This document shows positions 1 to 52,024 of a stretch of DNA of 52,024 nt, piece after piece. Under the pieces are notes generated by a model that saw only the letters and a program-made list of their open reading frames with translations, made no database searches and was not told the DNA's origin. A program made the translations under genes and the position numbers. The first letter of the stretch is position 1. The number at the start of each line of letters is the position of its first letter. The stretch is from the NCBI GenBank assembly GCA_002070735.1, contig MWDX01000031.1, forward strand, positions 1-52,024, given 5' to 3'. This DNA is from Parcubacteria group bacterium ADurb.Bin115 (GTDB lineage: Bacteria > Patescibacteriota > Patescibacteriia > Patescibacteriales > UBA12465).

Positions 1-97
1 ATGAGCCCTGCCATGTAGTCGCTGAGCTTGGTTTTCCACAACCAGACAATGTAATAGCGAATAAGAAAATAACTGGCAGTAATAATGCTTTTTTCAT
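1..97 (-). CDS. Lipoprotein, N-terminal fragment (runs off the window)
   Basis: Only the first 32 codons are present; the gene continues past the left edge. The visible part is a lipoprotein signal peptide: two lysines after Met, a hydrophobic core, and a lipobox ending LSGC with the lipidated cysteine at residue 20, followed by a Ser/Thr-rich linker. Lgt (encoded at 6865-7686) and LspA (31003-31476) would process it. Nothing can be said about the mature domain. It is divergent from the thioredoxin-reductase-like gene at 596 and shares a ~500-nt intergenic region with it. The start has no clear SD sequence. Exported-protein character is clear; function is unknown. Confidence 0.6.
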   Translation of the reverse strand, partial: MKKALLLPVIFLFAITLSGCGKPSSATTWQGS

Positions 98-371
98 AAG
101 TTTTGTTGGTTAAGAATAAAAAGAATAATTTTAGTTTTCGAACCACATATTCGTTGTTAGATGAAGTTGCGAATATTTGGAGCAATTTTGTCTAACTATG
201 TTTATTAAAGTAGAAATGGGGCGAACATTTAAGGCAATTGCCAAGTGGAAAGGATTAGTAACTAGAGCTTGGCACATTTGTTACGATCATATTTATTCAA
301 TATATTAGTTTGTCTTATTTATAGATATATTTTGGTTTGAGTTTTTTGTTGTTATTTTTGTAGTATAAAAA

Positions 372-458
372 TAATATGTTCTTTGTAGAACATTGTTAAA
401 TTTTTATCTTTTAAAATAAAAAAGTTTTATAAATATTTAATATGTTCTTTGTAGAACA
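372..458. promoter_or_regulatory. Twin identical palindromes (operator-like)
   Basis: A 21-nt sequence is present twice without mismatch, at 372-392 and 438-458, 66 nt apart start to start. Each contains a perfect 6-4-6 inverted repeat, TGTTCT-TTGT-AGAACA, at 377-392 and 443-458. Identical paired palindromes in a divergent intergenic region fit a dimeric repressor or activator site. They lie about 100-180 nt upstream of the promoter for the redox gene at 596 and could also serve the lipoprotein gene. The regulator is not identified. Confidence 0.55.
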
Positions 459-533
459 ATTTAAATTATTTAATATTAGCCATAAAAACAGATATTTAAA
501 TAATTTATTAAAAATTAGCCAAAATATTTAGTT

Positions 534-562
534 TTGCCTTTTATTATTAGTCATTGTATAAT
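534..562 (+). promoter_or_regulatory. Sigma70-type promoter for the gene at 596
   Basis: A -35 of TTGCCT (534-539), a 17-nt spacer and a perfect -10 TATAAT (557-562) predict a start near 569 and a 5' leader of about 27 nt without an SD sequence. A similar TTGCCA/TATAAT pair precedes the dksA-type gene at 31852. Confidence 0.55.
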
Positions 563-595
563 ATATAGTATTATTTATTATTAATTAAATAATTT

Positions 596-1528
596 ATGTA
601 CGACACTATTATTATTGGCCAGGGTCCAGCTGGTATTACCGCTGGTATTTATGCCGCCAGAAGAGAAATGAAGACTTTAATTTTAGGAAAAGAGCCTGGG
701 GGGCAAATTATTTGGGCAGGTAAAATTGAAAACTATCCCGGTTTTACTAGTATTAATAGTTTTGAATTAATTTCTAGATTTAATGAGCACGCTTTAGCTT
801 CTGGAGTAGAAATAAAGAATGCTGAGGTAAAGCGGGTAGAAAAACAAACTGATGGCAGTTTTCTCCTTTTTACAAACCGTGATAAATATGAAGCTAAAAC
901 CGTAATTATTGCTATGGGTTTGTCACCCCGTCGTTTGGCTGTGCCCGGAGAGGTTGAATTTAACGGTAAGGGCGTTTCTTATTGCGCTAATTGTGACGGT
1001 CCTCTTTATAAAGGCAAAACAGTGGCGGTAATCGGTAGTGGTAATTCTGCTTTTGATGCGGCTGAAGTGCTTTCTAAAATTGCCGCTAAGGTGTATCTAA
1101 TTACCCGAGGCGCTACTTTTAAGGCCTTTGATTCTTTGGTTGATGAAGTGAAAAATCGTGATAATATTGAAATTATTACTGGCGCTCAAACTCGTGAGAT
1201 TAAAGGCGGAGATAAGGTTGAGTCTTTGGTTTATCAAAATGATTCTGGTCAAGACATTTCTTTGTCTTTAGATGGCGTTTTTATTGAAATCGGCCGTATC
1301 GCCAGTACTAATTTAGTGGCGGATTTAGTTGATCGTGATGAGAATTTACAAATATTAGTAGATAATAAATATGCCACCCGCACCCCCGGCTTATTTGCCG
1401 CTGGTGATGTTGTTGCCAGTGATTTTAAACAGATTACTATTGCTATGGGTCAGGCTACTTCAGCCGCTCTTTATGCCTATCAGTATATTCAAGGGGCGGG
1501 CGCGTCCCTAATTACAACTTCAAAATAA
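596..1528 (+). CDS. trxB: Thioredoxin reductase / AhpF-like flavoprotein disulfide reductase
   Basis: FAD- and nicotinamide-dependent disulfide reductase, 310 aa, the usual length for a low-Mr thioredoxin reductase. It has the N-terminal FAD motif GQGPAG (residues 8-13), the redox pair CANC (Cys130, Cys133), the second dinucleotide motif GSGNSA (147-152) and the C-terminal FAD motif AAGDV. The HRR motif that normally follows the second Rossmann strand and binds the NADPH 2'-phosphate is absent; the protein reads LITRGATF there. Together with the CDGPLYKG and KQI-IA-G segments this resembles the AhpF C-terminal half more than classical TrxB, so NADH or another donor is possible (inference). 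Monocistronic: own promoter, terminator just behind. Confidence 0.88.
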   Translation: MYDTIIIGQGPAGITAGIYAARREMKTLILGKEPGGQIIWAGKIENYPGFTSINSFELISRFNEHALASGVEIKNAEVKRVEKQTDGSFLLFTNRDKYEAKTVIIAMGLSPRRLAVPGEVEFNGKGVSYCANCDGPLYKGKTVAVIGSGNSAFDAAEVLSKIAAKVYLITRGATFKAFDSLVDEVKNRDNIEIITGAQTREIKGGDKVESLVYQNDSGQDISLSLDGVFIEIGRIASTNLVADLVDRDENLQILVDNKYATRTPGLFAAGDVVASDFKQITIAMGQATSAALYAYQYIQGAGASLITTSK

Positions 1529-1538
1529 CTAAATAACT

Positions 1539-1568
1539 AAAATCGCCCTTTCAGGGGCGATTTTTTTA
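1539..1568 (+). terminator. Rho-independent terminator after trxB-like gene
   Basis: A 9-bp stem (AAATCGCCC/GGGCGATTT) with a 6-nt loop followed by a run of T. Confidence 0.85.
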
Positions 1569-1612
1569 TAGTATAATGTATAATGTAATTATAATTTTAA
1601 TCAACTGTGTTT

Positions 1613-2890
1613 ATGGATAATAAAAAAATTTATTTAGTGGCAGCCGATATGGGTTATGGCCACCAACGAGCAGCTTATCCTTTATTATCGTTAAGTCGAA
1701 ACGGGATCATTAATCTTAATGATTATCCGGAAATTGATAATTGGGAAAAATCTTATTGGCTTAACAGTCAAAAATCATACGAGAAAATATCTTATTTCAA
1801 ACGAGTCCCTGTCTTAGGAGAATTAGTGTTTCGCACTATGGATTATTTTCAAAAGATTGATGCTTTTTATCCTCGCCGAGATTTATCTAAGTCGACTTTA
1901 CAACAAAAGCTATTCTTTCAAGCTGTTAAAAAGGGTGTGGGTAAAAAATTGATTGAATCTCTAAATAAAGAAGTTTTACCTTTGGTCACCACATTTTTTG
2001 TGGCGGCTTATTGTGCTGAATATTATAATTATCAAGGTCTGATATATTGTGTTGTTTGCGATGCTGATATTTCTAGGGCATGGGCGCCGATTAATCCCCA
2101 GTCTAGTCGAATAATTTATTTATGTCCGAATGAACGAGTTGGCGAAAGATTGAAGGAATATGGCGTTTCTTCTAACAAAATAAGAATAACCGGATTTCCC
2201 TTACCTATTGATAATCTTGGTCCGGATGATTCGCTTTTAAAAAATGATATGGCTATCAGATTGGGTGGCCTAGATCCGCGTGGAGTTTTTTGTTATAAAT
2301 ATAAAAGTTTACTAACCTCTTTGTTTCCAGAAATTCAGCCCGCTTATAGGCCGTTAGAATTAACCTTTGCCGTCGGCGGTGCTGGCGCGCAACGAGAAAT
2401 AGGGGCTTTAATTCTACGACGCTTGGAAGCATCAATAAAATCAGGAAAAATAAAATTTAATTTAGTGGCTGGTAGTCGGGCTGATGTTAATGAATATTTT
2501 AAAAAAGCTGTTTTAAATTTGGGATTAAACGATAATGATAATGTCCGCATAATTTATCATCCACAAAAAATGGAATATTTTCGTTTATTTAATCTTTGCT
2601 TACGCAAAACTGATATTTTATGGACTAAGCCCTCAGAATTAAGTTTTTATACCGGCTTAGGTTTGCCGATAATTATGTCGGAACCGGTTGGCGCTCAGGA
2701 AAAATTCAATCGCGAATGGCTTTTATCTATTGGCGCCGCTTTTGACGAGATTAATCCAGAGTTTGTTAATGAATGGCTTTTTGACTGGTTGGATGATGGG
2801 CGCTTAGCCAGAGCCTCATTGAATGCTTATCTTCACGCCGGTCATCAAGGGGTAAAAAATATAGAAAAAGAAATATTTTCTAATTTTTAA
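1613..2890 (+). CDS. GT-B-fold glycosyltransferase-like protein (MurG/MGDG-synthase-like)
   Basis: 425 aa. The N-terminus has the motif ADMGYGHQRAA, corresponding to the glycine-rich GGGHxxAA acceptor-side loop of MurG and MGDG-synthase type enzymes. A second glycine-rich segment (FAVGGAGAQRE) opens the C-terminal Rossmann-like half, as expected of a nucleotide-sugar-binding GT-B domain. The ATG at 1613 is preferred over a GTG two codons upstream because TTTATG is the common start context here. First gene of a tightly packed four-gene operon (1613-5533) whose other products are a permease, a glycosidase-like protein and a GT2, so a role in surface or lipid glycosylation is likely. Two overlapping TATAAT boxes (1572-1584) follow the preceding terminator. 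Substrate unknown. Confidence 0.6.
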   Translation: MDNKKIYLVAADMGYGHQRAAYPLLSLSRNGIINLNDYPEIDNWEKSYWLNSQKSYEKISYFKRVPVLGELVFRTMDYFQKIDAFYPRRDLSKSTLQQKLFFQAVKKGVGKKLIESLNKEVLPLVTTFFVAAYCAEYYNYQGLIYCVVCDADISRAWAPINPQSSRIIYLCPNERVGERLKEYGVSSNKIRITGFPLPIDNLGPDDSLLKNDMAIRLGGLDPRGVFCYKYKSLLTSLFPEIQPAYRPLELTFAVGGAGAQREIGALILRRLEASIKSGKIKFNLVAGSRADVNEYFKKAVLNLGLNDNDNVRIIYHPQKMEYFRLFNLCLRKTDILWTKPSELSFYTGLGLPIIMSEPVGAQEKFNREWLLSIGAAFDEINPEFVNEWLFDWLDDGRLARASLNAYLHAGHQGVKNIEKEIFSNF

Positions 2891-2893
2891 TTT

Positions 2894-3835
2894 ATGACTT
2901 GGTTTTTTGTAGCTTTATCAGCTTATTTTTTGTTGGCAATCACAAATTTAGTTGATAAATTTTTAGTAGAAAAAGTTGTTGGTAGTGCTAGGGCTTATAC
3001 TTTTATTGCCTGTGCGATGGGGTCGCTTATTTTTTTAGTCGCTCCTTGGTTTTTGTCTTGGCCGGGAACATTTTTTTTCTGGTTTAATTTATTTTTAGGA
3101 TTATTATTTGCTTTAGCTTTATTGTTTTTGTACGCATCTCTAAGAAGAGGTGAAGCTTCTCGTTCTCTGGTAATTGTCGGCGGCTCTACGCCTATTTTTT
3201 CTCTGCCTTTATCTTTTTTCCTCCTTGGTGATAAGTTCAGCACTAATCAATTGATAGCTATTTCTTTGCTTTTATTAGGATTATTGGTGATGGTTTTTTT
3301 GCCGGAAAAACGTCAGAATTTTTGGGAAAAAGTTTTTACATCTTTAAATTTAAAACACAGCGCCACTTTATTAAGCGTATTTTTAGCTTTATTATCCGGT
3401 CTTTTTTACGCCCTATTTTTTGTTGGCAGTAAATTTGCTTATGCCTCACAAGATTTTTTTAGCGCTTTTTTATGGACTAGGCTTGGTGCCTTATTGGCGG
3501 CTAGTTTAATTTTGTTTTCTCCTCGAGCGCGCCGGGAAATAAAAGCTATTTTTACGCGCCAGCCCAAGCGTAAGCGCAATCAAGGTTTAATTTTTGGTAA
3601 TCAAGTATTAGGAGCCATTGGTTTTGTTTTACAAAACTATGCAGTTTATCTCGGCCCGGTAGCCATCGTTAATTCTCTGCAGGGGGTGCAATATGCTTGG
3701 ATTATATTTTTAGGAGCGATTATTTCATTTTTTTATCCAAAAGCCTTAAAAGAAGATATTTCTAAGAGGGTTTTGTTTCAGAAGGGATTGGCTATTTTTA
3801 TTATAAGTATTGGTCTTTATTTTTTATCTTTATGA
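2894..3835 (+). CDS. EamA/DMT-family permease
   Basis: 313 aa, almost entirely hydrophobic, with about ten predicted membrane helices in two repeats, the architecture of EamA (drug/metabolite transporter) proteins. The first repeat has the typical small-residue stretch around LRRGEASRSLVIVGGSTPIFS, and the second carries QNYAVYLGPVAIVNSLQG in the equivalent place. It starts 3 nt after the GT-B-like gene and overlaps the next gene by 4 nt (ATGA), so translation is probably coupled. In this operon it may move a sugar- or lipid-linked intermediate, but the substrate cannot be read from the sequence. Confidence 0.75.
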   Translation: MTWFFVALSAYFLLAITNLVDKFLVEKVVGSARAYTFIACAMGSLIFLVAPWFLSWPGTFFFWFNLFLGLLFALALLFLYASLRRGEASRSLVIVGGSTPIFSLPLSFFLLGDKFSTNQLIAISLLLLGLLVMVFLPEKRQNFWEKVFTSLNLKHSATLLSVFLALLSGLFYALFFVGSKFAYASQDFFSAFLWTRLGALLAASLILFSPRARREIKAIFTRQPKRKRNQGLIFGNQVLGAIGFVLQNYAVYLGPVAIVNSLQGVQYAWIIFLGAIISFFYPKALKEDISKRVLFQKGLAIFIISIGLYFLSL

Positions 3836-4830
3836 AAATTAAAAGAAAGATAGTTTATCTAATAATTATTGTATTTTTAGTGACAACTGTTTTATTTATA
3901 AAAATTTTTCAAAAAGAACAGGATATTGAAATTAAGTCTAATCCAGAGTTCTTTGGTGTTACTTTTTCAAAAAAATATGCTACGGAGATTGGCCTAAATT
4001 GGCGCGAGTTATATTTTGCCATCTTAGACGATTTACAAGTAAAAAATATCCGTCTGCCTATATATTGGGATGAAATTGAATCGGAAAAAGGTAATTTTAA
4101 TTACAGTGATTATGATTTTATGATTAGCGAGGGGTCTAAGCGTAATGTTAGGTTTATTATCAATATTGGTTGGCGTTTGCCTCGTTGGCCAGAGTGCCAT
4201 GCTCCAGAGTGGACAAATCAGGAAGATCTTGCTCATGTTCAGGAAAGAGCTTTATTAATGTTAGAAAAGACGGTAAGGCGCTATCAAGACAATCCTTCAA
4301 TTTTATATTGGCAAGTTGAGAATGAGCCATTTTTAAATACTTTTGGTATTTGTCCGCCTAGTGATGAAGCTTTTTTTGCTAAGGAGGTGGCTTTGGTTAA
4401 ATCTTTAGATAAACGCCCGATCATGGTTTCCGGGCCTGGAGAATTAAATATGTGGAGGAAAGAGGCTAAATATGGAGATGTTTTTGGTACGACAATGTAT
4501 AGAGTAATTTGGAATAAGGTTATTGGCTATATGCGTTATCCTATCCCTGCTTGGTTCTATAGATTTAAAGCTTGGTTAGTAAATATTCCTACTGATAAAA
4601 GATTGATTGTCGAACTTCAGGCGGAACCGTGGGTACCACAGGGTAAAATTATATATTTATCTAAAACTGAGGCCGATTACTCTTTTAGTCTCGATCAATT
4701 TAAAGCTAATTTGCAATATGCGCTTGATACCAAGTTTAAGCAAGCTTATTTATGGGGAGTTGAGTGGTGGTATTGGCAGTATAAACATGGGGATAAAAGT
4801 TTTTGGGATTTAGCCCGTACTTTATTTTAA
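3832..4830 (+). CDS. Membrane-anchored clan GH-A-like glycoside hydrolase
   Basis: 332 aa. One N-terminal membrane segment (about residues 7-25) acts as an uncleaved anchor, placing the rest outside the membrane. The catalytic part resembles TIM-barrel glycosidases: RLPIYWDEIES near residues 74-84, WQVENEPF with the Asn-Glu-Pro acid/base signature (N164-E165-P166), and IVELQAEP (259-266) where the nucleophile Glu is expected. At about 300 aa the barrel is small for beta-galactosidases but ordinary for small GH-A members. It overlaps the permease gene by 4 nt and ends 1 nt before the GT2 gene. It could trim or transfer a surface glycan; substrate is unknown. Confidence 0.65.
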   Translation: MKIKRKIVYLIIIVFLVTTVLFIKIFQKEQDIEIKSNPEFFGVTFSKKYATEIGLNWRELYFAILDDLQVKNIRLPIYWDEIESEKGNFNYSDYDFMISEGSKRNVRFIINIGWRLPRWPECHAPEWTNQEDLAHVQERALLMLEKTVRRYQDNPSILYWQVENEPFLNTFGICPPSDEAFFAKEVALVKSLDKRPIMVSGPGELNMWRKEAKYGDVFGTTMYRVIWNKVIGYMRYPIPAWFYRFKAWLVNIPTDKRLIVELQAEPWVPQGKIIYLSKTEADYSFSLDQFKANLQYALDTKFKQAYLWGVEWWYWQYKHGDKSFWDLARTLF

Positions 4831-4831
4831 T

Positions 4832-5533
4832 ATGCTTTCTATAGTTATCCCCACTTTAAATGAAGAAAAATATTTACCGCGGCTAATTGCTTCTTTAAAG
4901 AAGCAAAATTTTTCTGATTATGAAATTATTGTTTCTGACGGCATGTCTAATGATGGCACTAAAGAGGCGGCGCTATCAGCTTCTTGTGTTTTTATTCAAG
5001 ATGAAAAACGTTCGCCGGCTAGGCAACGCAATCGTGGGGCAGCGGTTGCTAGGGGTGATGTTATTCTTTTTTTGGATGCTGACACGATGGTTCCCGATAA
5101 TTTTTTGCCGGCGATATACAACGAATTTAAAAGTCGTCATTTAAGCGTCGCCGGTTTTTATTTAATTTTTAATTCTCCCCGACATATTTATCGTTTGTTT
5201 GAATTTTTTTATCATTTTATCTGTTTTATTGGTCAATTTTTTTTTCCAGCTTCGGTCGGTGTTGGCATTATGGTAGACAAGAAAGCGCATGATTATCAAA
5301 ATGGTTTTGACGAAAGCATTTTTATTGGTGAAGATTATGACTATATCAAACGCTTGTCTAAGCACGGGCGCTATCGCATGTTAAAATCTGCTTATTTATA
5401 TTTTTCTGTCAGGAGATTGGAAAAAGAGGGGGTAAGCTCAGTGCTATGGAAGTGGTTTAAGGGCGGTCTATATTTTTTAATACGTGGTCCTATTAGAAAG
5501 AAGATAGTTGATTATGATTTTGGTAAATATTAA
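4832..5533 (+). CDS. Family 2 glycosyltransferase
   Basis: 233 aa GT-A-fold enzyme. The N-terminus reads SIVIPTLNEEKYL, the GT2 nucleotide-binding strand; DGMSNDGT (36-43) follows, and the metal-binding DxD is LDADT with D82 and D84. A C-terminal ED pair (GEDYDY) fits the GT2 catalytic-base region. Two hydrophobic patches (about 120-140 and the C-terminal third) suggest membrane association. Last gene of the 1613-5533 operon, followed by a strong terminator. Probable role: adding a sugar to an envelope lipid or polymer; donor and acceptor unknown. Confidence 0.85.
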   Translation: MLSIVIPTLNEEKYLPRLIASLKKQNFSDYEIIVSDGMSNDGTKEAALSASCVFIQDEKRSPARQRNRGAAVARGDVILFLDADTMVPDNFLPAIYNEFKSRHLSVAGFYLIFNSPRHIYRLFEFFYHFICFIGQFFFPASVGVGIMVDKKAHDYQNGFDESIFIGEDYDYIKRLSKHGRYRMLKSAYLYFSVRRLEKEGVSSVLWKWFKGGLYFLIRGPIRKKIVDYDFGKY

Positions 5534-5557
5534 AAATCCCCAATATTGGGGATTTTT
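5532..5557 (+). terminator. Rho-independent terminator after GT2 gene
   Basis: A near-continuous palindrome (AAAAATCCCC/GGGGATTTTT, loop AATATT) whose 5' end overlaps the stop codon of the GT2 gene and ends in a T-run. Confidence 0.85.
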
Positions 5558-5560
5558 ATG

Positions 5561-5632
5561 AGCGGGTAAGCGGAATCGAACCGCCATTTTCAGCTTGGAA
5601 GGCTGACATAATAACCATTATATGATACCCGC
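5561..5632 (-). tRNA. tRNA-Gly(TCC)
   Basis: Complete cloverleaf on the minus strand: acceptor GCGGGTA pairs with TACCCGC, anticodon stem TCAGC/GCTGA encloses CTTCCAA (anticodon TCC), and the T-arm contains GGTTCGATTCC. The discriminator base is T, as usual for bacterial tRNA-Gly. The 3' CCA is not encoded. Confidence 0.95.
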
Positions 5633-5681
5633 AGCTAAGGTGAGACTATAATAGAAAACTTATCAGTATTCGTCAACTTTT

Positions 5682-6863
5682 TTATTTACTGTCTTTTATT
5701 GTGTGTAGGAATAAAAAACCAGAGGTCATAATTAGGGCAATAAATAAAAATAAGTATTGTAAGGGGTAGAAATATATTATTATTATGGCCAATATTGTGC
5801 CCAGTAGATATCCCAAGGGGGCGGTGGTGCGGAAGAAATTAATATACTGGACATCTTTAGCGCTAACAATTTTGAAAAAATAGGATTCACGCATCGCTTC
5901 TACTAAAGAAGCGCCGACACGACTAAAAAATAAGAGGCCGCCCCATAACCAGGGGTCAGCTTCTCTAACTGCAAAAAATAAAAATAAAGCGATAATAATT
6001 ATAGCCAAACCGGTACCCATTATTTCTTTCTCTCCCCAGTATTTATCAGCCAGCCAACCAGCGGGAATTTCAAAAATTATGAATGGAACTAGCATTATAG
6101 AAAACATTATACCTAAAACCGACCAATCAAAACCAAGATTTTGATGTAGATAAACGGGGATATAGACCACCGCGCTGCTGAAGAAAAGATTGAGCAATAA
6201 AGCAATAAAGAAGATGCTACGGAGATTAGGCTTTTTCCATAACTTTTTCATTGTAGGAAGAATGGGGTGTGTGCGGTAGCGACCTCGGTCGCGTAAACGA
6301 TGACGATTCTTTATTAAAATAGCCATAAATGGCACCAGACAAATAGCTGCCGCAATAAATACCCAATAGTAATCTCCTATTTCTATTAAATAACTTGATA
6401 GAGACGGGGCAATAATCCAGCCGAGGTTAATGGCGGTAAAATAGATGGTCCTGGTTAGACCGGTGGAGGTATCATCGGAAAAACTTTCCACCAATATATC
6501 CATATTAATCCAAATCAGATTGCTGGTAACACTGAGAAGAATAAAAGCAATAAAAATAACAATTGCATGGTTAGCCAAGCTCATTCCCAGAAGAGAAAAA
6601 ATAAAAAGAAATAAGATTATTTCCGTAGAAGCAATATTACCTATTTTTTTTATGAGTTTAGGAAAGAAGATGATGGCAAAGACTGTAATTAAATTAGCGC
6701 TGGCAAAAAATATACTTACCCATGATAGCGAAAAAATTTGTCCCAAAAAATTAGACTGAATGTAGGCGGGTAAAGCATTGGCAATCGCGAGAATTAGCCC
6801 CAAGAGATACAAGAGAACAAGATTTTTTCTTTTATTAACCCGATTAAATATTTTTAACAACAT
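5682..6863 (-). CDS. Major facilitator superfamily permease
   Basis: 393 aa with about eleven or twelve predicted membrane helices. The loop motif GWLADKYWGEKEIMG matches MFS motif A (GxLaDrxGrk), located here in the middle of the protein at the start of the C-terminal half. A basic cytoplasmic stretch (KNRHRLRDRGRYR) sits between the two six-helix halves. It follows lgt with a 1-nt gap on the same strand, so the two are probably co-transcribed. Substrate cannot be inferred; efflux or nutrient uptake are equally possible. Confidence 0.8.
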   Translation of the reverse strand: MLLKIFNRVNKRKNLVLLYLLGLILAIANALPAYIQSNFLGQIFSLSWVSIFFASANLITVFAIIFFPKLIKKIGNIASTEIILFLFIFSLLGMSLANHAIVIFIAFILLSVTSNLIWINMDILVESFSDDTSTGLTRTIYFTAINLGWIIAPSLSSYLIEIGDYYWVFIAAAICLVPFMAILIKNRHRLRDRGRYRTHPILPTMKKLWKKPNLRSIFFIALLLNLFFSSAVVYIPVYLHQNLGFDWSVLGIMFSIMLVPFIIFEIPAGWLADKYWGEKEIMGTGLAIIIIALFLFFAVREADPWLWGGLLFFSRVGASLVEAMRESYFFKIVSAKDVQYINFFRTTAPLGYLLGTILAIIIIYFYPLQYLFLFIALIMTSGFLFLHTIKDSK

Positions 6864-6864
6864 A

Positions 6865-7686
6865 TTAATTTTTAGTTTTATGCTTAAAGGGGTGGTAGTT
6901 TATAAAAAGATAAATTAGACTGGTGGTAATAATTATTAAACTCATTATTTGCGGCCAACGCCAGCCCCAAAGCATTGGCGTAATATCCACTTTAATAAAT
7001 TCCAAGCTAAATCTTAGAAGGGAATAAGCGATTAGATAAAAAATAATTATAATAATCGCTTTTTTGTCATCTATTTTGTTTTTCCATTTATAATTTAAAA
7101 ATAATAAGAATGTAAAAATCAGAAGGCACCCTAGGCTTTCATACAAAAATGTTGGTTGGAAGAAAGTTTCATTAATATATTGCAAGGGGCGGTTTATCTC
7201 GGCGATTGGTATCCCCCATGGTAAATTAGTGGGTAATCCAAAAAGTTCTTGATTAAACCAGTTGCCCCAACGGCCAAGAGCTTGTCCCAAGGACAGGCCG
7301 GTAACACTTAAAGCGCCAAGGCGAGCTGCTGATAAGTGGTAACGTTTAGCAAATAGGAAAAGGGTAATGGCTCCACCTATAATGGCGCCATGAATTGCTA
7401 GTCCTCCCTCCCAAAACTTAAAGGCGGCAGTGGGATTTTGATAATAATATGGAAATTCTAGAAATAACTCATAAATTCTCGCTCCCAGTAAACCGCTGAC
7501 TATTAGCCAAATCGCTAAATCCAATATTTTCTCTTTTTCTATTCCATAAAATGAGCTTAATTTCCAAGCGACTGTTATGCCGGCCGCCATCCCTAAAACT
7601 AAAAATAGACCATACCAATGAACGGTAAGCGGCCCAAAACTAAAAAGAATGGAATTAGGTAAAAATGAGTGGAGAAAGTAAAACAT
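6865..7686 (-). CDS. lgt: Prolipoprotein diacylglyceryl transferase
   Basis: 273 aa integral membrane enzyme that transfers diacylglycerol from phosphatidylglycerol to the lipobox cysteine of prolipoproteins. Recognisable family features: HWYGLF (23-28), the conserved His in GGLAIHG (H99), and the Lgt signature around GRWGNWFNQELFG (138-150), followed by FLYESL. I place the start at 7686 (MFYFLHS); a longer frame upstream only reads antisense through tRNA-Leu. The window also encodes the next enzyme, LspA, and at least three lipoprotein substrates (1-97, 19927-21297, 27979-28461). Confidence 0.93.
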   Translation of the reverse strand: MFYFLHSFLPNSILFSFGPLTVHWYGLFLVLGMAAGITVAWKLSSFYGIEKEKILDLAIWLIVSGLLGARIYELFLEFPYYYQNPTAAFKFWEGGLAIHGAIIGGAITLFLFAKRYHLSAARLGALSVTGLSLGQALGRWGNWFNQELFGLPTNLPWGIPIAEINRPLQYINETFFQPTFLYESLGCLLIFTFLLFLNYKWKNKIDDKKAIIIIIFYLIAYSLLRFSLEFIKVDITPMLWGWRWPQIMSLIIITTSLIYLFINYHPFKHKTKN

Positions 7687-7695
7687 TTGAATAGG

Positions 7696-7777
7696 TGCGG
7701 GCGGAGAGACTCGAACTCTCAAGGGTTGCCCCGCTTGGTCCTAAACCAAGTGCGTCTACCAATTCCGCCACACCCGC
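7696..7777 (-). tRNA. tRNA-Leu(TAG)
   Basis: Class II tRNA with a long variable arm. Acceptor GCGGGTG pairs with CGCCCGC with one G-T wobble; anticodon stem CTTGG/CCAAG encloses TTTAGGA (anticodon TAG). Discriminator A; CCA not encoded. It lies 9 nt upstream of the lgt start on the same strand, so lgt may be expressed from the tRNA promoter. Confidence 0.95.
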
Positions 7778-7877
7778 CCGCTTTCATTATTATCTTATGG
7801 TATTATTATAAGAAAGTAAAGAATGTGCTATAATAGAAATATAATTTTGGGGAAAATTAAATTTTAAAATAATATTT

Positions 7878-10286
7878 ATGATTAAGCCTGTTTTTGTTCG
7901 TTTTTTTGAAGAGTTATCCATTAAGGACGTACCTTCGGTCGGAGGGAAAAACGCCTCTTTGGGTGAAATGTACCGCAATCTTAAAGATAAGGGTATTAAA
8001 GTGCCCAATGGTTTTGCCACTACCGCCGATGCTTATCATTATTTTTTAGAAAGTACCGGATTAAAAAAGAAAATAAAAGAAATTTTAAAAGACCTTGACA
8101 CAAAAGACACGCGTAATTTGATGGCACACGGCAAAGCGGTGCGTGAGGCAATTTTATCCGTTCAATTGCCGGCTGATTTTAAAAAAGAAATTGCTGATGC
8201 TTATAAGCGCTTGTCTGCTGAAAATAAAAGCAAGGCTTTGAATGTGGCCGTTCGTTCCAGTGCGACCGCCGAAGATTTACCAGACGCTTCTTTTGCTGGT
8301 CAACAGGAGACTTTTTTAAATATTGTAGGAGAGAAGGAATTATTATTGGCCGTAAAGAAATGTATTGCTTCTTTATTCACCGATCGCGCCATTTCCTATC
8401 GGGCCGACAAAGGCTTTGATCATTTTTCCATCGCTCTATCGGTCGGCGTACAGAAGATGATTCGCTCCGATTTAGGTGCCTCCGGCGTTATGTTTACCAT
8501 TGACACTGAATCCGGTTTCCGTAATACTGTCTTAATTAATTCCATTTATGGCTTAGGGGAAAATATCGTCCAGGGGCGGGTAAATCCGGATGAATTTTAT
8601 GTCTTTAAACCAACTTTGGCGATTATCTCCCGTTCTATCGGCAAGAAGACGGTAAAGATGATTTATAATAAAGGCGGTAAATCGCCGGTAAAAAATATTG
8701 CCGTTAGTGCTTCTGATCGTCTGAAACCGTCTATAAGCGACGCTCAGGTCAAAAAATTGGCAAAATGGGGGATAGAAATAGAGGAACATTACGGCCGGGC
8801 GATGGATATTGAATGGGCGATTGACGGTCGCGATCAAAGTCTTTATATAATTCAGGCTCGTCCAGAAACGGTGCAAAGCCTTCGTAGTCTTAGTGTTATT
8901 GAAGAGTATCGTTTACAAAAGAAAGGGACGGTTTTGGTAAAAGGTCAGAGTGTCGGCAATAAGATTGGTGCCGGTAAGACCAGGCGAATTATGGACGTGA
9001 AGCAGATTCACAGCTTTAAGCCGGGAGAAGTTTTGGTGACTGATATGACCGATCCTGATTGGGAACCGATTATGAAAATCGCTTCCGCTATTGTCACTGA
9101 TAAGGGGGGTCGTACTTGTCATGCAGCCATTGTTTCCCGTGAACTCGGTATTCCTTGTGTGGTTGGTACTAATAATGGTTCTAAAGTCTTAAATAGCGGA
9201 CAAAGCGTAACTGTCAGCTGTGCCGAGGGTGAAGAGGGTTTTGTTTATGCCGGCAAATTGCCGTTTAAAGTTTTAAGCACTGATATTAAAAATTTAAAGC
9301 GCCCCAAGACGAAAATAATGATGAATATTGGCGAGCCAGAATTGGCTTTTGCTCAATCTTTCGTGCCTAATGACGGCGTTGGTTTAGCCCGTTTGGAATT
9401 TATCATTAATAATTATATCAAGATTCATCCTTTAGCCCTAATTAATTATCCTCATCTTCAAGACAAGGAAGCTCAAAAGAAAATTAAACAACTAACTGCT
9501 GGATATGAGGATAAATCTCAATATTTTGTTGATCGTCTGGCTCAAGGCATAGCCATTATTGCCGCCGCTTTCTATCCTAAAGAGGTAATCGTGCGTTTGT
9601 CTGATTTTAAAACCAATGAATATGCTAATTTAATCGGCGGTCGCGAATTTGAACCGGTGGAGTCTAATCCGATGATTGGTTGGCGCGGCGCTAGCCGCTA
9701 TTATGCTAAGCAGTTCGTACCGGCTTTTAATTTGGAATGTAAGGCGATAAAGCGCGTTCGCGACGATTACGGCCTAACTAATTTGAAGTTAATGGTGCCT
9801 TTCTGCCGAACCGTGGAAGAAGGTAAAAAGGTGCAGGAAATCATGGCTAAGAACGGCTTAAAGCGCGGCGTTAACGGTTTGCAGATCTATGTGATGGCGG
9901 AAATTCCGAGTAATATTATTTTAGCCGATAAGTTCTGTGACATTTTTGACGGCTTTTCTATCGGTTCCAATGATTTAACTCAATTGTTATTAGGGATTGA
10001 TCGTGATTCCGGCGGCAGTTTAAAAATTAAAGGCGTTTCCAATGAAAAGAATGAGGCGGTTAAGACGATGATTAAGAATTTAATTGCCGTGGCTAAGAAG
10101 CGCAAGCGCAAAGTTGGTATTTGCGGTCAGGGTCCAAGCGATTTTCCTGATTTTGCCGAATTTTTAATGGCTGCCGGCATTGATAGCATTTCTTTGATTC
10201 CGGATACGGTAATACCAACAACCATGAATTTAGCTAGTAAGGAAAAATCTTTGCGTCGCCGCGGTTTTCTCTCCTTTCTTTTTTAA
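7878..10286 (+). CDS. ppsA: Phosphoenolpyruvate synthase
   Basis: 802 aa, normal length for PEP synthase (pyruvate + ATP to PEP + AMP + Pi). Domain order is canonical: N-terminal ATP-grasp domain (VRSSATAEDLPDASFAGQQ, about 125-143), central swivelling phosphohistidine domain (GGRTCHAAIVSREL with His415), and C-terminal PEP/pyruvate barrel with EIPSNI, GSNDLTQL and VGICGQGPS (catalytic Cys749). It supplies PEP for gluconeogenesis or runs in reverse as a pyruvate-forming step; PEP synthase is common in fermentative bacteria with reduced metabolism. A TATAAT box at 7829-7834 gives a leader of about 37 nt without SD. Monocistronic, with a terminator at 10303. Confidence 0.95.
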   Translation: MIKPVFVRFFEELSIKDVPSVGGKNASLGEMYRNLKDKGIKVPNGFATTADAYHYFLESTGLKKKIKEILKDLDTKDTRNLMAHGKAVREAILSVQLPADFKKEIADAYKRLSAENKSKALNVAVRSSATAEDLPDASFAGQQETFLNIVGEKELLLAVKKCIASLFTDRAISYRADKGFDHFSIALSVGVQKMIRSDLGASGVMFTIDTESGFRNTVLINSIYGLGENIVQGRVNPDEFYVFKPTLAIISRSIGKKTVKMIYNKGGKSPVKNIAVSASDRLKPSISDAQVKKLAKWGIEIEEHYGRAMDIEWAIDGRDQSLYIIQARPETVQSLRSLSVIEEYRLQKKGTVLVKGQSVGNKIGAGKTRRIMDVKQIHSFKPGEVLVTDMTDPDWEPIMKIASAIVTDKGGRTCHAAIVSRELGIPCVVGTNNGSKVLNSGQSVTVSCAEGEEGFVYAGKLPFKVLSTDIKNLKRPKTKIMMNIGEPELAFAQSFVPNDGVGLARLEFIINNYIKIHPLALINYPHLQDKEAQKKIKQLTAGYEDKSQYFVDRLAQGIAIIAAAFYPKEVIVRLSDFKTNEYANLIGGREFEPVESNPMIGWRGASRYYAKQFVPAFNLECKAIKRVRDDYGLTNLKLMVPFCRTVEEGKKVQEIMAKNGLKRGVNGLQIYVMAEIPSNIILADKFCDIFDGFSIGSNDLTQLLLGIDRDSGGSLKIKGVSNEKNEAVKTMIKNLIAVAKKRKRKVGICGQGPSDFPDFAEFLMAAGIDSISLIPDTVIPTTMNLASKEKSLRRRGFLSFLF

Positions 10287-10302
10287 TTAAAGTGCTTTAA
10301 AC

Positions 10303-10341
10303 AAAACACCCGCTACGGTAATTCCGCAGTGGGTGTTTTTG
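10303..10341. terminator. Bidirectional terminator between ppsA and the 3D-domain gene
   Basis: Stem AAACACCC/GGGTGTTT, with an imperfect inner stem (GCTACGG/CCGCAGT region), flanked by A-rich and T-rich runs. It serves the convergent genes ppsA (+) and 10357-10959 (-). Confidence 0.75.
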
Positions 10342-10356
10342 TAATCTTGAAAATTA

Positions 10357-10959
10357 TCAATCAATGAATTCCACCACTTCTATTTTGGCGACTTTGACGC
10401 CGAATTGGCGGGCGTCAGTTTTTTCTTTCATCCAGATATCAATACGATCGCTATAGCGCTTGTTCATGCGGTCGCGCACCACAAAGATGCGGTCGCCATA
10501 TAATTCGGGGATTCTGACTTTAGTACCGAATTGAAGGAAGTTAGCGGCAATCGTGTCCTCTTCGCCATGTTTGCAGACATTAAAACCATTGGCGGTAATA
10601 CAGGGGGTGTTGTCAGTCTGGGCGGGGTCAGAGTTATAGGCAGTGATAGTATGGGTGCTGGTCCTAATCACTTTAATTGCCGGAGTGTTTGTTTCTAATT
10701 TATCAGTGGCAACTTCAACATTTTCCGTATCAACGGTAATATTTGCATTTTTAATTAAATCAGCTACTATTGGGTCGGCTTCGCTCTTGCTGGTAGTATC
10801 CATTTTTATATCTCCTTGAGCTAAGGTCACGGCTTCAGCCGCTAAGACGGGTGTAAAGAAGAGAACAAATTGGAAAATACAAGCAATAATCAGAGTGAGA
10901 GCGGTTCTTTGGCGTCTACTAAGAGGCACTAAGTCCTCGCTGATTTTGAATTTTTTCAT
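10357..10959 (-). CDS. Exported 3D-domain protein (cell-wall associated)
   Basis: 200 aa. A basic N-terminus is followed by one hydrophobic segment (about 20-40) ending ...VLAAEA, a signal peptide or anchor. The C-terminal ~90 residues form a 3D (three-aspartate) domain: TITAYNSDPAQTD, then ITANGFNVC, GTKVRIPELYGDRIFVVRDRM and SDRIDIWM, containing the conserved aspartates of this double-psi barrel family, found in MltA- and Rpf-type peptidoglycan lytic enzymes. Likely acts in wall remodelling, though the catalytic activity of stand-alone 3D proteins is not firmly established. Its promoter at 11038-11066 starts transcription at the base of a terminator-like hairpin. Confidence 0.8.
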   Translation of the reverse strand: MKKFKISEDLVPLSRRQRTALTLIIACIFQFVLFFTPVLAAEAVTLAQGDIKMDTTSKSEADPIVADLIKNANITVDTENVEVATDKLETNTPAIKVIRTSTHTITAYNSDPAQTDNTPCITANGFNVCKHGEEDTIAANFLQFGTKVRIPELYGDRIFVVRDRMNKRYSDRIDIWMKEKTDARQFGVKVAKIEVVEFID

Positions 10960-10986
10960 ATTAGCGTAAGGTTATTTTCTCAAACA

Positions 10987-11027
10987 AAAAATCCCTACAG
11001 TATTAAATATGACAAGCAGGGATTTTT
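10987..11027. promoter_or_regulatory. Terminator-like hairpin in the leader of the 3D-domain gene
   Basis: A 12-bp stem (10987-10998 with 11016-11027, one G-T wobble, 17-nt loop) flanked by A-runs and T-runs so that it looks like an intrinsic terminator on either strand. No gene ends nearby. On the minus strand it lies directly after the predicted start (~11031) and about 28 nt before the start codon of the 3D-domain gene, so it may attenuate or stabilise that transcript. Confidence 0.6.
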
Positions 11028-11037
11028 GCGACTTATC

Positions 11038-11066
11038 TTTATATCATAGCTTAATTGTTAAGTCAA
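11038..11066 (-). promoter_or_regulatory. Promoter for the 3D-domain gene
   Basis: On the minus strand: -35 TTGACT (11061-11066), 17-nt spacer, -10 TATAAA (11038-11043). Predicted start near 11031, leader about 70 nt. Confidence 0.65.
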
Positions 11067-11088
11067 GGTGTAGACTGGGGATAAGTTA

Positions 11089-11117
11089 TTGACATATATT
11101 TAAAAAAGTGCTATACT
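11089..11117 (+). promoter_or_regulatory. Consensus promoter for the exported protein at 11202
   Basis: Perfect -35 TTGACA (11089-11094), 17-nt spacer, -10 TATACT (11112-11117). Predicted start near 11124, giving a leader of about 78 nt. Confidence 0.8.
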
Positions 11118-11123
11118 AATAAG

Positions 11124-11157
11124 TTCTAAGCTAAGATTGTAAAATTTTAGCGAAGAA
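11124..11157 (+). promoter_or_regulatory. 5'-terminal hairpin in the leader of the gene at 11202
   Basis: The predicted transcript begins with TTCT pairing with AGAA, then a 2x2 internal loop, then a 7-bp stem (GCTAAGA/TTTTAGC with one wobble) and an 8-nt loop. The position at the very 5' end resembles a stability hairpin. Confidence 0.45.
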
Positions 11158-11201
11158 TATAATAAATTGTACATTAACATTAACAACAAAAAATATCCAT
11201 C

Positions 11202-12101
11202 ATGAAAACACAGAAATTTTTTCTATTTTTGGCCATTTTTATGGCTGTAACTATTGGTATTAACGCCCAAACCCGCCAGCAGCGTAAGGCTCTGGAAAAA
11301 GTGGCAACTGAAAAAGCCGCTCTTGAAAAAGAGCTGGCCGAACTTGAAATCTCAATTGCGACTTATGTCGCGATTGACACACTGCCCACCTACTCTCGTA
11401 AAAAGGAGATTGACCAAGCTTTGGCAAGCGGCGAAATGTCCATTAAACAAAAAGCCGCTTATAGCGATCAAAGTCACAAGCTTGGTCGAAAGCTGGCGGC
11501 TATGCGTCAACAATTGTTGGTTGATACTGCTTCTTTTGCTTATTGTTCCAGAAGAATCAATGAAATTAAATTTCGTCTTCAGAAGCTGAATGATTATCAG
11601 ACCGACCTGATTAACAATCAGCTTGACGAGGCAGTTAATCAGATACCGCCTCAAGAGATGAGCTCACGTGAAGCTAAACGCCGTCATCGCGGCAATATTA
11701 TAAAGATGGAAACAAACAAAGCTGCTTTTCAAGAAAAATTGCAGGCAATGTCTGTTTCAAAAAAAGAGGCCGCTCCCGTTATTGCTGACCCTATTAATGG
11801 TTTTTTTGGTAGGGTTATAAATCGCTCAAGCCATACGGTCTATAATTTCGTTATTTACGAAAAAAACAGCAAAGCAGAATTAAAATCTTTTGTTCTTGAA
11901 CCAGGAACATCGGCAAGTAACTATTTTCTGCCAGGAGAATATGCTTGTGATGTTAAGGCTTATGGAGTTATAGTAGCTCATTATGAGTTTCATGTTACAG
12001 CAGATACTCATGATGTTTTTGGTGAAGAGCTCCATTGGGCGGTGTGGCAGGAGTCAGAGGTTAGAAAACCAATGGCCAAAAATATAACTTTAAACCATTG
12101 A
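11202..12101 (+). CDS. Exported coiled-coil protein with C-terminal beta domain, unknown function
   Basis: 299 aa; I do not recognise the family. A signal peptide (residues 1-22, likely cleaved at INA|Q) is followed by a charged helical region rich in Glu, Lys and Leu (about 25-190) with coiled-coil character, then a C-terminal segment (about 195-285) with alternating hydrophobics that looks like a small beta-sandwich. The signal peptide style, cleavage before Gln and the A-rich leader before the ATG are typical of Bacteroidota, so transfer from that group is possible (inference). Single-gene unit with its own consensus promoter and terminator. An extracytoplasmic structural or adhesion role is a guess. 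Confidence 0.75.
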   Translation: MKTQKFFLFLAIFMAVTIGINAQTRQQRKALEKVATEKAALEKELAELEISIATYVAIDTLPTYSRKKEIDQALASGEMSIKQKAAYSDQSHKLGRKLAAMRQQLLVDTASFAYCSRRINEIKFRLQKLNDYQTDLINNQLDEAVNQIPPQEMSSREAKRRHRGNIIKMETNKAAFQEKLQAMSVSKKEAAPVIADPINGFFGRVINRSSHTVYNFVIYEKNSKAELKSFVLEPGTSASNYFLPGEYACDVKAYGVIVAHYEFHVTADTHDVFGEELHWAVWQESEVRKPMAKNITLNH

Positions 12102-12109
12102 TCTTTTAT

Positions 12110-12146
12110 AAAAGGCCAGTCTTTCCTAGACTAGCCTTTTTCTTTT
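12110..12146 (+). terminator. Terminator after the exported coiled-coil gene
   Basis: Stem AAAAGGC-AGTC/GACT-GCCTTTT with one internal mismatch and a T-rich tail; it also lies between convergent genes and may work both ways. Confidence 0.75.
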
Positions 12147-12157
12147 ACATTTTTTAT

Positions 12158-12601
12158 TTATGGAGTTGCTCCACCACCAGGAATACTGTTATTACCCGTT
12201 CCTATTCCCCCGCCGCCACTAAAGGGCAATTGGTTAAAGATAAAATAAGTGATGGCGTAGGCCATTAAGACAATTACTAAGCCGATAATTGCCCGCTTAA
12301 TCATGTCTTGCGCTTTTTTAACCGCCTCTTCATTACCGGCGGCAGTCATCCAGCTGTAGCCGGCAAAGACAATAATAATTAAGAAGATTATGCCCAGCAG
12401 GCTTAAAGCGATTTGAATGATTGCGACGATAATTTGAACTAAAGTAAAATCATTTAATCCGGTTTCTCCTAACATTTTTTGAGTTGGTTCATCAATAGTT
12501 TCGACCAGGCTCTTAGCGGTGGTTGTTCGCGCTGATACAACCGACATTGGCAGAATAATAGCTAAGACTGCGATTATTAATCTTATTTTAATATTTTTCA
12601 T
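12158..12601 (-). CDS. T4SS-type pilin, tandem copy 6
   Basis: 147 aa. Signal peptide (about 1-24), a short polar stretch, then two membrane helices separated by a short basic/acidic loop reading WMTAAGNEEAVKKAQDM. This two-helix plan and loop are the hallmark of VirB2/TrbC-like T4SS pilins (the T4SS_pilin family common in CPR genomes). Unique here is a Gly/Pro-rich C-terminal tail (GGGGIGTGN...) of about 20 residues. It is the last gene of the six-gene array and starts 2 nt from the stop of the preceding copy. No T4SS ATPase or channel gene lies in this window. Confidence 0.85.
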   Translation of the reverse strand: MKNIKIRLIIAVLAIILPMSVVSARTTTAKSLVETIDEPTQKMLGETGLNDFTLVQIIVAIIQIALSLLGIIFLIIIVFAGYSWMTAAGNEEAVKKAQDMIKRAIIGLVIVLMAYAITYFIFNQLPFSGGGGIGTGNNSIPGGGATP

Positions 12602-12603
12602 AT

Positions 12604-13029
12604 TTATAATCTCTCAATAATATTCACTAAAATGAAATTCCAAATTGCCCAGGAACTAAGGACAATAATCAGGCCGATGAGGGCGTGTTGAATGGTGTTT
12701 TGCGCTTTTTTAACCGCCTCTTCATTACCGGCGGCAGTCATCCAGTTATAACCAGCCAAGATCACAAGGGCTATAAAAATAACGCCCAGCAAGCCAAGGG
12801 CACCATTAATAATTAGACCAATAATAGTGAGAAGCGAGTTTTCATCGGCTTTAGTATAGGGACCATTTTCTCCGGAAGCGATATTTTCCAGGATTGTTAA
12901 AGGATTACCTGATGAGCCGGTATTAACGGAACCAGTGCTGGTGCTTTGGGCAAATACGAAATAGGGCAGAATCATAATGGCGGTGAGCAGTAATAGGGTG
13001 AAGATTGGTTTTAAAGATTTTAACTTCAT
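12604..13029 (-). CDS. T4SS-type pilin, tandem copy 5
   Basis: 141 aa. N-terminal signal peptide, a longer Ser/Thr/Gly-rich extracytoplasmic segment (about 28-60), then helix one, the loop NWMTAAGNEEAVKKAQ and helix two. The DNA of the loop region is nearly identical to copy 6, pointing to recent duplication or gene conversion between these two. Spacing to its neighbours is 2 and 7 nt. Structural pilus subunit by family; partner proteins are not in the window. Confidence 0.85.
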   Translation of the reverse strand: MKLKSLKPIFTLLLLTAIMILPYFVFAQSTSTGSVNTGSSGNPLTILENIASGENGPYTKADENSLLTIIGLIINGALGLLGVIFIALVILAGYNWMTAAGNEEAVKKAQNTIQHALIGLIIVLSSWAIWNFILVNIIERL

Positions 13030-13036
13030 ACAGGCT

Positions 13037-13447
13037 TTAAATAAAGAATTTGATGATGAAATAAGTTAAGGCGTAAGCTCCTAAAATAATCACCAGACCG
13101 ACAATATTTTGGGTAATAATTGATGTAGCTTTTTTAGTCTGCTCTTCGTTGCCGCTGGCAGTCAAATAGAGATAGCCGCCGTAAATAATGAAAATAATAA
13201 AAATAACACCAAGTAAGGAAAATAATCCAGTTATTATTCTGCCGACAACTGTTTCTAAAACAACATTATTGTTATAACCAGCGCCGCCAGCGCCGGAAAC
13301 AATTCCTAAAGCGCTGCTGCTGCTCGTGTCAAAAGCAGTTTTTAAATTAGCGTTAGTTTGTTCCTGGGCCGCGACCGATAATGCCCCAGTGAAAATAAAC
13401 AAAGTTAGAGCAATTATAATGATATTGATTTTGTGTCTGGCAGACAT
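13037..13447 (-). CDS. T4SS-type pilin, tandem copy 4
   Basis: 136 aa with signal peptide ending near VAAQE, a Gly/Asn-rich segment (GAGGAGYNNN), helix one, the loop YLTASGNEEQTKKAT and helix two ending at the C-terminus. The loop departs from the usual WMTA (LTAS, EEQT), so this is one of the more diverged copies. Four nt separate its start from the stop of copy 3. Confidence 0.83.
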   Translation of the reverse strand: MSARHKINIIIIALTLFIFTGALSVAAQEQTNANLKTAFDTSSSSALGIVSGAGGAGYNNNVVLETVVGRIITGLFSLLGVIFIIFIIYGGYLYLTASGNEEQTKKATSIITQNIVGLVIILGAYALTYFIIKFFI

Positions 13448-13451
13448 GTTT

Positions 13452-13847
13452 TTATTGAATTAAGGAGCCGCTTGTCGCTTTTAAAATAAAATAACTGATA
13501 GCATAAGCGGCGAGGACAATAATAATGCCGATGATTGATTCGGTAAGCATTTCTTTAGCCTTGCTGACCTTTTCTTCGTTGCCGCTAGCAGTCATCCAAA
13601 TAATGCCGGCATAAATAGCCAGGCCTAAAAATACAACGCCCACTAAGGATAAAATAACAGTAATGATTTGCGCAATATAATCGTTTATTGTTGTGTCAGT
13701 AGTTTTGTAGCCAGCCTTATTGCCAGTATTACTTAAGCCGCTATTTTGGGAAAAATCATAACTTCCGTTTTGGGCTAGAGCTAAATTAAAGACGCCTAAA
13801 GACAGAATAAAGATAAAAATTAAGGAAATTAAGCGTTTTGCCCGCAT
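13452..13847 (-). CDS. T4SS-type pilin, tandem copy 3
   Basis: 131 aa from the start at 13847 (MRAKRLIS). A longer frame exists upstream but runs into copy 2, and the basic residues of the signal peptide begin here. Signal peptide, Asn/Gly/Ser segment (QNSGLSNTGNKAGYK), helix one, loop IWMTASGNEEKVSKAKEM, helix two. It starts 1 nt from the stop of copy 2. Confidence 0.83.
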   Translation of the reverse strand: MRAKRLISLIFIFILSLGVFNLALAQNGSYDFSQNSGLSNTGNKAGYKTTDTTINDYIAQIITVILSLVGVVFLGLAIYAGIIWMTASGNEEKVSKAKEMLTESIIGIIIVLAAYAISYFILKATSGSLIQ

Positions 13848-13848
13848 A

Positions 13849-14241
13849 TTAAGTGAGCTTATCGCCGACAAAGGCGGTAATAGCATAAGCAGCCATAACA
13901 ATTACTAAACCAATCACAGCATTAATCATTAAATCTTTAGCTTTGTTGACTTTTTCTTGATTACCGGAAGCTGTCATCCAGGATAGACCGGCAAAAATCA
14001 TCAGGATTAGAAAAATTACGCCGACAAAAGACAAGACTAGTCCGATAATAGAACCAAGGCGGGTACTGAGAAAATTGTTATCTGGATTAGCCGCTTGGGT
14101 TTTGTAAGCGTCAACTACATTAGCGCTTTGGCTTAATCCATAGTCATCAGCTGAAACCGGCAAGACACTAAAAAAACCGGCAATTATAAGGCTGGTTATC
14201 AAGAATGAAAATACGCTTTTTGTTATTTGAGCGCGTGACAT
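13849..14241 (-). CDS. T4SS-type pilin, tandem copy 2
   Basis: 130 aa from the start at 14241 (MSRAQITK); an upstream in-frame ATG at 14331 would add 30 residues encoded by two RNA hairpins and no hydrophobic segment, so the shorter form is preferred. Signal peptide ending near PVSA, a polar segment, helix one, loop SWMTASGNQEKVNKAKDL, helix two. Separated from copy 1 by a 122-nt spacer with two hairpins, the only sizeable gap in the array. Confidence 0.82.
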   Translation of the reverse strand: MSRAQITKSVFSFLITSLIIAGFFSVLPVSADDYGLSQSANVVDAYKTQAANPDNNFLSTRLGSIIGLVLSFVGVIFLILMIFAGLSWMTASGNQEKVNKAKDLMINAVIGLVIVMAAYAITAFVGDKLT

Positions 14242-14266
14242 AGATTTATTTATTTTTTGTTTCACT

Positions 14267-14323
14267 GCTCTAAACGCCAATGATTTGTCGTTTAGAGCGG
14301 TGGCCCCCTTATTAAAGAGGGCC
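14267..14323. promoter_or_regulatory. Two hairpins between pilin copies 1 and 2
   Basis: A perfect 10-bp stem (GCTCTAAACG at 14267-14276 with CGTTTAGAGC at 14289-14298, 12-nt loop) and a second 9-bp stem with one mismatch (14302-14310 with 14315-14323, 4-nt loop). No T-run follows on the minus (sense) strand, so they look like mRNA processing or stabilising elements rather than terminators. A directly repeated 14-mer (CTAGAAATTACTAA) lies beside them at 14339-14366. Confidence 0.6.
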
Positions 14324-14363
14324 TTTTCCAAAATCGATTCTAGAAATTACTAACTAGAAATTA

Positions 14364-14744
14364 CTAAGTAGTAGCAGAAATTAAGCGTCCTAAAATGAAG
14401 CTGGCGATACCCCAAGCGGCTAAGACGATAACCAAACCAATAACACCGGCGCCCATTAATTTTTGAGCTTCACTAACCTTGTCTTCGTTGCCGCCAGCGG
14501 TCATCCATTTAAAGCCACCCATTAAGATGATGACGACAGCGATGATGCCTAAGAAAAGCATAGCGACGTTAATCAATCTAGCGATGGTGGTTCTCGGATC
14601 GGTATTACCCAAACCGTTATCACCAAAACCTTCTTCGATTTCGTTTATGCCGACATCAATGTTTTGCGCCATTGTAACTATCGGTAGAGCCAATAATGAC
14701 AACATCGCAAACACCACTAAATTCTTTAAGATTTTTTTACTCAT
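14364..14744 (-). CDS. T4SS-type pilin, tandem copy 1 (promoter-proximal)
   Basis: 126 aa. Signal peptide ending near VTMAQ, a short acidic segment (GINEIEEGFGDNG), helix one, loop KWMTAGGNEDKVSEAQKLMG, and helix two. First gene of the array, with its own promoter in the divergent region and, unlike most genes here, an SD-like AAGGGTGGTG before the ATG. With the stable hairpins just behind it, this suggests it is the most strongly expressed copy, possibly the major subunit (inference). Confidence 0.87.
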   Translation of the reverse strand: MSKKILKNLVVFAMLSLLALPIVTMAQNIDVGINEIEEGFGDNGLGNTDPRTTIARLINVAMLFLGIIAVVIILMGGFKWMTAGGNEDKVSEAQKLMGAGVIGLVIVLAAWGIASFILGRLISATT

Positions 14745-14786
14745 AATTCACCACCCTTCTAGTTGTTGATATTTTTAGATGTTTTT

Positions 14787-14837
14787 ATTTTATCATAATT
14801 TATACCGAAAGACAAACAATTTTTCTTATGATAAAAT
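14787..14837. promoter_or_regulatory. Symmetric divergent promoter region
   Basis: A perfect 12-bp inverted repeat (ATTTTATCATAA 14787-14798, TTATGATAAAAT 14826-14837) places a TATGAT -10 box on each strand, at 14792-14797 (minus, pilin array) and 14827-14832 (plus, 14844 gene). The plus transcript would begin near 14839, only ~5 nt before the ATG at 14844, so that mRNA should be essentially leaderless; the pilin transcript has a ~40-nt leader. Confidence 0.6.
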
Positions 14838-14843
14838 ATAAAG

Positions 14844-16442
14844 ATGAATAATAAAATTAATAAATTGTCAATAGTTATTTTAGGGTTCTTGGTTTTTGTA
14901 GCCGTTGCTCTTTTTTTTCTATCAAACTCTTATTCTTATTCAGATGTAGATTTAGGTTGGCATCTGCGTATCGGCCAGGATATTCTAAAAAGCGGTCAAG
15001 TTCCCGTTTTTAATGACTATAATTATACTCTATCCGGGCAGAAGTGGGTTGATCATGAATGGCTTTTAAATGCTGGCATGGCGCTATTGTTTAATCACGG
15101 TAAATTTATCAACCTACACTTAGTTTTCCTTTTAGTCTTGTTGGTGACGGCTTTTTTTGTTTGGCGGCGAAATATTAATCTCTTAGGCAACAAAATAGTG
15201 TTTAAACTCGGCAGCGCTATCTGGTTATTTTTAGGTTTATTGGCCAGCAGGCCTCATTTAGGCATCCGGGTTCAAGAGTTTGGCTTGTTGGGTATGGCAA
15301 TTTTGTTTTGGATTTTTTCTGGGCCATCCCGCTCTCGGCACTATTTTTGGTATTTACCGCCCATATTTTGGTTGTGGGCCAATATTCATGGCAGCTTTCT
15401 TTTAGGGCTAGCCTTGTTGGGCGCTTATTGTATATATGCTTTTGCCTCTCCACTTTTTAAACATGTAAATCATTGGCAGTTATTTAGAGTTGATAGTTTT
15501 GATCTTAAGTTCAAAAAGCAATTATTGGTTATTTTTACTTTGTCTGTTTTAGCTACTTTAATTAATCCTTACGGTGTTGATTTGTATGCTTTTTTGGGCA
15601 CTTATACGCATACAACCTATATGGTTTATATCCGCGAGTGGCAGAGCCAGTTTGTTTTTCCGCTTTTTTATGTCCAGATATTTTATCTAGCCTTGGCCGC
15701 CGTCGCCTTGATCATGTTAATAAAGGATAGGCGCAAAAACTTGTTTATATTTTCTTGGTGGGAGGCTTTTTTATTCGTATTTTTCTTTATTTTGGCAATT
15801 AAGTCGCGACGCCATTTTCCTCTATTTGTTTTAGCATCTTTACCTTTTTTAAGTGTGGCGTTTCAAGAGTTTAGCGCTCAGATTATTGGTTTAGCCAAGC
15901 GCTGCCGTTCTTTAATCTGGAGGGCGTTGGCTATTTTTCTAATGTTTATTTTAGTTATTTATCAAGCCGTTAATATTCCCTGGTTTCAAAACAGTATCCA
16001 AGATTTTTGCGGACGAAAATATCCTTGCGCGGCTGTCGAGTATTTGCGGGCTAGACCGGATTTACTAAATAAACGTTTATTCAACAGCTATGATTGGGGA
16101 GGATATCTATTATGGGCTTATCCTGAAAGACAGATATTTATTGATGGTCGGATGCCGCAGGCAGAGTATCGGCATCACACTATTTTAGAAGAATATTTAA
16201 GATTTAGGAGCGGTAGTGAAGATATCGGGAATCTACTGAATACTTATCAGATTGATTTGGTCTTATTGAAAAAAAGTGTCGGCCCTTTAGCTCTGCGCTC
16301 TTGGGAAAAATTATTTTTTCAGATTTCAGAGGAAGAATTAACAGCGCCTGATTATTTGCGCTTATATTTAGATTCTTCCCTTGATTGGCAGGTGGTTTTT
16401 GAAGATAATATAAGCATTATCTATGAACGCCAAAAAAATTAA
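14844..16442 (+). CDS. Polytopic GT-C-like membrane protein
   Basis: 532 aa with about ten to eleven membrane helices. The first extracytoplasmic loop holds DVDLGWHLRIGQ (34-45) and WVDHEWL (68-74), acidic/His/Trp motifs in the position where GT-C glycosyltransferases keep their catalytic Asp. A soluble C-terminal part (about 400-532) includes NSYDWGGYLLW and IDGRMP. This arrangement occurs in uncharacterised GT-C-like proteins of CPR bacteria. Probably a lipid-phosphosugar-dependent transferase at the outer membrane face; not proven. It overlaps the next gene by 20 nt, so the two are co-expressed. Confidence 0.6.
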   Translation: MNNKINKLSIVILGFLVFVAVALFFLSNSYSYSDVDLGWHLRIGQDILKSGQVPVFNDYNYTLSGQKWVDHEWLLNAGMALLFNHGKFINLHLVFLLVLLVTAFFVWRRNINLLGNKIVFKLGSAIWLFLGLLASRPHLGIRVQEFGLLGMAILFWIFSGPSRSRHYFWYLPPIFWLWANIHGSFLLGLALLGAYCIYAFASPLFKHVNHWQLFRVDSFDLKFKKQLLVIFTLSVLATLINPYGVDLYAFLGTYTHTTYMVYIREWQSQFVFPLFYVQIFYLALAAVALIMLIKDRRKNLFIFSWWEAFLFVFFFILAIKSRRHFPLFVLASLPFLSVAFQEFSAQIIGLAKRCRSLIWRALAIFLMFILVIYQAVNIPWFQNSIQDFCGRKYPCAAVEYLRARPDLLNKRLFNSYDWGGYLLWAYPERQIFIDGRMPQAEYRHHTILEEYLRFRSGSEDIGNLLNTYQIDLVLLKKSVGPLALRSWEKLFFQISEEELTAPDYLRLYLDSSLDWQVVFEDNISIIYERQKN

Positions 16443-17790
16443 TATTTGGAAAATTTTATTTTGGTTTGCTCTGGCGGTTTTGGCAGTATTTTTTCATTCT
16501 GATCATTTTTTAAACGGCGATGAAGGGGTCACTTTAAATGGCGCTTGGAATTTGTATAATCATCGTCATCTTTATTTTGATTTTTTTTCTTTTTTGCCGC
16601 CTTTAAGTTTTTATCTTATATATTGGATATGGCTGATTTTAGGTGTAAGTTTTTGGTCAGCTAAAGCTTTTTCGATTATTTTACTATTAGCTGGCGCTTT
16701 TGGTCTTTTTAAAATCTCCGAACATTTACGTTCCCACCCGATTAATTATTTTGTCCCTTTTCTTTTTATTTTAATTTCTTCTTGGTGGTGGATCATTAAT
16801 CATAATTTTTATTATCTAGTTTTTAGTATTTGGTCCTGTTATTTCTTGTTATTGTTTTTAGAAAATAATACCCGTCGTCATTGTCTGGCGGCCGCTTTAT
16901 TGGCATCAGCCAGTATCGCCACTTTGCAACAAAAGGGTTTGTTGTTTGCCCTGGCTTCTTTTTTGATTATATTATTTTTTAATAAAAGACAATTTGGGCG
17001 TCGTCGCTTTTTAGCGGCCGCGCTTTATGTGTTAGGCGTAGCGGCTCCCTTGGTTTTGTTATTATTTTTTTGGCCCTTATCTGTATTATGGCAGAATTTG
17101 GTAATTTTTCCCCTATTCCATTACATTGAGGCCAATCGCCTCCCATATTATTTATTATTTTTAGCTTCTATATCCTGGCTCTTATTCGCTTGGCCCTTCC
17201 GTTCTTATGATTATCGGCGCTGGGCGCTGTTGATTTTAAGTGGTGTTTTAATTATTTCCTGCTATCCTTTGCCTGATTATTATCATTTAAGTATGGCTTT
17301 AGTGTTGTTATTGCCGATGTTGCCTGATTTGTTGGATAAGTTAAATAATCCCGCTGGAAGATGCCGTCGAGTTTTAGCAATTTCTGGTTTAACCTGGCTT
17401 TGGCTCTGGCCGGTAAGCCATTTTTTAGCCTTCTTCTTTAACTTTTCTTTCACTAAAGATTATCCTTTTTTGGACTATATCCGCCGAGAATGTCCAGGGC
17501 AATATCTACAAGTTGGACCTTTTTTACCTAATGTCTATTTGGAAACCGGCAAGCTTAGCGCTACTAGTTTTGATATTTTAATTACCGGACATCAAACTGC
17601 CGAGCAATTTGCCCAGGCGGCCGCGCAGTTGGAAATAAATCAACCTGTTTGTGCGGTAACGGCCTATCCGGCGTCGCTTTCACGTTTTCGCCACCAACTT
17701 GATAATCCGGTAGATAATTTTATTAGAGCAAATTATCAGCCGGTATTTACCGAGGGGAGTATTACCGTATGGAAATATAGGAATCAATAA
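16423..17790 (+). CDS. GT-C / GT39-like membrane glycosyltransferase
   Basis: 455 aa, about ten membrane helices. The first loop has the Asp-Glu pair NGDEG (D33-E34), as in the ArnT/PMT-type GT-C families where this acidic motif is catalytic, followed by a PP motif (FLPPLSFYL) typical of the same loop. A soluble C-terminal tail of about 110 residues follows the last helix. The ATG lies inside the end of the previous gene. With its partner at 14844 it may glycosylate exported proteins; the neighbouring divergent pilins are possible acceptors (speculative). Confidence 0.65.
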   Translation: MNAKKINIWKILFWFALAVLAVFFHSDHFLNGDEGVTLNGAWNLYNHRHLYFDFFSFLPPLSFYLIYWIWLILGVSFWSAKAFSIILLLAGAFGLFKISEHLRSHPINYFVPFLFILISSWWWIINHNFYYLVFSIWSCYFLLLFLENNTRRHCLAAALLASASIATLQQKGLLFALASFLIILFFNKRQFGRRRFLAAALYVLGVAAPLVLLLFFWPLSVLWQNLVIFPLFHYIEANRLPYYLLFLASISWLLFAWPFRSYDYRRWALLILSGVLIISCYPLPDYYHLSMALVLLLPMLPDLLDKLNNPAGRCRRVLAISGLTWLWLWPVSHFLAFFFNFSFTKDYPFLDYIRRECPGQYLQVGPFLPNVYLETGKLSATSFDILITGHQTAEQFAQAAAQLEINQPVCAVTAYPASLSRFRHQLDNPVDNFIRANYQPVFTEGSITVWKYRNQ

Positions 17791-17832
17791 ATTGGCTTTT
17801 ATTTGTTTCCGAGCTTAAATTTAGTAATTTAA

Positions 17833-17859
17833 AAAATCCCTCCGATATTGGAGGGATTT
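17833..17859. terminator. Bidirectional terminator
   Basis: Near-perfect stem AAATCCCTCC/GGAGGGATTT with a short loop between convergent genes ending at 17790 (+) and 17862 (-); A-run and T-run flank it. Confidence 0.8.
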
Positions 17860-17861
17860 CT

Positions 17862-18245
17862 TTAGGGAATGTATTTTTTAAATTTTTGTTCTTCTGCCAA
17901 CTGTTTTTGCTTGGTCGGCACCATTCGGTATTGTTTAATAATTGGCCAGAGCCACCATAACATAATAATTACCCAGATTGCGAGCCAAAAACGAGCGGAA
18001 AGAAAAGCCGCTTGTTCATAGTTAAAGAAGAAGAAGGTGGTGCCGATGATTAAATTGCCGATACTAAAATTATAAGCTTTTTTCCAAAATATTTTATATA
18101 AACTTTTACGATTTTTCTTGATGCCGGTAAAAATAGAGGCTAATAGTAGTAGGATTAAAAATCCCAAGAAAATTTGTACGAAAATAGGCAATAGGGGTTC
18201 CGGCCGTAAATTGAACCAAAAATGCCAGGTAAGCAGATTTTGCAT
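17862..18245 (-). CDS. Small membrane protein, unknown
   Basis: 127 aa with three predicted membrane helices (about 20-38, 60-75, 83-103) and a basic C-terminal tail (KQKQLAEEQKFKKY). I do not recognise a family. It is the last gene of a compact minus-strand cluster (21297 to 17862), 5 nt after the methyltransferase gene, and ends at a bidirectional terminator. Confidence 0.65.
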   Translation of the reverse strand: MQNLLTWHFWFNLRPEPLLPIFVQIFLGFLILLLLASIFTGIKKNRKSLYKIFWKKAYNFSIGNLIIGTTFFFFNYEQAAFLSARFWLAIWVIIMLWWLWPIIKQYRMVPTKQKQLAEEQKFKKYIP

Positions 18246-18250
18246 AGTGT

Positions 18251-18802
18251 TTATACTTTATAAAATATTAATCCGTAGTGATAAGGGCCAGCTTCAAATT
18301 CAGTTTTAAGGTTAAGACCTAATTTAGGAGCCGCTTCTTTCAGCGATTCTTTGCTCACCCTTTGTTCTGATCGTGGACCGAAAGGGCTGTCGCTATTTTT
18401 CCATTCTACAACTAAGAGCTGGCTACCATTTTTTAACATCCGTACAGCTTCTCTTAGTATTTCCACTCTTTTATTTGATTGATGGAGAATATTTATTAAT
18501 AGAGCTTGATCTAAACTGGCGCTTTCTATTTTAGTGCCCTTAAATATTTCTAAGTTACTCCAGACGGTTTCTATTTGTTGTAAATTTTCTTGCAAGGCGC
18601 GTTTTTTTATATCTTCAAGGGTGTTTTTTAGTATATCAACAGCAAAAACGCGGCCACGGGCTCCGACCATTCTGGCAACCGGGAAAACGAAATAGCCGAA
18701 ATTTCCGCAACCTAATTCCGCGACCCTTTGACCTTCGGTTATTGCTATTTTATTCAAAATAAAATTTATGTCAAATAGCATGGTTTTATTGGGACTGCTC
18801 AT
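18251..18802 (-). CDS. Class I SAM-dependent methyltransferase
   Basis: 183 aa from the start at 18802 (MSSPNKTM); a start at 18781 (MLFDINF) is also possible and would avoid overlap with the upstream gene. Motif I reads VAELGCGNFGYF, motif II VFAVDI, and motif IV/post-motif LLVVEWKNSDSPFGPR, all in the right order for a Rossmann-fold class I enzyme of the UbiE/COQ5-like type. The substrate is unknown; the WKNSDSPFGP segment recurs in CPR methyltransferases. It overlaps or abuts the RodZ-like gene, so the genes are co-translated. Confidence 0.75.
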   Translation of the reverse strand: MSSPNKTMLFDINFILNKIAITEGQRVAELGCGNFGYFVFPVARMVGARGRVFAVDILKNTLEDIKKRALQENLQQIETVWSNLEIFKGTKIESASLDQALLINILHQSNKRVEILREAVRMLKNGSQLLVVEWKNSDSPFGPRSEQRVSKESLKEAAPKLGLNLKTEFEAGPYHYGLIFYKV

Positions 18803-19463
18803 AAGTGTTTTCGACCAGAATTTGGCGCTGAATAACGCTTTCCCGGCCATATTTTTTTTTAGCGCTGATGGTAAGGTTGTTTAAGCCTTGTTTAAGTTTT
18901 ATTTCTTGGCTGAAATGACCGTCTTGGTCGCTCATAATACCGGTGCCATTAATCTTTATTTCTGTTTCCGGCTCGCTTTTTCCCTGAATGTTAATAATTG
19001 GATTCTGTAATACTAGATTTTTATCTGGATATTCCAGTATTAGTTCGGGCGGACTCACTAAACGGAAAAAATATATGCTGAGGTATAAGATACAGATTAA
19101 GAATAAGAGTATAAGTAAAGCATTCCTGATTATTTTAGGAAATATTAAAAATTTATGACGTCTTAATATTTTTTGAGAAAAAGGATTATGGCTAACCGCT
19201 TCTTCCGCAAAGGGGCTAAGTTTTAATATGTCTTGATAATTTAGGTTAAGGTAGCGACAATATTCTTTAAGAAATTGGCGTCCATATAAGCCGGAGGGTA
19301 AGCGGTCATATTCTTCATTTTCTAGAGATAATAAATACTCTTCTCGAATGTGAAGTTTTTCGGAGGCGTTTTTAATGTCAATATTTTGGCGCAAACGAGC
19401 CGCTCGTAGTTTTTCTCCAGATCTTTCTTCGCTCGCTAATTTCTTAAAGTTAAATTCTACCAT
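18786..19463 (-). CDS. RodZ-like protein: HTH, membrane helix, extracytoplasmic beta domain
   Basis: 225 aa. The N-terminal ~75 residues form an XRE-type helix-turn-helix of the RodZ class (GEKLRAARLRQNIDI, HIREEYLLSLENEEYDRLPSG, QFLKEYCRYLNLNY). A basic stretch and one membrane helix (about 112-132) follow, then an outside domain of about 80 residues that looks like a Big/PEGA-type beta-sandwich (ININGTG..DGHFSQEIKLKQGLNNL pattern). RodZ links MreB to the wall-synthesis machinery, and this copy has the same topology, though the outer domain differs from E. coli RodZ. It sits between a pilin and a methyltransferase gene with 7-nt and overlapping junctions. Confidence 0.78.
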   Translation of the reverse strand: MVEFNFKKLASEERSGEKLRAARLRQNIDIKNASEKLHIREEYLLSLENEEYDRLPSGLYGRQFLKEYCRYLNLNYQDILKLSPFAEEAVSHNPFSQKILRRHKFLIFPKIIRNALLILLFLICILYLSIYFFRLVSPPELILEYPDKNLVLQNPIINIQGKSEPETEIKINGTGIMSDQDGHFSQEIKLKQGLNNLTISAKKKYGRESVIQRQILVENTYEQSQ

Positions 19464-19470
19464 TTTTAAT

Positions 19471-19923
19471 TTAGGCTAAAATATTTTCCTGGGAATATAA
19501 ACCAATATTTGTTTTGGTGCCATCCCAATTAATGCCGATAGTTTTAAGAACAAACTGGATAATAAGATAACTGCTAAATACGATTATTAAGCCAACTACG
19601 GCGGCGACGATAATCGCTTTGGCTTTGCTGATTTTATCACTGCTACCGGATGATATGAGGAACATAAATCCGCCATAGACAAACATTAATAAAGCTAAAG
19701 AGCCGACAATTCCTAAAATCCAACGGGAAGCGCGGACGGCAATCATCACAATATCGTCTAAGGTGTAATCGCCGGTACTATATTTAGTGTCACCTTGATT
19801 GACGCCTTCAGTAGTTGTGCTAGTGGTGTCTACGATAGAGATTGACTGGGCTAAGGTGGGTAAGGCCGGAGATAAAAAGAATGAAATAATAAGGGTTAAG
19901 CCAATAAGTACTTTTTTAATCAT
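19471..19923 (-). CDS. T4SS-type pilin, separate seventh copy
   Basis: 150 aa. Signal peptide ending near TLAQS, a Ser/Thr-rich segment, helix one, a loop reading FLISSGSSDKISKAKAI and helix two, then a 25-residue polar tail. The loop has SSGSSDKI where the array copies have TA-GNEEKV, so this is the most diverged paralogue. It lies 3 nt after the solute-binding lipoprotein gene in a different operon from the six-gene array and may have a different role or timing. Confidence 0.8.
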   Translation of the reverse strand: MIKKVLIGLTLIISFFLSPALPTLAQSISIVDTTSTTTEGVNQGDTKYSTGDYTLDDIVMIAVRASRWILGIVGSLALLMFVYGGFMFLISSGSSDKISKAKAIIVAAVVGLIIVFSSYLIIQFVLKTIGINWDGTKTNIGLYSQENILA

Positions 19924-19926
19924 ATT

Positions 19927-21297
19927 TTAATTGACCGTTTGCTGCACTTTGGCAGCGCCGGTGTTAATAGCGTCTAAAATTTTATTAGGATTTTGACGGG
20001 CATTATCAATCATTTCTCCTATTGCCACTTCAGCCGCATTTGCGTCTTTGCCGCGGTACCAGCTTTTAGCCGTGAGGAGCTCGGAGGCAAACACACTTAA
20101 GTCGTTGTCTTCACGTTGAGAAGCAATTAAAGAGCGTAAAGCGGTAGGTTTTTTGGTTTTAGTTAAATAGGATTTAACCTGTTCCTCTTTGGTTGCGAAT
20201 TGAATAAAATCCCAAGCCTCATTCGGATACTTACTCTTTTTTGATACTGATTCTACCCAGTAGTTGGCGAAGTTGACTTCTACCGGACTGCCTTCTATTT
20301 GTGGCAGGGCGCTAATAGAAAAATTAAGTTTTGGCGCTTGTGCTTTAATGGTGGCGGCATGATACGAATATCCAAACAGCATGGCCAGTTTTCCGCTAAT
20401 AAATAAATTAAGAGAATTAGGTAGGTCGCTGTTCCAAGAGTATACTTCTTTCCCCGGGTTGCTGAAGTCTATATAAAAGCGCAGAGCTTCTAGGCCGGGA
20501 TTATATTTAGTATCTTGCGCCGCCGGCGGAATGGTGTTGAATAGGACTTGTTTGCCATCCATCATGGTAGCGCCATTTTGCATCATTAATACGGACAGAA
20601 TATCGCTATAGCGTTCAATATTTGTGCTGCCACCTAAACCGATTCCCGCTTGGGTGATGCCTTGAACCGGGTCTTGTTTGGTTAGTTTTTTGACATTTTG
20701 TTGAAATTCCTTGTTCCAATATTTTGGAGCCTGGGTAATGCCGGCGTTATTAAGCAGGTCGCGATTATAATAAAGGACTAGGGTGTCGACTGATAGGGGA
20801 AGACCATAAATTTGATTATCGTCAAGAACAACGTCGTCGTATACCACGTCAATAAAAGTATTTTTTAAGTCATTTAAACTGAGGCTTTTGACTGTTTTTA
20901 AAACCGGGACGACTTCTTTTTTAACGGTTCCTTGCTCTATCGGATAGGCCATGGTAATACTGGCGGGCATTGGCGTTAATTTATTTTGATATTTTCTCAA
21001 CCAAGTATTATGTAGGGATAAGATGTCTGGTCCACGATCTTCGGCTAGGGCGTTTAACAGTTCTAATTCATATTCTTCGTAGCGTAGTTTACGGTAGTTA
21101 ATGGTAATATTGGGATGAATAGCTTTATATTTATCAATTATTTCTTGAAAAGCGTCCGAGTCATCAAAAACACGCCAATAAGTTAAGGTGATTGGCTGCA
21201 TTGCGGTTTGAGTTTGTTTGTCTACGGTTTTACAACCGAATCCGGAAGTAAGAATAAAAATTGCCAATAAAAACAGGCTAATAATTTTCTTAAACAT
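19927..21297 (-). CDS. Extracellular solute-binding lipoprotein (ABC sugar type)
   Basis: 456 aa. Lipoprotein signal peptide with lipobox SGFGC (Cys22), then a family 1 solute-binding fold: ITLTYWRVFDDSDAFQEII near the mature N-terminus, PDILSLHNTWL, YGLPLSVDTLVLYYNRDLL (the hinge-strand signature of sugar-binding proteins), and FANYWVESVSKKSKYPNEAWDFI near the C-terminus. It would capture a sugar outside the membrane for an ABC importer, but no permease or ATPase gene is adjacent; instead it heads an operon with a pilin and a RodZ-like gene. Orphan binding proteins may act as sensors or adhesins (inference). Confidence 0.85.
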   Translation of the reverse strand: MFKKIISLFLLAIFILTSGFGCKTVDKQTQTAMQPITLTYWRVFDDSDAFQEIIDKYKAIHPNITINYRKLRYEEYELELLNALAEDRGPDILSLHNTWLRKYQNKLTPMPASITMAYPIEQGTVKKEVVPVLKTVKSLSLNDLKNTFIDVVYDDVVLDDNQIYGLPLSVDTLVLYYNRDLLNNAGITQAPKYWNKEFQQNVKKLTKQDPVQGITQAGIGLGGSTNIERYSDILSVLMMQNGATMMDGKQVLFNTIPPAAQDTKYNPGLEALRFYIDFSNPGKEVYSWNSDLPNSLNLFISGKLAMLFGYSYHAATIKAQAPKLNFSISALPQIEGSPVEVNFANYWVESVSKKSKYPNEAWDFIQFATKEEQVKSYLTKTKKPTALRSLIASQREDNDLSVFASELLTAKSWYRGKDANAAEVAIGEMIDNARQNPNKILDAINTGAAKVQQTVN

Positions 21298-21404
21298 AGA
21301 ACGTTATGATTTAATTATCCCCTGACCGACCGGCGGGCGATTATTATTATTATAACAGAAAATCAGGGAGAAAGTAAATTAAGGGTTATAGTTTTTATAT
21401 AAAT

Positions 21405-21430
21405 AAAACTGCTTCTTGGCGAGCAGTTTT
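21405..21430 (-). terminator. Terminator after smc
   Basis: Perfect 9-bp stem AAAACTGCT/AGCAGTTTT with an 8-nt loop; on the minus strand it ends in a T-rich stretch. It lies 30 nt beyond the smc stop. Confidence 0.7.
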
Positions 21431-21459
21431 ATGGTTTTTCTAAAATTAAAATCTAATTT

Positions 21460-24400
21460 TTAATTACGGAACGCATTGATATCATCCAGCCTAATACTTA
21501 ATAGTTGACTAACTCCGTCCGCCTTCATGGTTACGCCGTAGATAATACTGGCTCTTTTCATTAAAGCTCGGTTGTGAGTAATGATCACAAATTGAGTTTT
21601 AGATGAAAGATCATCAAGAATTTGGGCTAATCTTTCAGAGTTGGCTTCATCTAAAGCAGCATCGACTTCGTCAAGAACGACAAAAGGAGAAGGATTAGCG
21701 CTGATAATAGCGCAAATTAGAGCAATAGCGGTAAGAGCGCGCTCTCCTCCCGAGAGCATAGAAATAGTTTGAATTTTTTTACCGGGAGGCGTTGCCTGAA
21801 TTTCAATGCCGGCCAAACCGATAGCGTTATATTTACGTAGGTTTTTAAGCCGGCGTGAGCGCTCATCGGTGTTATTGTTGTCAAGTTTATCCGTTATTTC
21901 TTTGTCTTCCTCCGTTGTCTCTAACTTGAAGATTTTAGCGGTGCCTCCATTAAATAATATTTTGAAATATTCACTAAATTTTTCTGAAATTATTTTAAAT
22001 TCCTGCTCAAATTTTTCCTTGATATTAATATCTAGTTCAGCGATGACTTTTTCTAGGGATTCAATAGCTGTATTTAAATCTTGAGTTTGCTTGTCTAAGA
22101 AACGGTAGCGTTCGTCCGTTTCTTGAAATTCTTTTTCTGTTTCTGGGTCTATACCGCCAATCATTTCTAATTGGCTCTTTAATTCTTGGATGCGCTGGCG
22201 TAAGCGCGCATCAGCTAAATTATCTTCGTCGGTGGGTTTGTATTTTTTGATGGAATCTAATTCTAGGCCGTCATCGGCAATATTGTTTTCTAAATCTTCA
22301 AGCCTGGTTTCTTGGCGAGCTAATTCTATCTTTAAATTATTGAGGCGTCCGTTGAGCTGGTTGATTTCTGTTTGTAGATTTTGGTTTTCTGACTGATAGG
22401 CAAATAGTCTATTTTTCTCTTCTTCCTTGGCGGTATTGTATTTTTGTAATTCGATTTGGTCCGCGTCAATTTTAGCGTCAAGATTAGCCAGATTTTTGTT
22501 TAGTTCGCTTTTATCTTTTTCAATTTGGGCACTGTTAAATTTTATTTGGCTCTTGGCAATTTTATCTTCAATGTCTTTGATCTCTTTGTCCGTCTGACGC
22601 TGTTTGTCGAGATATAAATCGAGCCTTTGCCGCTTAGCGGAAATATTTAAACGGCATTCATTTAACTCATTGTTTAGTTTATCTCTTTCCGTCACAATAT
22701 CGTTGATTTGACTGTGCGCGAGATTTTCTTGAATGGAAGTTTCCAGGGATTGAAGGCGTTTGTTAATTTGGTCTTTTTCTTTTTCAATTTGGGCGCTGTT
22801 AAATTTTATTTGGCTCTTGGCAATTTTATCTTCAATGTCTTTGATTTCTCGGATAGAGGCTTCCCGGCTATTTTCTAATAAACGCCGTCTTTCTTGTTTG
22901 GTCGAGAGTTCAAGTTGTAGTTCGTTAATTTCGGCGATTAAAATTTGTCTAGCTTCGCTGTTTTTTATAATATTTTCTTGAAGAGCTTTGACCTGTTCTA
23001 GTTTGGCGGCATTTTCTCCGTCAATCAGAGAACGAATTTGTTTTTGAAAAGTCTGTTTTGCTTCTTCAATCAGGATTTTTATTCTCTCTAAGTTTTGTTC
23101 ATCTTTGATAGCGTCTAATTTTTTTAAAAATTCATCAATACTTTCATTTATTTCCGCGCGTCCGGCAGCTGGTTGGCTGCTATTTTTTAGAAAATTATTA
23201 AGTGCTTGCAAAGCTTGATTGTCACGAGCAATTAAATTATCCAAATCGGCTTTTTTATTTTCTAATTCTGTAACGGCATTTTTACTGTCTTCAATATTAA
23301 TAGATTCAATTTCTTTTTTGAGGCTATCAAGCGCTCGTTTGAGCTCTTCTTGCTTATTATTAAGCCAAGCGACGTCAAATTGGCCCTGCGCTTCTAAATT
23401 TGCTTCCAAGACGGCATCTAAGCGCGCTAAGTTTTTTAATAGTTGGCTTTTTTCTTCTTGTTGGCGTTCATATTCTCGTCTAAAATTTTCACGGCGGTTT
23501 ATTTCTTCGTTTAATTTTTGGATTTTAGCGCGTAATTTTGTTTCTTTAGCGCTAATATCTTCGTTTTCTAAATTGCTTATCTCTTGGCTTAAACGTCGTC
23601 GCTCTTCTTTTAATTCTCTTTGTTTACCATTAAGCCAGGCAATATCGGATTGTCCTTGGGATTCAAGTTGAAGTTCTAATTCGGCATCAAGACGGGCGAT
23701 GCTTTGAACAATATCGCTGCGTTCGCGCTGATATATTTTTAACCTTTCTTGAAGTTGACTTATCTTGGAACTATCATCTTTGTTTTTGAGGGTATTTAAC
23801 TCCGCCTTTATTTTTTCTAAGTTATTTTCTTTCTCCTGTTTTTCTTTTTCAAGTAGTAATATGCCGGAGTTGGCTTGCTTTAATTTGGAATCAATATCTT
23901 GCCACAACTGGAAGTAGTAGCGGTGTTGTCTGATATTTAATTCAGTTTCTAGTTGCCCGCGTTTTTTTAAGCGCTCTACTTGACGGGTGAGCATTTTAAG
24001 GCGCGGTTTGATTTCGTTAAGTAGCATTTCTACTTGCAATAGATTGTCGTAGCTGCTTTCCAATTTGTTTAAGGCGGCATCGCGCTTTATTTGGAATTGT
24101 TTGACGCCAGTTGCTTCGTCAAAAAAATCTTTACGTTCGGCCGCGCTGGTATTGAGAAAATTTTCTACCATTCCCTGGCCGATAACGCTGTAGGTCTTCT
24201 GACCCACATTGGCTTTAGCTAAGAGTATCTGGATATCGGCTAAGCGGACACGGTTGTTATTTAATAAATATTCACTGTCGCCGTTGCGGAAAAGACGACG
24301 TGTAATTACAATTTCATCATAATTAAGCGGCGATAAAGAATGTCCGCTGGTGTCGGTTTCTTCTTCGTTGTTTTTAACGGGAACGATTTGATGGTCTTCG

Positions 24401-24681
24401 TTATTGAGATATAAAGATACTTCGGCCATGCTGAGTTGGCTTTTTTGATCAGAGCCGGAAAAAATAACGTCTTCACTTTTTTTGCCGCGTAGAGTTTTAA
24501 GACTTTGTTCCCCTAGTACCCAACGGATAGCATCAGCGATATTGGATTTTCCGGAGCCGTTTGGACCGACGATGGCGGTCAGGCCGCGATGGCCATTAGC
24601 GTCTATCTTATTAGAAAATACCAATTTATTTTTATTGGCGAATGATTTAAATCCTTGAATTTCCAGTTTTTCTAAATACAT
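21460..24681 (-). CDS. smc: SMC chromosome-partition ATPase without a recognisable hinge
   Basis: 1073 aa from MYLEKLEIQGFKSF, the classical SMC N-terminus (14 further upstream codons look non-native). N-terminal head: Walker A GPNGSGKS (39-46). C-terminal head: signature LSGGERALTAIAL and Walker B FVVLDEVDAALDE. Known SMC proteins (~1180 aa) have a ~150-residue globular hinge midway. Here residues ~170 to ~900 read as continuous charged coil, broken only by a short SSQPAAGRAE turn near residue 500, and I find no hinge-like glycine-rich folded stretch. The coil carries internal duplications about 88-90 residues long. It should still load on and organise DNA, but dimerisation must differ from canonical SMC (inference). 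ScpA and ScpB genes are not in the window. Confidence 0.88.
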   Translation of the reverse strand: MYLEKLEIQGFKSFANKNKLVFSNKIDANGHRGLTAIVGPNGSGKSNIADAIRWVLGEQSLKTLRGKKSEDVIFSGSDQKSQLSMAEVSLYLNNEDHQIVPVKNNEEETDTSGHSLSPLNYDEIVITRRLFRNGDSEYLLNNNRVRLADIQILLAKANVGQKTYSVIGQGMVENFLNTSAAERKDFFDEATGVKQFQIKRDAALNKLESSYDNLLQVEMLLNEIKPRLKMLTRQVERLKKRGQLETELNIRQHRYYFQLWQDIDSKLKQANSGILLLEKEKQEKENNLEKIKAELNTLKNKDDSSKISQLQERLKIYQRERSDIVQSIARLDAELELQLESQGQSDIAWLNGKQRELKEERRRLSQEISNLENEDISAKETKLRAKIQKLNEEINRRENFRREYERQQEEKSQLLKNLARLDAVLEANLEAQGQFDVAWLNNKQEELKRALDSLKKEIESINIEDSKNAVTELENKKADLDNLIARDNQALQALNNFLKNSSQPAAGRAEINESIDEFLKKLDAIKDEQNLERIKILIEEAKQTFQKQIRSLIDGENAAKLEQVKALQENIIKNSEARQILIAEINELQLELSTKQERRRLLENSREASIREIKDIEDKIAKSQIKFNSAQIEKEKDQINKRLQSLETSIQENLAHSQINDIVTERDKLNNELNECRLNISAKRQRLDLYLDKQRQTDKEIKDIEDKIAKSQIKFNSAQIEKDKSELNKNLANLDAKIDADQIELQKYNTAKEEEKNRLFAYQSENQNLQTEINQLNGRLNNLKIELARQETRLEDLENNIADDGLELDSIKKYKPTDEDNLADARLRQRIQELKSQLEMIGGIDPETEKEFQETDERYRFLDKQTQDLNTAIESLEKVIAELDINIKEKFEQEFKIISEKFSEYFKILFNGGTAKIFKLETTEEDKEITDKLDNNNTDERSRRLKNLRKYNAIGLAGIEIQATPPGKKIQTISMLSGGERALTAIALICAIISANPSPFVVLDEVDAALDEANSERLAQILDDLSSKTQFVIITHNRALMKRASIIYGVTMKADGVSQLLSIRLDDINAFRN
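22515..22845 (-). repeat. 67-bp in-frame direct repeat inside smc
   Basis: 22515-22581 and 22779-22845 are identical except one base (22531/22795). The offset, 264 bp, is 88 codons, so both copies encode the same coil segment DIEDKIAKSQIKFNSAQIEK. A more diverged pair lies in the other coil arm near 23361 and 23631 (AWLNxKQxELK), offset 270 bp or 90 codons. Confidence 0.85.
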
Positions 24682-24848
24682 AAAAAAGCGCGCGGACGCG
24701 GAATTAATTAAGAAAAAGCCCATTTCAGGCTTGCTCCTTCTTTCAAATATGTTATTATTATAATATATTTTGTTGGGAAAAGTAAAATGAAAATTTATTA
24801 AGGCAGAAGCGTATAATTAATTCCATCAGTTTCGCGCTTTTTGTTTTT

Positions 24849-25412
24849 ATGATTATTTCTCTAAGCGGCGCCGGTGGTTCCGGCAAGTCAACTATTGCTA
24901 TGAAGCTGGCCGACAAATTAGGCTGGCCGCGTTATTATATTGGCGGTTTGCGTCGTGAGATGGCCGCTCGGCGTGGTTTGACTTTAGCAGAGTATAATAA
25001 ATTAGGAGAAAGCGATCCGGCCACAGATATGGAGGTCGATGATTATCAGAAAAAATTGGGTGAAACTGAAGATAATTTTATAATTGAAGGCCGCACCTCC
25101 TGGTATTTTATTCCTCATTCCTTAAAAATTTATTTAGATGTGGATGCTGATGAGGGTGCCCGTCGAGTTTTTGCCCATTTACAGCAAAAAAACAAAAGAA
25201 ATGAAGATAATGGTCTAGATAGCGTTGAAGCGGTTAAGAGGAGTATCGCCCAGCGTTTGGAGAGCGATAATTTGCGTTATCGTAAATATTATGGCATAAA
25301 AGGCTATAATCGGGAAAATTATGATTTTTATTTAGACACTACTAATTTAAGTGTAGACGAAGTCTTTAATCAAGTCTATAATTTTGTTCGCTCCCGCCTT
25401 GACAAGCATTAG
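24849..25412 (+). CDS. Cytidylate kinase-like nucleoside-monophosphate kinase
   Basis: 187 aa P-loop kinase. Walker A is GAGGSGKST (7-15), followed by the short archaeal-type NMP-binding region (YYIGGLRREMAARRG, LAEYNKLGESDP, DDYQKKLGE) and EGRTSWYFIP. A LID-like segment with RRVFAHLQQ and AQRLESDNLRYRKYYG supplies arginines for phosphate binding. It matches the archaeal/CPR cytidylate kinase family better than bacterial Cmk (about 220-230 aa). It would phosphorylate CMP or dCMP. Divergent from smc; the TATAAT-like box upstream (24811-24816) gives a leader without SD. Confidence 0.82.
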   Translation: MIISLSGAGGSGKSTIAMKLADKLGWPRYYIGGLRREMAARRGLTLAEYNKLGESDPATDMEVDDYQKKLGETEDNFIIEGRTSWYFIPHSLKIYLDVDADEGARRVFAHLQQKNKRNEDNGLDSVEAVKRSIAQRLESDNLRYRKYYGIKGYNRENYDFYLDTTNLSVDEVFNQVYNFVRSRLDKH

Positions 25413-25456
25413 TTTTGATTATAATATTAGACAAGACTTAAGTAATTTAGACTGAG

Positions 25457-25475
25457 CGAGGTGTCAAGCATCTCG
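25457..25475 (+). promoter_or_regulatory. Hairpin in the rplS leader
   Basis: A 7-bp stem (CGAGGTG/CATCTCG, one G-T wobble) with a 5-nt loop, 24 nt before the rplS start. Ribosomal-protein leaders often carry such autoregulatory structures; homology to described L19 leaders was not tested. Confidence 0.4.
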
Positions 25476-25499
25476 TTTCTGGTTTTTACCAAAATATAT

Positions 25500-25859
25500 A
25501 TGTCCGAGAAAAAAACTGACTCCGTGAAGGAGAAAAAACCCACTGAGCTGGAATTGAAGCCGGGGATGACGGTTAGAATTTATCAAAAAATTAAAGAGCT
25601 TAACTCTAAAGGCGAAGAAAAAGAGCGCATTCAATATTTTGAGGGTATGATTATCGCCCGTAAGCACAATAAAGAAAAAGGCGGAACTATTACCGTCCGC
25701 AAAGTTTCTGAAGGTGTGGGTGTGGAAAAAATCTTCCCTTTAAATTTGCCGACCATTACTAAGATTGAAATCAAGAAGATCGCGGAAGTCCGCCGCGCCA
25801 AGCTTTATTTTGTGAAGCGGGGTTACAAAAAACGCTTAAAAGAAAAGGTGGTCCGCTAA
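25500..25859 (+). CDS. rplS: Ribosomal protein L19
   Basis: 119 aa. After a lysine-rich N-terminus the protein has the L19 core: LKPGMTVRIYQKI, EKERIQYFEGMIIARK, GGTITVRKVSEGVGVEKIFPL, and a basic C-terminus RRAKLYFVKRGYKKRLKEK. L19 sits at the 30S-50S interface. I start at 25500 (MSEKKTD); a longer in-frame extension would read through the leader hairpin. No SD is present. It is followed by a hairpin and then by two tRNA genes on the same strand. Confidence 0.95.
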   Translation: MSEKKTDSVKEKKPTELELKPGMTVRIYQKIKELNSKGEEKERIQYFEGMIIARKHNKEKGGTITVRKVSEGVGVEKIFPLNLPTITKIEIKKIAEVRRAKLYFVKRGYKKRLKEKVVR

Positions 25860-25880
25860 CGCATTTTAATACGAAATTAT

Positions 25881-25902
25881 TAAAGGGGCTTTTGCCCCTT
25901 TA
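25881..25902 (+). terminator. Hairpin after rplS
   Basis: Perfect 9-bp stem TAAAGGGGC/GCCCCTTTA with a TTTT loop but no T-run behind it; it may be a weak terminator or a processing signal ahead of the tRNA genes 7 nt further on. Confidence 0.55.
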
Positions 25903-25908
25903 TCTGAG

Positions 25909-25995
25909 GGGCGGATGGTGAAATTGGTAGACACGCAAGCTTGAGGGGCTTGTGGCCGCAAGGCCGTGGAGGTTCAAATCCTCTTTCGCCCACCA
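25909..25995 (+). tRNA. tRNA-Leu(GAG)
   Basis: Class II tRNA with a long variable arm. Acceptor GGGCGGA pairs with TTCGCCC; anticodon stem CAAGC/GCTTG encloses TTGAGGG (anticodon GAG). The CCA end is encoded, unlike in the other four tRNA genes in this window. Confidence 0.95.
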
Positions 25996-26004
25996 TCTTT
26001 ATTC

Positions 26005-26078
26005 GGGCGCATAGCTCAGCTGGCTAGAGCACTTCGTTTACACCGAAGGGGTCCAGGGTTCGAGTCCTTGTGCGCCCA
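26005..26078 (+). tRNA. tRNA-Val(TAC)
   Basis: Acceptor GGGCGCA/TGCGCCC, anticodon stem CTTCG/CGAAG enclosing TTTACAC (anticodon TAC), T-arm AGGGTTCGAGTCCTT. Discriminator A; the next bases are CAT, so CCA is not encoded. The 3' part of the gene is overlapped antisense by the C-terminal codons of the serine recombinase, a layout typical of tRNA-integrated elements. Confidence 0.95.
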
Positions 26079-27548
26079 CATTAAGTCAAGACTCCCTTTT
26101 TGGGGGTCTTTTGCGAATAGGGAATATGGCTCTTTAAATTTAATATTAGTAATTTTTCCATCCATCACTTCGGCGTTCCAAAGTATATTTTTTATTATTT
26201 CTCTTTGTTTATTCGGTTTAGCCTTTAGAAACTTATTTCTCAAGGCCTGTTGGGCTAAAAATAGATTTTTCATTTGTTCCAAAGTAGTTTTAGCTAGTGG
26301 CTGATTTTTGTTTTCTAGAGTTTTTAGTTCTTCATTAAGCGAGTTCAGCTCGTCTGTTATTATCTTTCCTTTAGCCTCAAAATCGTCTTTAGAGATAGCT
26401 TTATCTAAAAGTAGGTTAAATAATTCGGCTTGTCTATCTTCTCTAATTTTGAGCCGTTTCAAGAGCTCATTTTTAATTTTATGATACTGCTCGTTTTCCG
26501 CTTTCTGTTTTAATTTATCTAAACTAGCCTCATACATTAAATTAATTACTTCCTCGGGAAAAGTTAAGCGTTCAAAAACATCAGCTAACATTTTAACGGC
26601 ATCGGTTTCTTTTAAATAGCTCTTATGCTCCTCGCATTTATTTCTGCCATTAGTGCAGTAATAGTAGATATGCTTACCCCTCTTTTTAGAGGCAGTATAT
26701 AGACACCCACAACGAGCGCATATCATTAGCCCCCGAAATATAAAGTCTAATTTATTTTTTTTAACATGCTGTTTTTTATGCGCCATTTCTTGCGCCTCTT
26801 CAAATAGCCTTTTACTGATAATCGGTTCATGATTGCCTTGATATTCTTCACCGTGAGAAGTCATAATTCCATAATAGAATTTATTGTTTAATAGGGTATA
26901 GATTTGCGACTTATGGTATTTATTCCCGCCTCGGCTCTTTAATCCGTAAGCATATATTTTATCGGCAATTTCTTTAATCGTATAATTACCGCTGATATAC
27001 ATCTCAAATATTTGCTTAACATAAGGAGCTCGTTCTTTATCAATTAAAATTCCACCCTTGCCGTCATTTAAATAGCCAATCGGAGCGATACAAGGCCAAC
27101 CGCCTTTTTCCAGTTTAGTTCTTAATCCTCGTTTAACATTTTTAGATAAGTCTAAAATATATTGGTTAGCCATTGACCCCTCAATGTTTAGTAGCAAGAC
27201 ATTATCACTTGGCAGATATTGTTTGTCGCTTGTTTGAATCACTTTAATTTTAGATTGCTGTAATAGCCACTGAATTTTCCCGCTATCTATAGGATTACGA
27301 CTTAACCTGTCTATTTTCCAGCACAATATCCCATAATCGCCAGTTCCATTTTCTAACAATTTAAGCATTTCTAAAAACAGCGGTCGGTTATTCGGCAGTT
27401 TAGCTGATTTTGATTCAGTATAAATCTGACTAATTTCCAAGCCCAAACTAGACGCCAGTTTTTTCATTTCTGAGACCTGGCTTTCTAACGATAGTATTTG
27501 TTTGCTCTTGTCTTCTGAGGACTTGCGAGCATAGAGAATGTATTTCAT
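26016..27548 (-). CDS. Large serine recombinase (integrase) reading into tRNA-Val
   Basis: 510 aa. N-terminal resolvase domain with YARKSSED (nucleophile probably Ser10) and the DRLSRN motif; recombinase domain (about 160-270) with PIGYLNDGKGG and YYGIM; zinc ribbon CARCGC...CTNGRNKC (about 280-310); then a coiled coil (about 345-440), the standard large serine integrase plan. The last ~21 residues (WAHKDSNPGP...) are the antisense of tRNA-Val and its terminator, so the coding sequence ends inside the tRNA gene. This points to integration at the tRNA 3' end. A large inverted repeat lies 52 nt upstream of the start. Confidence 0.92.
   Translation of the reverse strand: MKYILYARKSSEDKSKQILSLESQVSEMKKLASSLGLEISQIYTESKSAKLPNNRPLFLEMLKLLENGTGDYGILCWKIDRLSRNPIDSGKIQWLLQQSKIKVIQTSDKQYLPSDNVLLLNIEGSMANQYILDLSKNVKRGLRTKLEKGGWPCIAPIGYLNDGKGGILIDKERAPYVKQIFEMYISGNYTIKEIADKIYAYGLKSRGGNKYHKSQIYTLLNNKFYYGIMTSHGEEYQGNHEPIISKRLFEEAQEMAHKKQHVKKNKLDFIFRGLMICARCGCLYTASKKRGKHIYYYCTNGRNKCEEHKSYLKETDAVKMLADVFERLTFPEEVINLMYEASLDKLKQKAENEQYHKIKNELLKRLKIREDRQAELFNLLLDKAISKDDFEAKGKIITDELNSLNEELKTLENKNQPLAKTTLEQMKNLFLAQQALRNKFLKAKPNKQREIIKNILWNAEVMDGKITNIKFKEPYSLFAKDPQKGSLDLMWAHKDSNPGPLRCKRSALAS
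26087..26113 (+). terminator. Terminator after the tRNA pair
   Basis: Stem AAGACTCCC/GGGGGTCTT with one wobble, TTTTT loop and a TTTT tail. It lies inside the antisense recombinase coding sequence. Confidence 0.7.
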
Positions 27549-27600
27549 ATTGGTTAAATGATTAGCTATTATAGATTTCTTTTCTAATTAACAGTTCTTT

Positions 27601-27679
27601 TAAACAAGGATAACTTTTTCTTTTCGGCTCCCCCTCCGGGGGATCCGCCGAAAAGAAAAAAAGAGTTATTCCTTGCTTA
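27601..27679. repeat. 79-nt long inverted repeat upstream of the serine recombinase
   Basis: Arms 27601-27628 and 27647-27679 share TAAxCAAGGA, TAACT and CTTTTCGGC, the right arm being 5 nt longer through small insertions. Inside is a second perfect stem, CCCCC/GGGGG (27630-27634, 27638-27642). It could be a recombinase att site, a terminator-like hairpin or the end of an element; the sequence alone does not decide. Confidence 0.65.
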
Positions 27680-27826
27680 AGAGAGAAGTCAGATAAAAAG
27701 AAAAGGGTCTTTATAGTTTCAGTATACAGAAACGATGTTGCGCCATCTTGCGCGCAAGGCCAACTAAGCTATTTTGTTGTTTTTATTGGTGTTTTTAACA
27801 TGTTTTGCACCAATCTTGTCAAACTA

Positions 27827-27855
27827 TTGACATTTTAATATAATTATGCTATTAT
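27827..27855 (+). promoter_or_regulatory. Consensus promoter for the lipoprotein at 27979
   Basis: Perfect -35 TTGACA (27827-27832), 17-nt spacer, -10 TATTAT (27850-27855). Predicted start near 27862, leader of about 117 nt. Confidence 0.8.
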
Positions 27856-27893
27856 ATAAGCATTAAGATAGTTCGTTCACAAACAAGGTTAAA

Positions 27894-27947
27894 TTGGATT
27901 AATTACCAAGTTCGGCTGAATCTAGGCGGATTTAGTAATTAATCCAA
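27894..27947 (+). promoter_or_regulatory. Leader stem-loop upstream of the lipoprotein gene
   Basis: Perfect 13-bp stem, TTGGATTAATTAC (27894-27906) with its complement at 27935-27947, closing a 28-nt loop. It ends 31 nt before the ATG. Candidate cis-regulatory RNA; no known riboswitch core is recognisable. Confidence 0.6.
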
Positions 27948-27978
27948 GTAATATTAACTTTCACAAAAAAAAGAAAAA

Positions 27979-28461
27979 ATGAAAACAAAAATTTTATTTC
28001 TCGTTGCTTTAATCAGTGTTGTGCTTTTGTCATCCTGTGGTCACGATTCCGGTAATCTTATTGGACAATTCCAGGTAATAAAAAAGGAGAAAGCCAATCC
28101 TGTCCGCGATTATGGTTTTATAACTTTAACCAATCCTAGCCACGACACTTTAAAAGTATTTGTGTCAATGGAAGAAGAGTATCTCAATGTCAAAATTGGA
28201 GATACTTATCTTGTCGGAAAAAATCGTTACGGCTCTTTATTCTTAAATTACAGACCGGAAAAGGGCGTTATCGGATATTCAAAAGTTCTGCAGAAAAAAA
28301 TTGATATGGGCATACCGCAATGCCAGGTTATTACAAGAGGGCAAGACACCATATCAGTTAATTTAATTGCGGAAGTTGTTTATTATAACATGTCCGAAGG
28401 TGATTCAATTTTAGTGAAAAAGAACAGAAACAGGAGCAAGCCACATTATTTTGTAGAATAA
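27979..28461 (+). CDS. Lipoprotein of unknown function
   Basis: 160 aa. Lipoprotein signal peptide with lipobox LLSSC (Cys20), then a beta-rich mature domain of about 140 residues without recognisable motifs. The start is preceded by an A-rich tract instead of an SD, and the signal peptide style (MKTKILFLVALISV) recalls Bacteroidota lipoproteins. It forms its own transcription unit: consensus promoter, long stem-loop leader, and a strong terminator. With the recombinase it may be cargo of the element inserted at tRNA-Val. Confidence 0.75.
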   Translation: MKTKILFLVALISVVLLSSCGHDSGNLIGQFQVIKKEKANPVRDYGFITLTNPSHDTLKVFVSMEEEYLNVKIGDTYLVGKNRYGSLFLNYRPEKGVIGYSKVLQKKIDMGIPQCQVITRGQDTISVNLIAEVVYYNMSEGDSILVKKNRNRSKPHYFVE

Positions 28462-28489
28462 ACAATTTTGTGGGATGAACAAAGTTCAT

Positions 28490-28520
28490 AAGGAAGCCCT
28501 AAACCAGCTTCCTTTTTTAT
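28490..28520 (+). terminator. Terminator after the lipoprotein gene
   Basis: Perfect 8-bp stem AAGGAAGC/GCTTCCTT with a 9-nt loop and a TTTTTTAT tail. Confidence 0.85.
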
Positions 28521-28598
28521 TTGTCTAAAGCTATAATATCAACATAACTATTATTAACGAGCCAGGTTCCTAAATCGTACCAGGCTCCCCACCCTAAC

Positions 28599-28625
28599 AA
28601 AAAAACAGGCAATTGCCTGTTTTTA
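28599..28625 (-). terminator. Terminator after the SdpI-like gene
   Basis: ACAGGCAATTGCCTGT palindrome between A-runs and T-runs, 6 nt past the stop of the minus-strand gene. A further hairpin (GAGCC-GGT/ACC-GGCTC, 28560-28588) lies beyond it. Confidence 0.75.
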
Positions 28626-28630
28626 GGTGT

Positions 28631-29284
28631 CTATTTTTTCTTTTCTTGACGGTAGAGGATGAAAGAATATAAATTAATACCAATGATAATAGCGGCTAAG
28701 CCGGCTAGTAAGATAATCATCGCCACGCGGAAGTCTAACCAAGGAGCGATAGCGATGCCCAAGCCCCAAACCATAAAGAAGCGACCGCCGAGACGGTGAG
28801 TTTTGTTCCAGACATTTTCTGAAGATAATGACCAGGGAGTGCGGATGCCGATAAACCAGTTTCTTTTTATTTTGCCGAAATAATTACCCATTATTATCAT
28901 GAGAGCGCCGATTAGACCAGCGACGATGGCGCCGACATTAAGAGAATAATTGAGGTTATAAAAAGTGGCGACAGTAAAGACGCCAAGCAAGATAAATAGA
29001 CTGGCATCTCGCATTAATCTATAGACATTAGCAAATTCAGCATAGCGTTCTTTTTGGGGGTCGATATAAGGCATGATTAGAAAACCTAGATACATTACTA
29101 CTAAAAGAGCTGGGAAAAAGATAGAGTGAAAATTTTTACTCATCCAACCGTCAACTTCTCCTTGAAAATTCCAATGAGAGGCCACGGTTGTCGGTAATTG
29201 TGGATAGGCCCAATAGCTTAAGGCGATAGTGGCTATGATTATTAAGAGGGCGCGCCATTCTGTTTTAAAAGTAATTTTTTCCAT
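28631..29284 (-). CDS. SdpI-family integral membrane protein
   Basis: 217 aa with six or seven membrane helices. The N-terminal half matches the DUF1648 pattern (YWAYPQLPTTVASHWNFQGEVDGW) and the C-terminal half the SdpI/YhfL pattern (GNYFGKIKRNWFIGIRTPWSLSSENVWNKTHR), the layout of Bacillus SdpI, the immunity protein against the SdpC toxin, and of many SdpI homologues of unknown role. The start overlaps the 3' end of an SdpR-like repressor frame, matching the sdpR-sdpI operon of Bacillus. No SdpC-like toxin gene is seen nearby. The protein may give envelope-stress or toxin protection (inference). Confidence 0.88.
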   Translation of the reverse strand: MEKITFKTEWRALLIIIATIALSYWAYPQLPTTVASHWNFQGEVDGWMSKNFHSIFFPALLVVMYLGFLIMPYIDPQKERYAEFANVYRLMRDASLFILLGVFTVATFYNLNYSLNVGAIVAGLIGALMIIMGNYFGKIKRNWFIGIRTPWSLSSENVWNKTHRLGGRFFMVWGLGIAIAPWLDFRVAMIILLAGLAAIIIGINLYSFILYRQEKKK

Positions 29285-29567
29285 ATTTTTTATTTTTTAT
29301 TTTTTGTCCGATAAACTTAATCAAGGTTTGGCTAATTTCTTCCAAGACGCTCATCATATTGAGACTATAAAAAATTTGTCTTCCGGAACGGCGAGCACTA
29401 ATTAACCCCGTTCTTTTTAAAATATCAAAATGGTGTGAAAGCGTGATGAGAGTTATATTTAAATTTTCAGCAATAACTGATACCGCTTACTCTTTAATTC
29501 GTAAAGCATTGAGAATAGATTGAGGGTTAGGGTCAGCCAGAGCGGTAGAAGTTCGGTTAAACGTCAT
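29265..29567 (-). pseudogene. ArsR/SdpR-type repressor interrupted by an in-frame stop
   Basis: A 100-codon frame from the ATG at 29567 reads as a small winged-helix repressor: ADPNPQSILNALRIKE, then a TAA at 29487-29489, then IAENLNITLITLSHHFDILK and TGLISARRSGRQIFYSLN, the recognition helix and wing typical of SdpR/ArsR. No frameshift is needed; one base change (for example AAA or GAA to TAA) explains the break. The end overlaps the SdpI-like start by 20 nt. Either a true pseudogene, a sequencing error, or a gene read through or restarted downstream; a start at an internal codon would lose the first helix. Confidence 0.75.
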
Positions 29568-29577
29568 AATTAGATAT

Positions 29578-29621
29578 TTAGATATATATCTAATTATATC
29601 ACTGGCTGATGTGCTTGTCAC
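29578..29621 (-). promoter_or_regulatory. Promoter and palindromic operator of the sdpR-sdpI-like operon
   Basis: Minus strand: -35 GTGACA (29616-29621), 17-nt spacer, -10 TATAAT (29593-29598). A perfect 16-bp palindrome, TTAGATATATATCTAA (29578-29593), abuts the -10 and covers the start site, the classic place for an ArsR-family autorepressor. Confidence 0.75.
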
Positions 29622-29662
29622 AAACCCTTTATTTTCCCAAGAGTATCCTTTAGAATGTTATT

Positions 29663-30112
29663 ATGCGGAATAAACAAACATATATTAGCCATAGCCCAGA
29701 AGAAACTTTTATTTTGGGTAAGAATTTAGCCACCACTCTTCAGGGTGGAGAGATTTTAGCTATGTCGGACGATTTGGGAGTCGGTAAGACGGTCTTTGTT
29801 CAAGGTTTGGCCAGCGGTCTGGGTGTAAAAGCCAAAGTAAATAGTCCGACTTTTACGATTATGAAGCTATATCCGGCTAAAAAGGGAAAGATTAAACAGC
29901 TTTGTCACATTGACGCTTATCGCCTATCTTCTGGGAGGGAATTACTAGATATAGGTGCTAATGATTATCTAGGGAGGGAAGATGTAGTAAGTGCGATAGA
30001 ATGGGCGGAGAAAGTAAGGACAGCTTGGGAAGATTATTCTGTTATCACTATTAAAATTACTAGTATTTCTGAGAATGAGAGGAAAATAGAAATAAAAAAA
30101 GAGATTTCGTAA
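29663..30112 (+). CDS. tsaE: tRNA threonylcarbamoyladenosine biosynthesis ATPase TsaE
   Basis: 149 aa P-loop ATPase that supports the TsaB-TsaD complex in making t6A37 on ANN-decoding tRNAs. Walker A reads DDLGVGKT (36-43; usual form GDLGAGKT), then QGLASGLGV, SPTFTIMKLY (the conserved SPTF motif), HIDAYRL, and IEWAEKV, all characteristic of TsaE. Length is normal. It is divergent from the SdpR-like operon; the start has no SD. tsaB and tsaD are not in the window. Confidence 0.95.
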   Translation: MRNKQTYISHSPEETFILGKNLATTLQGGEILAMSDDLGVGKTVFVQGLASGLGVKAKVNSPTFTIMKLYPAKKGKIKQLCHIDAYRLSSGRELLDIGANDYLGREDVVSAIEWAEKVRTAWEDYSVITIKITSISENERKIEIKKEIS

Positions 30113-30208
30113 TTTGGAAATCTTTTAAAGATTTTTAATTTCAATTGTTAGTTTCTGCTCTTTGCGGTATTTACAATAGCTAACAATAAAATAAAAGTTT
30201 TGGATATC

Positions 30209-30230
30209 TCGCCTGTAATGGCGATTTTTT
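30209..30230 (+). terminator. Terminator after tsaE
   Basis: Stem TCGCC/GGCGA with a 6-nt loop and a TTTTTT tail, about 95 nt past the tsaE stop. An 8-bp inverted repeat (ATTGTTAG ... CTAACAAT, 30144-30187) lies in between. Confidence 0.7.
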
Positions 30231-30306
30231 GTAGCTCGGCCGTGTGCTTGTGGTTTATTTCTTTGACAGACAGCTTTCGGCCATTAAGGGCTTGCTTAAG
30301 GCGTTT

Positions 30307-30999
30307 TTATTTAACGACTTGTTTTTGTCCGTAACTGCTTTTTGGATACTCTCCAGAAGTTTTTCTATTTTTAGTTATAATTTCTTTTATTCTTAAAGCT
30401 TCATTTTTGATTCGGTTATTAAATTTTTCCTTGTCAAAATTATCAGAATCAAAATCATAGCAGTCACGTTCTTCTCGGCTGACAACAATTAGTAGATCGG
30501 CCTTAGATGCCCCCTTCTCTCTGCCGGAGATGTCGAGTGTCACTTGAGCTAATTCTTTCTCATTTTTATCGTATACTTTAATAAAAGCATCAACACCATG
30601 TTTTGTGTCCAAATGAGAGCCGACAGCGGTAAAAAATTTTACTTTGTATTCATCTCCCAGCAGGTTGGATATTTCTTTGCGTAAAACTCTGGCAAATATA
30701 GCGTTGGGCATTTCAGGATTTCCGAATTGGCATTTTTCCACTATTGCCATTGCATCCTTAAATTTTATATATGAATCATTTTTAAAACTATTGGCGTAAT
30801 CTTCTTTTTCTTTGTTTTTTCTTAAAAAAACTCTTTCTACGTCTTCTTGGCTTTTTATTTTATATAATTCAGGGTTTAGATACTCATCAACAGCCTGACT
30901 ATAGGCGCGTTTATTTATTTCACCAAAATATTCAAATTCCAGGATTGAGCCTTTGTTTTCAAAATTGTTGATTTTTTCAAAAGAAAATGAATTAAACAT
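30307..30999 (-). CDS. Hypothetical protein, possible PD-(D/E)XK-like fold
   Basis: 230 aa, soluble, no signal peptide; family not recognised. A central segment reads FFTAVGSHLDTKHGVDAFIKV, then AQVTLDIS, giving a spaced Asp...Asp pattern with flanking beta strands that could be a degenerate nuclease-like core (weak). The N-terminus mentions no motif; the C-terminus is Lys-rich. It starts 3 nt after the lspA stop and is probably co-transcribed with dksA-type gene and lspA. Confidence 0.6.
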   Translation of the reverse strand: MFNSFSFEKINNFENKGSILEFEYFGEINKRAYSQAVDEYLNPELYKIKSQEDVERVFLRKNKEKEDYANSFKNDSYIKFKDAMAIVEKCQFGNPEMPNAIFARVLRKEISNLLGDEYKVKFFTAVGSHLDTKHGVDAFIKVYDKNEKELAQVTLDISGREKGASKADLLIVVSREERDCYDFDSDNFDKEKFNNRIKNEALRIKEIITKNRKTSGEYPKSSYGQKQVVK

Positions 31000-31002
31000 A
31001 GA

Positions 31003-31476
31003 TTACTTTTTTTTTACCGCAACAATTAAGGCGCTAACCGCTCCAATACTAATAATAATATCGGCTAAATTAAAAATTGTAAAATAACGGAAATCAAAAT
31101 AGTCGACAACAGCGCCATATAAGTAACGGTCTAATAGATTACTTATGGAACCAAATAAAATAAATGTTAAGGGTATGATTAGGCCATTTTGTTTATTTTT
31201 ATTAAATATTAAATAAAATATAATAAAAACTAGAGCGGCTATAATAGTGGTAATAATAATGTTTAGGGCTTGACCGCCTATGGGCAGGGAAAAGGCGATA
31301 TAGGGGTTAAATGCTAGACGAAATTTTAGCCAAGGGTCGAGAATATTATAATATTGCTCTGCCCCTATATTTAAGGCTAAATTTTTTAAAAGTCGATCGC
31401 CTATAAAAAACATAGCGCCGACGAGAAGCCACGCTATGTTTTTAAATGTATTTTTTGAGAGAAAAAAATTATTCAT
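31003..31476 (-). CDS. lspA: Lipoprotein signal peptidase (signal peptidase II)
   Basis: 157 aa with four membrane helices. It cleaves prolipoproteins after Lgt modification. Catalytic aspartates appear in SNLLDRYLYGAVVDYFDF and FNLADIIIS, the two conserved LspA motifs (usual GNxxDR and FNxAD); the first has Ser for Gly. RLAFNPYIAFSL corresponds to the NxGxAFS motif. It overlaps the dksA-type gene by 8 nt. Together with lgt it supplies the lipoprotein pathway used by the lipoproteins in the window. Confidence 0.92.
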   Translation of the reverse strand: MNNFFLSKNTFKNIAWLLVGAMFFIGDRLLKNLALNIGAEQYYNILDPWLKFRLAFNPYIAFSLPIGGQALNIIITTIIAALVFIIFYLIFNKNKQNGLIIPLTFILFGSISNLLDRYLYGAVVDYFDFRYFTIFNLADIIISIGAVSALIVAVKKK

Positions 31477-31852
31477 TTTCTTGTAGTTCTGTTTTACAGG
31501 CGATACAGGCGCTAGCTACGGGACGAGCCTGTAAGCGCTTAGGAGAAATTGGCTGGCCGCAGTATTTACAAATGCCGTATGTGCCTTTTTCAATGCGGTT
31601 TAAAGCGCTATCAATATCAGCTAAGGTTTTTTCTAAGACTTTTTCCGCGGCGGCATCAGCGACATAGTCGCTAATTTCTTGGGCGTTTTCATCGGGTTTA
31701 TCGCCGTATTCAGGAAATTTAGAACCTAAATTATCCGCTTCGTGTGGATTTTTTTGGGAAACGTCTTCTAAACTTTCTAAAATTTGTTGCTTGCGTGCCA
31801 ATAATTCCGCTTTAATTTCCGCCAGAATTTTCGGTTTCAATTTATTTTCCAT
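31469..31852 (-). CDS. DksA/TraR-family zinc-finger protein
   Basis: 127 aa from the start at 31852 (MENKLKPK), chosen over an upstream in-frame ATG because the coiled-coil N-terminal region begins here. A helical hairpin of about 90 residues is followed by a four-cysteine zinc finger CKYCGQPI...CIACK, the DksA/TraR C4 finger. DksA binds RNA polymerase in the secondary channel; short forms like this are typical of Gram-positive and CPR lineages. The acidic helix tip (DKPDENAQE) could take the place of the DksA DxxDxA motif. First gene of a dksA-lspA-hypothetical operon. Confidence 0.88.
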   Translation of the reverse strand: MENKLKPKILAEIKAELLARKQQILESLEDVSQKNPHEADNLGSKFPEYGDKPDENAQEISDYVADAAAEKVLEKTLADIDSALNRIEKGTYGICKYCGQPISPKRLQARPVASACIACKTELQENE

Positions 31853-31883
31853 ATCTTTCTTGATAATTAGTCTAATGTAAAAT

Positions 31884-31937
31884 GAAAACCTCAAAGGTTT
31901 TCTGTATTTATTATAGCAAAAATAAAGCTTTTGGCAA
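31884..31937 (-). promoter_or_regulatory. Promoter and 5'-terminal hairpin of the dksA-lspA operon
   Basis: Minus strand: -35 TTGCCA (31932-31937), 16-nt spacer, -10 TATAAT (31910-31915). The predicted transcript starts at about 31903 with a perfect 8-bp hairpin (31884-31891 with 31895-31902, loop of three), a 5'-end structure like those at 11027 and 11124. Confidence 0.6.
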
Positions 31938-32584
31938 GATTTTACTAATTATAGATTAAAAAGCTATTTTTAATTTTTTTCCCGCATCCTTCTAAGTAAT
32001 TTTTTAGATAATCTCTGTTTTTTGATTTTGGTATAATTTTGGGATTATCACTAACGTTAGAACGTTTATTTTTTCCGTACCACCCCTTTGTTTTTCTTTC
32101 CGCTTAAGTCTATTTTTAATTGTCCGGGTAGCTTAGCTTTTCCCAAATCATTAAAATATTTTTTTCTATATTTTCATAAGCGCTCGCTAGTTGTTTTGCT
32201 GTCCTGGTTTCTGGTTTATAATTAAAACCGATATTTTATCTTTGCTAGAAATGGAAGCAGCGCCGATAATTTTTGTCTTCTCGGAATTTATTTTGTGTTC
32301 ACGGTAGCCCCCTTGCTATTATTAGAACTAGAAATCCGAGATTCTTGGTAATAGTTAAAATTTTTTATTGTCTATTACTTTAAGTGATAACATAAAATAT
32401 TGATTTAAAAATAGCTCTTGTTTAGGGCTATTTAAAATTTACGGGGTAATTCGGGCTGGAACCGTGATTTTAACAAGCCCAGCAAGGCTTTTCTGCTATA
32501 TTTTAAAACTTCAATAAATAGGGTTCTCATGCGCTATGGTTTTCTCTGAAATATTTATATAAATCAACATAAAGATACAAATAA
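31938..32584. other. Decayed AT-rich region with a repeat copy
   Basis: About 650 nt without an intact gene. On the minus strand between 32330 and 32040 short stretches in shifting frames read like the C-terminal part of a glycosidase-type protein (IIGAASISSKDKISVLIINQ; KIDLSGKKNKGVV), suggesting a degenerate pseudogene; this is weak. The right end (32442-32551) is one copy of a ~110-nt repeat. A CTAACGTTAG palindrome lies at about 32050. Confidence 0.4.
32442..32551. repeat. 110-nt dispersed repeat, copy A
   Basis: Aligns with 35567-35676 at roughly 80 percent identity by eye, with only single-base gaps. Shared blocks include TCGGGCTGGAACCGT, CAAGCCCAGCAAGGCTTTTC and GCGCTATGGTTTTCT. Both copies keep the complementary segments GGGCT/AGCCC and AGCC/GGCT, so two alternative stems are possible. 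It has no coding potential. Confidence 0.75.
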
Positions 32585-33037
32585 CTATTCAACTAATCCA
32601 CCATGATATTTTAATTCGTAAATTTTTTTATTTTTATAACAGATAAGCTCCTCTCCATAAAAATTATCAATATCACCTTTAGTCTTATTTTTATAGATAT
32701 ACTCACCTGATTGATATTCACTCGGTCCGCGAAAAGGATTATTGGCGTTTACCTTTTTAAGACATTTTTTAAGAAAACTATAAATTTCACTTTTTGATAT
32801 TATAGTTTCTAAACACCGTCCGGAATAATTCATAACCCAAAAAGGCTTATTATTTAAAAAAACTACTTCTTCGCCGACAAACGGATCAGAGCCATAATAT
32901 CTATCGCGATAATAAAAATTTTCAGATTTATAGTTCAGTTCTTTGGCGCCATCAGCTAAAACACTCTCTCCTCTCTCGCCACTTAAGGCATAGGTATTTT
33001 TCTTGGCTTTAATTAAAAATCTCTTGAAGTCTTTCAT
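32585..33037 (-). CDS. DUF5680-type protein
   Basis: 150 aa. The pattern FLIKAKKNTYA, FYYRDRYYGSDPFVGEEVV, PFWVMNYSGR, PFRGPSEYQSGEYIYKN and FYGEEL...YELKYHGG matches the small soluble DUF5680 family, sometimes fused to XRE regulators, whose function is unknown. It lies 80 nt downstream of the radical-SAM pair on the same strand but behind a terminator, so it has probably its own transcript. No SD. Confidence 0.7.
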   Translation of the reverse strand: MKDFKRFLIKAKKNTYALSGERGESVLADGAKELNYKSENFYYRDRYYGSDPFVGEEVVFLNNKPFWVMNYSGRCLETIISKSEIYSFLKKCLKKVNANNPFRGPSEYQSGEYIYKNKTKGDIDNFYGEELICYKNKKIYELKYHGGLVE

Positions 33038-33073
33038 ACTAATAAAATAGCAAATAAGGTTAATTTAGTAAAT

Positions 33074-33106
33074 AAAAAACCGCCATTATAATTAAATAAC
33101 GACGGC
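33074..33106 (-). terminator. Terminator after the radical-SAM pair
   Basis: On the minus strand an imperfect hairpin (8 of 10 pairs) is followed by GGTTTTTTA. Confidence 0.55.
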
Positions 33107-33118
33107 ATAAAATATATA

Positions 33119-33907
33119 CTAGTGTTTATAAAATCCCTTGACCGTGATTTTATAAATTTGACTTAACTCCCTGGCCTCCGATTCAATTTCGCTCCAATCT
33201 ATATCCCTAAAAACTGGAATATTAACCCCTGCTTCATTATAAGCCTGGTTAATGTTATCCGAATTAAATTTACCATAATTCAAAGATTCAAACATTATAA
33301 AATCAATTTTTCCTTGCAAAGCTGGGATAATTAATTTTAAATCAGTTAATCCTGGCAGAATTGGCCCTACAAAAGCATAAGTTTTAAGACCGCTGTTTTT
33401 CAAAATAGTTAGAGCATCCAATCGTTTGACGGGAACAGACGCTCCCGGTTCAAAGATTTTGGAAATTCTATCGTCCAGAGAGGTTATTGTAAGACCGACC
33501 TCACAATCAGGAATCTTTTTTAGTAGATTAATATCTCTAACAACCAACTCCGATTTTGTCAGGATTGACACAGGAAAATCATATTTAGCTAAAACTTCTA
33601 AAATTTTCCTAGTCATCTGAAATTTTTTCTCGGCCGGTTGATAGACGTCGGTTACGCTGCCCAAAAGAATCGAGCCCTTTCTTTTACTTTTTTTAACAAG
33701 CTCTTCATTCAGAATGTTAGCGGCATTAACTTTCACATCGAGAAATTCTCCCCAATTCTCAGAGTGATTAGTGAAACGCTTCATAAAGCAAGCATAACAA
33801 TAAACACACTTGTGCAAGCAGCCAGTGTAAGGATTGATACAATAATCTGCCTCGGGCAATTTGCTAGGCATCAAGGTGGTTTTACAATTTATTTCTTTGA
33901 TATTCAT
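33119..33907 (-). CDS. Radical SAM protein, SPL-like
   Basis: 262 aa. The 4Fe-4S cluster motif is CLHKCVYC (Cys30, Cys34, Cys37) in the context NPYTGCLHKCVYCYA, the signature of the spore-photoproduct-lyase-like/Rv2578c-like radical SAM group. GSVTDVYQPAEKK and ILTKSELVVRDI follow, as in that group. Substrate unknown; members are often annotated as DNA repair photolyases without evidence. An AGGAGGC SD precedes the ATG, and the gene overlaps the next radical-SAM gene by 4 nt. Confidence 0.85.
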   Translation of the reverse strand: MNIKEINCKTTLMPSKLPEADYCINPYTGCLHKCVYCYACFMKRFTNHSENWGEFLDVKVNAANILNEELVKKSKRKGSILLGSVTDVYQPAEKKFQMTRKILEVLAKYDFPVSILTKSELVVRDINLLKKIPDCEVGLTITSLDDRISKIFEPGASVPVKRLDALTILKNSGLKTYAFVGPILPGLTDLKLIIPALQGKIDFIMFESLNYGKFNSDNINQAYNEAGVNIPVFRDIDWSEIESEARELSQIYKITVKGFYKH

Positions 33908-34815
33908 ATTGCCTCCTGACTTTTTAAATAATTAAGAATACGACAATAAGATTGTCTTTCACTATAGCCCATATCAACCTGTGCTTTCTCCAGAATAACA
34001 TCAAAATCGTCGTCCGGCAACTTTCCTAAACAAAAGCCAGGCAAAGGATTACTGTTTTTGTCTAACGCCCAACCACAGGCCGTTACTGTCCCGTTTGGCA
34101 ATATTCCAATTGATTTAATGGCAGCATGACATTGATATTCTCCCCTAAGAATCTTAAGCGAATGTTGGAAAACAATTTCTGTTTCCCCACTCCCAAGAGA
34201 ATCAAGAAAATCCATTAACTCTAAAGTTTTTTCATCATCAATATATAAATTGGATAATTTTAAACCCCTACCGACTGGATAGAAACGCAATATATTCCAT
34301 TTCGGGACTTGATTGATGCATAAAAGCTCATAGAGCCTTTTAAGATTGTTTTTGTCGGCTGATAATGGATATAATGTCGTTACGGCTGAACAAAAAATAT
34401 TTTCCTCCACCAAGGTTTTCAAAATATTAATGGCCGACAAATTAAAGCCTTTTGGACGAAAACGATTAGAATCTTTAGGAACATTATCGATACTGATTTC
34501 AACCTTCCCAACCTTCTTTAGCAAGGCCAATTTTTTTTCATTAAAGTCCACGCCGGTCATGCTAATATCAATAAAATCTCTAGGCATAATTTCGACAGCT
34601 CTTTCCACAATAGCGAAATCTTCTGGGTTATAGAGAGGATCACCGCCAGAAAAATCAATTTTCATTTTATGAGTTGCTAAAATTTCTAAAACTTTAATTT
34701 TTTCTGAAAAATTTAGACTCTCCCCTCCATTAACTTGACCAACTTTTATTGCCGACATACAGCAAAAAGAACAATCCCAAGGACATACTTTTGTTAAATT
34801 CCAAATTGCATACAT
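33904..34815 (-). CDS. Radical SAM protein with SPASM-like C-terminus
   Basis: 303 aa. Cluster motif CPWDCSFC (Cys11, Cys15, Cys18), then DFSGGDPLYNP (the GGE-like SAM-binding motif) and a barrel. The C-terminal part has CHAAIKSIGILPNGTVTACGW and later FCLGKLPDD and YCRIL, a cysteine pattern resembling SPASM/Twitch domains that hold auxiliary clusters. Such enzymes modify peptides or cofactors. It has a perfect SD, AAGGAGGT, 5 nt before the ATG, rare in this window. Paired with the SPL-like gene in one operon; no candidate precursor peptide is seen next to it. Confidence 0.82.
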   Translation of the reverse strand: MYAIWNLTKVCPWDCSFCCMSAIKVGQVNGGESLNFSEKIKVLEILATHKMKIDFSGGDPLYNPEDFAIVERAVEIMPRDFIDISMTGVDFNEKKLALLKKVGKVEISIDNVPKDSNRFRPKGFNLSAINILKTLVEENIFCSAVTTLYPLSADKNNLKRLYELLCINQVPKWNILRFYPVGRGLKLSNLYIDDEKTLELMDFLDSLGSGETEIVFQHSLKILRGEYQCHAAIKSIGILPNGTVTACGWALDKNSNPLPGFCLGKLPDDDFDVILEKAQVDMGYSERQSYCRILNYLKSQEAI

Positions 34816-34893
34816 GATAACCTCCTTTTTTATGTTTGTTATTTTTATTTTAAAGAACTAATCATAATACCATTATTTTGCTATTTGTCAAAA

Positions 34894-34919
34894 TATAACT
34901 TGGCGATATAACTTGGCGA
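34894..34919. repeat. 13-bp perfect tandem repeat at the left edge of the IS30 remnant
   Basis: TATAACTTGGCGA occurs twice head to tail without a gap (34894-34906, 34907-34919), 40 nt upstream of the transposase start. It may be part of the insertion-sequence end or of an operator. Confidence 0.7.
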
Positions 34920-34959
34920 GTTCAACAAGTAAACGCAACACCTGTATAATTACAGGTAT

Positions 34960-35592
34960 ATGCCAAACAAACATAAACAATTAAGTATTGAAGACCGAGA
35001 GACTATTCGGGCAGGGGTCTGGGCGAAGTGATCGCTCCGAAGCATCGCCTTGGAACTAAATAGGCCGGTCTCGACTATCAGCCGTGAGTTAAAACGGAAC
35101 ACATTAGGACTCAGACCGAAGTATGTCCCCCGACTGGCCCAAGAAAGGGCGCAAGAAAGAATACTGAATCGGGGGCGGCGAGAAAGATTAAAGAGCCAAG
35201 AAATTAGGGATTATGTTAAGGCCATGCTCCAGTCTCATTATTCTCCGGAACAGATAGCCGGTCGAATCGGAAGAGGTATCCCCGGAACTAAAATCAGCTA
35301 TGAGGCGATATATAAATATATATATTCCCAGTATTGTCGAAAGGGCTATGGCCGCTGTATCGGTGAAGATTTGCGAATCTATTTAAAAAGAAGACATAAA
35401 ACTAGATATCCAAAATATATTCCATTTAGGCCGCAGAGGCAGAAAATCATTGGGGCGATTTCGATATCGGAGAGGCCGAAAGAAATCGAGTTAAGAAAAG
35501 AACTGGGTCATTGGGAAGGCGATTCGGTGGTGTCTCGTCAAGGTAAATTTGCCCTCAATACATTAGCGGGCTACCTCGGGCTGGAACCGTAA
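34960..35592 (+). pseudogene. IS30-family transposase, broken and truncated
   Basis: The frame opens at 34960 (MPNKHKQLSIEDRETI), the standard IS30 N-terminal HTH, hits a TGA at 35029-35031, and continues in the same frame as SLRSIALELNRPVSTISRELKRN, then HYSPEQIAGRI, ISYEAIYKYIY and LGHWEGDSVVSRQGK. The family then expects the second and third DDE acidic residues, but the coding sequence ends after ALNTL where the 110-nt repeat begins. It therefore has an internal stop and lacks about a third of the catalytic domain. Inactive in its own right. Confidence 0.88.
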
Positions 35593-35676
35593 TTTCGGCA
35601 AGCCCAGCAAGGCTTTTCGGTGATATTTTAAGTATTTAACAAATAAGATCCTCGTGCGCTATGGTTTTCTTGAAAA
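35567..35676. repeat. 110-nt dispersed repeat, copy B
   Basis: The partner of 32442-32551. It interrupts the IS30 transposase just after codons for ALNTL, giving the spurious C-terminus AGYLGLEP. Like copy A it ends shortly before the 3' end of a minus-strand gene (35729). Either the far terminus of the IS after an internal deletion, or a separate small element. Confidence 0.75.
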
Positions 35677-35728
35677 ATGACAAAGGTGACACAAGAATTG
35701 ATATAAAGGTTACAGACAGGTATAATCT

Positions 35729-36277
35729 TTATTCATCAGCAACAAATTCTAGTATTTCCCTAGTTGTCCTAATTTGCTTACCATTTGGCAATTTTATGAC
35801 AGTTTCTATTTTCTCCGTTACTTCTTCTGGAGCTTGTTGATTATCCTCAACTCTTATCTCCCCCGTTGATCCATCGATAACAATATGTGCCTTGCTTCCA
35901 GAGCCATCTCTTTTACCAACAAGAATATGTTGATCCTCTCCTTGAATTCTGGATTCAATAAAAAATTGATCATCACTTATTCTTTTTTTGATAGTCTTTT
36001 CAGCTAAATACTGTTGAAAAATATTAATATATTTCTCCATTCTTTTCCATGCATTGTCAGTTGGAAATCCAGAGTTATCAGACCACCAGGTATCAGGTGT
36101 TGCATTAGATGTAATTTTTCTTAATCTAAGACCAGGGAGCGATTTTTTATCTAAAACTGAATTTAAATATTTAATAATTGTATCCCTAATTTCTAAAGCT
36201 TCGCGAGTCAATAAAAGATTCTCTTTCAAAGCAGCTTCGTTGCCCCAAATTAATTTTGATAATTCCTTGTCATCCAT
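35729..36277 (-). CDS. Unknown soluble protein, last gene of the PIN/nuclease operon
   Basis: 182 aa, no signal peptide or membrane segment; family not recognised. The N-terminal half is helical with RLRKITSNATPDTWWSDNSGFP (about 51-72); the C-terminal half has beta-rich segments (DDQFFIESRI, SKAHIVIDGSTGEIRVED) resembling a small regulatory or lipid/nucleic-acid binding sandwich, and ends in KLPNGKQIRTTREILEFV, a segment often seen in small winged or ubiquitin-like folds. It lies 3 nt after the S51 peptidase gene, so it belongs to the same transcript. Confidence 0.6.
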   Translation of the reverse strand: MDDKELSKLIWGNEAALKENLLLTREALEIRDTIIKYLNSVLDKKSLPGLRLRKITSNATPDTWWSDNSGFPTDNAWKRMEKYINIFQQYLAEKTIKKRISDDQFFIESRIQGEDQHILVGKRDGSGSKAHIVIDGSTGEIRVEDNQQAPEEVTEKIETVIKLPNGKQIRTTREILEFVADE

Positions 36278-36280
36278 ATT

Positions 36281-36916
36281 TTATAAATCTTTATTTATAT
36301 AACTCATACTTAAAACACCCTTTAAATTCCCAATGTTTGAATAATTAAGTATAACAGCTTGATTATCTTCTAATTCAATAATTGGGTACCCATTTCTTTT
36401 TTTAAACTCATCTAATTGAGTCTTCAATTCTTTTCTGTAGTGTGGATAAACTATAAAATCAGTTAAACATAAACCTCTTAAATCTGTTAATCCAATATCA
36501 TTTGAATCTTCGTCGCCCGCAATAGCTATATCTGGACCAGCTAAAATACTGCCAGCACTAACACCAACATAAACACTATTTTCTTTCTTAGAAAAATCCA
36601 CTATAAATTTATCGAGTCCAGTTTTTCTTACTCTATCTAAATAATCAAAGGTATTACCCCCGCAAACAAAGACCACATCATATTCTTTATCAGTGGTAAA
36701 TTTTTCATTTCCCAATTTAAAAACATCAATATTAATGGCTCCTGTATTTTTAATTTCGGTCAAAGTTTTATCTAAATAAAAAGCGTCTTGTTCTGAGTCT
36801 TGAATAGAAATAACTAAAAAGGACAAATCTTTGGGTTCTTTTGGCAAAAAACTTGTTTCGAAATAACGTGAAACGTTCATATTTTCTAATCCTGTTGATG
36901 TTAAAAATAATTTCAT
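36281..36916 (-). CDS. Peptidase family S51 protein (PepE-like)
   Basis: 211 aa. The nucleophile elbow GVSAGSIL has Ser120, and YPHY has His159, matching the spacing of Salmonella PepE (Ser120, His157). VFVCGGNTFDYL is the conserved glycine-rich strand. PepE cleaves Asp-X dipeptides; other family members are cyanophycinases, and the exact substrate here is open. It is the third gene of an unfamiliar operon with two nuclease-like proteins, with gaps of 10 and 3 nt. No SD at the start. Confidence 0.85.
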   Translation of the reverse strand: MKLFLTSTGLENMNVSRYFETSFLPKEPKDLSFLVISIQDSEQDAFYLDKTLTEIKNTGAINIDVFKLGNEKFTTDKEYDVVFVCGGNTFDYLDRVRKTGLDKFIVDFSKKENSVYVGVSAGSILAGPDIAIAGDEDSNDIGLTDLRGLCLTDFIVYPHYRKELKTQLDEFKKRNGYPIIELEDNQAVILNYSNIGNLKGVLSMSYINKDL

Positions 36917-36926
36917 ACTTTAAAAG

Positions 36927-37400
36927 TTAATTATCCTGCTCAAATCTTTTTAATATCTGCAAATAATCGTTTTGAAGGTCGTCATTAATCTTTGGGTGAT
37001 TCAATTTGGCTATTTCTCCATTATTCTTAATAATATTTGCTATTTCGTCCATATAAAAACCATCAAGCGTGGCAACAAATAAATAAGATGGATTCCAAGA
37101 TTGGCTCATTCTATTGGCAGCCTTAAGAGTGTATTCAGGGCTTAAAGAACGCTGATATTTAACTTCAATTAATTTAACCTGTCTGGTATCTCTGTCAATA
37201 ACCGCAAAATCAGGTGCGGTTCTTAAAGTTTCAATCATTGGATTACTTTCATTAAATCCCTGTTGGATCATTTCGGGAATTACTTTTTCATAACCAAATT
37301 CTAAAACAGTAAAGTTTCCGGACTCTCTAAACATCTGAGAAAATATTGTTTCAGCTATCTTGCCCTTTACTAGTTGTCTTGTGAAATTTACATTACTCAT
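36927..37400 (-). CDS. PD-(D/E)XK-like nuclease
   Basis: 157 aa soluble protein. The core is readable: KGKIAETIF (Glu17, the alpha-helical acidic residue), TAPDFAVID (Asp64) and LIEVKYQ (Glu79, Lys81), the E...D...ExK pattern of restriction-endonuclease-like proteins. There is no helicase or second domain. It overlaps the PIN-protein gene by 8 nt, so the two should be produced together. Likely a DNA or RNA nuclease in a defence or stress module (inference). Confidence 0.8.
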   Translation of the reverse strand: MSNVNFTRQLVKGKIAETIFSQMFRESGNFTVLEFGYEKVIPEMIQQGFNESNPMIETLRTAPDFAVIDRDTRQVKLIEVKYQRSLSPEYTLKAANRMSQSWNPSYLFVATLDGFYMDEIANIIKNNGEIAKLNHPKINDDLQNDYLQILKRFEQDN

Positions 37401-39294
37401 ACTTATTATAAAATGTTTTTTTAAAATCAGTTATAATCCAATATAAAGGGGATAGAATAAATAATATTATCTGTATAACATTATATGTTGCCCCATCTTT
37501 TGCATATTCATTAAACAAGGCATCGCCAAGAATATAGAATAAAATAAAGGATCCAATAAACTTAAAAACAGTTCTGACTGCAAACAAAATAATTTTTTTT
37601 GTTTTTTCGCTCTTCTCTTTTTCCGCTCTAGATTTATTTAATTCACCCTGCAATTTATTAATTTTTTCATCCTTTTCACTTATAACCTCACTTAATTCAC
37701 TGGTTTTTTTCACTAAGGATCTTTCCAGCTCCAACTTAACATCTTTAAATGACTGCTGATCACTCGTATTAGACATATTTGCTTTATGAATCTTATTTAG
37801 AAGATTGATCGTTTTTGTTTCTGGTAGTTCATTAATCCTATCACTCAACTCAGTAAATTTTAGCAAATCTCTTTTATCAAAGTTATCACTTCTTCCAAAA
37901 TCTTCTTGTTCTATAAATATTTTAACTAACGGAGCCATGTCGCTCGGATCAAAATCCGGCCCTCCGCCATTAATTGCTAACACCTGAACCAGACTATATA
38001 AACTCCTCCATACTGAATCTTCTTTTTCTCCAACCCATTTCAAGGATAATGCCTCTAAAGATAAATCTCTTGTAAGTGCAAACATTTTCTTATCTTTAGA
38101 ATATTTTTTGCATAATTTAGTGATAATCAAATCATGAATAACAACATTATCTGTCTTTTGCCATTTTTCTCCATGTCTTTGCGACCACGCTTCTTTTATA
38201 TCATTAAACAACTCTTTATCTTTCGCCTTATCATAAATTTCGTCATGTTTAATAATATTAATTTTAGAATCACCAATCTTTTCTGGGATTTTTTCCACTA
38301 CACTGAAAAACCTTTCTACATCTTCTTCGTTTTTACACCCCAATAATAACAATGATCTAAAAAAATCATCTCTTCTGTTTGCTTTTTCTAAAATACTAAC
38401 TGAATAGTTATTCCATAATTTAATCATTTCTTCTTTTCTTCTATCGCAAACCGTCTTATACTCTTCCATGGTTTCTTCCGTGACACATAATTTAGCGCCT
38501 ATGGTTTTAGCAATTTTACCAAACGAACACATAGTATCTTCTATGCCGGTACTGCTAGACAAACTGTTCGCAAATAATATATTAGTATCTAGAACAATTT
38601 CAGCATCAGTATACTTATCAATACTTAAAAAATCTGGGCTTAAATCTACAGTAACAACTTTTGCGGCTAAAAGAGACTGCATTATACTCCATATTTTTTC
38701 TTCTTCATCTCTATCAGAACTCAAAAGGAACTCTCTGTAGCCTTGTAATAAATCTTCTTTATATTTATCTAGACCGTATTGATTTATAATCGGTATTAAA
38801 ATTTTATCAACTTCTAAAATTAAACTTTCTTTTTTGCTATATAGTTTAATTAAAACATCGGTAAAAGCTGAAAAATATTTTTCATTCGTTTCATTAAACC
38901 AATCTTCTATTTTACTAGCCTCAATATCTCTGGGAAATCTTTTTTGTATTATTTTTGCAGAAACCTTTTTGGAGTAATCTAATTGCTTTTCAGTTTTACT
39001 TCTTTCTTCTGGTAAAATTGAAAACTTATCTTTATCTTCCTGAACTAATCGGCGAGCTTTTAGCAGATTTAAAGCATCTACTACGGATTTTTCAGGGATT
39101 CCATGTGAATTGATATAATCTGCCGTTAATTTAATTATACTCTTAATGTCTAACTCTTTTTCTTCCAAGAAAAGAATAAAAAAAACTAATTTAGCGTACC
39201 CGATTTCCTTGAGCCCTGATGTCGAATCAGAAATTGATAAATAAGAATTCAATAAAATTTCTTTATAATTTGCATGACTCATATAATTAAACAT
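37393..39294 (-). CDS. Membrane-anchored PIN-domain protein
   Basis: 633 aa, or 629 from the ATG at 39282. N-terminal ~120 residues: helical, with an HTH-like look. Residues ~230-420: PIN-type nuclease fold, with the first acidic residue in VLDTNILF (Asp236), TEETMEEY (Glu274/278), KTDNVVIHDLI (Asp382, Asp388) and ALTRDLSLEAL (Asp410), in the right order. Residues ~520-565: coiled coil. Residues ~565-620: two membrane helices, then a short tail. A membrane-tethered RNase with a sensor-like N-terminus fits an abortive or membrane-linked defence system (inference). Promoter-proximal gene of the four-gene minus operon. Confidence 0.78.
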   Translation of the reverse strand: MFNYMSHANYKEILLNSYLSISDSTSGLKEIGYAKLVFFILFLEEKELDIKSIIKLTADYINSHGIPEKSVVDALNLLKARRLVQEDKDKFSILPEERSKTEKQLDYSKKVSAKIIQKRFPRDIEASKIEDWFNETNEKYFSAFTDVLIKLYSKKESLILEVDKILIPIINQYGLDKYKEDLLQGYREFLLSSDRDEEEKIWSIMQSLLAAKVVTVDLSPDFLSIDKYTDAEIVLDTNILFANSLSSSTGIEDTMCSFGKIAKTIGAKLCVTEETMEEYKTVCDRRKEEMIKLWNNYSVSILEKANRRDDFFRSLLLLGCKNEEDVERFFSVVEKIPEKIGDSKINIIKHDEIYDKAKDKELFNDIKEAWSQRHGEKWQKTDNVVIHDLIITKLCKKYSKDKKMFALTRDLSLEALSLKWVGEKEDSVWRSLYSLVQVLAINGGGPDFDPSDMAPLVKIFIEQEDFGRSDNFDKRDLLKFTELSDRINELPETKTINLLNKIHKANMSNTSDQQSFKDVKLELERSLVKKTSELSEVISEKDEKINKLQGELNKSRAEKEKSEKTKKIILFAVRTVFKFIGSFILFYILGDALFNEYAKDGATYNVIQIILFILSPLYWIITDFKKTFYNKYE

Positions 39295-39377
39295 GATTAC
39301 TTAACATATAAAAACTAATGTTAATCTAATATTTAACAAAAAGCTTGATAAATTCGTAAAATAATAAGAAATATAAT

Positions 39378-39398
39378 ATAATATTAGCATAATATTAG
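39378..39398. repeat. 11-bp-period direct repeat upstream of the gene at 39409
   Basis: ATAATATTAG occurs twice (39378-39387 and 39389-39398), period 11 bp, each holding the palindrome TAATATTA, 11 nt before the start codon and next to a TATAAT box (39373-39378). Operator-like in the divergent region between the PIN-protein gene and 39409. Confidence 0.5.
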
Positions 39399-39408
39399 AA
39401 AAAATGAT

Positions 39409-40293
39409 ATGGAAAGAAAAGATCTAATTGATCCAAATAATTTTATAAGTAAAAGCTATCTTGAATCATTAAGTCAAGCAGTTAATACTGCCCAAAAAAC
39501 AATGGAGTCTCTTGCTAATAGTTCAGCCCTACAAAGCTTTATAAAAAATCAATCAAAGATACAAGAAATGGTACAAAGTGTAGCTAAAAGTTTTGAACCG
39601 GCTTTTGAAAGCATGAAAGCTCAGCAAGAATTAATTAAATCAATAAAAAACTGGGGTCTATATTCTACATATACGCCACAGTTAACTTACCTCGCGCCGC
39701 AAAAGAAGATTGCTATAGCAAACAAAGCGGAAGAAAAAAGTTTTACTAAAAAAGAAATGGAAGAAGTTGTAAAATTAGCTATTGCAAAAACTTTAGAAAA
39801 AATCAGAAACCAAGAAATAAATATTAATGCGACCAAAAAATTTCCTTATAAATTACCTCCTAATATTTCCTGGAATGATATTGTTATTAAATTTTTGGAT
39901 GGACACAATATACAAATTGTAGCAGGTAAACAGGTTTACAAAGCAAACTATAAAGAAATGGGGTTTGATGATTCCAGGCAATTAAAACCAAATCTACAAT
40001 GGTCATTATTAAAAACTTTGTCAGAAAATAATGGAGGCATTTCATGGAAAGAAGGAAATGCAAAAAATAACGTTAAAAAACAGAAGCAGTTATTATCTAC
40101 TAAATTGAAAAATTATTTCAATATAGAGAGCGAGCCATTTTATTCTTATAAAAAACAACTAGGGTATCAAATTAAAATAACCCTGGTTCCTGAATCAGAG
40201 TCAATTAATGATCACATGCCAGCATACCAGGAAGATGACGAGGGAGAAGACGATTCATGGATTAAAGGGTCATACAAGGACTATAACGAATAG
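39409..40293 (+). CDS. Unknown protein with a helical N-terminus and winged-helix-like C-terminus
   Basis: 294 aa, not recognised. Residues ~1-75 are helical with heptad character (Gln/Ser-rich); residues ~115-140 have KKEMEEVVKLAIAKTLEK, another coil; residues ~140-255 include KFPYKLPPNISWNDIVIKF and NLQWSLLKTLSENNGGISW, the latter resembling a winged-helix DNA-binding domain like those in some phage and defence genes; the C-terminus is strongly acidic (EDDEGEDDSW). Divergent from the PIN/nuclease operon, so it may be a regulator or partner of it. Followed by a strong terminator. Confidence 0.6.
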   Translation: MERKDLIDPNNFISKSYLESLSQAVNTAQKTMESLANSSALQSFIKNQSKIQEMVQSVAKSFEPAFESMKAQQELIKSIKNWGLYSTYTPQLTYLAPQKKIAIANKAEEKSFTKKEMEEVVKLAIAKTLEKIRNQEININATKKFPYKLPPNISWNDIVIKFLDGHNIQIVAGKQVYKANYKEMGFDDSRQLKPNLQWSLLKTLSENNGGISWKEGNAKNNVKKQKQLLSTKLKNYFNIESEPFYSYKKQLGYQIKITLVPESESINDHMPAYQEDDEGEDDSWIKGSYKDYNE

Positions 40294-40326
40294 CGTTCGG
40301 TGAATTCACCGAAAATATAATAATCA

Positions 40327-40352
40327 AAAACGCCAATAAAATGGCGTTTTTT
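40327..40352 (+). terminator. Terminator after the gene at 39409
   Basis: AAAACGCCA/TGGCGTTTT stem, 6-nt loop, TTTTTTG tail. Confidence 0.85.
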
Positions 40353-40415
40353 GTTATACAAAACGATTTTTCACTATTAGTAATGTAAGACTTAATTAAT
40401 TTAACTAAAAATTTT

Positions 40416-41690
40416 ATGAAGAAATTAGAATGGCACACAGTGCAAAAAAGAGTTAACGACCTGGTTCCCCAAGAAGTTAACCCCAGAGTAATCAATGACA
40501 AACAAATGTCAGACCTTAAAAAGAGTTTGGCTAAATTTAACCTTGTCGAAATTCCAGCTATCGATTTAGATGGCAAAATTCTCGCTGGACACCAAAGAAT
40601 GAAAGCCCTTCAACTCCTTGGCCGAGGAGAGGAGTTAATTGATGTCAGAGTTCCTAATCGTAAATTGAGCGAAGACGAAGCTAAAAGGTATTTAATTGCT
40701 AGCAACGCCTTGGGTGGTGACTGGGATTTTGAAAAGCTAAAATCTTTTGATTTAGACCTATTGGTTGATATCGGTTTTGACCAAGTCGACTTATCACATT
40801 TCTGGGATAAGGAATTGGAAGTTAAAGATGAAGATTTTGATGTTGAAGCGGAGTTAAAAAAGATAAAGACACCAAAAACTAAACCAGGCGATCTGATACA
40901 TCTAGGAGGGCATCGCCTTCTCTGTGGTGATTCTACTAACCCCAATAACCTCAAAAAACTATTTGGTGGCGACAAAGCCTCAATGATATTTTCCGACCCC
41001 GTCTATAACATTAAATTAGACTATTCCAAAGGCATTGGCGGTAAAAACGATTACGGCGGAACGGTTAACGACAATAGAAGCTATGAAGAATATAAACAAT
41101 TCATTAAAAGCTCTCTGTTAGCCGCTTTGCCAAACACTAAAAATGACTGCCATGTTTTTTATTGGTGTGACCAAACATATATTGGCTTGTTTCAAGAGTT
41201 ATACCGAGAACTTGGAATAGTTAATAAACGAGTTTGTCTGTGGTTAAAAAATTCGCAAAACCCCACCCCTAAAATAGCTTTCAATAAATGCTATGAACCT
41301 GCCGTCTATGGTGTTAAAGGTAAGCCCTACATTAATCCTGATATTAAAAACTATAACGAGGTGCTAAATAAGGAACTTGGTACTGGCAATGAGATGTTTG
41401 AAGATATCTACGATTCTTTAGATATTTGGCTTACCAAGCGTATTTCAGGCAAAGATTACGAACACGCCACCAGCAAGCCCCCAAAGCTCTACGAAAAGGC
41501 TATAAGGCGCTGCACTAAGCCAGGCGACATTATCCTTGATTCTTTCTCTGGATCAGCCAGCACGATTATCGCTGGCGAGCAATTAAAAAGAAAAGTATAT
41601 GCCATGGAGCTTGAACCAATTTTCTGTGATCTGGCGATAGCAAGATATCGAAAATTAACAGGCAGAAAGGAGGTGGTGGAGCATGTCTAA
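40416..41690 (+). CDS. ParB-domain DNA methyltransferase, phage type
   Basis: 424 aa fusion. Residues 1-100 form a ParB/sulfiredoxin-like domain (VNPRVINDKQMSDL; the GHQR motif at 58-61). Residues ~160-420 are an N6-adenine/N4-cytosine methyltransferase: CGDST, the catalytic motif IV as SDPVYN (194-198; the usual DPPY has Val for the second Pro), and motif I near the C-terminus as LDSFSGSASTIIAGE, giving the permuted beta order IV...I. Fusions like this are common in phages and prophages, where they methylate phage DNA. Ends 8 nt inside the small-terminase gene. The Val in motif IV may lower activity or be tolerated. Confidence 0.87.
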   Translation: MKKLEWHTVQKRVNDLVPQEVNPRVINDKQMSDLKKSLAKFNLVEIPAIDLDGKILAGHQRMKALQLLGRGEELIDVRVPNRKLSEDEAKRYLIASNALGGDWDFEKLKSFDLDLLVDIGFDQVDLSHFWDKELEVKDEDFDVEAELKKIKTPKTKPGDLIHLGGHRLLCGDSTNPNNLKKLFGGDKASMIFSDPVYNIKLDYSKGIGGKNDYGGTVNDNRSYEEYKQFIKSSLLAALPNTKNDCHVFYWCDQTYIGLFQELYRELGIVNKRVCLWLKNSQNPTPKIAFNKCYEPAVYGVKGKPYINPDIKNYNEVLNKELGTGNEMFEDIYDSLDIWLTKRISGKDYEHATSKPPKLYEKAIRRCTKPGDIILDSFSGSASTIIAGEQLKRKVYAMELEPIFCDLAIARYRKLTGRKEVVEHV

Positions 41691-42174
41691 AAAAAGTCGA
41701 TTACAAGAAGCTTTCTTTAATGAGCTTAAGAAAGTGCCAATCGTTTTAGTCGCTTGCGAAAAGTCGGGAATATCTCGCAATAGCGTTTATCGCTGGAAAC
41801 GAGAGGACAAAGAATTCTCGAAAGTAATGGATGAGGCCTTAGCCGAAGGCGAAGCTTTGGTAAATGATATGAGCGAAAGCCAACTCTTAACAATGATCAA
41901 AGAAAAAAATTGGTCAGCGATTAGCTTTTGGCTTAGACATCGCAATCCAAGGTTTAAAGATAAGATTGAAGTTACTTCTAAAATAGAAGATTCTGAAGAG
42001 CTAACTCCATCGCAAGCTGAAATTGTTCGTCAAGCTTTGACGCTGGCAAAAATATTACCAGACAGCGAAAAATTAATTAATAATATACAAATATATGATA
42101 GTAAACAAAATGATTCCACAAGACTTAGTGGAACAAATGACCAAGGACAAGAAGATAAGAACAGCGATAACTAG
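41683..42174 (+). CDS. Terminase small subunit-like DNA-binding protein
   Basis: 163 aa. An N-terminal HTH (ACEKSGISRNSVYRWKRED) and a helical segment (SQLLTMIKEKNWSAISFWLRHRNPRFKDK) match phage small terminase or Terminase_2-like proteins, which recognise pac/cos sites. It is followed immediately by the large subunit. A GGAGGTGGTGG tract with an SD core precedes the ATG. The stop lies 65 nt inside the large-subunit gene. Confidence 0.78.
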   Translation: MSKKSRLQEAFFNELKKVPIVLVACEKSGISRNSVYRWKREDKEFSKVMDEALAEGEALVNDMSESQLLTMIKEKNWSAISFWLRHRNPRFKDKIEVTSKIEDSEELTPSQAEIVRQALTLAKILPDSEKLINNIQIYDSKQNDSTRLSGTNDQGQEDKNSDN

Positions 42175-43561
42175 AGAAAGTTTTTCCTATTTCTTTCACT
42201 TCTATTACGCCCATTACGTTAAGTATGCGACCGCTGATTTTCAAAAAGAAATAATCAGCTTAATTGAAAAAAGCGATAAGGAGAGTTTGTTTGTCGTGGC
42301 TTTCCGTGGCTCAGGAAAATCAACCATTGTAACCGCCGCTTACCCAATTTGGGCGATCCTGGGTAAACAGCAAAAGAAATTCGTTGTTATCTTCTGCCAA
42401 ACTCAAGCCCAAGCCAAACAGCACATGATGAACTTACGCCGAGAACTAGAAGATAATGACTTGCTTAAAAAAGATCTTGGTCCATTTAGAGAAAATAGCG
42501 ATGAATGGGGCGCGCAATCAATTGTTTTTTCAAATACAGACGCCAGAATTACTGTCGCTTCAGTTGATCAAAGTATTCGTGGAATTAGACATTATCAACA
42601 TCGTCCCGATTTAATTGTTTGCGACGATGTGGAAGATATTAGCTCAACTAAAACTAGAGATGGTCGCAACAAAACCTATCAATGGCTTAAAAGCGAGGTT
42701 ATTCCTGCTGGCGATAAAAATACTAGATTAGTTATAGCCGGCAATCTTTTACATGAAGACTCTCTGCTTATGAGATTAAGAGAAGAAAGGGAGAAAGATA
42801 TTATTGACGGTCATTTCTTATTTTATCCCCTAATTAATAAGAAAGGTATTTGTTTGTGGCCTGGTAAATATCCAACCGATAAAGATATTGAAGCAGAGCG
42901 TAAAAAAGTTGGTAATGAGATTACTTGGCAACAAGAATATTTGCTTAATATTGTTCCTTCAGAAGATCAAGCGATATTTCCAGAATGGATTCAATTCTAT
43001 GACCAAATTCCAGAACCAAAAGAACTTAGTTGTGGTTATCTAGCTTTTACTGAAGTGCGAATTGGGGTTGATCCAGCCATCTCTAAAAGTGATGTTGCTG
43101 ATTATACCGCTATAGTTCCAGGCTTAATTTATGAAACCAATGAGGGCTACATGCTTTATATACTGCCAAAGATAATTAACAAGCGTCTAAACTTTCCTGA
43201 AACTATTGAAACTTGCAAAACCATGTTTAATAGTTACAAAAAAGATTATTATCACACTAAATTTGTGATTGAAGATGTCGCCTATCAAAAAGCTCTTCCT
43301 CAACAATTAGAAGTTGAAGGTTCATATGATGTCATGACAACTAACCCTGGTGGCCAAGATAAACGAAGTCGTTTAGTTTTAACTGCTAATTTAATAAAAA
43401 CTGGACAGATTCTATTTCCTAAAGAAGGAGCTGAGGAATTAATTCAGCAAATAGTTCATTTTGGCGTTGAAAAACATGATGATTTAGTTGATGCTTTTGT
43501 TAATGTAGTAAACAGTTTGATAGTCAAACCACCTAACCCACCGAGGATATTTTTCCTTTAA
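42110..43561 (+). CDS. Phage terminase large subunit
   Basis: 483 aa from the start at 42110 (MIPQDLVEQ); alternatives at 42095 and 42137. ATPase: Walker A RGSGKST (66-72), Walker B LIVCDDVED. Nuclease: RIGVDPAISKSDVADYTAIV (acidic cluster of the RNase H-like fold) and KHDDLVDAF near the C-terminus. Both domains of a DNA-packaging motor are present, and the length is normal. No portal, capsid or tail gene follows; a recombinase gene does. So it belongs to a decayed prophage or a satellite-like element. Confidence 0.92.
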   Translation: MIPQDLVEQMTKDKKIRTAITRESFSYFFHFYYAHYVKYATADFQKEIISLIEKSDKESLFVVAFRGSGKSTIVTAAYPIWAILGKQQKKFVVIFCQTQAQAKQHMMNLRRELEDNDLLKKDLGPFRENSDEWGAQSIVFSNTDARITVASVDQSIRGIRHYQHRPDLIVCDDVEDISSTKTRDGRNKTYQWLKSEVIPAGDKNTRLVIAGNLLHEDSLLMRLREEREKDIIDGHFLFYPLINKKGICLWPGKYPTDKDIEAERKKVGNEITWQQEYLLNIVPSEDQAIFPEWIQFYDQIPEPKELSCGYLAFTEVRIGVDPAISKSDVADYTAIVPGLIYETNEGYMLYILPKIINKRLNFPETIETCKTMFNSYKKDYYHTKFVIEDVAYQKALPQQLEVEGSYDVMTTNPGGQDKRSRLVLTANLIKTGQILFPKEGAEELIQQIVHFGVEKHDDLVDAFVNVVNSLIVKPPNPPRIFFL

Positions 43562-43630
43562 TATTAAAGGAAAAGTTATCGACAAGTTACCAACAGCTAG
43601 CTGCTTAGCAGAACCTTAAAAGTGTGTCAT

Positions 43631-43684
43631 TAATGGAGGCATAGATTTAACTAATAATTAAAATTAAACCATATGCCTCCATTA
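43631..43684 (+). promoter_or_regulatory. 13-bp inverted repeat spanning the recombinase start codon
   Basis: TAATGGAGGCATA (43631-43643) and its perfect complement TATGCCTCCATTA (43672-43684) are separated by 28 nt. The right arm contains the recombinase ATG (43673-43675) and the left arm holds the SD-like GGAGG. Folding would hide the start codon; the pair could also be a recombinase binding site. Confidence 0.65.
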
Positions 43685-44956
43685 GAAACCGAGCTAAAAT
43701 ATTGCCTTTACGCTAGAAAAAGCACCGAATCAGACGAACGACAAGTTCAATCAATTGATTCTCAAGTTAAAGAAATGCTTCAAATTGCCGAACGAGAAAA
43801 TTTAGAAATCGTTGATATTCGACGAGAATCAAAGTCTGCCAAAGATTCTGGTAATCGTCCTATTTTTAAGGAATTGTTGAAAGACATAGCGGAAGAAAAA
43901 TTTAACGCCATTTTAACCTGGGCACCTGATAGACTTTCAAGAAATGCTGGCGACTTAGGATCGCTCGTTGATTTAATGGATGAGAAAAAACTAATGAGTA
44001 TTCGTACTTTCGGTCAAACATTTAGTAATTCCCCAAATGAAAAGTTTTTGCTCATGATTTTATGCTCTCAGGCAAAATTGGAAAATGATAACAGAGGTAT
44101 TAATGTAAAAAGAGGCTTAAGAGCTAGATGTGAAATGGGCTTATGGCCGACTTGTCCGCCAACAGGATACTTTAAAGAAAAACAAGTTGATCATAAAGGA
44201 CAATGTTTAATCGATCCAGACAGGGGCCACATTATCAGACAAATGTTTGAAAAAGTCGCTTACGAAAAATGGTCTGGTAGAAAATTATATAACTGGCTTA
44301 GATTTGATTTAAATTTTAGAACGGCACTGGGTAAAAAGCATTTAAGTCTAGGTAATATTTATCGCCTATTAGAAAATACCTTCTATTACGGTCCTTTTGA
44401 ATATCCTCGAGGCAGTGGCAATTGGTATCAAGGTAAACACGAGCCATTAATTACCAAGGAATTATTTGACTTAGTTCAAGATCAAATGAAAAATTCTCAA
44501 TTAGTTAGGCGAGAAAATATTGAGTTCGCTTTTACTAAAATTATGACCTGTGGTTTATGTGGTTCAGGAATATCAGCGACCGAAAAATTTAAGAAATTAA
44601 AAAATGGCGGTTACAACCGTCATATCTATTATGGTTGTACAAAGGCAAAAGATAAAAATTGTAAATCTGGCTATATCAGCGAAGAAGACTTAATTAAACA
44701 ATTACAAAAACAGGTTGAGAAATTAGATTTTAAAAAGCTACCTGTTCAAGATAAAATCCGAGGTGAAATAAAAAGATTTAAGAAATTTCAAATGATGGCA
44801 ACTGGTAAAAATCAAAACATCGACGTAAGCGACGTCGATGTTAAAAACTATATTAAATTCTTATTAAAAGAGGGCGATGATCAAGAAAAGCGTGAATTAC
44901 TGACTTGTTTGGATGGGGAGATTTTATTGAAAAATAAGATTATTAATATTATCTAA
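43673..44956 (+). CDS. Serine recombinase of the phage-derived element
   Basis: 427 aa. Resolvase domain with YARKSTESDERQ (nucleophile probably Ser17) and PDRLSRN, recombinase domain with PPTGYF and FYYGPFEY, zinc ribbon CGLCGSG...CTKAKDKNC (about 290-325). The coiled-coil part is short compared with the recombinase at 26016. Likely the integrase of the terminase-containing element. An 11-bp perfect inverted repeat (44816-44842) lies in its 3' coding part. It is convergent with the type I operon. Confidence 0.92.
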   Translation: MPPLETELKYCLYARKSTESDERQVQSIDSQVKEMLQIAERENLEIVDIRRESKSAKDSGNRPIFKELLKDIAEEKFNAILTWAPDRLSRNAGDLGSLVDLMDEKKLMSIRTFGQTFSNSPNEKFLLMILCSQAKLENDNRGINVKRGLRARCEMGLWPTCPPTGYFKEKQVDHKGQCLIDPDRGHIIRQMFEKVAYEKWSGRKLYNWLRFDLNFRTALGKKHLSLGNIYRLLENTFYYGPFEYPRGSGNWYQGKHEPLITKELFDLVQDQMKNSQLVRRENIEFAFTKIMTCGLCGSGISATEKFKKLKNGGYNRHIYYGCTKAKDKNCKSGYISEEDLIKQLQKQVEKLDFKKLPVQDKIRGEIKRFKKFQMMATGKNQNIDVSDVDVKNYIKFLLKEGDDQEKRELLTCLDGEILLKNKIINII

Positions 44957-44969
44957 TTCTGTATTTCAA

Positions 44970-45632
44970 TTAGAAGCTTTTTATAATATCAGAAATAATC
45001 TTTTCTAACTTATAATAATCTTCATAATAATCAATATAAACATCATAGATTCTTTCTTGTAATTTTCTGCCAATAAATATTTCCATAAAAGAATCTGTGC
45101 TAGACAAACTCCATATAAATGGCTCTATCTGTATATCTAGGCCAGATGGATTGTAATTATGTTCAATCAACTTATTTCTGGTCTCTTTAAATCTTTTACA
45201 GAAATCCCAATTTGAATTATTTGCATCAAGCAGCCCAAGTTTCTTTAATAAATCAATGCATTTTTTTCCATTAAAGTACATGCTAAATAAATTCACCCCC
45301 GTCAAATCATTAAAGTGTTGCTGACTTGTTACATCACCAATTATTTGAATACCGGAAATCTTATTAAATCTTAATTGTTCAAAGCTAAAATAAAAAAACT
45401 TAAACGCATCATATAAAAGTCTACAATTCTGTCTTTCTTCTGTGTATCCATTAAACGAATACCACTTATTATTCCAATAACTTTCCAATATAGACAAATT
45501 TATTTGGTTTCCCTGATTTTCGCTAAACCTACTTACAGCATAATAATCTCCAAAAACTATACTATCATCACGGTTATCACGTACTTTAATGATCGTGGTG
45601 GTATTTATTAATTGTTGAATATCTACATCCAT
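44970..45632 (-). CDS. HEPN-like protein, end of the type I operon
   Basis: 220 aa soluble protein. The motif RNKLIEH in FKETRNKLIEHNYNP fits the RX4-6H HEPN RNase signature, with a preceding helix (WDFCKRFKETR). No other domain is seen. It starts 11 nt downstream of the hsdR stop on the same strand and is probably co-transcribed. HEPN proteins in restriction-modification loci often act as RNase effectors or anticodon nucleases, as PrrC does with EcoprrI; whether this one is active needs a test. The family assignment rests on this single motif. Confidence 0.6.
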   Translation of the reverse strand: MDVDIQQLINTTTIIKVRDNRDDSIVFGDYYAVSRFSENQGNQINLSILESYWNNKWYSFNGYTEERQNCRLLYDAFKFFYFSFEQLRFNKISGIQIIGDVTSQQHFNDLTGVNLFSMYFNGKKCIDLLKKLGLLDANNSNWDFCKRFKETRNKLIEHNYNPSGLDIQIEPFIWSLSSTDSFMEIFIGRKLQERIYDVYIDYYEDYYKLEKIISDIIKSF

Positions 45633-45643
45633 AAAAAAATTTA

Positions 45644-48600
45644 TTATAACTCACCTCTAGAAATATCAAAAAATCTCTCAAAAAAATTAGTTAATTTAGT
45701 TAAGACTGTTTCACGTTTTTTAGTGCGTTCACCATCCGGAGAAAAACGAGATACTGGGGGTAAAACTTTAGTTATAGCCGTACCCGAAACTGCGATGGAG
45801 CCATCTCTGAAAGAATTTTTAATAAACTTATATGTAGCCTCATGATCAAGCGCTTCAGTTTTAATAATCTGTTCAAGCTCCTCAACTTTTTTCTTATTCA
45901 TAAAACTCTGCCAGTCCGCATCTACCACGGAATTAATATCAAGCGAGGAAATAAATTGATTAATTAAGTCCTTTTTGTTTCTTAACTCAACGCTCGCATC
46001 AATTGCCCTATTAATATCAATTAAAATTTCACGATTTTTAATGTGGTCTTCGTGATATTTTTTAATCATGCTTAAAATGTAATCTATATTAATATCAACT
46101 TGCTTAACAAGTTCCATTTCGAATACCACGTCATCATTTACATTCTCTTTATCATTTTCCCTGTCTTTACGGAATTCATTATACAAATCAATATACATGC
46201 TGTGATAATCTTGTATATCGTATTCTGTAAATATTTCATCCTTAGCAAACTCATCAAAAGTTGTTAAAATATTTCGTAAACGCAAAATATTGCTATAAAG
46301 TTTAATAAATTCTTTTTGAGTTAGTTCGCTATCGATTCTAACGCCAACTGGAAACTTCTCCATTAACTCATCAACCAAACTGGCATATCCGCGAACTTCT
46401 TTATCGCCATTTTTATAGCCATTATAATATTCCGCATATGATTTAAGTAAAACAATACCGCTAGCCTCTTTATCGCCAAATAATGAAATCGATTCGTTGG
46501 TAGCTTTCTCTAAATTACGAAAACAAACAATGTTACCAAAAGTTTTAACACTATTTAAAATACGATTCGTGCGAGAATAGGCTTGTAATAAACCATGTAA
46601 TCTTAAATTTTTATCAACCCATAAAGTATTTAAAGTTGTCGCGTCAAACCCGGTCAAAAACATATTAACCACGATCAGAAGATCAATTTCACGGTTTTTT
46701 ACTCTTTGACTTACATCCTTATAATAATTCTGAAACTTTTCCGCCGAAGTATCATAAGAGGTGCTAAACATTTCATTATAATCAACGATTGCCTTTTCTA
46801 GAAAATCTCTCGAACTAAGATCTAGTCCACTAGTGTCTTCTAAGTTTTCATCAATCAGTCCATCAGCATCTTCATCATTAACACCAAAACTATAAATTAT
46901 CGCAATTTTAAGACGCTTATCACTGGGTAAATTTAAAAGTTGTTTTTTAAATTCAGCATAATACTTTTTTGCAACATCAATGGAAGAAACGGCAAAAATA
47001 GAATTAAACCCGGCCAATCTTTTCTCCTTTATCTTATAAAAACTATTACGCTTGGTTTTTTGATCAAAATGTTCACAAATATAGCGAACAATATTTTCTA
47101 AGCGCTCAGGAGCGGCTAAAATTGCTTCTCGATCAATATCGCTAACCTTTTTATCCTCAATATTTTCCGCCTCTTTAACGGTGGAAATATAGTCAACCTT
47201 AAATGGTAAAACATTTTTATCAGCAATAGCGTTAACAATAGTGTAGGTATGTAATTTTTCACCAAAGGCTTGCTCGGTAGTCTTAAAATCAATCCGCCCA
47301 CCCGAAGAAGAATTAATCGCAAAAATAGGAGTACCAGTAAAACCAAAAAGATGATAATTATTGAACGCTTTAGTAATAGCGGCATGCATCTCACCAAATT
47401 GAGAACGGTGACATTCATCAAATATAATAACCACATGACCGTTAAAAATATTATGTCCTTTGTTTTTACTGATAAATTTATCCAATTTTTGGATAGTGGT
47501 GATAATAATATTAGAATTAGAATCTTCTAACTGCTTTTTTAAAATAGCTGTACTAGTGTTGCTATTGGCCGCCCCTTTGGCAAACTTATCATATTCTTTC
47601 ATGGTCTGATAATCCAAATCCTTACGATCAACAACAAATAAAACTTTATTAATATAAGGTAATTTGCTGGCTAATTGAGCAGTTTTGAAACTAGTCAAAG
47701 TTTTCCCGGAACCGGTCGTATGCCAAATATAGCCACCAGCATCGGTGGTGCCAAGTTTTTTGTAATTAGTGCTGACTTCTATACGATTTAAAATTTTTTC
47801 AGTAGCTACAATCTGATACGGACGCATCACCAGTAAAAGACGATCGGTGGTAAAAACGCAATACTTAGTTAAAATATTTAAAATTGTATGCTTGGCAAAG
47901 AACGTCTTGGTAAAATCAATAAGATCGGTAATAGGGCGATTGGTCGCATCAGCCCACCAACTAGTAAATTCAAAACTATTACTAGTCCGCTTACCCTTCT
48001 TAGAGGCGCCGTCATTAGCATCCTTAATATGTTGGTATCTAGTAGTGTTGCTATAATATTTTGTATGAGTGCCGTTTGAAATTACAAACAGTTGCACATA
48101 TTCAAAAAGACCAGACGAGGCCCAAAAACTTTCTCTTTGATAACGATTAATTTGGTTAAAGGCTTCCTGAATAGCGACGCCACGACGTTTAAGCTCAACA
48201 TGAATTAGAGGCAAACCATTAACAAGAATTGTAACATCGTAACGATTAGCTCTTTGCCCGTCTTCAGTGGCATACTGATTAATAATCTGAAGATTATTAT
48301 CATGAATATTATCCTTCTTTAAAAGATATATATTCTTTATTGAACCATCTTCACAAACTAAATTTTTTATATAATCTTCTTGAATGGTCGCGGTTTTATC
48401 TTCTATATCTTGATTGGGGTTAGCAATTTCGCTCTTAAAAAAATTATTCCACTCCGAATCGGTAAAATTAAAATTATTTAACTTCTCTAGTTGCTGGCGT
48501 AAATTCAAAACTAAATCAGCCTCAGAGGTTATAGCCACATATTCATAAGCCTGAGTTTTTAGCTGTTCTATAAAAGCGCTTTCAAGCTCAGCCTCACTTT

Positions 48601-48697
48601 GATAATCGGAAATTCTTTTTCCAGTTGGAGTATATTCCGCCACAACGGTACTTTGTGTGCTCTCGGCAACTAAATTATATTTATTATTAACCGGCAT
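45644..48697 (-). CDS. hsdR: Type I restriction enzyme R subunit
   Basis: 1017 aa, normal for HsdR. N-terminal nuclease: YDVTILVNGLPLIHVELKRR with Asp154 and the ELK motif (Glu168, Lys170). SF2 motor: HTTGSGKTLTSF (Walker A), IIFDECHRSQFGEMH (DECH box), GFTGTPIF (motif III), and LLIVVNMFLTGFDATTLNTLW and QAYSRTNRI (motifs V and VI). The C-terminal region is helical, for binding the M2S complex. Its start overlaps hsdS by 11 nt. Confidence 0.95.
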   Translation of the reverse strand: MPVNNKYNLVAESTQSTVVAEYTPTGKRISDYQSEAELESAFIEQLKTQAYEYVAITSEADLVLNLRQQLEKLNNFNFTDSEWNNFFKSEIANPNQDIEDKTATIQEDYIKNLVCEDGSIKNIYLLKKDNIHDNNLQIINQYATEDGQRANRYDVTILVNGLPLIHVELKRRGVAIQEAFNQINRYQRESFWASSGLFEYVQLFVISNGTHTKYYSNTTRYQHIKDANDGASKKGKRTSNSFEFTSWWADATNRPITDLIDFTKTFFAKHTILNILTKYCVFTTDRLLLVMRPYQIVATEKILNRIEVSTNYKKLGTTDAGGYIWHTTGSGKTLTSFKTAQLASKLPYINKVLFVVDRKDLDYQTMKEYDKFAKGAANSNTSTAILKKQLEDSNSNIIITTIQKLDKFISKNKGHNIFNGHVVIIFDECHRSQFGEMHAAITKAFNNYHLFGFTGTPIFAINSSSGGRIDFKTTEQAFGEKLHTYTIVNAIADKNVLPFKVDYISTVKEAENIEDKKVSDIDREAILAAPERLENIVRYICEHFDQKTKRNSFYKIKEKRLAGFNSIFAVSSIDVAKKYYAEFKKQLLNLPSDKRLKIAIIYSFGVNDEDADGLIDENLEDTSGLDLSSRDFLEKAIVDYNEMFSTSYDTSAEKFQNYYKDVSQRVKNREIDLLIVVNMFLTGFDATTLNTLWVDKNLRLHGLLQAYSRTNRILNSVKTFGNIVCFRNLEKATNESISLFGDKEASGIVLLKSYAEYYNGYKNGDKEVRGYASLVDELMEKFPVGVRIDSELTQKEFIKLYSNILRLRNILTTFDEFAKDEIFTEYDIQDYHSMYIDLYNEFRKDRENDKENVNDDVVFEMELVKQVDINIDYILSMIKKYHEDHIKNREILIDINRAIDASVELRNKKDLINQFISSLDINSVVDADWQSFMNKKKVEELEQIIKTEALDHEATYKFIKNSFRDGSIAVSGTAITKVLPPVSRFSPDGERTKKRETVLTKLTNFFERFFDISRGEL

Positions 48698-49271
48698 ATT
48701 CTTTGAAAGTTAATAGTTGTTTTCTATAATACTCATATTGGACCCTTCTTACCTCCAGCTCTGCTTCCAGCTCTGCTTCCAGCTCTGCTTCCAGCTCTGT
48801 AAAATTATCAAGAATTTTAACAATTTCTTCTTGGATGGCAAGGGGTGGAAGTGGAATTTTCAGGTTTTCGATTGCCTGCCTGTCAATTGTAGGAACTCCA
48901 CCCTCACGTTTTTGTGTCTTTAAATAATCTTCTTGTGTTTTAAGAAAATAATAAAGGTATTTGTCATTAATATCATTGGGCGTTTCTACCACAAAAGTGC
49001 CGTCTGATGACCAGAAATCAACACTACTCCAAACAACTTCGCCAACACTTCCTGTATTAATTACCATCGTTTGATTTGCTTTCCGATTAAACTTATCGTA
49101 ACAACCAAGGGGAATTAATCCTCCATGAAAAACGGGATATTCACCATCATCTGATAATTCTTTTTTAGTTAGCCTTTTGCCACGTAAAATCTTACATACT
49201 TTCCCTAGTTCTTTAAACTCAACGCCATTGGGACATAGTTCTGAAATTAGTTTTTCAATTTTATTTTCCAT
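48687..49271 (-). CDS. hsdS: Half-length type I specificity subunit with a 12-bp repeat tract
   Basis: 194 aa, about half a standard HsdS (near 400 aa). It has a single target-recognition domain (ILRGKRLTKKELSDDG, GGLIPLGCYDKF, DGTFVVE) followed by one conserved helical region (IPLPPLAIQEEIVKILDNF). The helix then contains ELEA repeats (TELEAELEAELEAELEV) encoded by 3.75 copies of a 12-bp unit. Half-sized S subunits can work as homodimers that read symmetric sequences. Changes in repeat number would alter the helix length and so the spacing between half-sites, as in EcoR124I/II (established for full-length HsdS, inferred here). Overlaps both neighbours by 11 nt. Confidence 0.9.
   Translation of the reverse strand: MENKIEKLISELCPNGVEFKELGKVCKILRGKRLTKKELSDDGEYPVFHGGLIPLGCYDKFNRKANQTMVINTGSVGEVVWSSVDFWSSDGTFVVETPNDINDKYLYYFLKTQEDYLKTQKREGGVPTIDRQAIENLKIPLPPLAIQEEIVKILDNFTELEAELEAELEAELEVRRVQYEYYRKQLLTFKEYAG
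48755..48799 (-). repeat. 12-bp tandem repeat in hsdS, 3.75 copies
   Basis: The unit CCAGCTCTGCTT is present at 48755-48766, 48767-48778, 48779-48790, with CCAGCTCTG at 48791-48799, all identical. It encodes ELEA units. Repeat-number slippage by whole units stays in frame. Confidence 0.95.
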
Positions 49272-49926
49272 ATTTACTCTTAATTATATTAATCATTTTC
49301 TTTCTATAATCTTTATCAAGTTTATATCTAAACCCAAAATAACATTTATTCCAAAAATAAGATCTCTCATACCATAAATAAAAATTTATTTCATCAATAA
49401 TTGACTCTGGGGTTTTTTCAATTTCCTCAATTCTATCGTAAATAATTTTTGTTTTTTCCTTAAAATCTTCCAAATTAATTTTCATTGTTTCTTCAAAATT
49501 TTTTTCTTTTTTTTCAATCATCGCTATTCTTGAAAAATTAGAAAGATCATTAATTGTATCATTAAGTGTTTTCATGTCTTCATCTAAAATCTTTAAATAT
49601 GACCAAAAATGTACTATAGATTCTAAAACTTTATATTTATTTATTTTTGTATAAAAAAAATTATCAATAACAAATGGTTCAAATCTTTTAATAAAAACCT
49701 GTACTGGTTTATTAGTATCAATATCATTAAATTCTTTTGCTTTTTTCTTATTAAGCAGAATTATCGGAATTTGCATGGCAATAAATTCTTTTATTACATT
49801 CAAATTATCAAGCTTTTTATCTTTTTTTTCGTTGTACCTAATCAAATATTGGCCAATAACAAAAAACACAAATGCAAAGAAAGCGCCGGAAAAAGAAGAT
49901 ATAATTATTTCATTAAAATTTTCCAT
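49261..49926 (-). CDS. Single-span membrane protein inserted between hsdM and hsdS
   Basis: 221 aa. One N-terminal membrane helix (about 12-29) is followed by a charged, helical cytoplasmic region rich in Lys, Glu and Asn. I see no known motif. It starts 1 nt from the hsdM stop and overlaps hsdS by 11 nt, so it is translated as part of the type I operon. Proteins between hsdM and hsdS are known in some type I loci (for example RloA-like ATPases or toxins), but this is none of those that I recognise. It could anchor or regulate the complex (inference). Confidence 0.65.
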   Translation of the reverse strand: MENFNEIIISSFSGAFFAFVFFVIGQYLIRYNEKKDKKLDNLNVIKEFIAMQIPIILLNKKKAKEFNDIDTNKPVQVFIKRFEPFVIDNFFYTKINKYKVLESIVHFWSYLKILDEDMKTLNDTINDLSNFSRIAMIEKKEKNFEETMKINLEDFKEKTKIIYDRIEEIEKTPESIIDEINFYLWYERSYFWNKCYFGFRYKLDKDYRKKMINIIKSKYGK

Positions 49927-49927
49927 A

Positions 49928-51502
49928 TTATCCCATTTCTATATCTACAACAATTTTATCAATAGCTTCGCGAAGCCCTTGCTGTCTTTTTACAATCTCC
50001 TTAATTTTCTCATTAAGCTCTTTAATGTCCACTACTTCTCGAGTATCTTCTGCCACTACATAACTAGACACAGCTATATTATAGTCATTCTCGGCAATGG
50101 TTTTATTATCAACTAACTTAGCAAAATATTCAGCATCTTTTCTGGTTGTAAAAGCATTTAAAATTTTAAGGCGATTTTCTTCGCTCAACTTATTTTTATT
50201 TCCGCTCCTAACAAATTCTTTCGAAGCATCAATAAATAAAGTTTTATTATCTTTCTTGCTCTTTTTAAGAACAATAATACAAGTAGCGATAGTAACACCA
50301 AAAAATAAATCAGGTGGTAATTGAATTATGGTATCAATATAATTATTATCAACTAAATATTTACGAATTTTTTGTTCTGCCCCGCCACGATATAAAACGC
50401 CTGGAAATTCAACAATCGCTGCTGTTCCACTGGTCGAAAGCCAGGAAAGCATGTGCATGGTAAATGCAAGGTCAGCCTTGCTCTTCGGCGCTAGTACTCC
50501 AGCAGGAGAAAAACGGGGGTCATTAATTAATAACGGGTTGGCATCACCTTCCCAATTAATAGAATACGGAGGATTAGAAACTATGGCATCAAATGGCTCA
50601 TCATCCCAATGTTTTGGATCAGTTAAGGTATCACCTAACTCAATATCAAAATGGTTATAATTGATATCGTGTAAAAACATGTTAATACGGCAAAGATTAA
50701 AGGTGGTGATATTAATTTCTTGACCATAAAATCCACGTCTAACATTTTCTTTTCCGAGAACTTTAGCAAATTTAAGAAGAAGTGAACCAGATCCGCAACA
50801 AGGATCATAGACTTTATTAACTTCTTTTTTGCCAACTGTAGTTATTTCGGCCAGAAGCTCACTAACTTCTTGCGGAGTAAAAAATTCCCCTCCAGATTTA
50901 CCGGCATTTGAGGCATACATGGTCATTAAAAACTCATAAGCATCACCAAAAGCATCAATAGTATTATCGGCATAATTCCCTAGCCCGAGATTACTAATAG
51001 CTTCTAGAAGTTTGGCTAATTTTTGGTTTCTTTGTTCGACGGTGTTACCTAGCTTTTTAGAATTAACATCAATATCATCAAAAAGACCTTTTAAGTCATC
51101 CTCACTATCTGCACCTTTAGCTGAGTTCTCGATATTGCGAAATACTTCGGCTAAAGTTTCGTTAAGATTTGCATTATTGCGTGCATTTTTACAAACATTT
51201 ACAAATAACTCACTTGGCAAAATATAAAAACCTTTTTCTTTGACTGTATCAGCTCGACCAAATTCTGCTTGTTTATCTGAAAGAGCAGCATAATCAAAGT
51301 CTTTTTTACCCGTTCGACGCTCATCAGCATTAATGTAGTTGGTAAGGTTTTCACTAATAAAACGATAGAAGAGCATCCCAAGAACATACTGCTTAAAATC
51401 CCAACCATCAACTGCGCCGCGCAAGTCATTGGCAATTTGCCAAATAGCTCGATGAAGTTCGGCTCGTTCTTGTTCTTTAGAATTATTCGAATTATTAGCC
51501 AT
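49928..51502 (-). CDS. hsdM: Type I modification methyltransferase subunit
   Basis: 524 aa, normal for HsdM. N-terminal helical HsdM domain (LRGAVDGWDFKQYVLGMLFYRFISE), SAM motif I VYDPCCGSGSLLLKF (231-245), catalytic motif IV SNPPYS (309-314; NPPY 310-313), and a C-terminal helical tail. N6-adenine methyltransferase that with HsdS protects the recognition sites. It follows the small HTH gene by 12 nt. No SD at the start. Confidence 0.95.
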   Translation of the reverse strand: MANNSNNSKEQERAELHRAIWQIANDLRGAVDGWDFKQYVLGMLFYRFISENLTNYINADERRTGKKDFDYAALSDKQAEFGRADTVKEKGFYILPSELFVNVCKNARNNANLNETLAEVFRNIENSAKGADSEDDLKGLFDDIDVNSKKLGNTVEQRNQKLAKLLEAISNLGLGNYADNTIDAFGDAYEFLMTMYASNAGKSGGEFFTPQEVSELLAEITTVGKKEVNKVYDPCCGSGSLLLKFAKVLGKENVRRGFYGQEINITTFNLCRINMFLHDINYNHFDIELGDTLTDPKHWDDEPFDAIVSNPPYSINWEGDANPLLINDPRFSPAGVLAPKSKADLAFTMHMLSWLSTSGTAAIVEFPGVLYRGGAEQKIRKYLVDNNYIDTIIQLPPDLFFGVTIATCIIVLKKSKKDNKTLFIDASKEFVRSGNKNKLSEENRLKILNAFTTRKDAEYFAKLVDNKTIAENDYNIAVSSYVVAEDTREVVDIKELNEKIKEIVKRQQGLREAIDKIVVDIEMG

Positions 51503-51514
51503 AATATTTAAATC

Positions 51515-51697
51515 TTATTTTTTATTACTAGTTTCCTCTAAAAACAAGTGCACATCCGACTCCTTTATTCTCCAAACACCTATCTTAGAAGCTTTTAATT
51601 TTCCTGATTCTATATACCTAACAATAGTTCTGGTACTCACTCTCAAAATATCAGCTACTTCCTCTATGGTTAAAAGTTTGTCTATTCGGTCGCTCAT
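51515..51697 (-). CDS. Small helix-turn-helix protein, excisionase/MerR type
   Basis: 60 aa. The sequence LLTIEEVADILRVSTRTIVRYIESGKLKASKIGVWRI is an HTH_17 (excisionase-like) domain and makes up most of the protein. It is the first gene of the type I operon and is followed by hsdM after 12 nt. A candidate controller of the operon, comparable in position to restriction-modification control proteins, but the fold is excisionase-like rather than XRE. Confidence 0.85.
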   Translation of the reverse strand: MSDRIDKLLTIEEVADILRVSTRTIVRYIESGKLKASKIGVWRIKESDVHLFLEETSNKK

Positions 51698-51734
51698 ATA
51701 AAATTTATATTTTATTTATCTTTTCTTTATATAA

Positions 51735-51781
51735 ATTTTAACATATTTTATAGAAATGTCAAAAAATGACATAAGTTGTCA
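51735..51781 (-). promoter_or_regulatory. Promoter and three phased half-sites of the type I operon
   Basis: Minus strand: -35 TTGACA (revcomp of 51757-51762), 16-nt spacer, -10 TAAAAT (51735-51740). Overlapping the -35 are three alternating half-sites TGTCA (51757-51761), TGACA (51767-51771), TGTCA (51777-51781), exactly 10 bp apart, forming two overlapping inverted repeats on one helix face. Confidence 0.65.
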
Positions 51782-51821
51782 AATAGCTTATTTTAAAGAA
51801 AAACTAGCTTTTCCCCAACTA

Positions 51822-51850
51822 AAAACAGAGCCTCAAAAAAGCTCTGTTTT
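51822..51850. terminator. Bidirectional terminator between tRNA-Ser and the type I operon
   Basis: Perfect 10-bp stem AAAACAGAGC/GCTCTGTTTT with a 9-nt loop; on the minus strand it ends the tRNA-Ser transcript in TTTTTAG. Confidence 0.8.
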
Positions 51851-51859
51851 AAACTACCT

Positions 51860-51871
51860 CGTGCTAGCACG
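51860..51871. repeat. 12-bp perfect palindrome 3' of tRNA-Ser
   Basis: CGTGCTAGCACG lies 6 nt beyond the tRNA-Ser 3' end, between the tRNA and its terminator. Chance or a processing/attachment feature; no partner copy was found. Confidence 0.4.
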
Positions 51872-51877
51872 ATGTTG

Positions 51878-51964
51878 CGGAGAGGCAGGGATTCGAACCC
51901 TGGGCCGGCTTTCACCAGCGACGGTTTTCAAGACCGTTCCATTAGACCGCTCTGGCACCTCTCC
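51878..51964 (-). tRNA. tRNA-Ser(TGA)
   Basis: Class II tRNA: acceptor GGAGAGG/CCTCTCC, anticodon stem ACGGT/ACCGT enclosing CTTGAAA (anticodon TGA), long variable arm, T-arm AGGGTTCGAATCCCT. Discriminator G, as expected for tRNA-Ser; CCA not encoded. A tRNA gene at this place would be a natural boundary for the accessory block to its left. Confidence 0.95.
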
Positions 51965-52024
51965 TCTTAGTTTTATAGCTTCATTTTTACTTATTTTTAT
52001 AAAAAAGGCAAATTTATTTTGTTA

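Follow-up and report, generated by a model that had tools for sequence, protein, structure and literature searches.

A tandem array of VirB2-like pilin genes in a Falkowbacteria-like bacterium with mostly position-fixed copies and a structured RNA behind the first gene

The window, by which we mean the whole stretch of 52,024 nucleotides that was analysed, contains six pilin genes that follow each other head to tail on the minus strand. P1 (14364..14744, 126 aa) opens the array, is its most conserved member, and is separated from P2 (13849..14241, 130 aa) by 122 nt, whereas P3 (13452..13847, 131 aa), P4 (13037..13447, 136 aa, the least conserved position), P5 (12604..13029, 141 aa), and P6 (12158..12601, 147 aa, with a Gly/Pro-rich tail) follow after gaps of 1, 4, 7, and 2 nt. 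For P2 the ATG start was taken, because an alternative TTG start at 14331 is unlikely. A seventh pilin, P7 (19471..19923, minus strand), is located about 4.7 kb upstream of P1 and has a solute-binding protein gene (19927..21297, minus strand; PF01547, E 4.4e-33) directly upstream. A pilin also precedes the array in relatives, and the solute-binding protein gene adjoins P7 in genus mates as well. An earlier note made from the letters alone had described six paralogues with gaps of 1-7 nt except one spacer, a loop motif common to the copies, and near-identical loop DNA in copies 5 and 6, and all of this holds, the last over 46 bp of exact identity.

The assignment of these proteins as T4SS-type pilins, proposed in the same note, is supported by both Pfam and NCBIfam. 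All six array proteins pass the cutoff of the T4SS_pilin family PF18895 (26.6 bits) with 33.5-41.2 bits (P1 to P6: 39.1, 35.6, 41.2, 36, 35.9, and 33.5 bits), as does P7 (33.8 bits). P2, P3, and P5 also pass the NCBIfam model NF045849 of a pilin-like conjugal transfer protein (40.8, 42, and 40.6 bits, cutoff 40). The VirB2/TrbC pilin family of diderm T4SSs, PF04956, reached at best 17.5 bits (cutoff 27.9). Tandem arrays of Patescibacteria VirB2-like pilins consist of at least two PF18895 genes in tandem, and the locus is such an array in a Falkowbacteria-like member of the Patescibacteria.

The note had remarked that no other T4SS gene lies in the window and had considered a function other than secretion. 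The former is correct for the part of the window's ORFs that was scanned, but the core of a T4SS is present elsewhere in the same genome, as the suggested search for VirB4, VirB6, and VirD4 homologues revealed. PF12846 stayed below its cutoff for VirB4 in the genome scan; the VirB4 protein itself was then run against Pfam and NCBIfam and matches NF045971 with 357.1 bits (cutoff 325). There is one VirB4 match per genome in eight genomes of the genus. VirB3/PrgI was found with PF12666 (36.7 bits, cutoff 27), and two TrwB/VirD4-type ATPases pass PF10412 and are candidate coupling partners. The virB4 cluster of the genus mate G006 encodes a multi-helix protein with a 70% identical match in the host, which has no Pfam family and is called VirB6-like from its position and hydrophobicity. 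The VirB4, VirB3/PrgI, VirD4-type, and VirB6-like matches are all on other contigs than the array, with virB4 on contig C10 and the pilins on contig C31; in G006 array and virB4 are about 170 kb apart. This distance does not exclude the array from the system, because a pilin was reported near virB4 in 1135 of 1948 assemblies (PMC12102498). The relaxase family PF03432 has no match in the host genome, which is 97.5% complete, and conjugation is therefore an unlikely role of this T4SS.

Gene order and number are constant in 21 complete arrays from eight genera of the family. Not included in the 21 are an array of five genes at a contig end (G007), which was counted with positions 2-6, and three genes on a fetched piece (G014), which were left out of the orthology counts. 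Reciprocal best matches fall on the same position in 1578 of 1650 cases. By position, same-position best matches amount to 360/360 for P1, 330/340 for P2, 264/340 for P3, 94/340 for P4, 329/340 for P5, and 330/340 for P6. Positions 1, 2, and 5 form single clades (SH-aLRT 99, 97, and 98), and the position label changes 8 times on the tree compared to 85.7 times after shuffling. Judged from these trees and matches, five of the six positions are mainly orthologous, position 3 only partly, and position 4 is not. The possibility named in the note that each copy corresponds to a different fixed subunit in relatives is thus true for positions 1, 2, 5, and 6 and mostly for position 3, but not for position 4. 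Array order differs outside the family, where array size varies up to 15 genes, although this comparison is not an independent test since the class models were built on 22 arrays that partly come from species also represented among the named loci; outside the class the position classes do not hold. P1 has the lowest pN in five of six genome pairs and the lowest pS in four. Codon bias (ENC), taken as a sign of high expression, showed no trend for P1.

The P1-P2 gap has a median of 109 nt in the family arrays, compared to 2.5-9 nt for the other gaps. In the host the spacer (14242..14363, minus strand) folds with a z score of -6.41 into the hairpins A (14346-14325), B (14323-14302), and C (14301-14264). 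A z score below -3 was obtained for 20 of 21 P1-P2 spacers and 15 of 64 control spacers, the strongest control being the G014 spacer (L072:1154-1231), which had slipped into that set. Compensatory changes were found in 17 of the 18 pairs of hairpin C, and cells changed on both sides number 172 against 50.7 after shuffling. The alignment A3 comprises 25 spacers and leaves out G031, G032, and G028 because of a long insert or a misplaced P2 start, and the spacer model R1 later matched all three; the alignment A4 contains one opposite-strand echo row (L172:3181-3301), which was kept in the covariation and hairpin B/C counts and removed for the G-U count given below. R1 matches 33 of 35 family genomes, nearly always at a single place in the genome, and all 13 matches that were checked adjoin a P1-class gene, 8 of these outside the training set. 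R1 is specific to the family; a class-wide search with stricter filters gave 3 matches in 115, all family members. Hairpins after P1 reach further. A z score below -3 characterises 30 of 33 ('Falk') and 26 of 27 ('other') measurable gaps after P1 compared to 1 of 23 and 9 of 69 other array gaps. The two groups were split by array order, which placed a few Falkowbacteria records among the 'other'. The 'other' arrays of the named loci have 41 gaps behind P1, and the 14 of these that are shorter than 35 nt are outside the measured set. The P1-adjacent hairpin extends to related lineages but was found in none of four P1-like gaps beyond the class. Rfam contains no family reaching its gathering score (best 28.1 bits against 60 in 10000-20500, and likewise none when the spacer was scanned closely).

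Instead of stabilising the mRNA, the spacer RNA could attenuate transcription or act as a regulated P1/P2 switch, but we regard this as doubtful. B and C have one arm in common and are able to compete with each other; in 34 of 45 aligned rows B can extend into the first bases of the 5' arm of C. Such a switch would likewise result in differential output of P1 and P2-P6. However, an intrinsic terminator (a stem with a T-run directly behind it) was not found on either strand of 14242-14363, and a terminator was rejected for the spacer. In addition, the hairpins after P1 outside the family are unrelated in sequence, which is more easily reconciled with a plain stem than with a ligand sensor.

Pilin domains of the P1 type are also found elsewhere, as fusions with Ig-like proteins that are about 900 and about 1950 residues long, and all 14 long fusions score best as P1 class. 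A conserved neighbour of the array is a gene for an exported protein of 200 aa (10357..10959, minus strand), a predicted double-psi beta-barrel and candidate wall-remodelling factor. A homologue occurs at 49 of 105 array loci, a redundant set in which several of the named loci (L088-L167) duplicate G-handle records. The barrel model is of low confidence (pLDDT 62.5) and matches PA4485, expansins, and YuiC, from which a wall-enzyme-like protein is predicted; a PDB sequence search with the barrel alignment gave no match. We found no published description of the P1-type fusions, of the barrel neighbour, or of the structured P1-P2 spacer RNA.

It is unlikely that the pilins form a membrane-resident channel for uptake or translocation and no extracellular pilus. 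Each of them combines a signal-like N-terminus with two long hydrophobic helices (from the model for P1 and from the sequence for the others, signal peptides by eye), and pili are reported to be usually absent from Gram-positive-type T4SSs (PMC12102498). A PDB sequence search with the P1 alignment gave no match, and the fold search of the PDB with the P1 model gave no significant match and no pilin; its weak matches are to helical proteins, among them subunit c of ATP synthase. Nevertheless, the proteins belong to a Pfam pilin and an NCBIfam pilin-like family, and the large Ig-like fusions point to display on the surface.

An array of similar genes might also serve as a reservoir of pilin variants, interchangeable or antigenic, for adaptation to different hosts, comparable to Bartonella Trw and as also proposed in PMC12102498, but this is improbable here. 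The copies have low mutual identity, position 4 diverges fast, array size is variable outside the family, and the 46-bp tract of P5 and P6 looks like a single conversion event. This tract is the second longest of 331 within-array pairs from 22 arrays, the longest belonging to a duplicated P1 in another genome. The test for gene conversion that the note had suggested thus yielded this one strong case in the host genome, while long shared tracts are otherwise rare (median 11 bp), and gene conversion was rejected as a general driver of the array. An antigenic-variation locus would consist of copies that swap sequence and are not fixed orthologues; with the exception of the one tract, and position 4 apart, we found the opposite, a constant order and number of mostly orthologous genes. 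Also, no copy exceeds a dN/dS of 0.14, as determined from the closest genome pair, in which silent sites are near saturation. The antigenic variants considered in the note are therefore not supported. That the spacer is a DNA element such as a binding site or REP-like palindrome is very improbable. Its long inverted repeats do score on the opposite strand too, but it occurs at one place in nearly every genome and next to P1 wherever checked, and G-U pairs exceed A-C mismatches on the transcript strand (63 vs 33, in non-independent cells of an alignment fitted to that strand).

Instead, we favour with a probability of roughly 0.55 that P1-P6 are mostly position-fixed, distinct subunits of a VirB2-like pilus or pseudopilus, with P1 as major pilin, the RNA setting the ratio, and the fusions displaying adhesion modules. 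The array products would join the pilus or pseudopilus of a chromosomal Patescibacteria T4SS whose ATPases and membrane components have their genes elsewhere. A single transcript probably spans P1-P6, and the hairpin RNA after P1 probably either protects the P1 mRNA at its 3' end or marks a site of processing. The output of P1 would thereby exceed that of P2-P6, which are probably minor subunits with separate roles. The P1-type domains on the large Ig-like proteins probably present adhesion modules via the same assembly. Mixed pili, as suggested in the note, would be compatible with fixed distinct subunits and are the reading that we prefer. The ENC values, the weaker orthology of positions 3 and 4, the changed array order outside the family, the restriction of R1 to the family, the short gaps after P1 outside the measured set, the lack of a pilin among the PDB matches of the P1 model, and the failure of classes and hairpin outside the class count against our reading. 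More tentatively, a heteromeric pilus of a Gram-positive-type T4SS with fixed subunits, RNA-set stoichiometry, and giant Ig-like adhesins built on the same pilin class might be the host-contact organ of these episymbionts.

The pilin array as such is already known. Quinonero-Coronel et al. 2025 (PMC12102498) described Patescibacteria VirB2-like arrays of 2-11 tandem PF18895 genes in genomes with VirB4, VirB3/PrgI, and VirB6 and usually without relaxase. The available parts of that study see in the arrays a source of variability for adapting to hosts, mention no adhesin, and regard VirB1 as not needed. The present locus shares the tandem PF18895 pilins, the VirB4 and VirB3/PrgI in the genome, and, as far as PF03432 is concerned, the lack of a relaxase, but has mostly fixed orthologues, an RNA after P1, and P1-type Ig-like fusions, none of which is reported in those parts. 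Patescibacteria pilin arrays have been read as variable or antigenic, whereas the present evidence favours copies with separate tasks; P1 emerges as the candidate major pilin, the P1-type fusions as candidate carriers of adhesins, and the spacer as a candidate RNA control element. Candidatus Southlakia epibionticum is described to have six sequence-divergent VirB2-like pilins that are essential for epibiotic growth (PMC10633639, PMC12857230). By description, its pilins are inside the T4SS locus, while those studied here and virB4 lie on separate contigs. The T4SS of this species is itself reported to be essential for growth on a host (PMC10633639). In Escherichia coli papBA, an intercistronic hairpin and processing are reported to determine how much major pilin is made in proportion to its operon partner (PMC5927463), a precedent for the control of mRNA decay by a hairpin within a pilin operon. 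There the pilin is unrelated and the role of the hairpin was tested, whereas here it is proposed; in addition, the protective hairpin of papBA is upstream (5') of the major pilin gene but 3' of P1 in the array, which also counts against our reading. The Ig-like fusions resemble modular type IV pilins such as Streptococcus sanguinis PilB (PMC8179133), in which a pilin module bears a large adhesion-like module, although the pilin modules here are T4SS_pilin-family domains of the P1 class. Finally, Bartonella Trw also has tandem VirB2-like copies, which have been proposed to be antigenically variable (PMC12102498, PMC12857230), while those of the present array are mostly fixed orthologues.

The minus strand carries the pilin genes one after another, from P1 (14364-14744) through P2, P3, P4, and P5 to P6 (12158-12601), with intergenic gaps of 122, 1, 4, 7, and 2 nt, in exact agreement with the six reading frames placed by the earlier note. 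Their assignment as pilins also holds: all six, and the seventh pilin P7 outside the array (19471-19923), pass the cutoff of PF18895 (T4SS_pilin). P2, P3, and P5 pass NCBIfam NF045849 as well, and none of the pilins tested passes PF04956 (TrbC/VirB2). Spread over 37 contigs, the 758-kb genome (97.5% complete) contains 11 PF18895 matches, seven of them in the window, and the closest named records are MAGs of Candidatus Falkowbacteria and Patescibacteria. Two single pilins are encoded elsewhere in the genome (fetched loci L040:4403-4837 and L039:1-237); both have orthologues in the genus, and one adjoins a gene resembling, by eye, a polysaccharide flippase.

The earlier note had suggested seeking homologues of VirB4, VirB6, and VirD4 in the rest of the genome; VirB4 and VirD4-type proteins and a VirB6-like candidate were found on other contigs. 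VirB4 is encoded on C10 (PF19044, E 5.8e-29; NF045971, 357.1 bits against a cutoff of 325) next to a PrgI/VirB3 protein, and is single-copy in all eight genus genomes. A VirB6-like protein with several hydrophobic segments, which has no match in Pfam, has a 70% identical match on C30, and two TrwB/VirD4-type ATPases are located on C8 and C3. A PF03432 relaxase was not found in the genome. The genus mate G006 has virB4 about 170 kb from its array, both on a single contig of 208 kb.

PF18895 matches are present in 8/8 genomes of the genus, 35/35 of the family, and 113/117 of the phylum. Runs of at least three array pilins occur in 23 genomes, and 21 of these, from eight genera, have all six positions. 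Between genera, best hits occupy the matching array position for P1 in 360/360 comparisons, and for P2, P3, P4, P5, and P6 in 330, 264, 94, 329, and 330 of 340 each; reciprocal best hits do so in 1578 of 1650. The phylogeny of the copies, a maximum-likelihood tree of 132 proteins with a short alignment and many unresolved forks, sets each of P1, P2, and P5 apart by a single branch (SH-aLRT 99, 97, and 98), while P6, P3, and P4 are not single clades and need 2, 4, and 6 label changes. All position labels jointly need 8 changes compared with a shuffled mean of 85.7. Of 80 named loci retrieved with P1, 25 have the exact order 1-2-3-4-5-6, and 10 more deviate solely through duplicated neighbours. 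The arrays of Magasanik-, Uhr-, Buchanan-, and Kerfeldbacteria, records that we take to belong to class ABY1, differ, often having a P7-like gene before P1 and comprising up to 15 genes.

The earlier note had also considered antigenic variants, and the near-identical loop DNA of P5 and P6 on which it remarked is genuine: 46 identical bases, or 15 whole codons, flanked by codons that differ, silent sites included. Comparison with four further arrays of the genus showed no comparable run, and the longest common tract has a median of 11 bp over 331 within-array pairs. Thus, the P5/P6 event is real but rare. Between this genome and G005, no pilin exceeds a dN/dS of 0.14, with silent sites near saturation throughout; between signal region and first helix it nowhere exceeds 1 where computable, the silent sites of P2 being saturated. 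P1 has the lowest pN in five and the lowest pS in four of six genome pairs.

In almost all relatives, the P1-P2 junction is the sole long gap of the array (median 109 nt compared with 2.5-9). The window's spacer (14242-14363) folds into hairpins A, B, and C with a z-score of -6.41, and none of 200 shuffles was equally stable. Such spacers have z < -3 in 20/21 arrays (median -6.2), compared with 15/64 same-strand control spacers (median -1.6). In an alignment of 25 spacers, 17 of the 18 pairs of hairpin C show changes on both sides, with 89.7% of cells paired and 99 both-side cells against 29.5 in shuffles, whereas slid controls reach at most 44% pairing. Over 45 model-fitted matches, whose alignment leans to the structure, the values are 90.5% and 172 against 50.7. 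Hairpin B appears in 44 of these rows and is missing solely from an opposite-strand echo; in 34 rows it can be extended into an arm of hairpin C. A search with a covariance model detected the element in 33 of the 35 genomes of the family, once each except for G010 (two places); two extra hits correspond to the reverse strand of a place already counted. In the two genomes missed, G007 and G022, the fetched pieces contain no P1-P2 junction. The element abuts a P1-class gene in 13/13 hits checked, eight of which lie outside the training set (G008, G009, G014, G020, G021, G027, G036, and G010:C11). The spacer has no Rfam match at gathering score and no recognised terminator, and our searches of open-licence PMC papers yielded no report of an RNA element or pilin-operon hairpin for Patescibacteria, or for Falkowbacteria with pilin.

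Judged solely by folding, the spacer behind the last P1 reaches z < -3 in 30/33 family-type arrays and in 26/27 measurable gaps of the other arrays among the 80 named loci, where 14 of 41 such gaps were shorter than 35 nt and left out; the remaining array gaps of 35 nt or more do so in 1/23 and 9/69, respectively. The after-P1 sequences are unrelated across these arrays, and therefore the stem rather than the sequence seems to matter. Outside the class the pattern is lost: in 19 array pieces, z < -3 is reached by 0/4 gaps after P1-like genes and 6/40 other gaps. Under stricter filters, the covariance search R1 found the RNA in 3 of 115 class genomes, all family members.

P1-class domains also occur in large fusions. 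Two further PF18895 domains of this genome open side-by-side reading frames of 895 and 1977 aa (L038:1-8023, contig C8), whose equivalents in G004 carry TIG and Big_5 (Ig-like) domains behind the P1-class pilin domain (L063:2617-8469, 8511-11201). A third large exported protein follows the G004 pair. For each of the 14 long fusions in the genus, P1 is the best-scoring class, with a margin of at least 18 bits; two shorter G004 pilin-domain proteins have no clear fit to it. In the family, the matches listed include one in a frame of at least 800 aa for at least 28 of the 35 genomes, and frames above 700 aa are present in seven of eight genus genomes, the eighth being cut by a contig end. By analogy with modular type IV pilins, we infer that these fusions serve as display or adhesion subunits. 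Two pilin-domain proteins, roughly 350 and 440 aa long (L064:4321-5358 and 6207-7532 in G006; L051:2437-5732 in G004), are interleaved with what appear by eye to be ferredoxin oxidoreductase subunit genes; one has a sub-threshold NlpC/P60 match, and no match to this type was found in this genome.

Past P6, a 200-aa exported protein (10357-10959) is present in all six genus arrays aligned and has homologues in 49 of 105 loci searched, a redundant set. Its model is weak (mean pLDDT 62.5) and matches PA4485 (E 1e-4), two phage-type tail baseplate proteins (5e-5, 1e-4), expansins, and the lytic enzyme YuiC (0.06); a double-psi barrel acting on the cell wall is plausible from this model. Because a convergent gene separates it from P6, it lies outside the pilin operon. 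That gene (11202-12101, plus strand) encodes a 299-aa exported, coiled-coil-looking protein with no Pfam match, and genus mates have a gene of varying length at this site. Farther away, at 40416-43561 (plus strand), reading frames resemble by eye a DNA methyltransferase and a phage terminase large subunit, possibly a prophage.

In the most likely working, the proteins would form a heteromeric T4SS pilus in which P1 outnumbers the rest, P1 being the major pilin and P2 to P6 minor subunits; how the RNA after P1 acts is something we infer, and papBA processing is treated in PMC5927463. The array is of a known kind. According to PMC10633639, the Southlakia T4SS, which includes a series of pilins, is essential, and PMC12857230 describes six pilins in the Southlakia cluster. 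PMC12102498 counts 441 arrays across 383 assemblies, each with 2-11 VirB2-like pilins, suggests host adaptation or antigenic variation for them, and reports failing to detect an adhesin such as PrgB; the 14-15 pilin-like genes per run in L147, L149, and L150 (Magasanikbacteria and Parcubacteria records) exceed that range. The display role proposed for the P1-class fusions resembles that of modular type IV pilins (PMC8179133). What is new here is that subunit identities are mostly fixed, that an RNA follows P1, and that P1-class domains occur in fusions.
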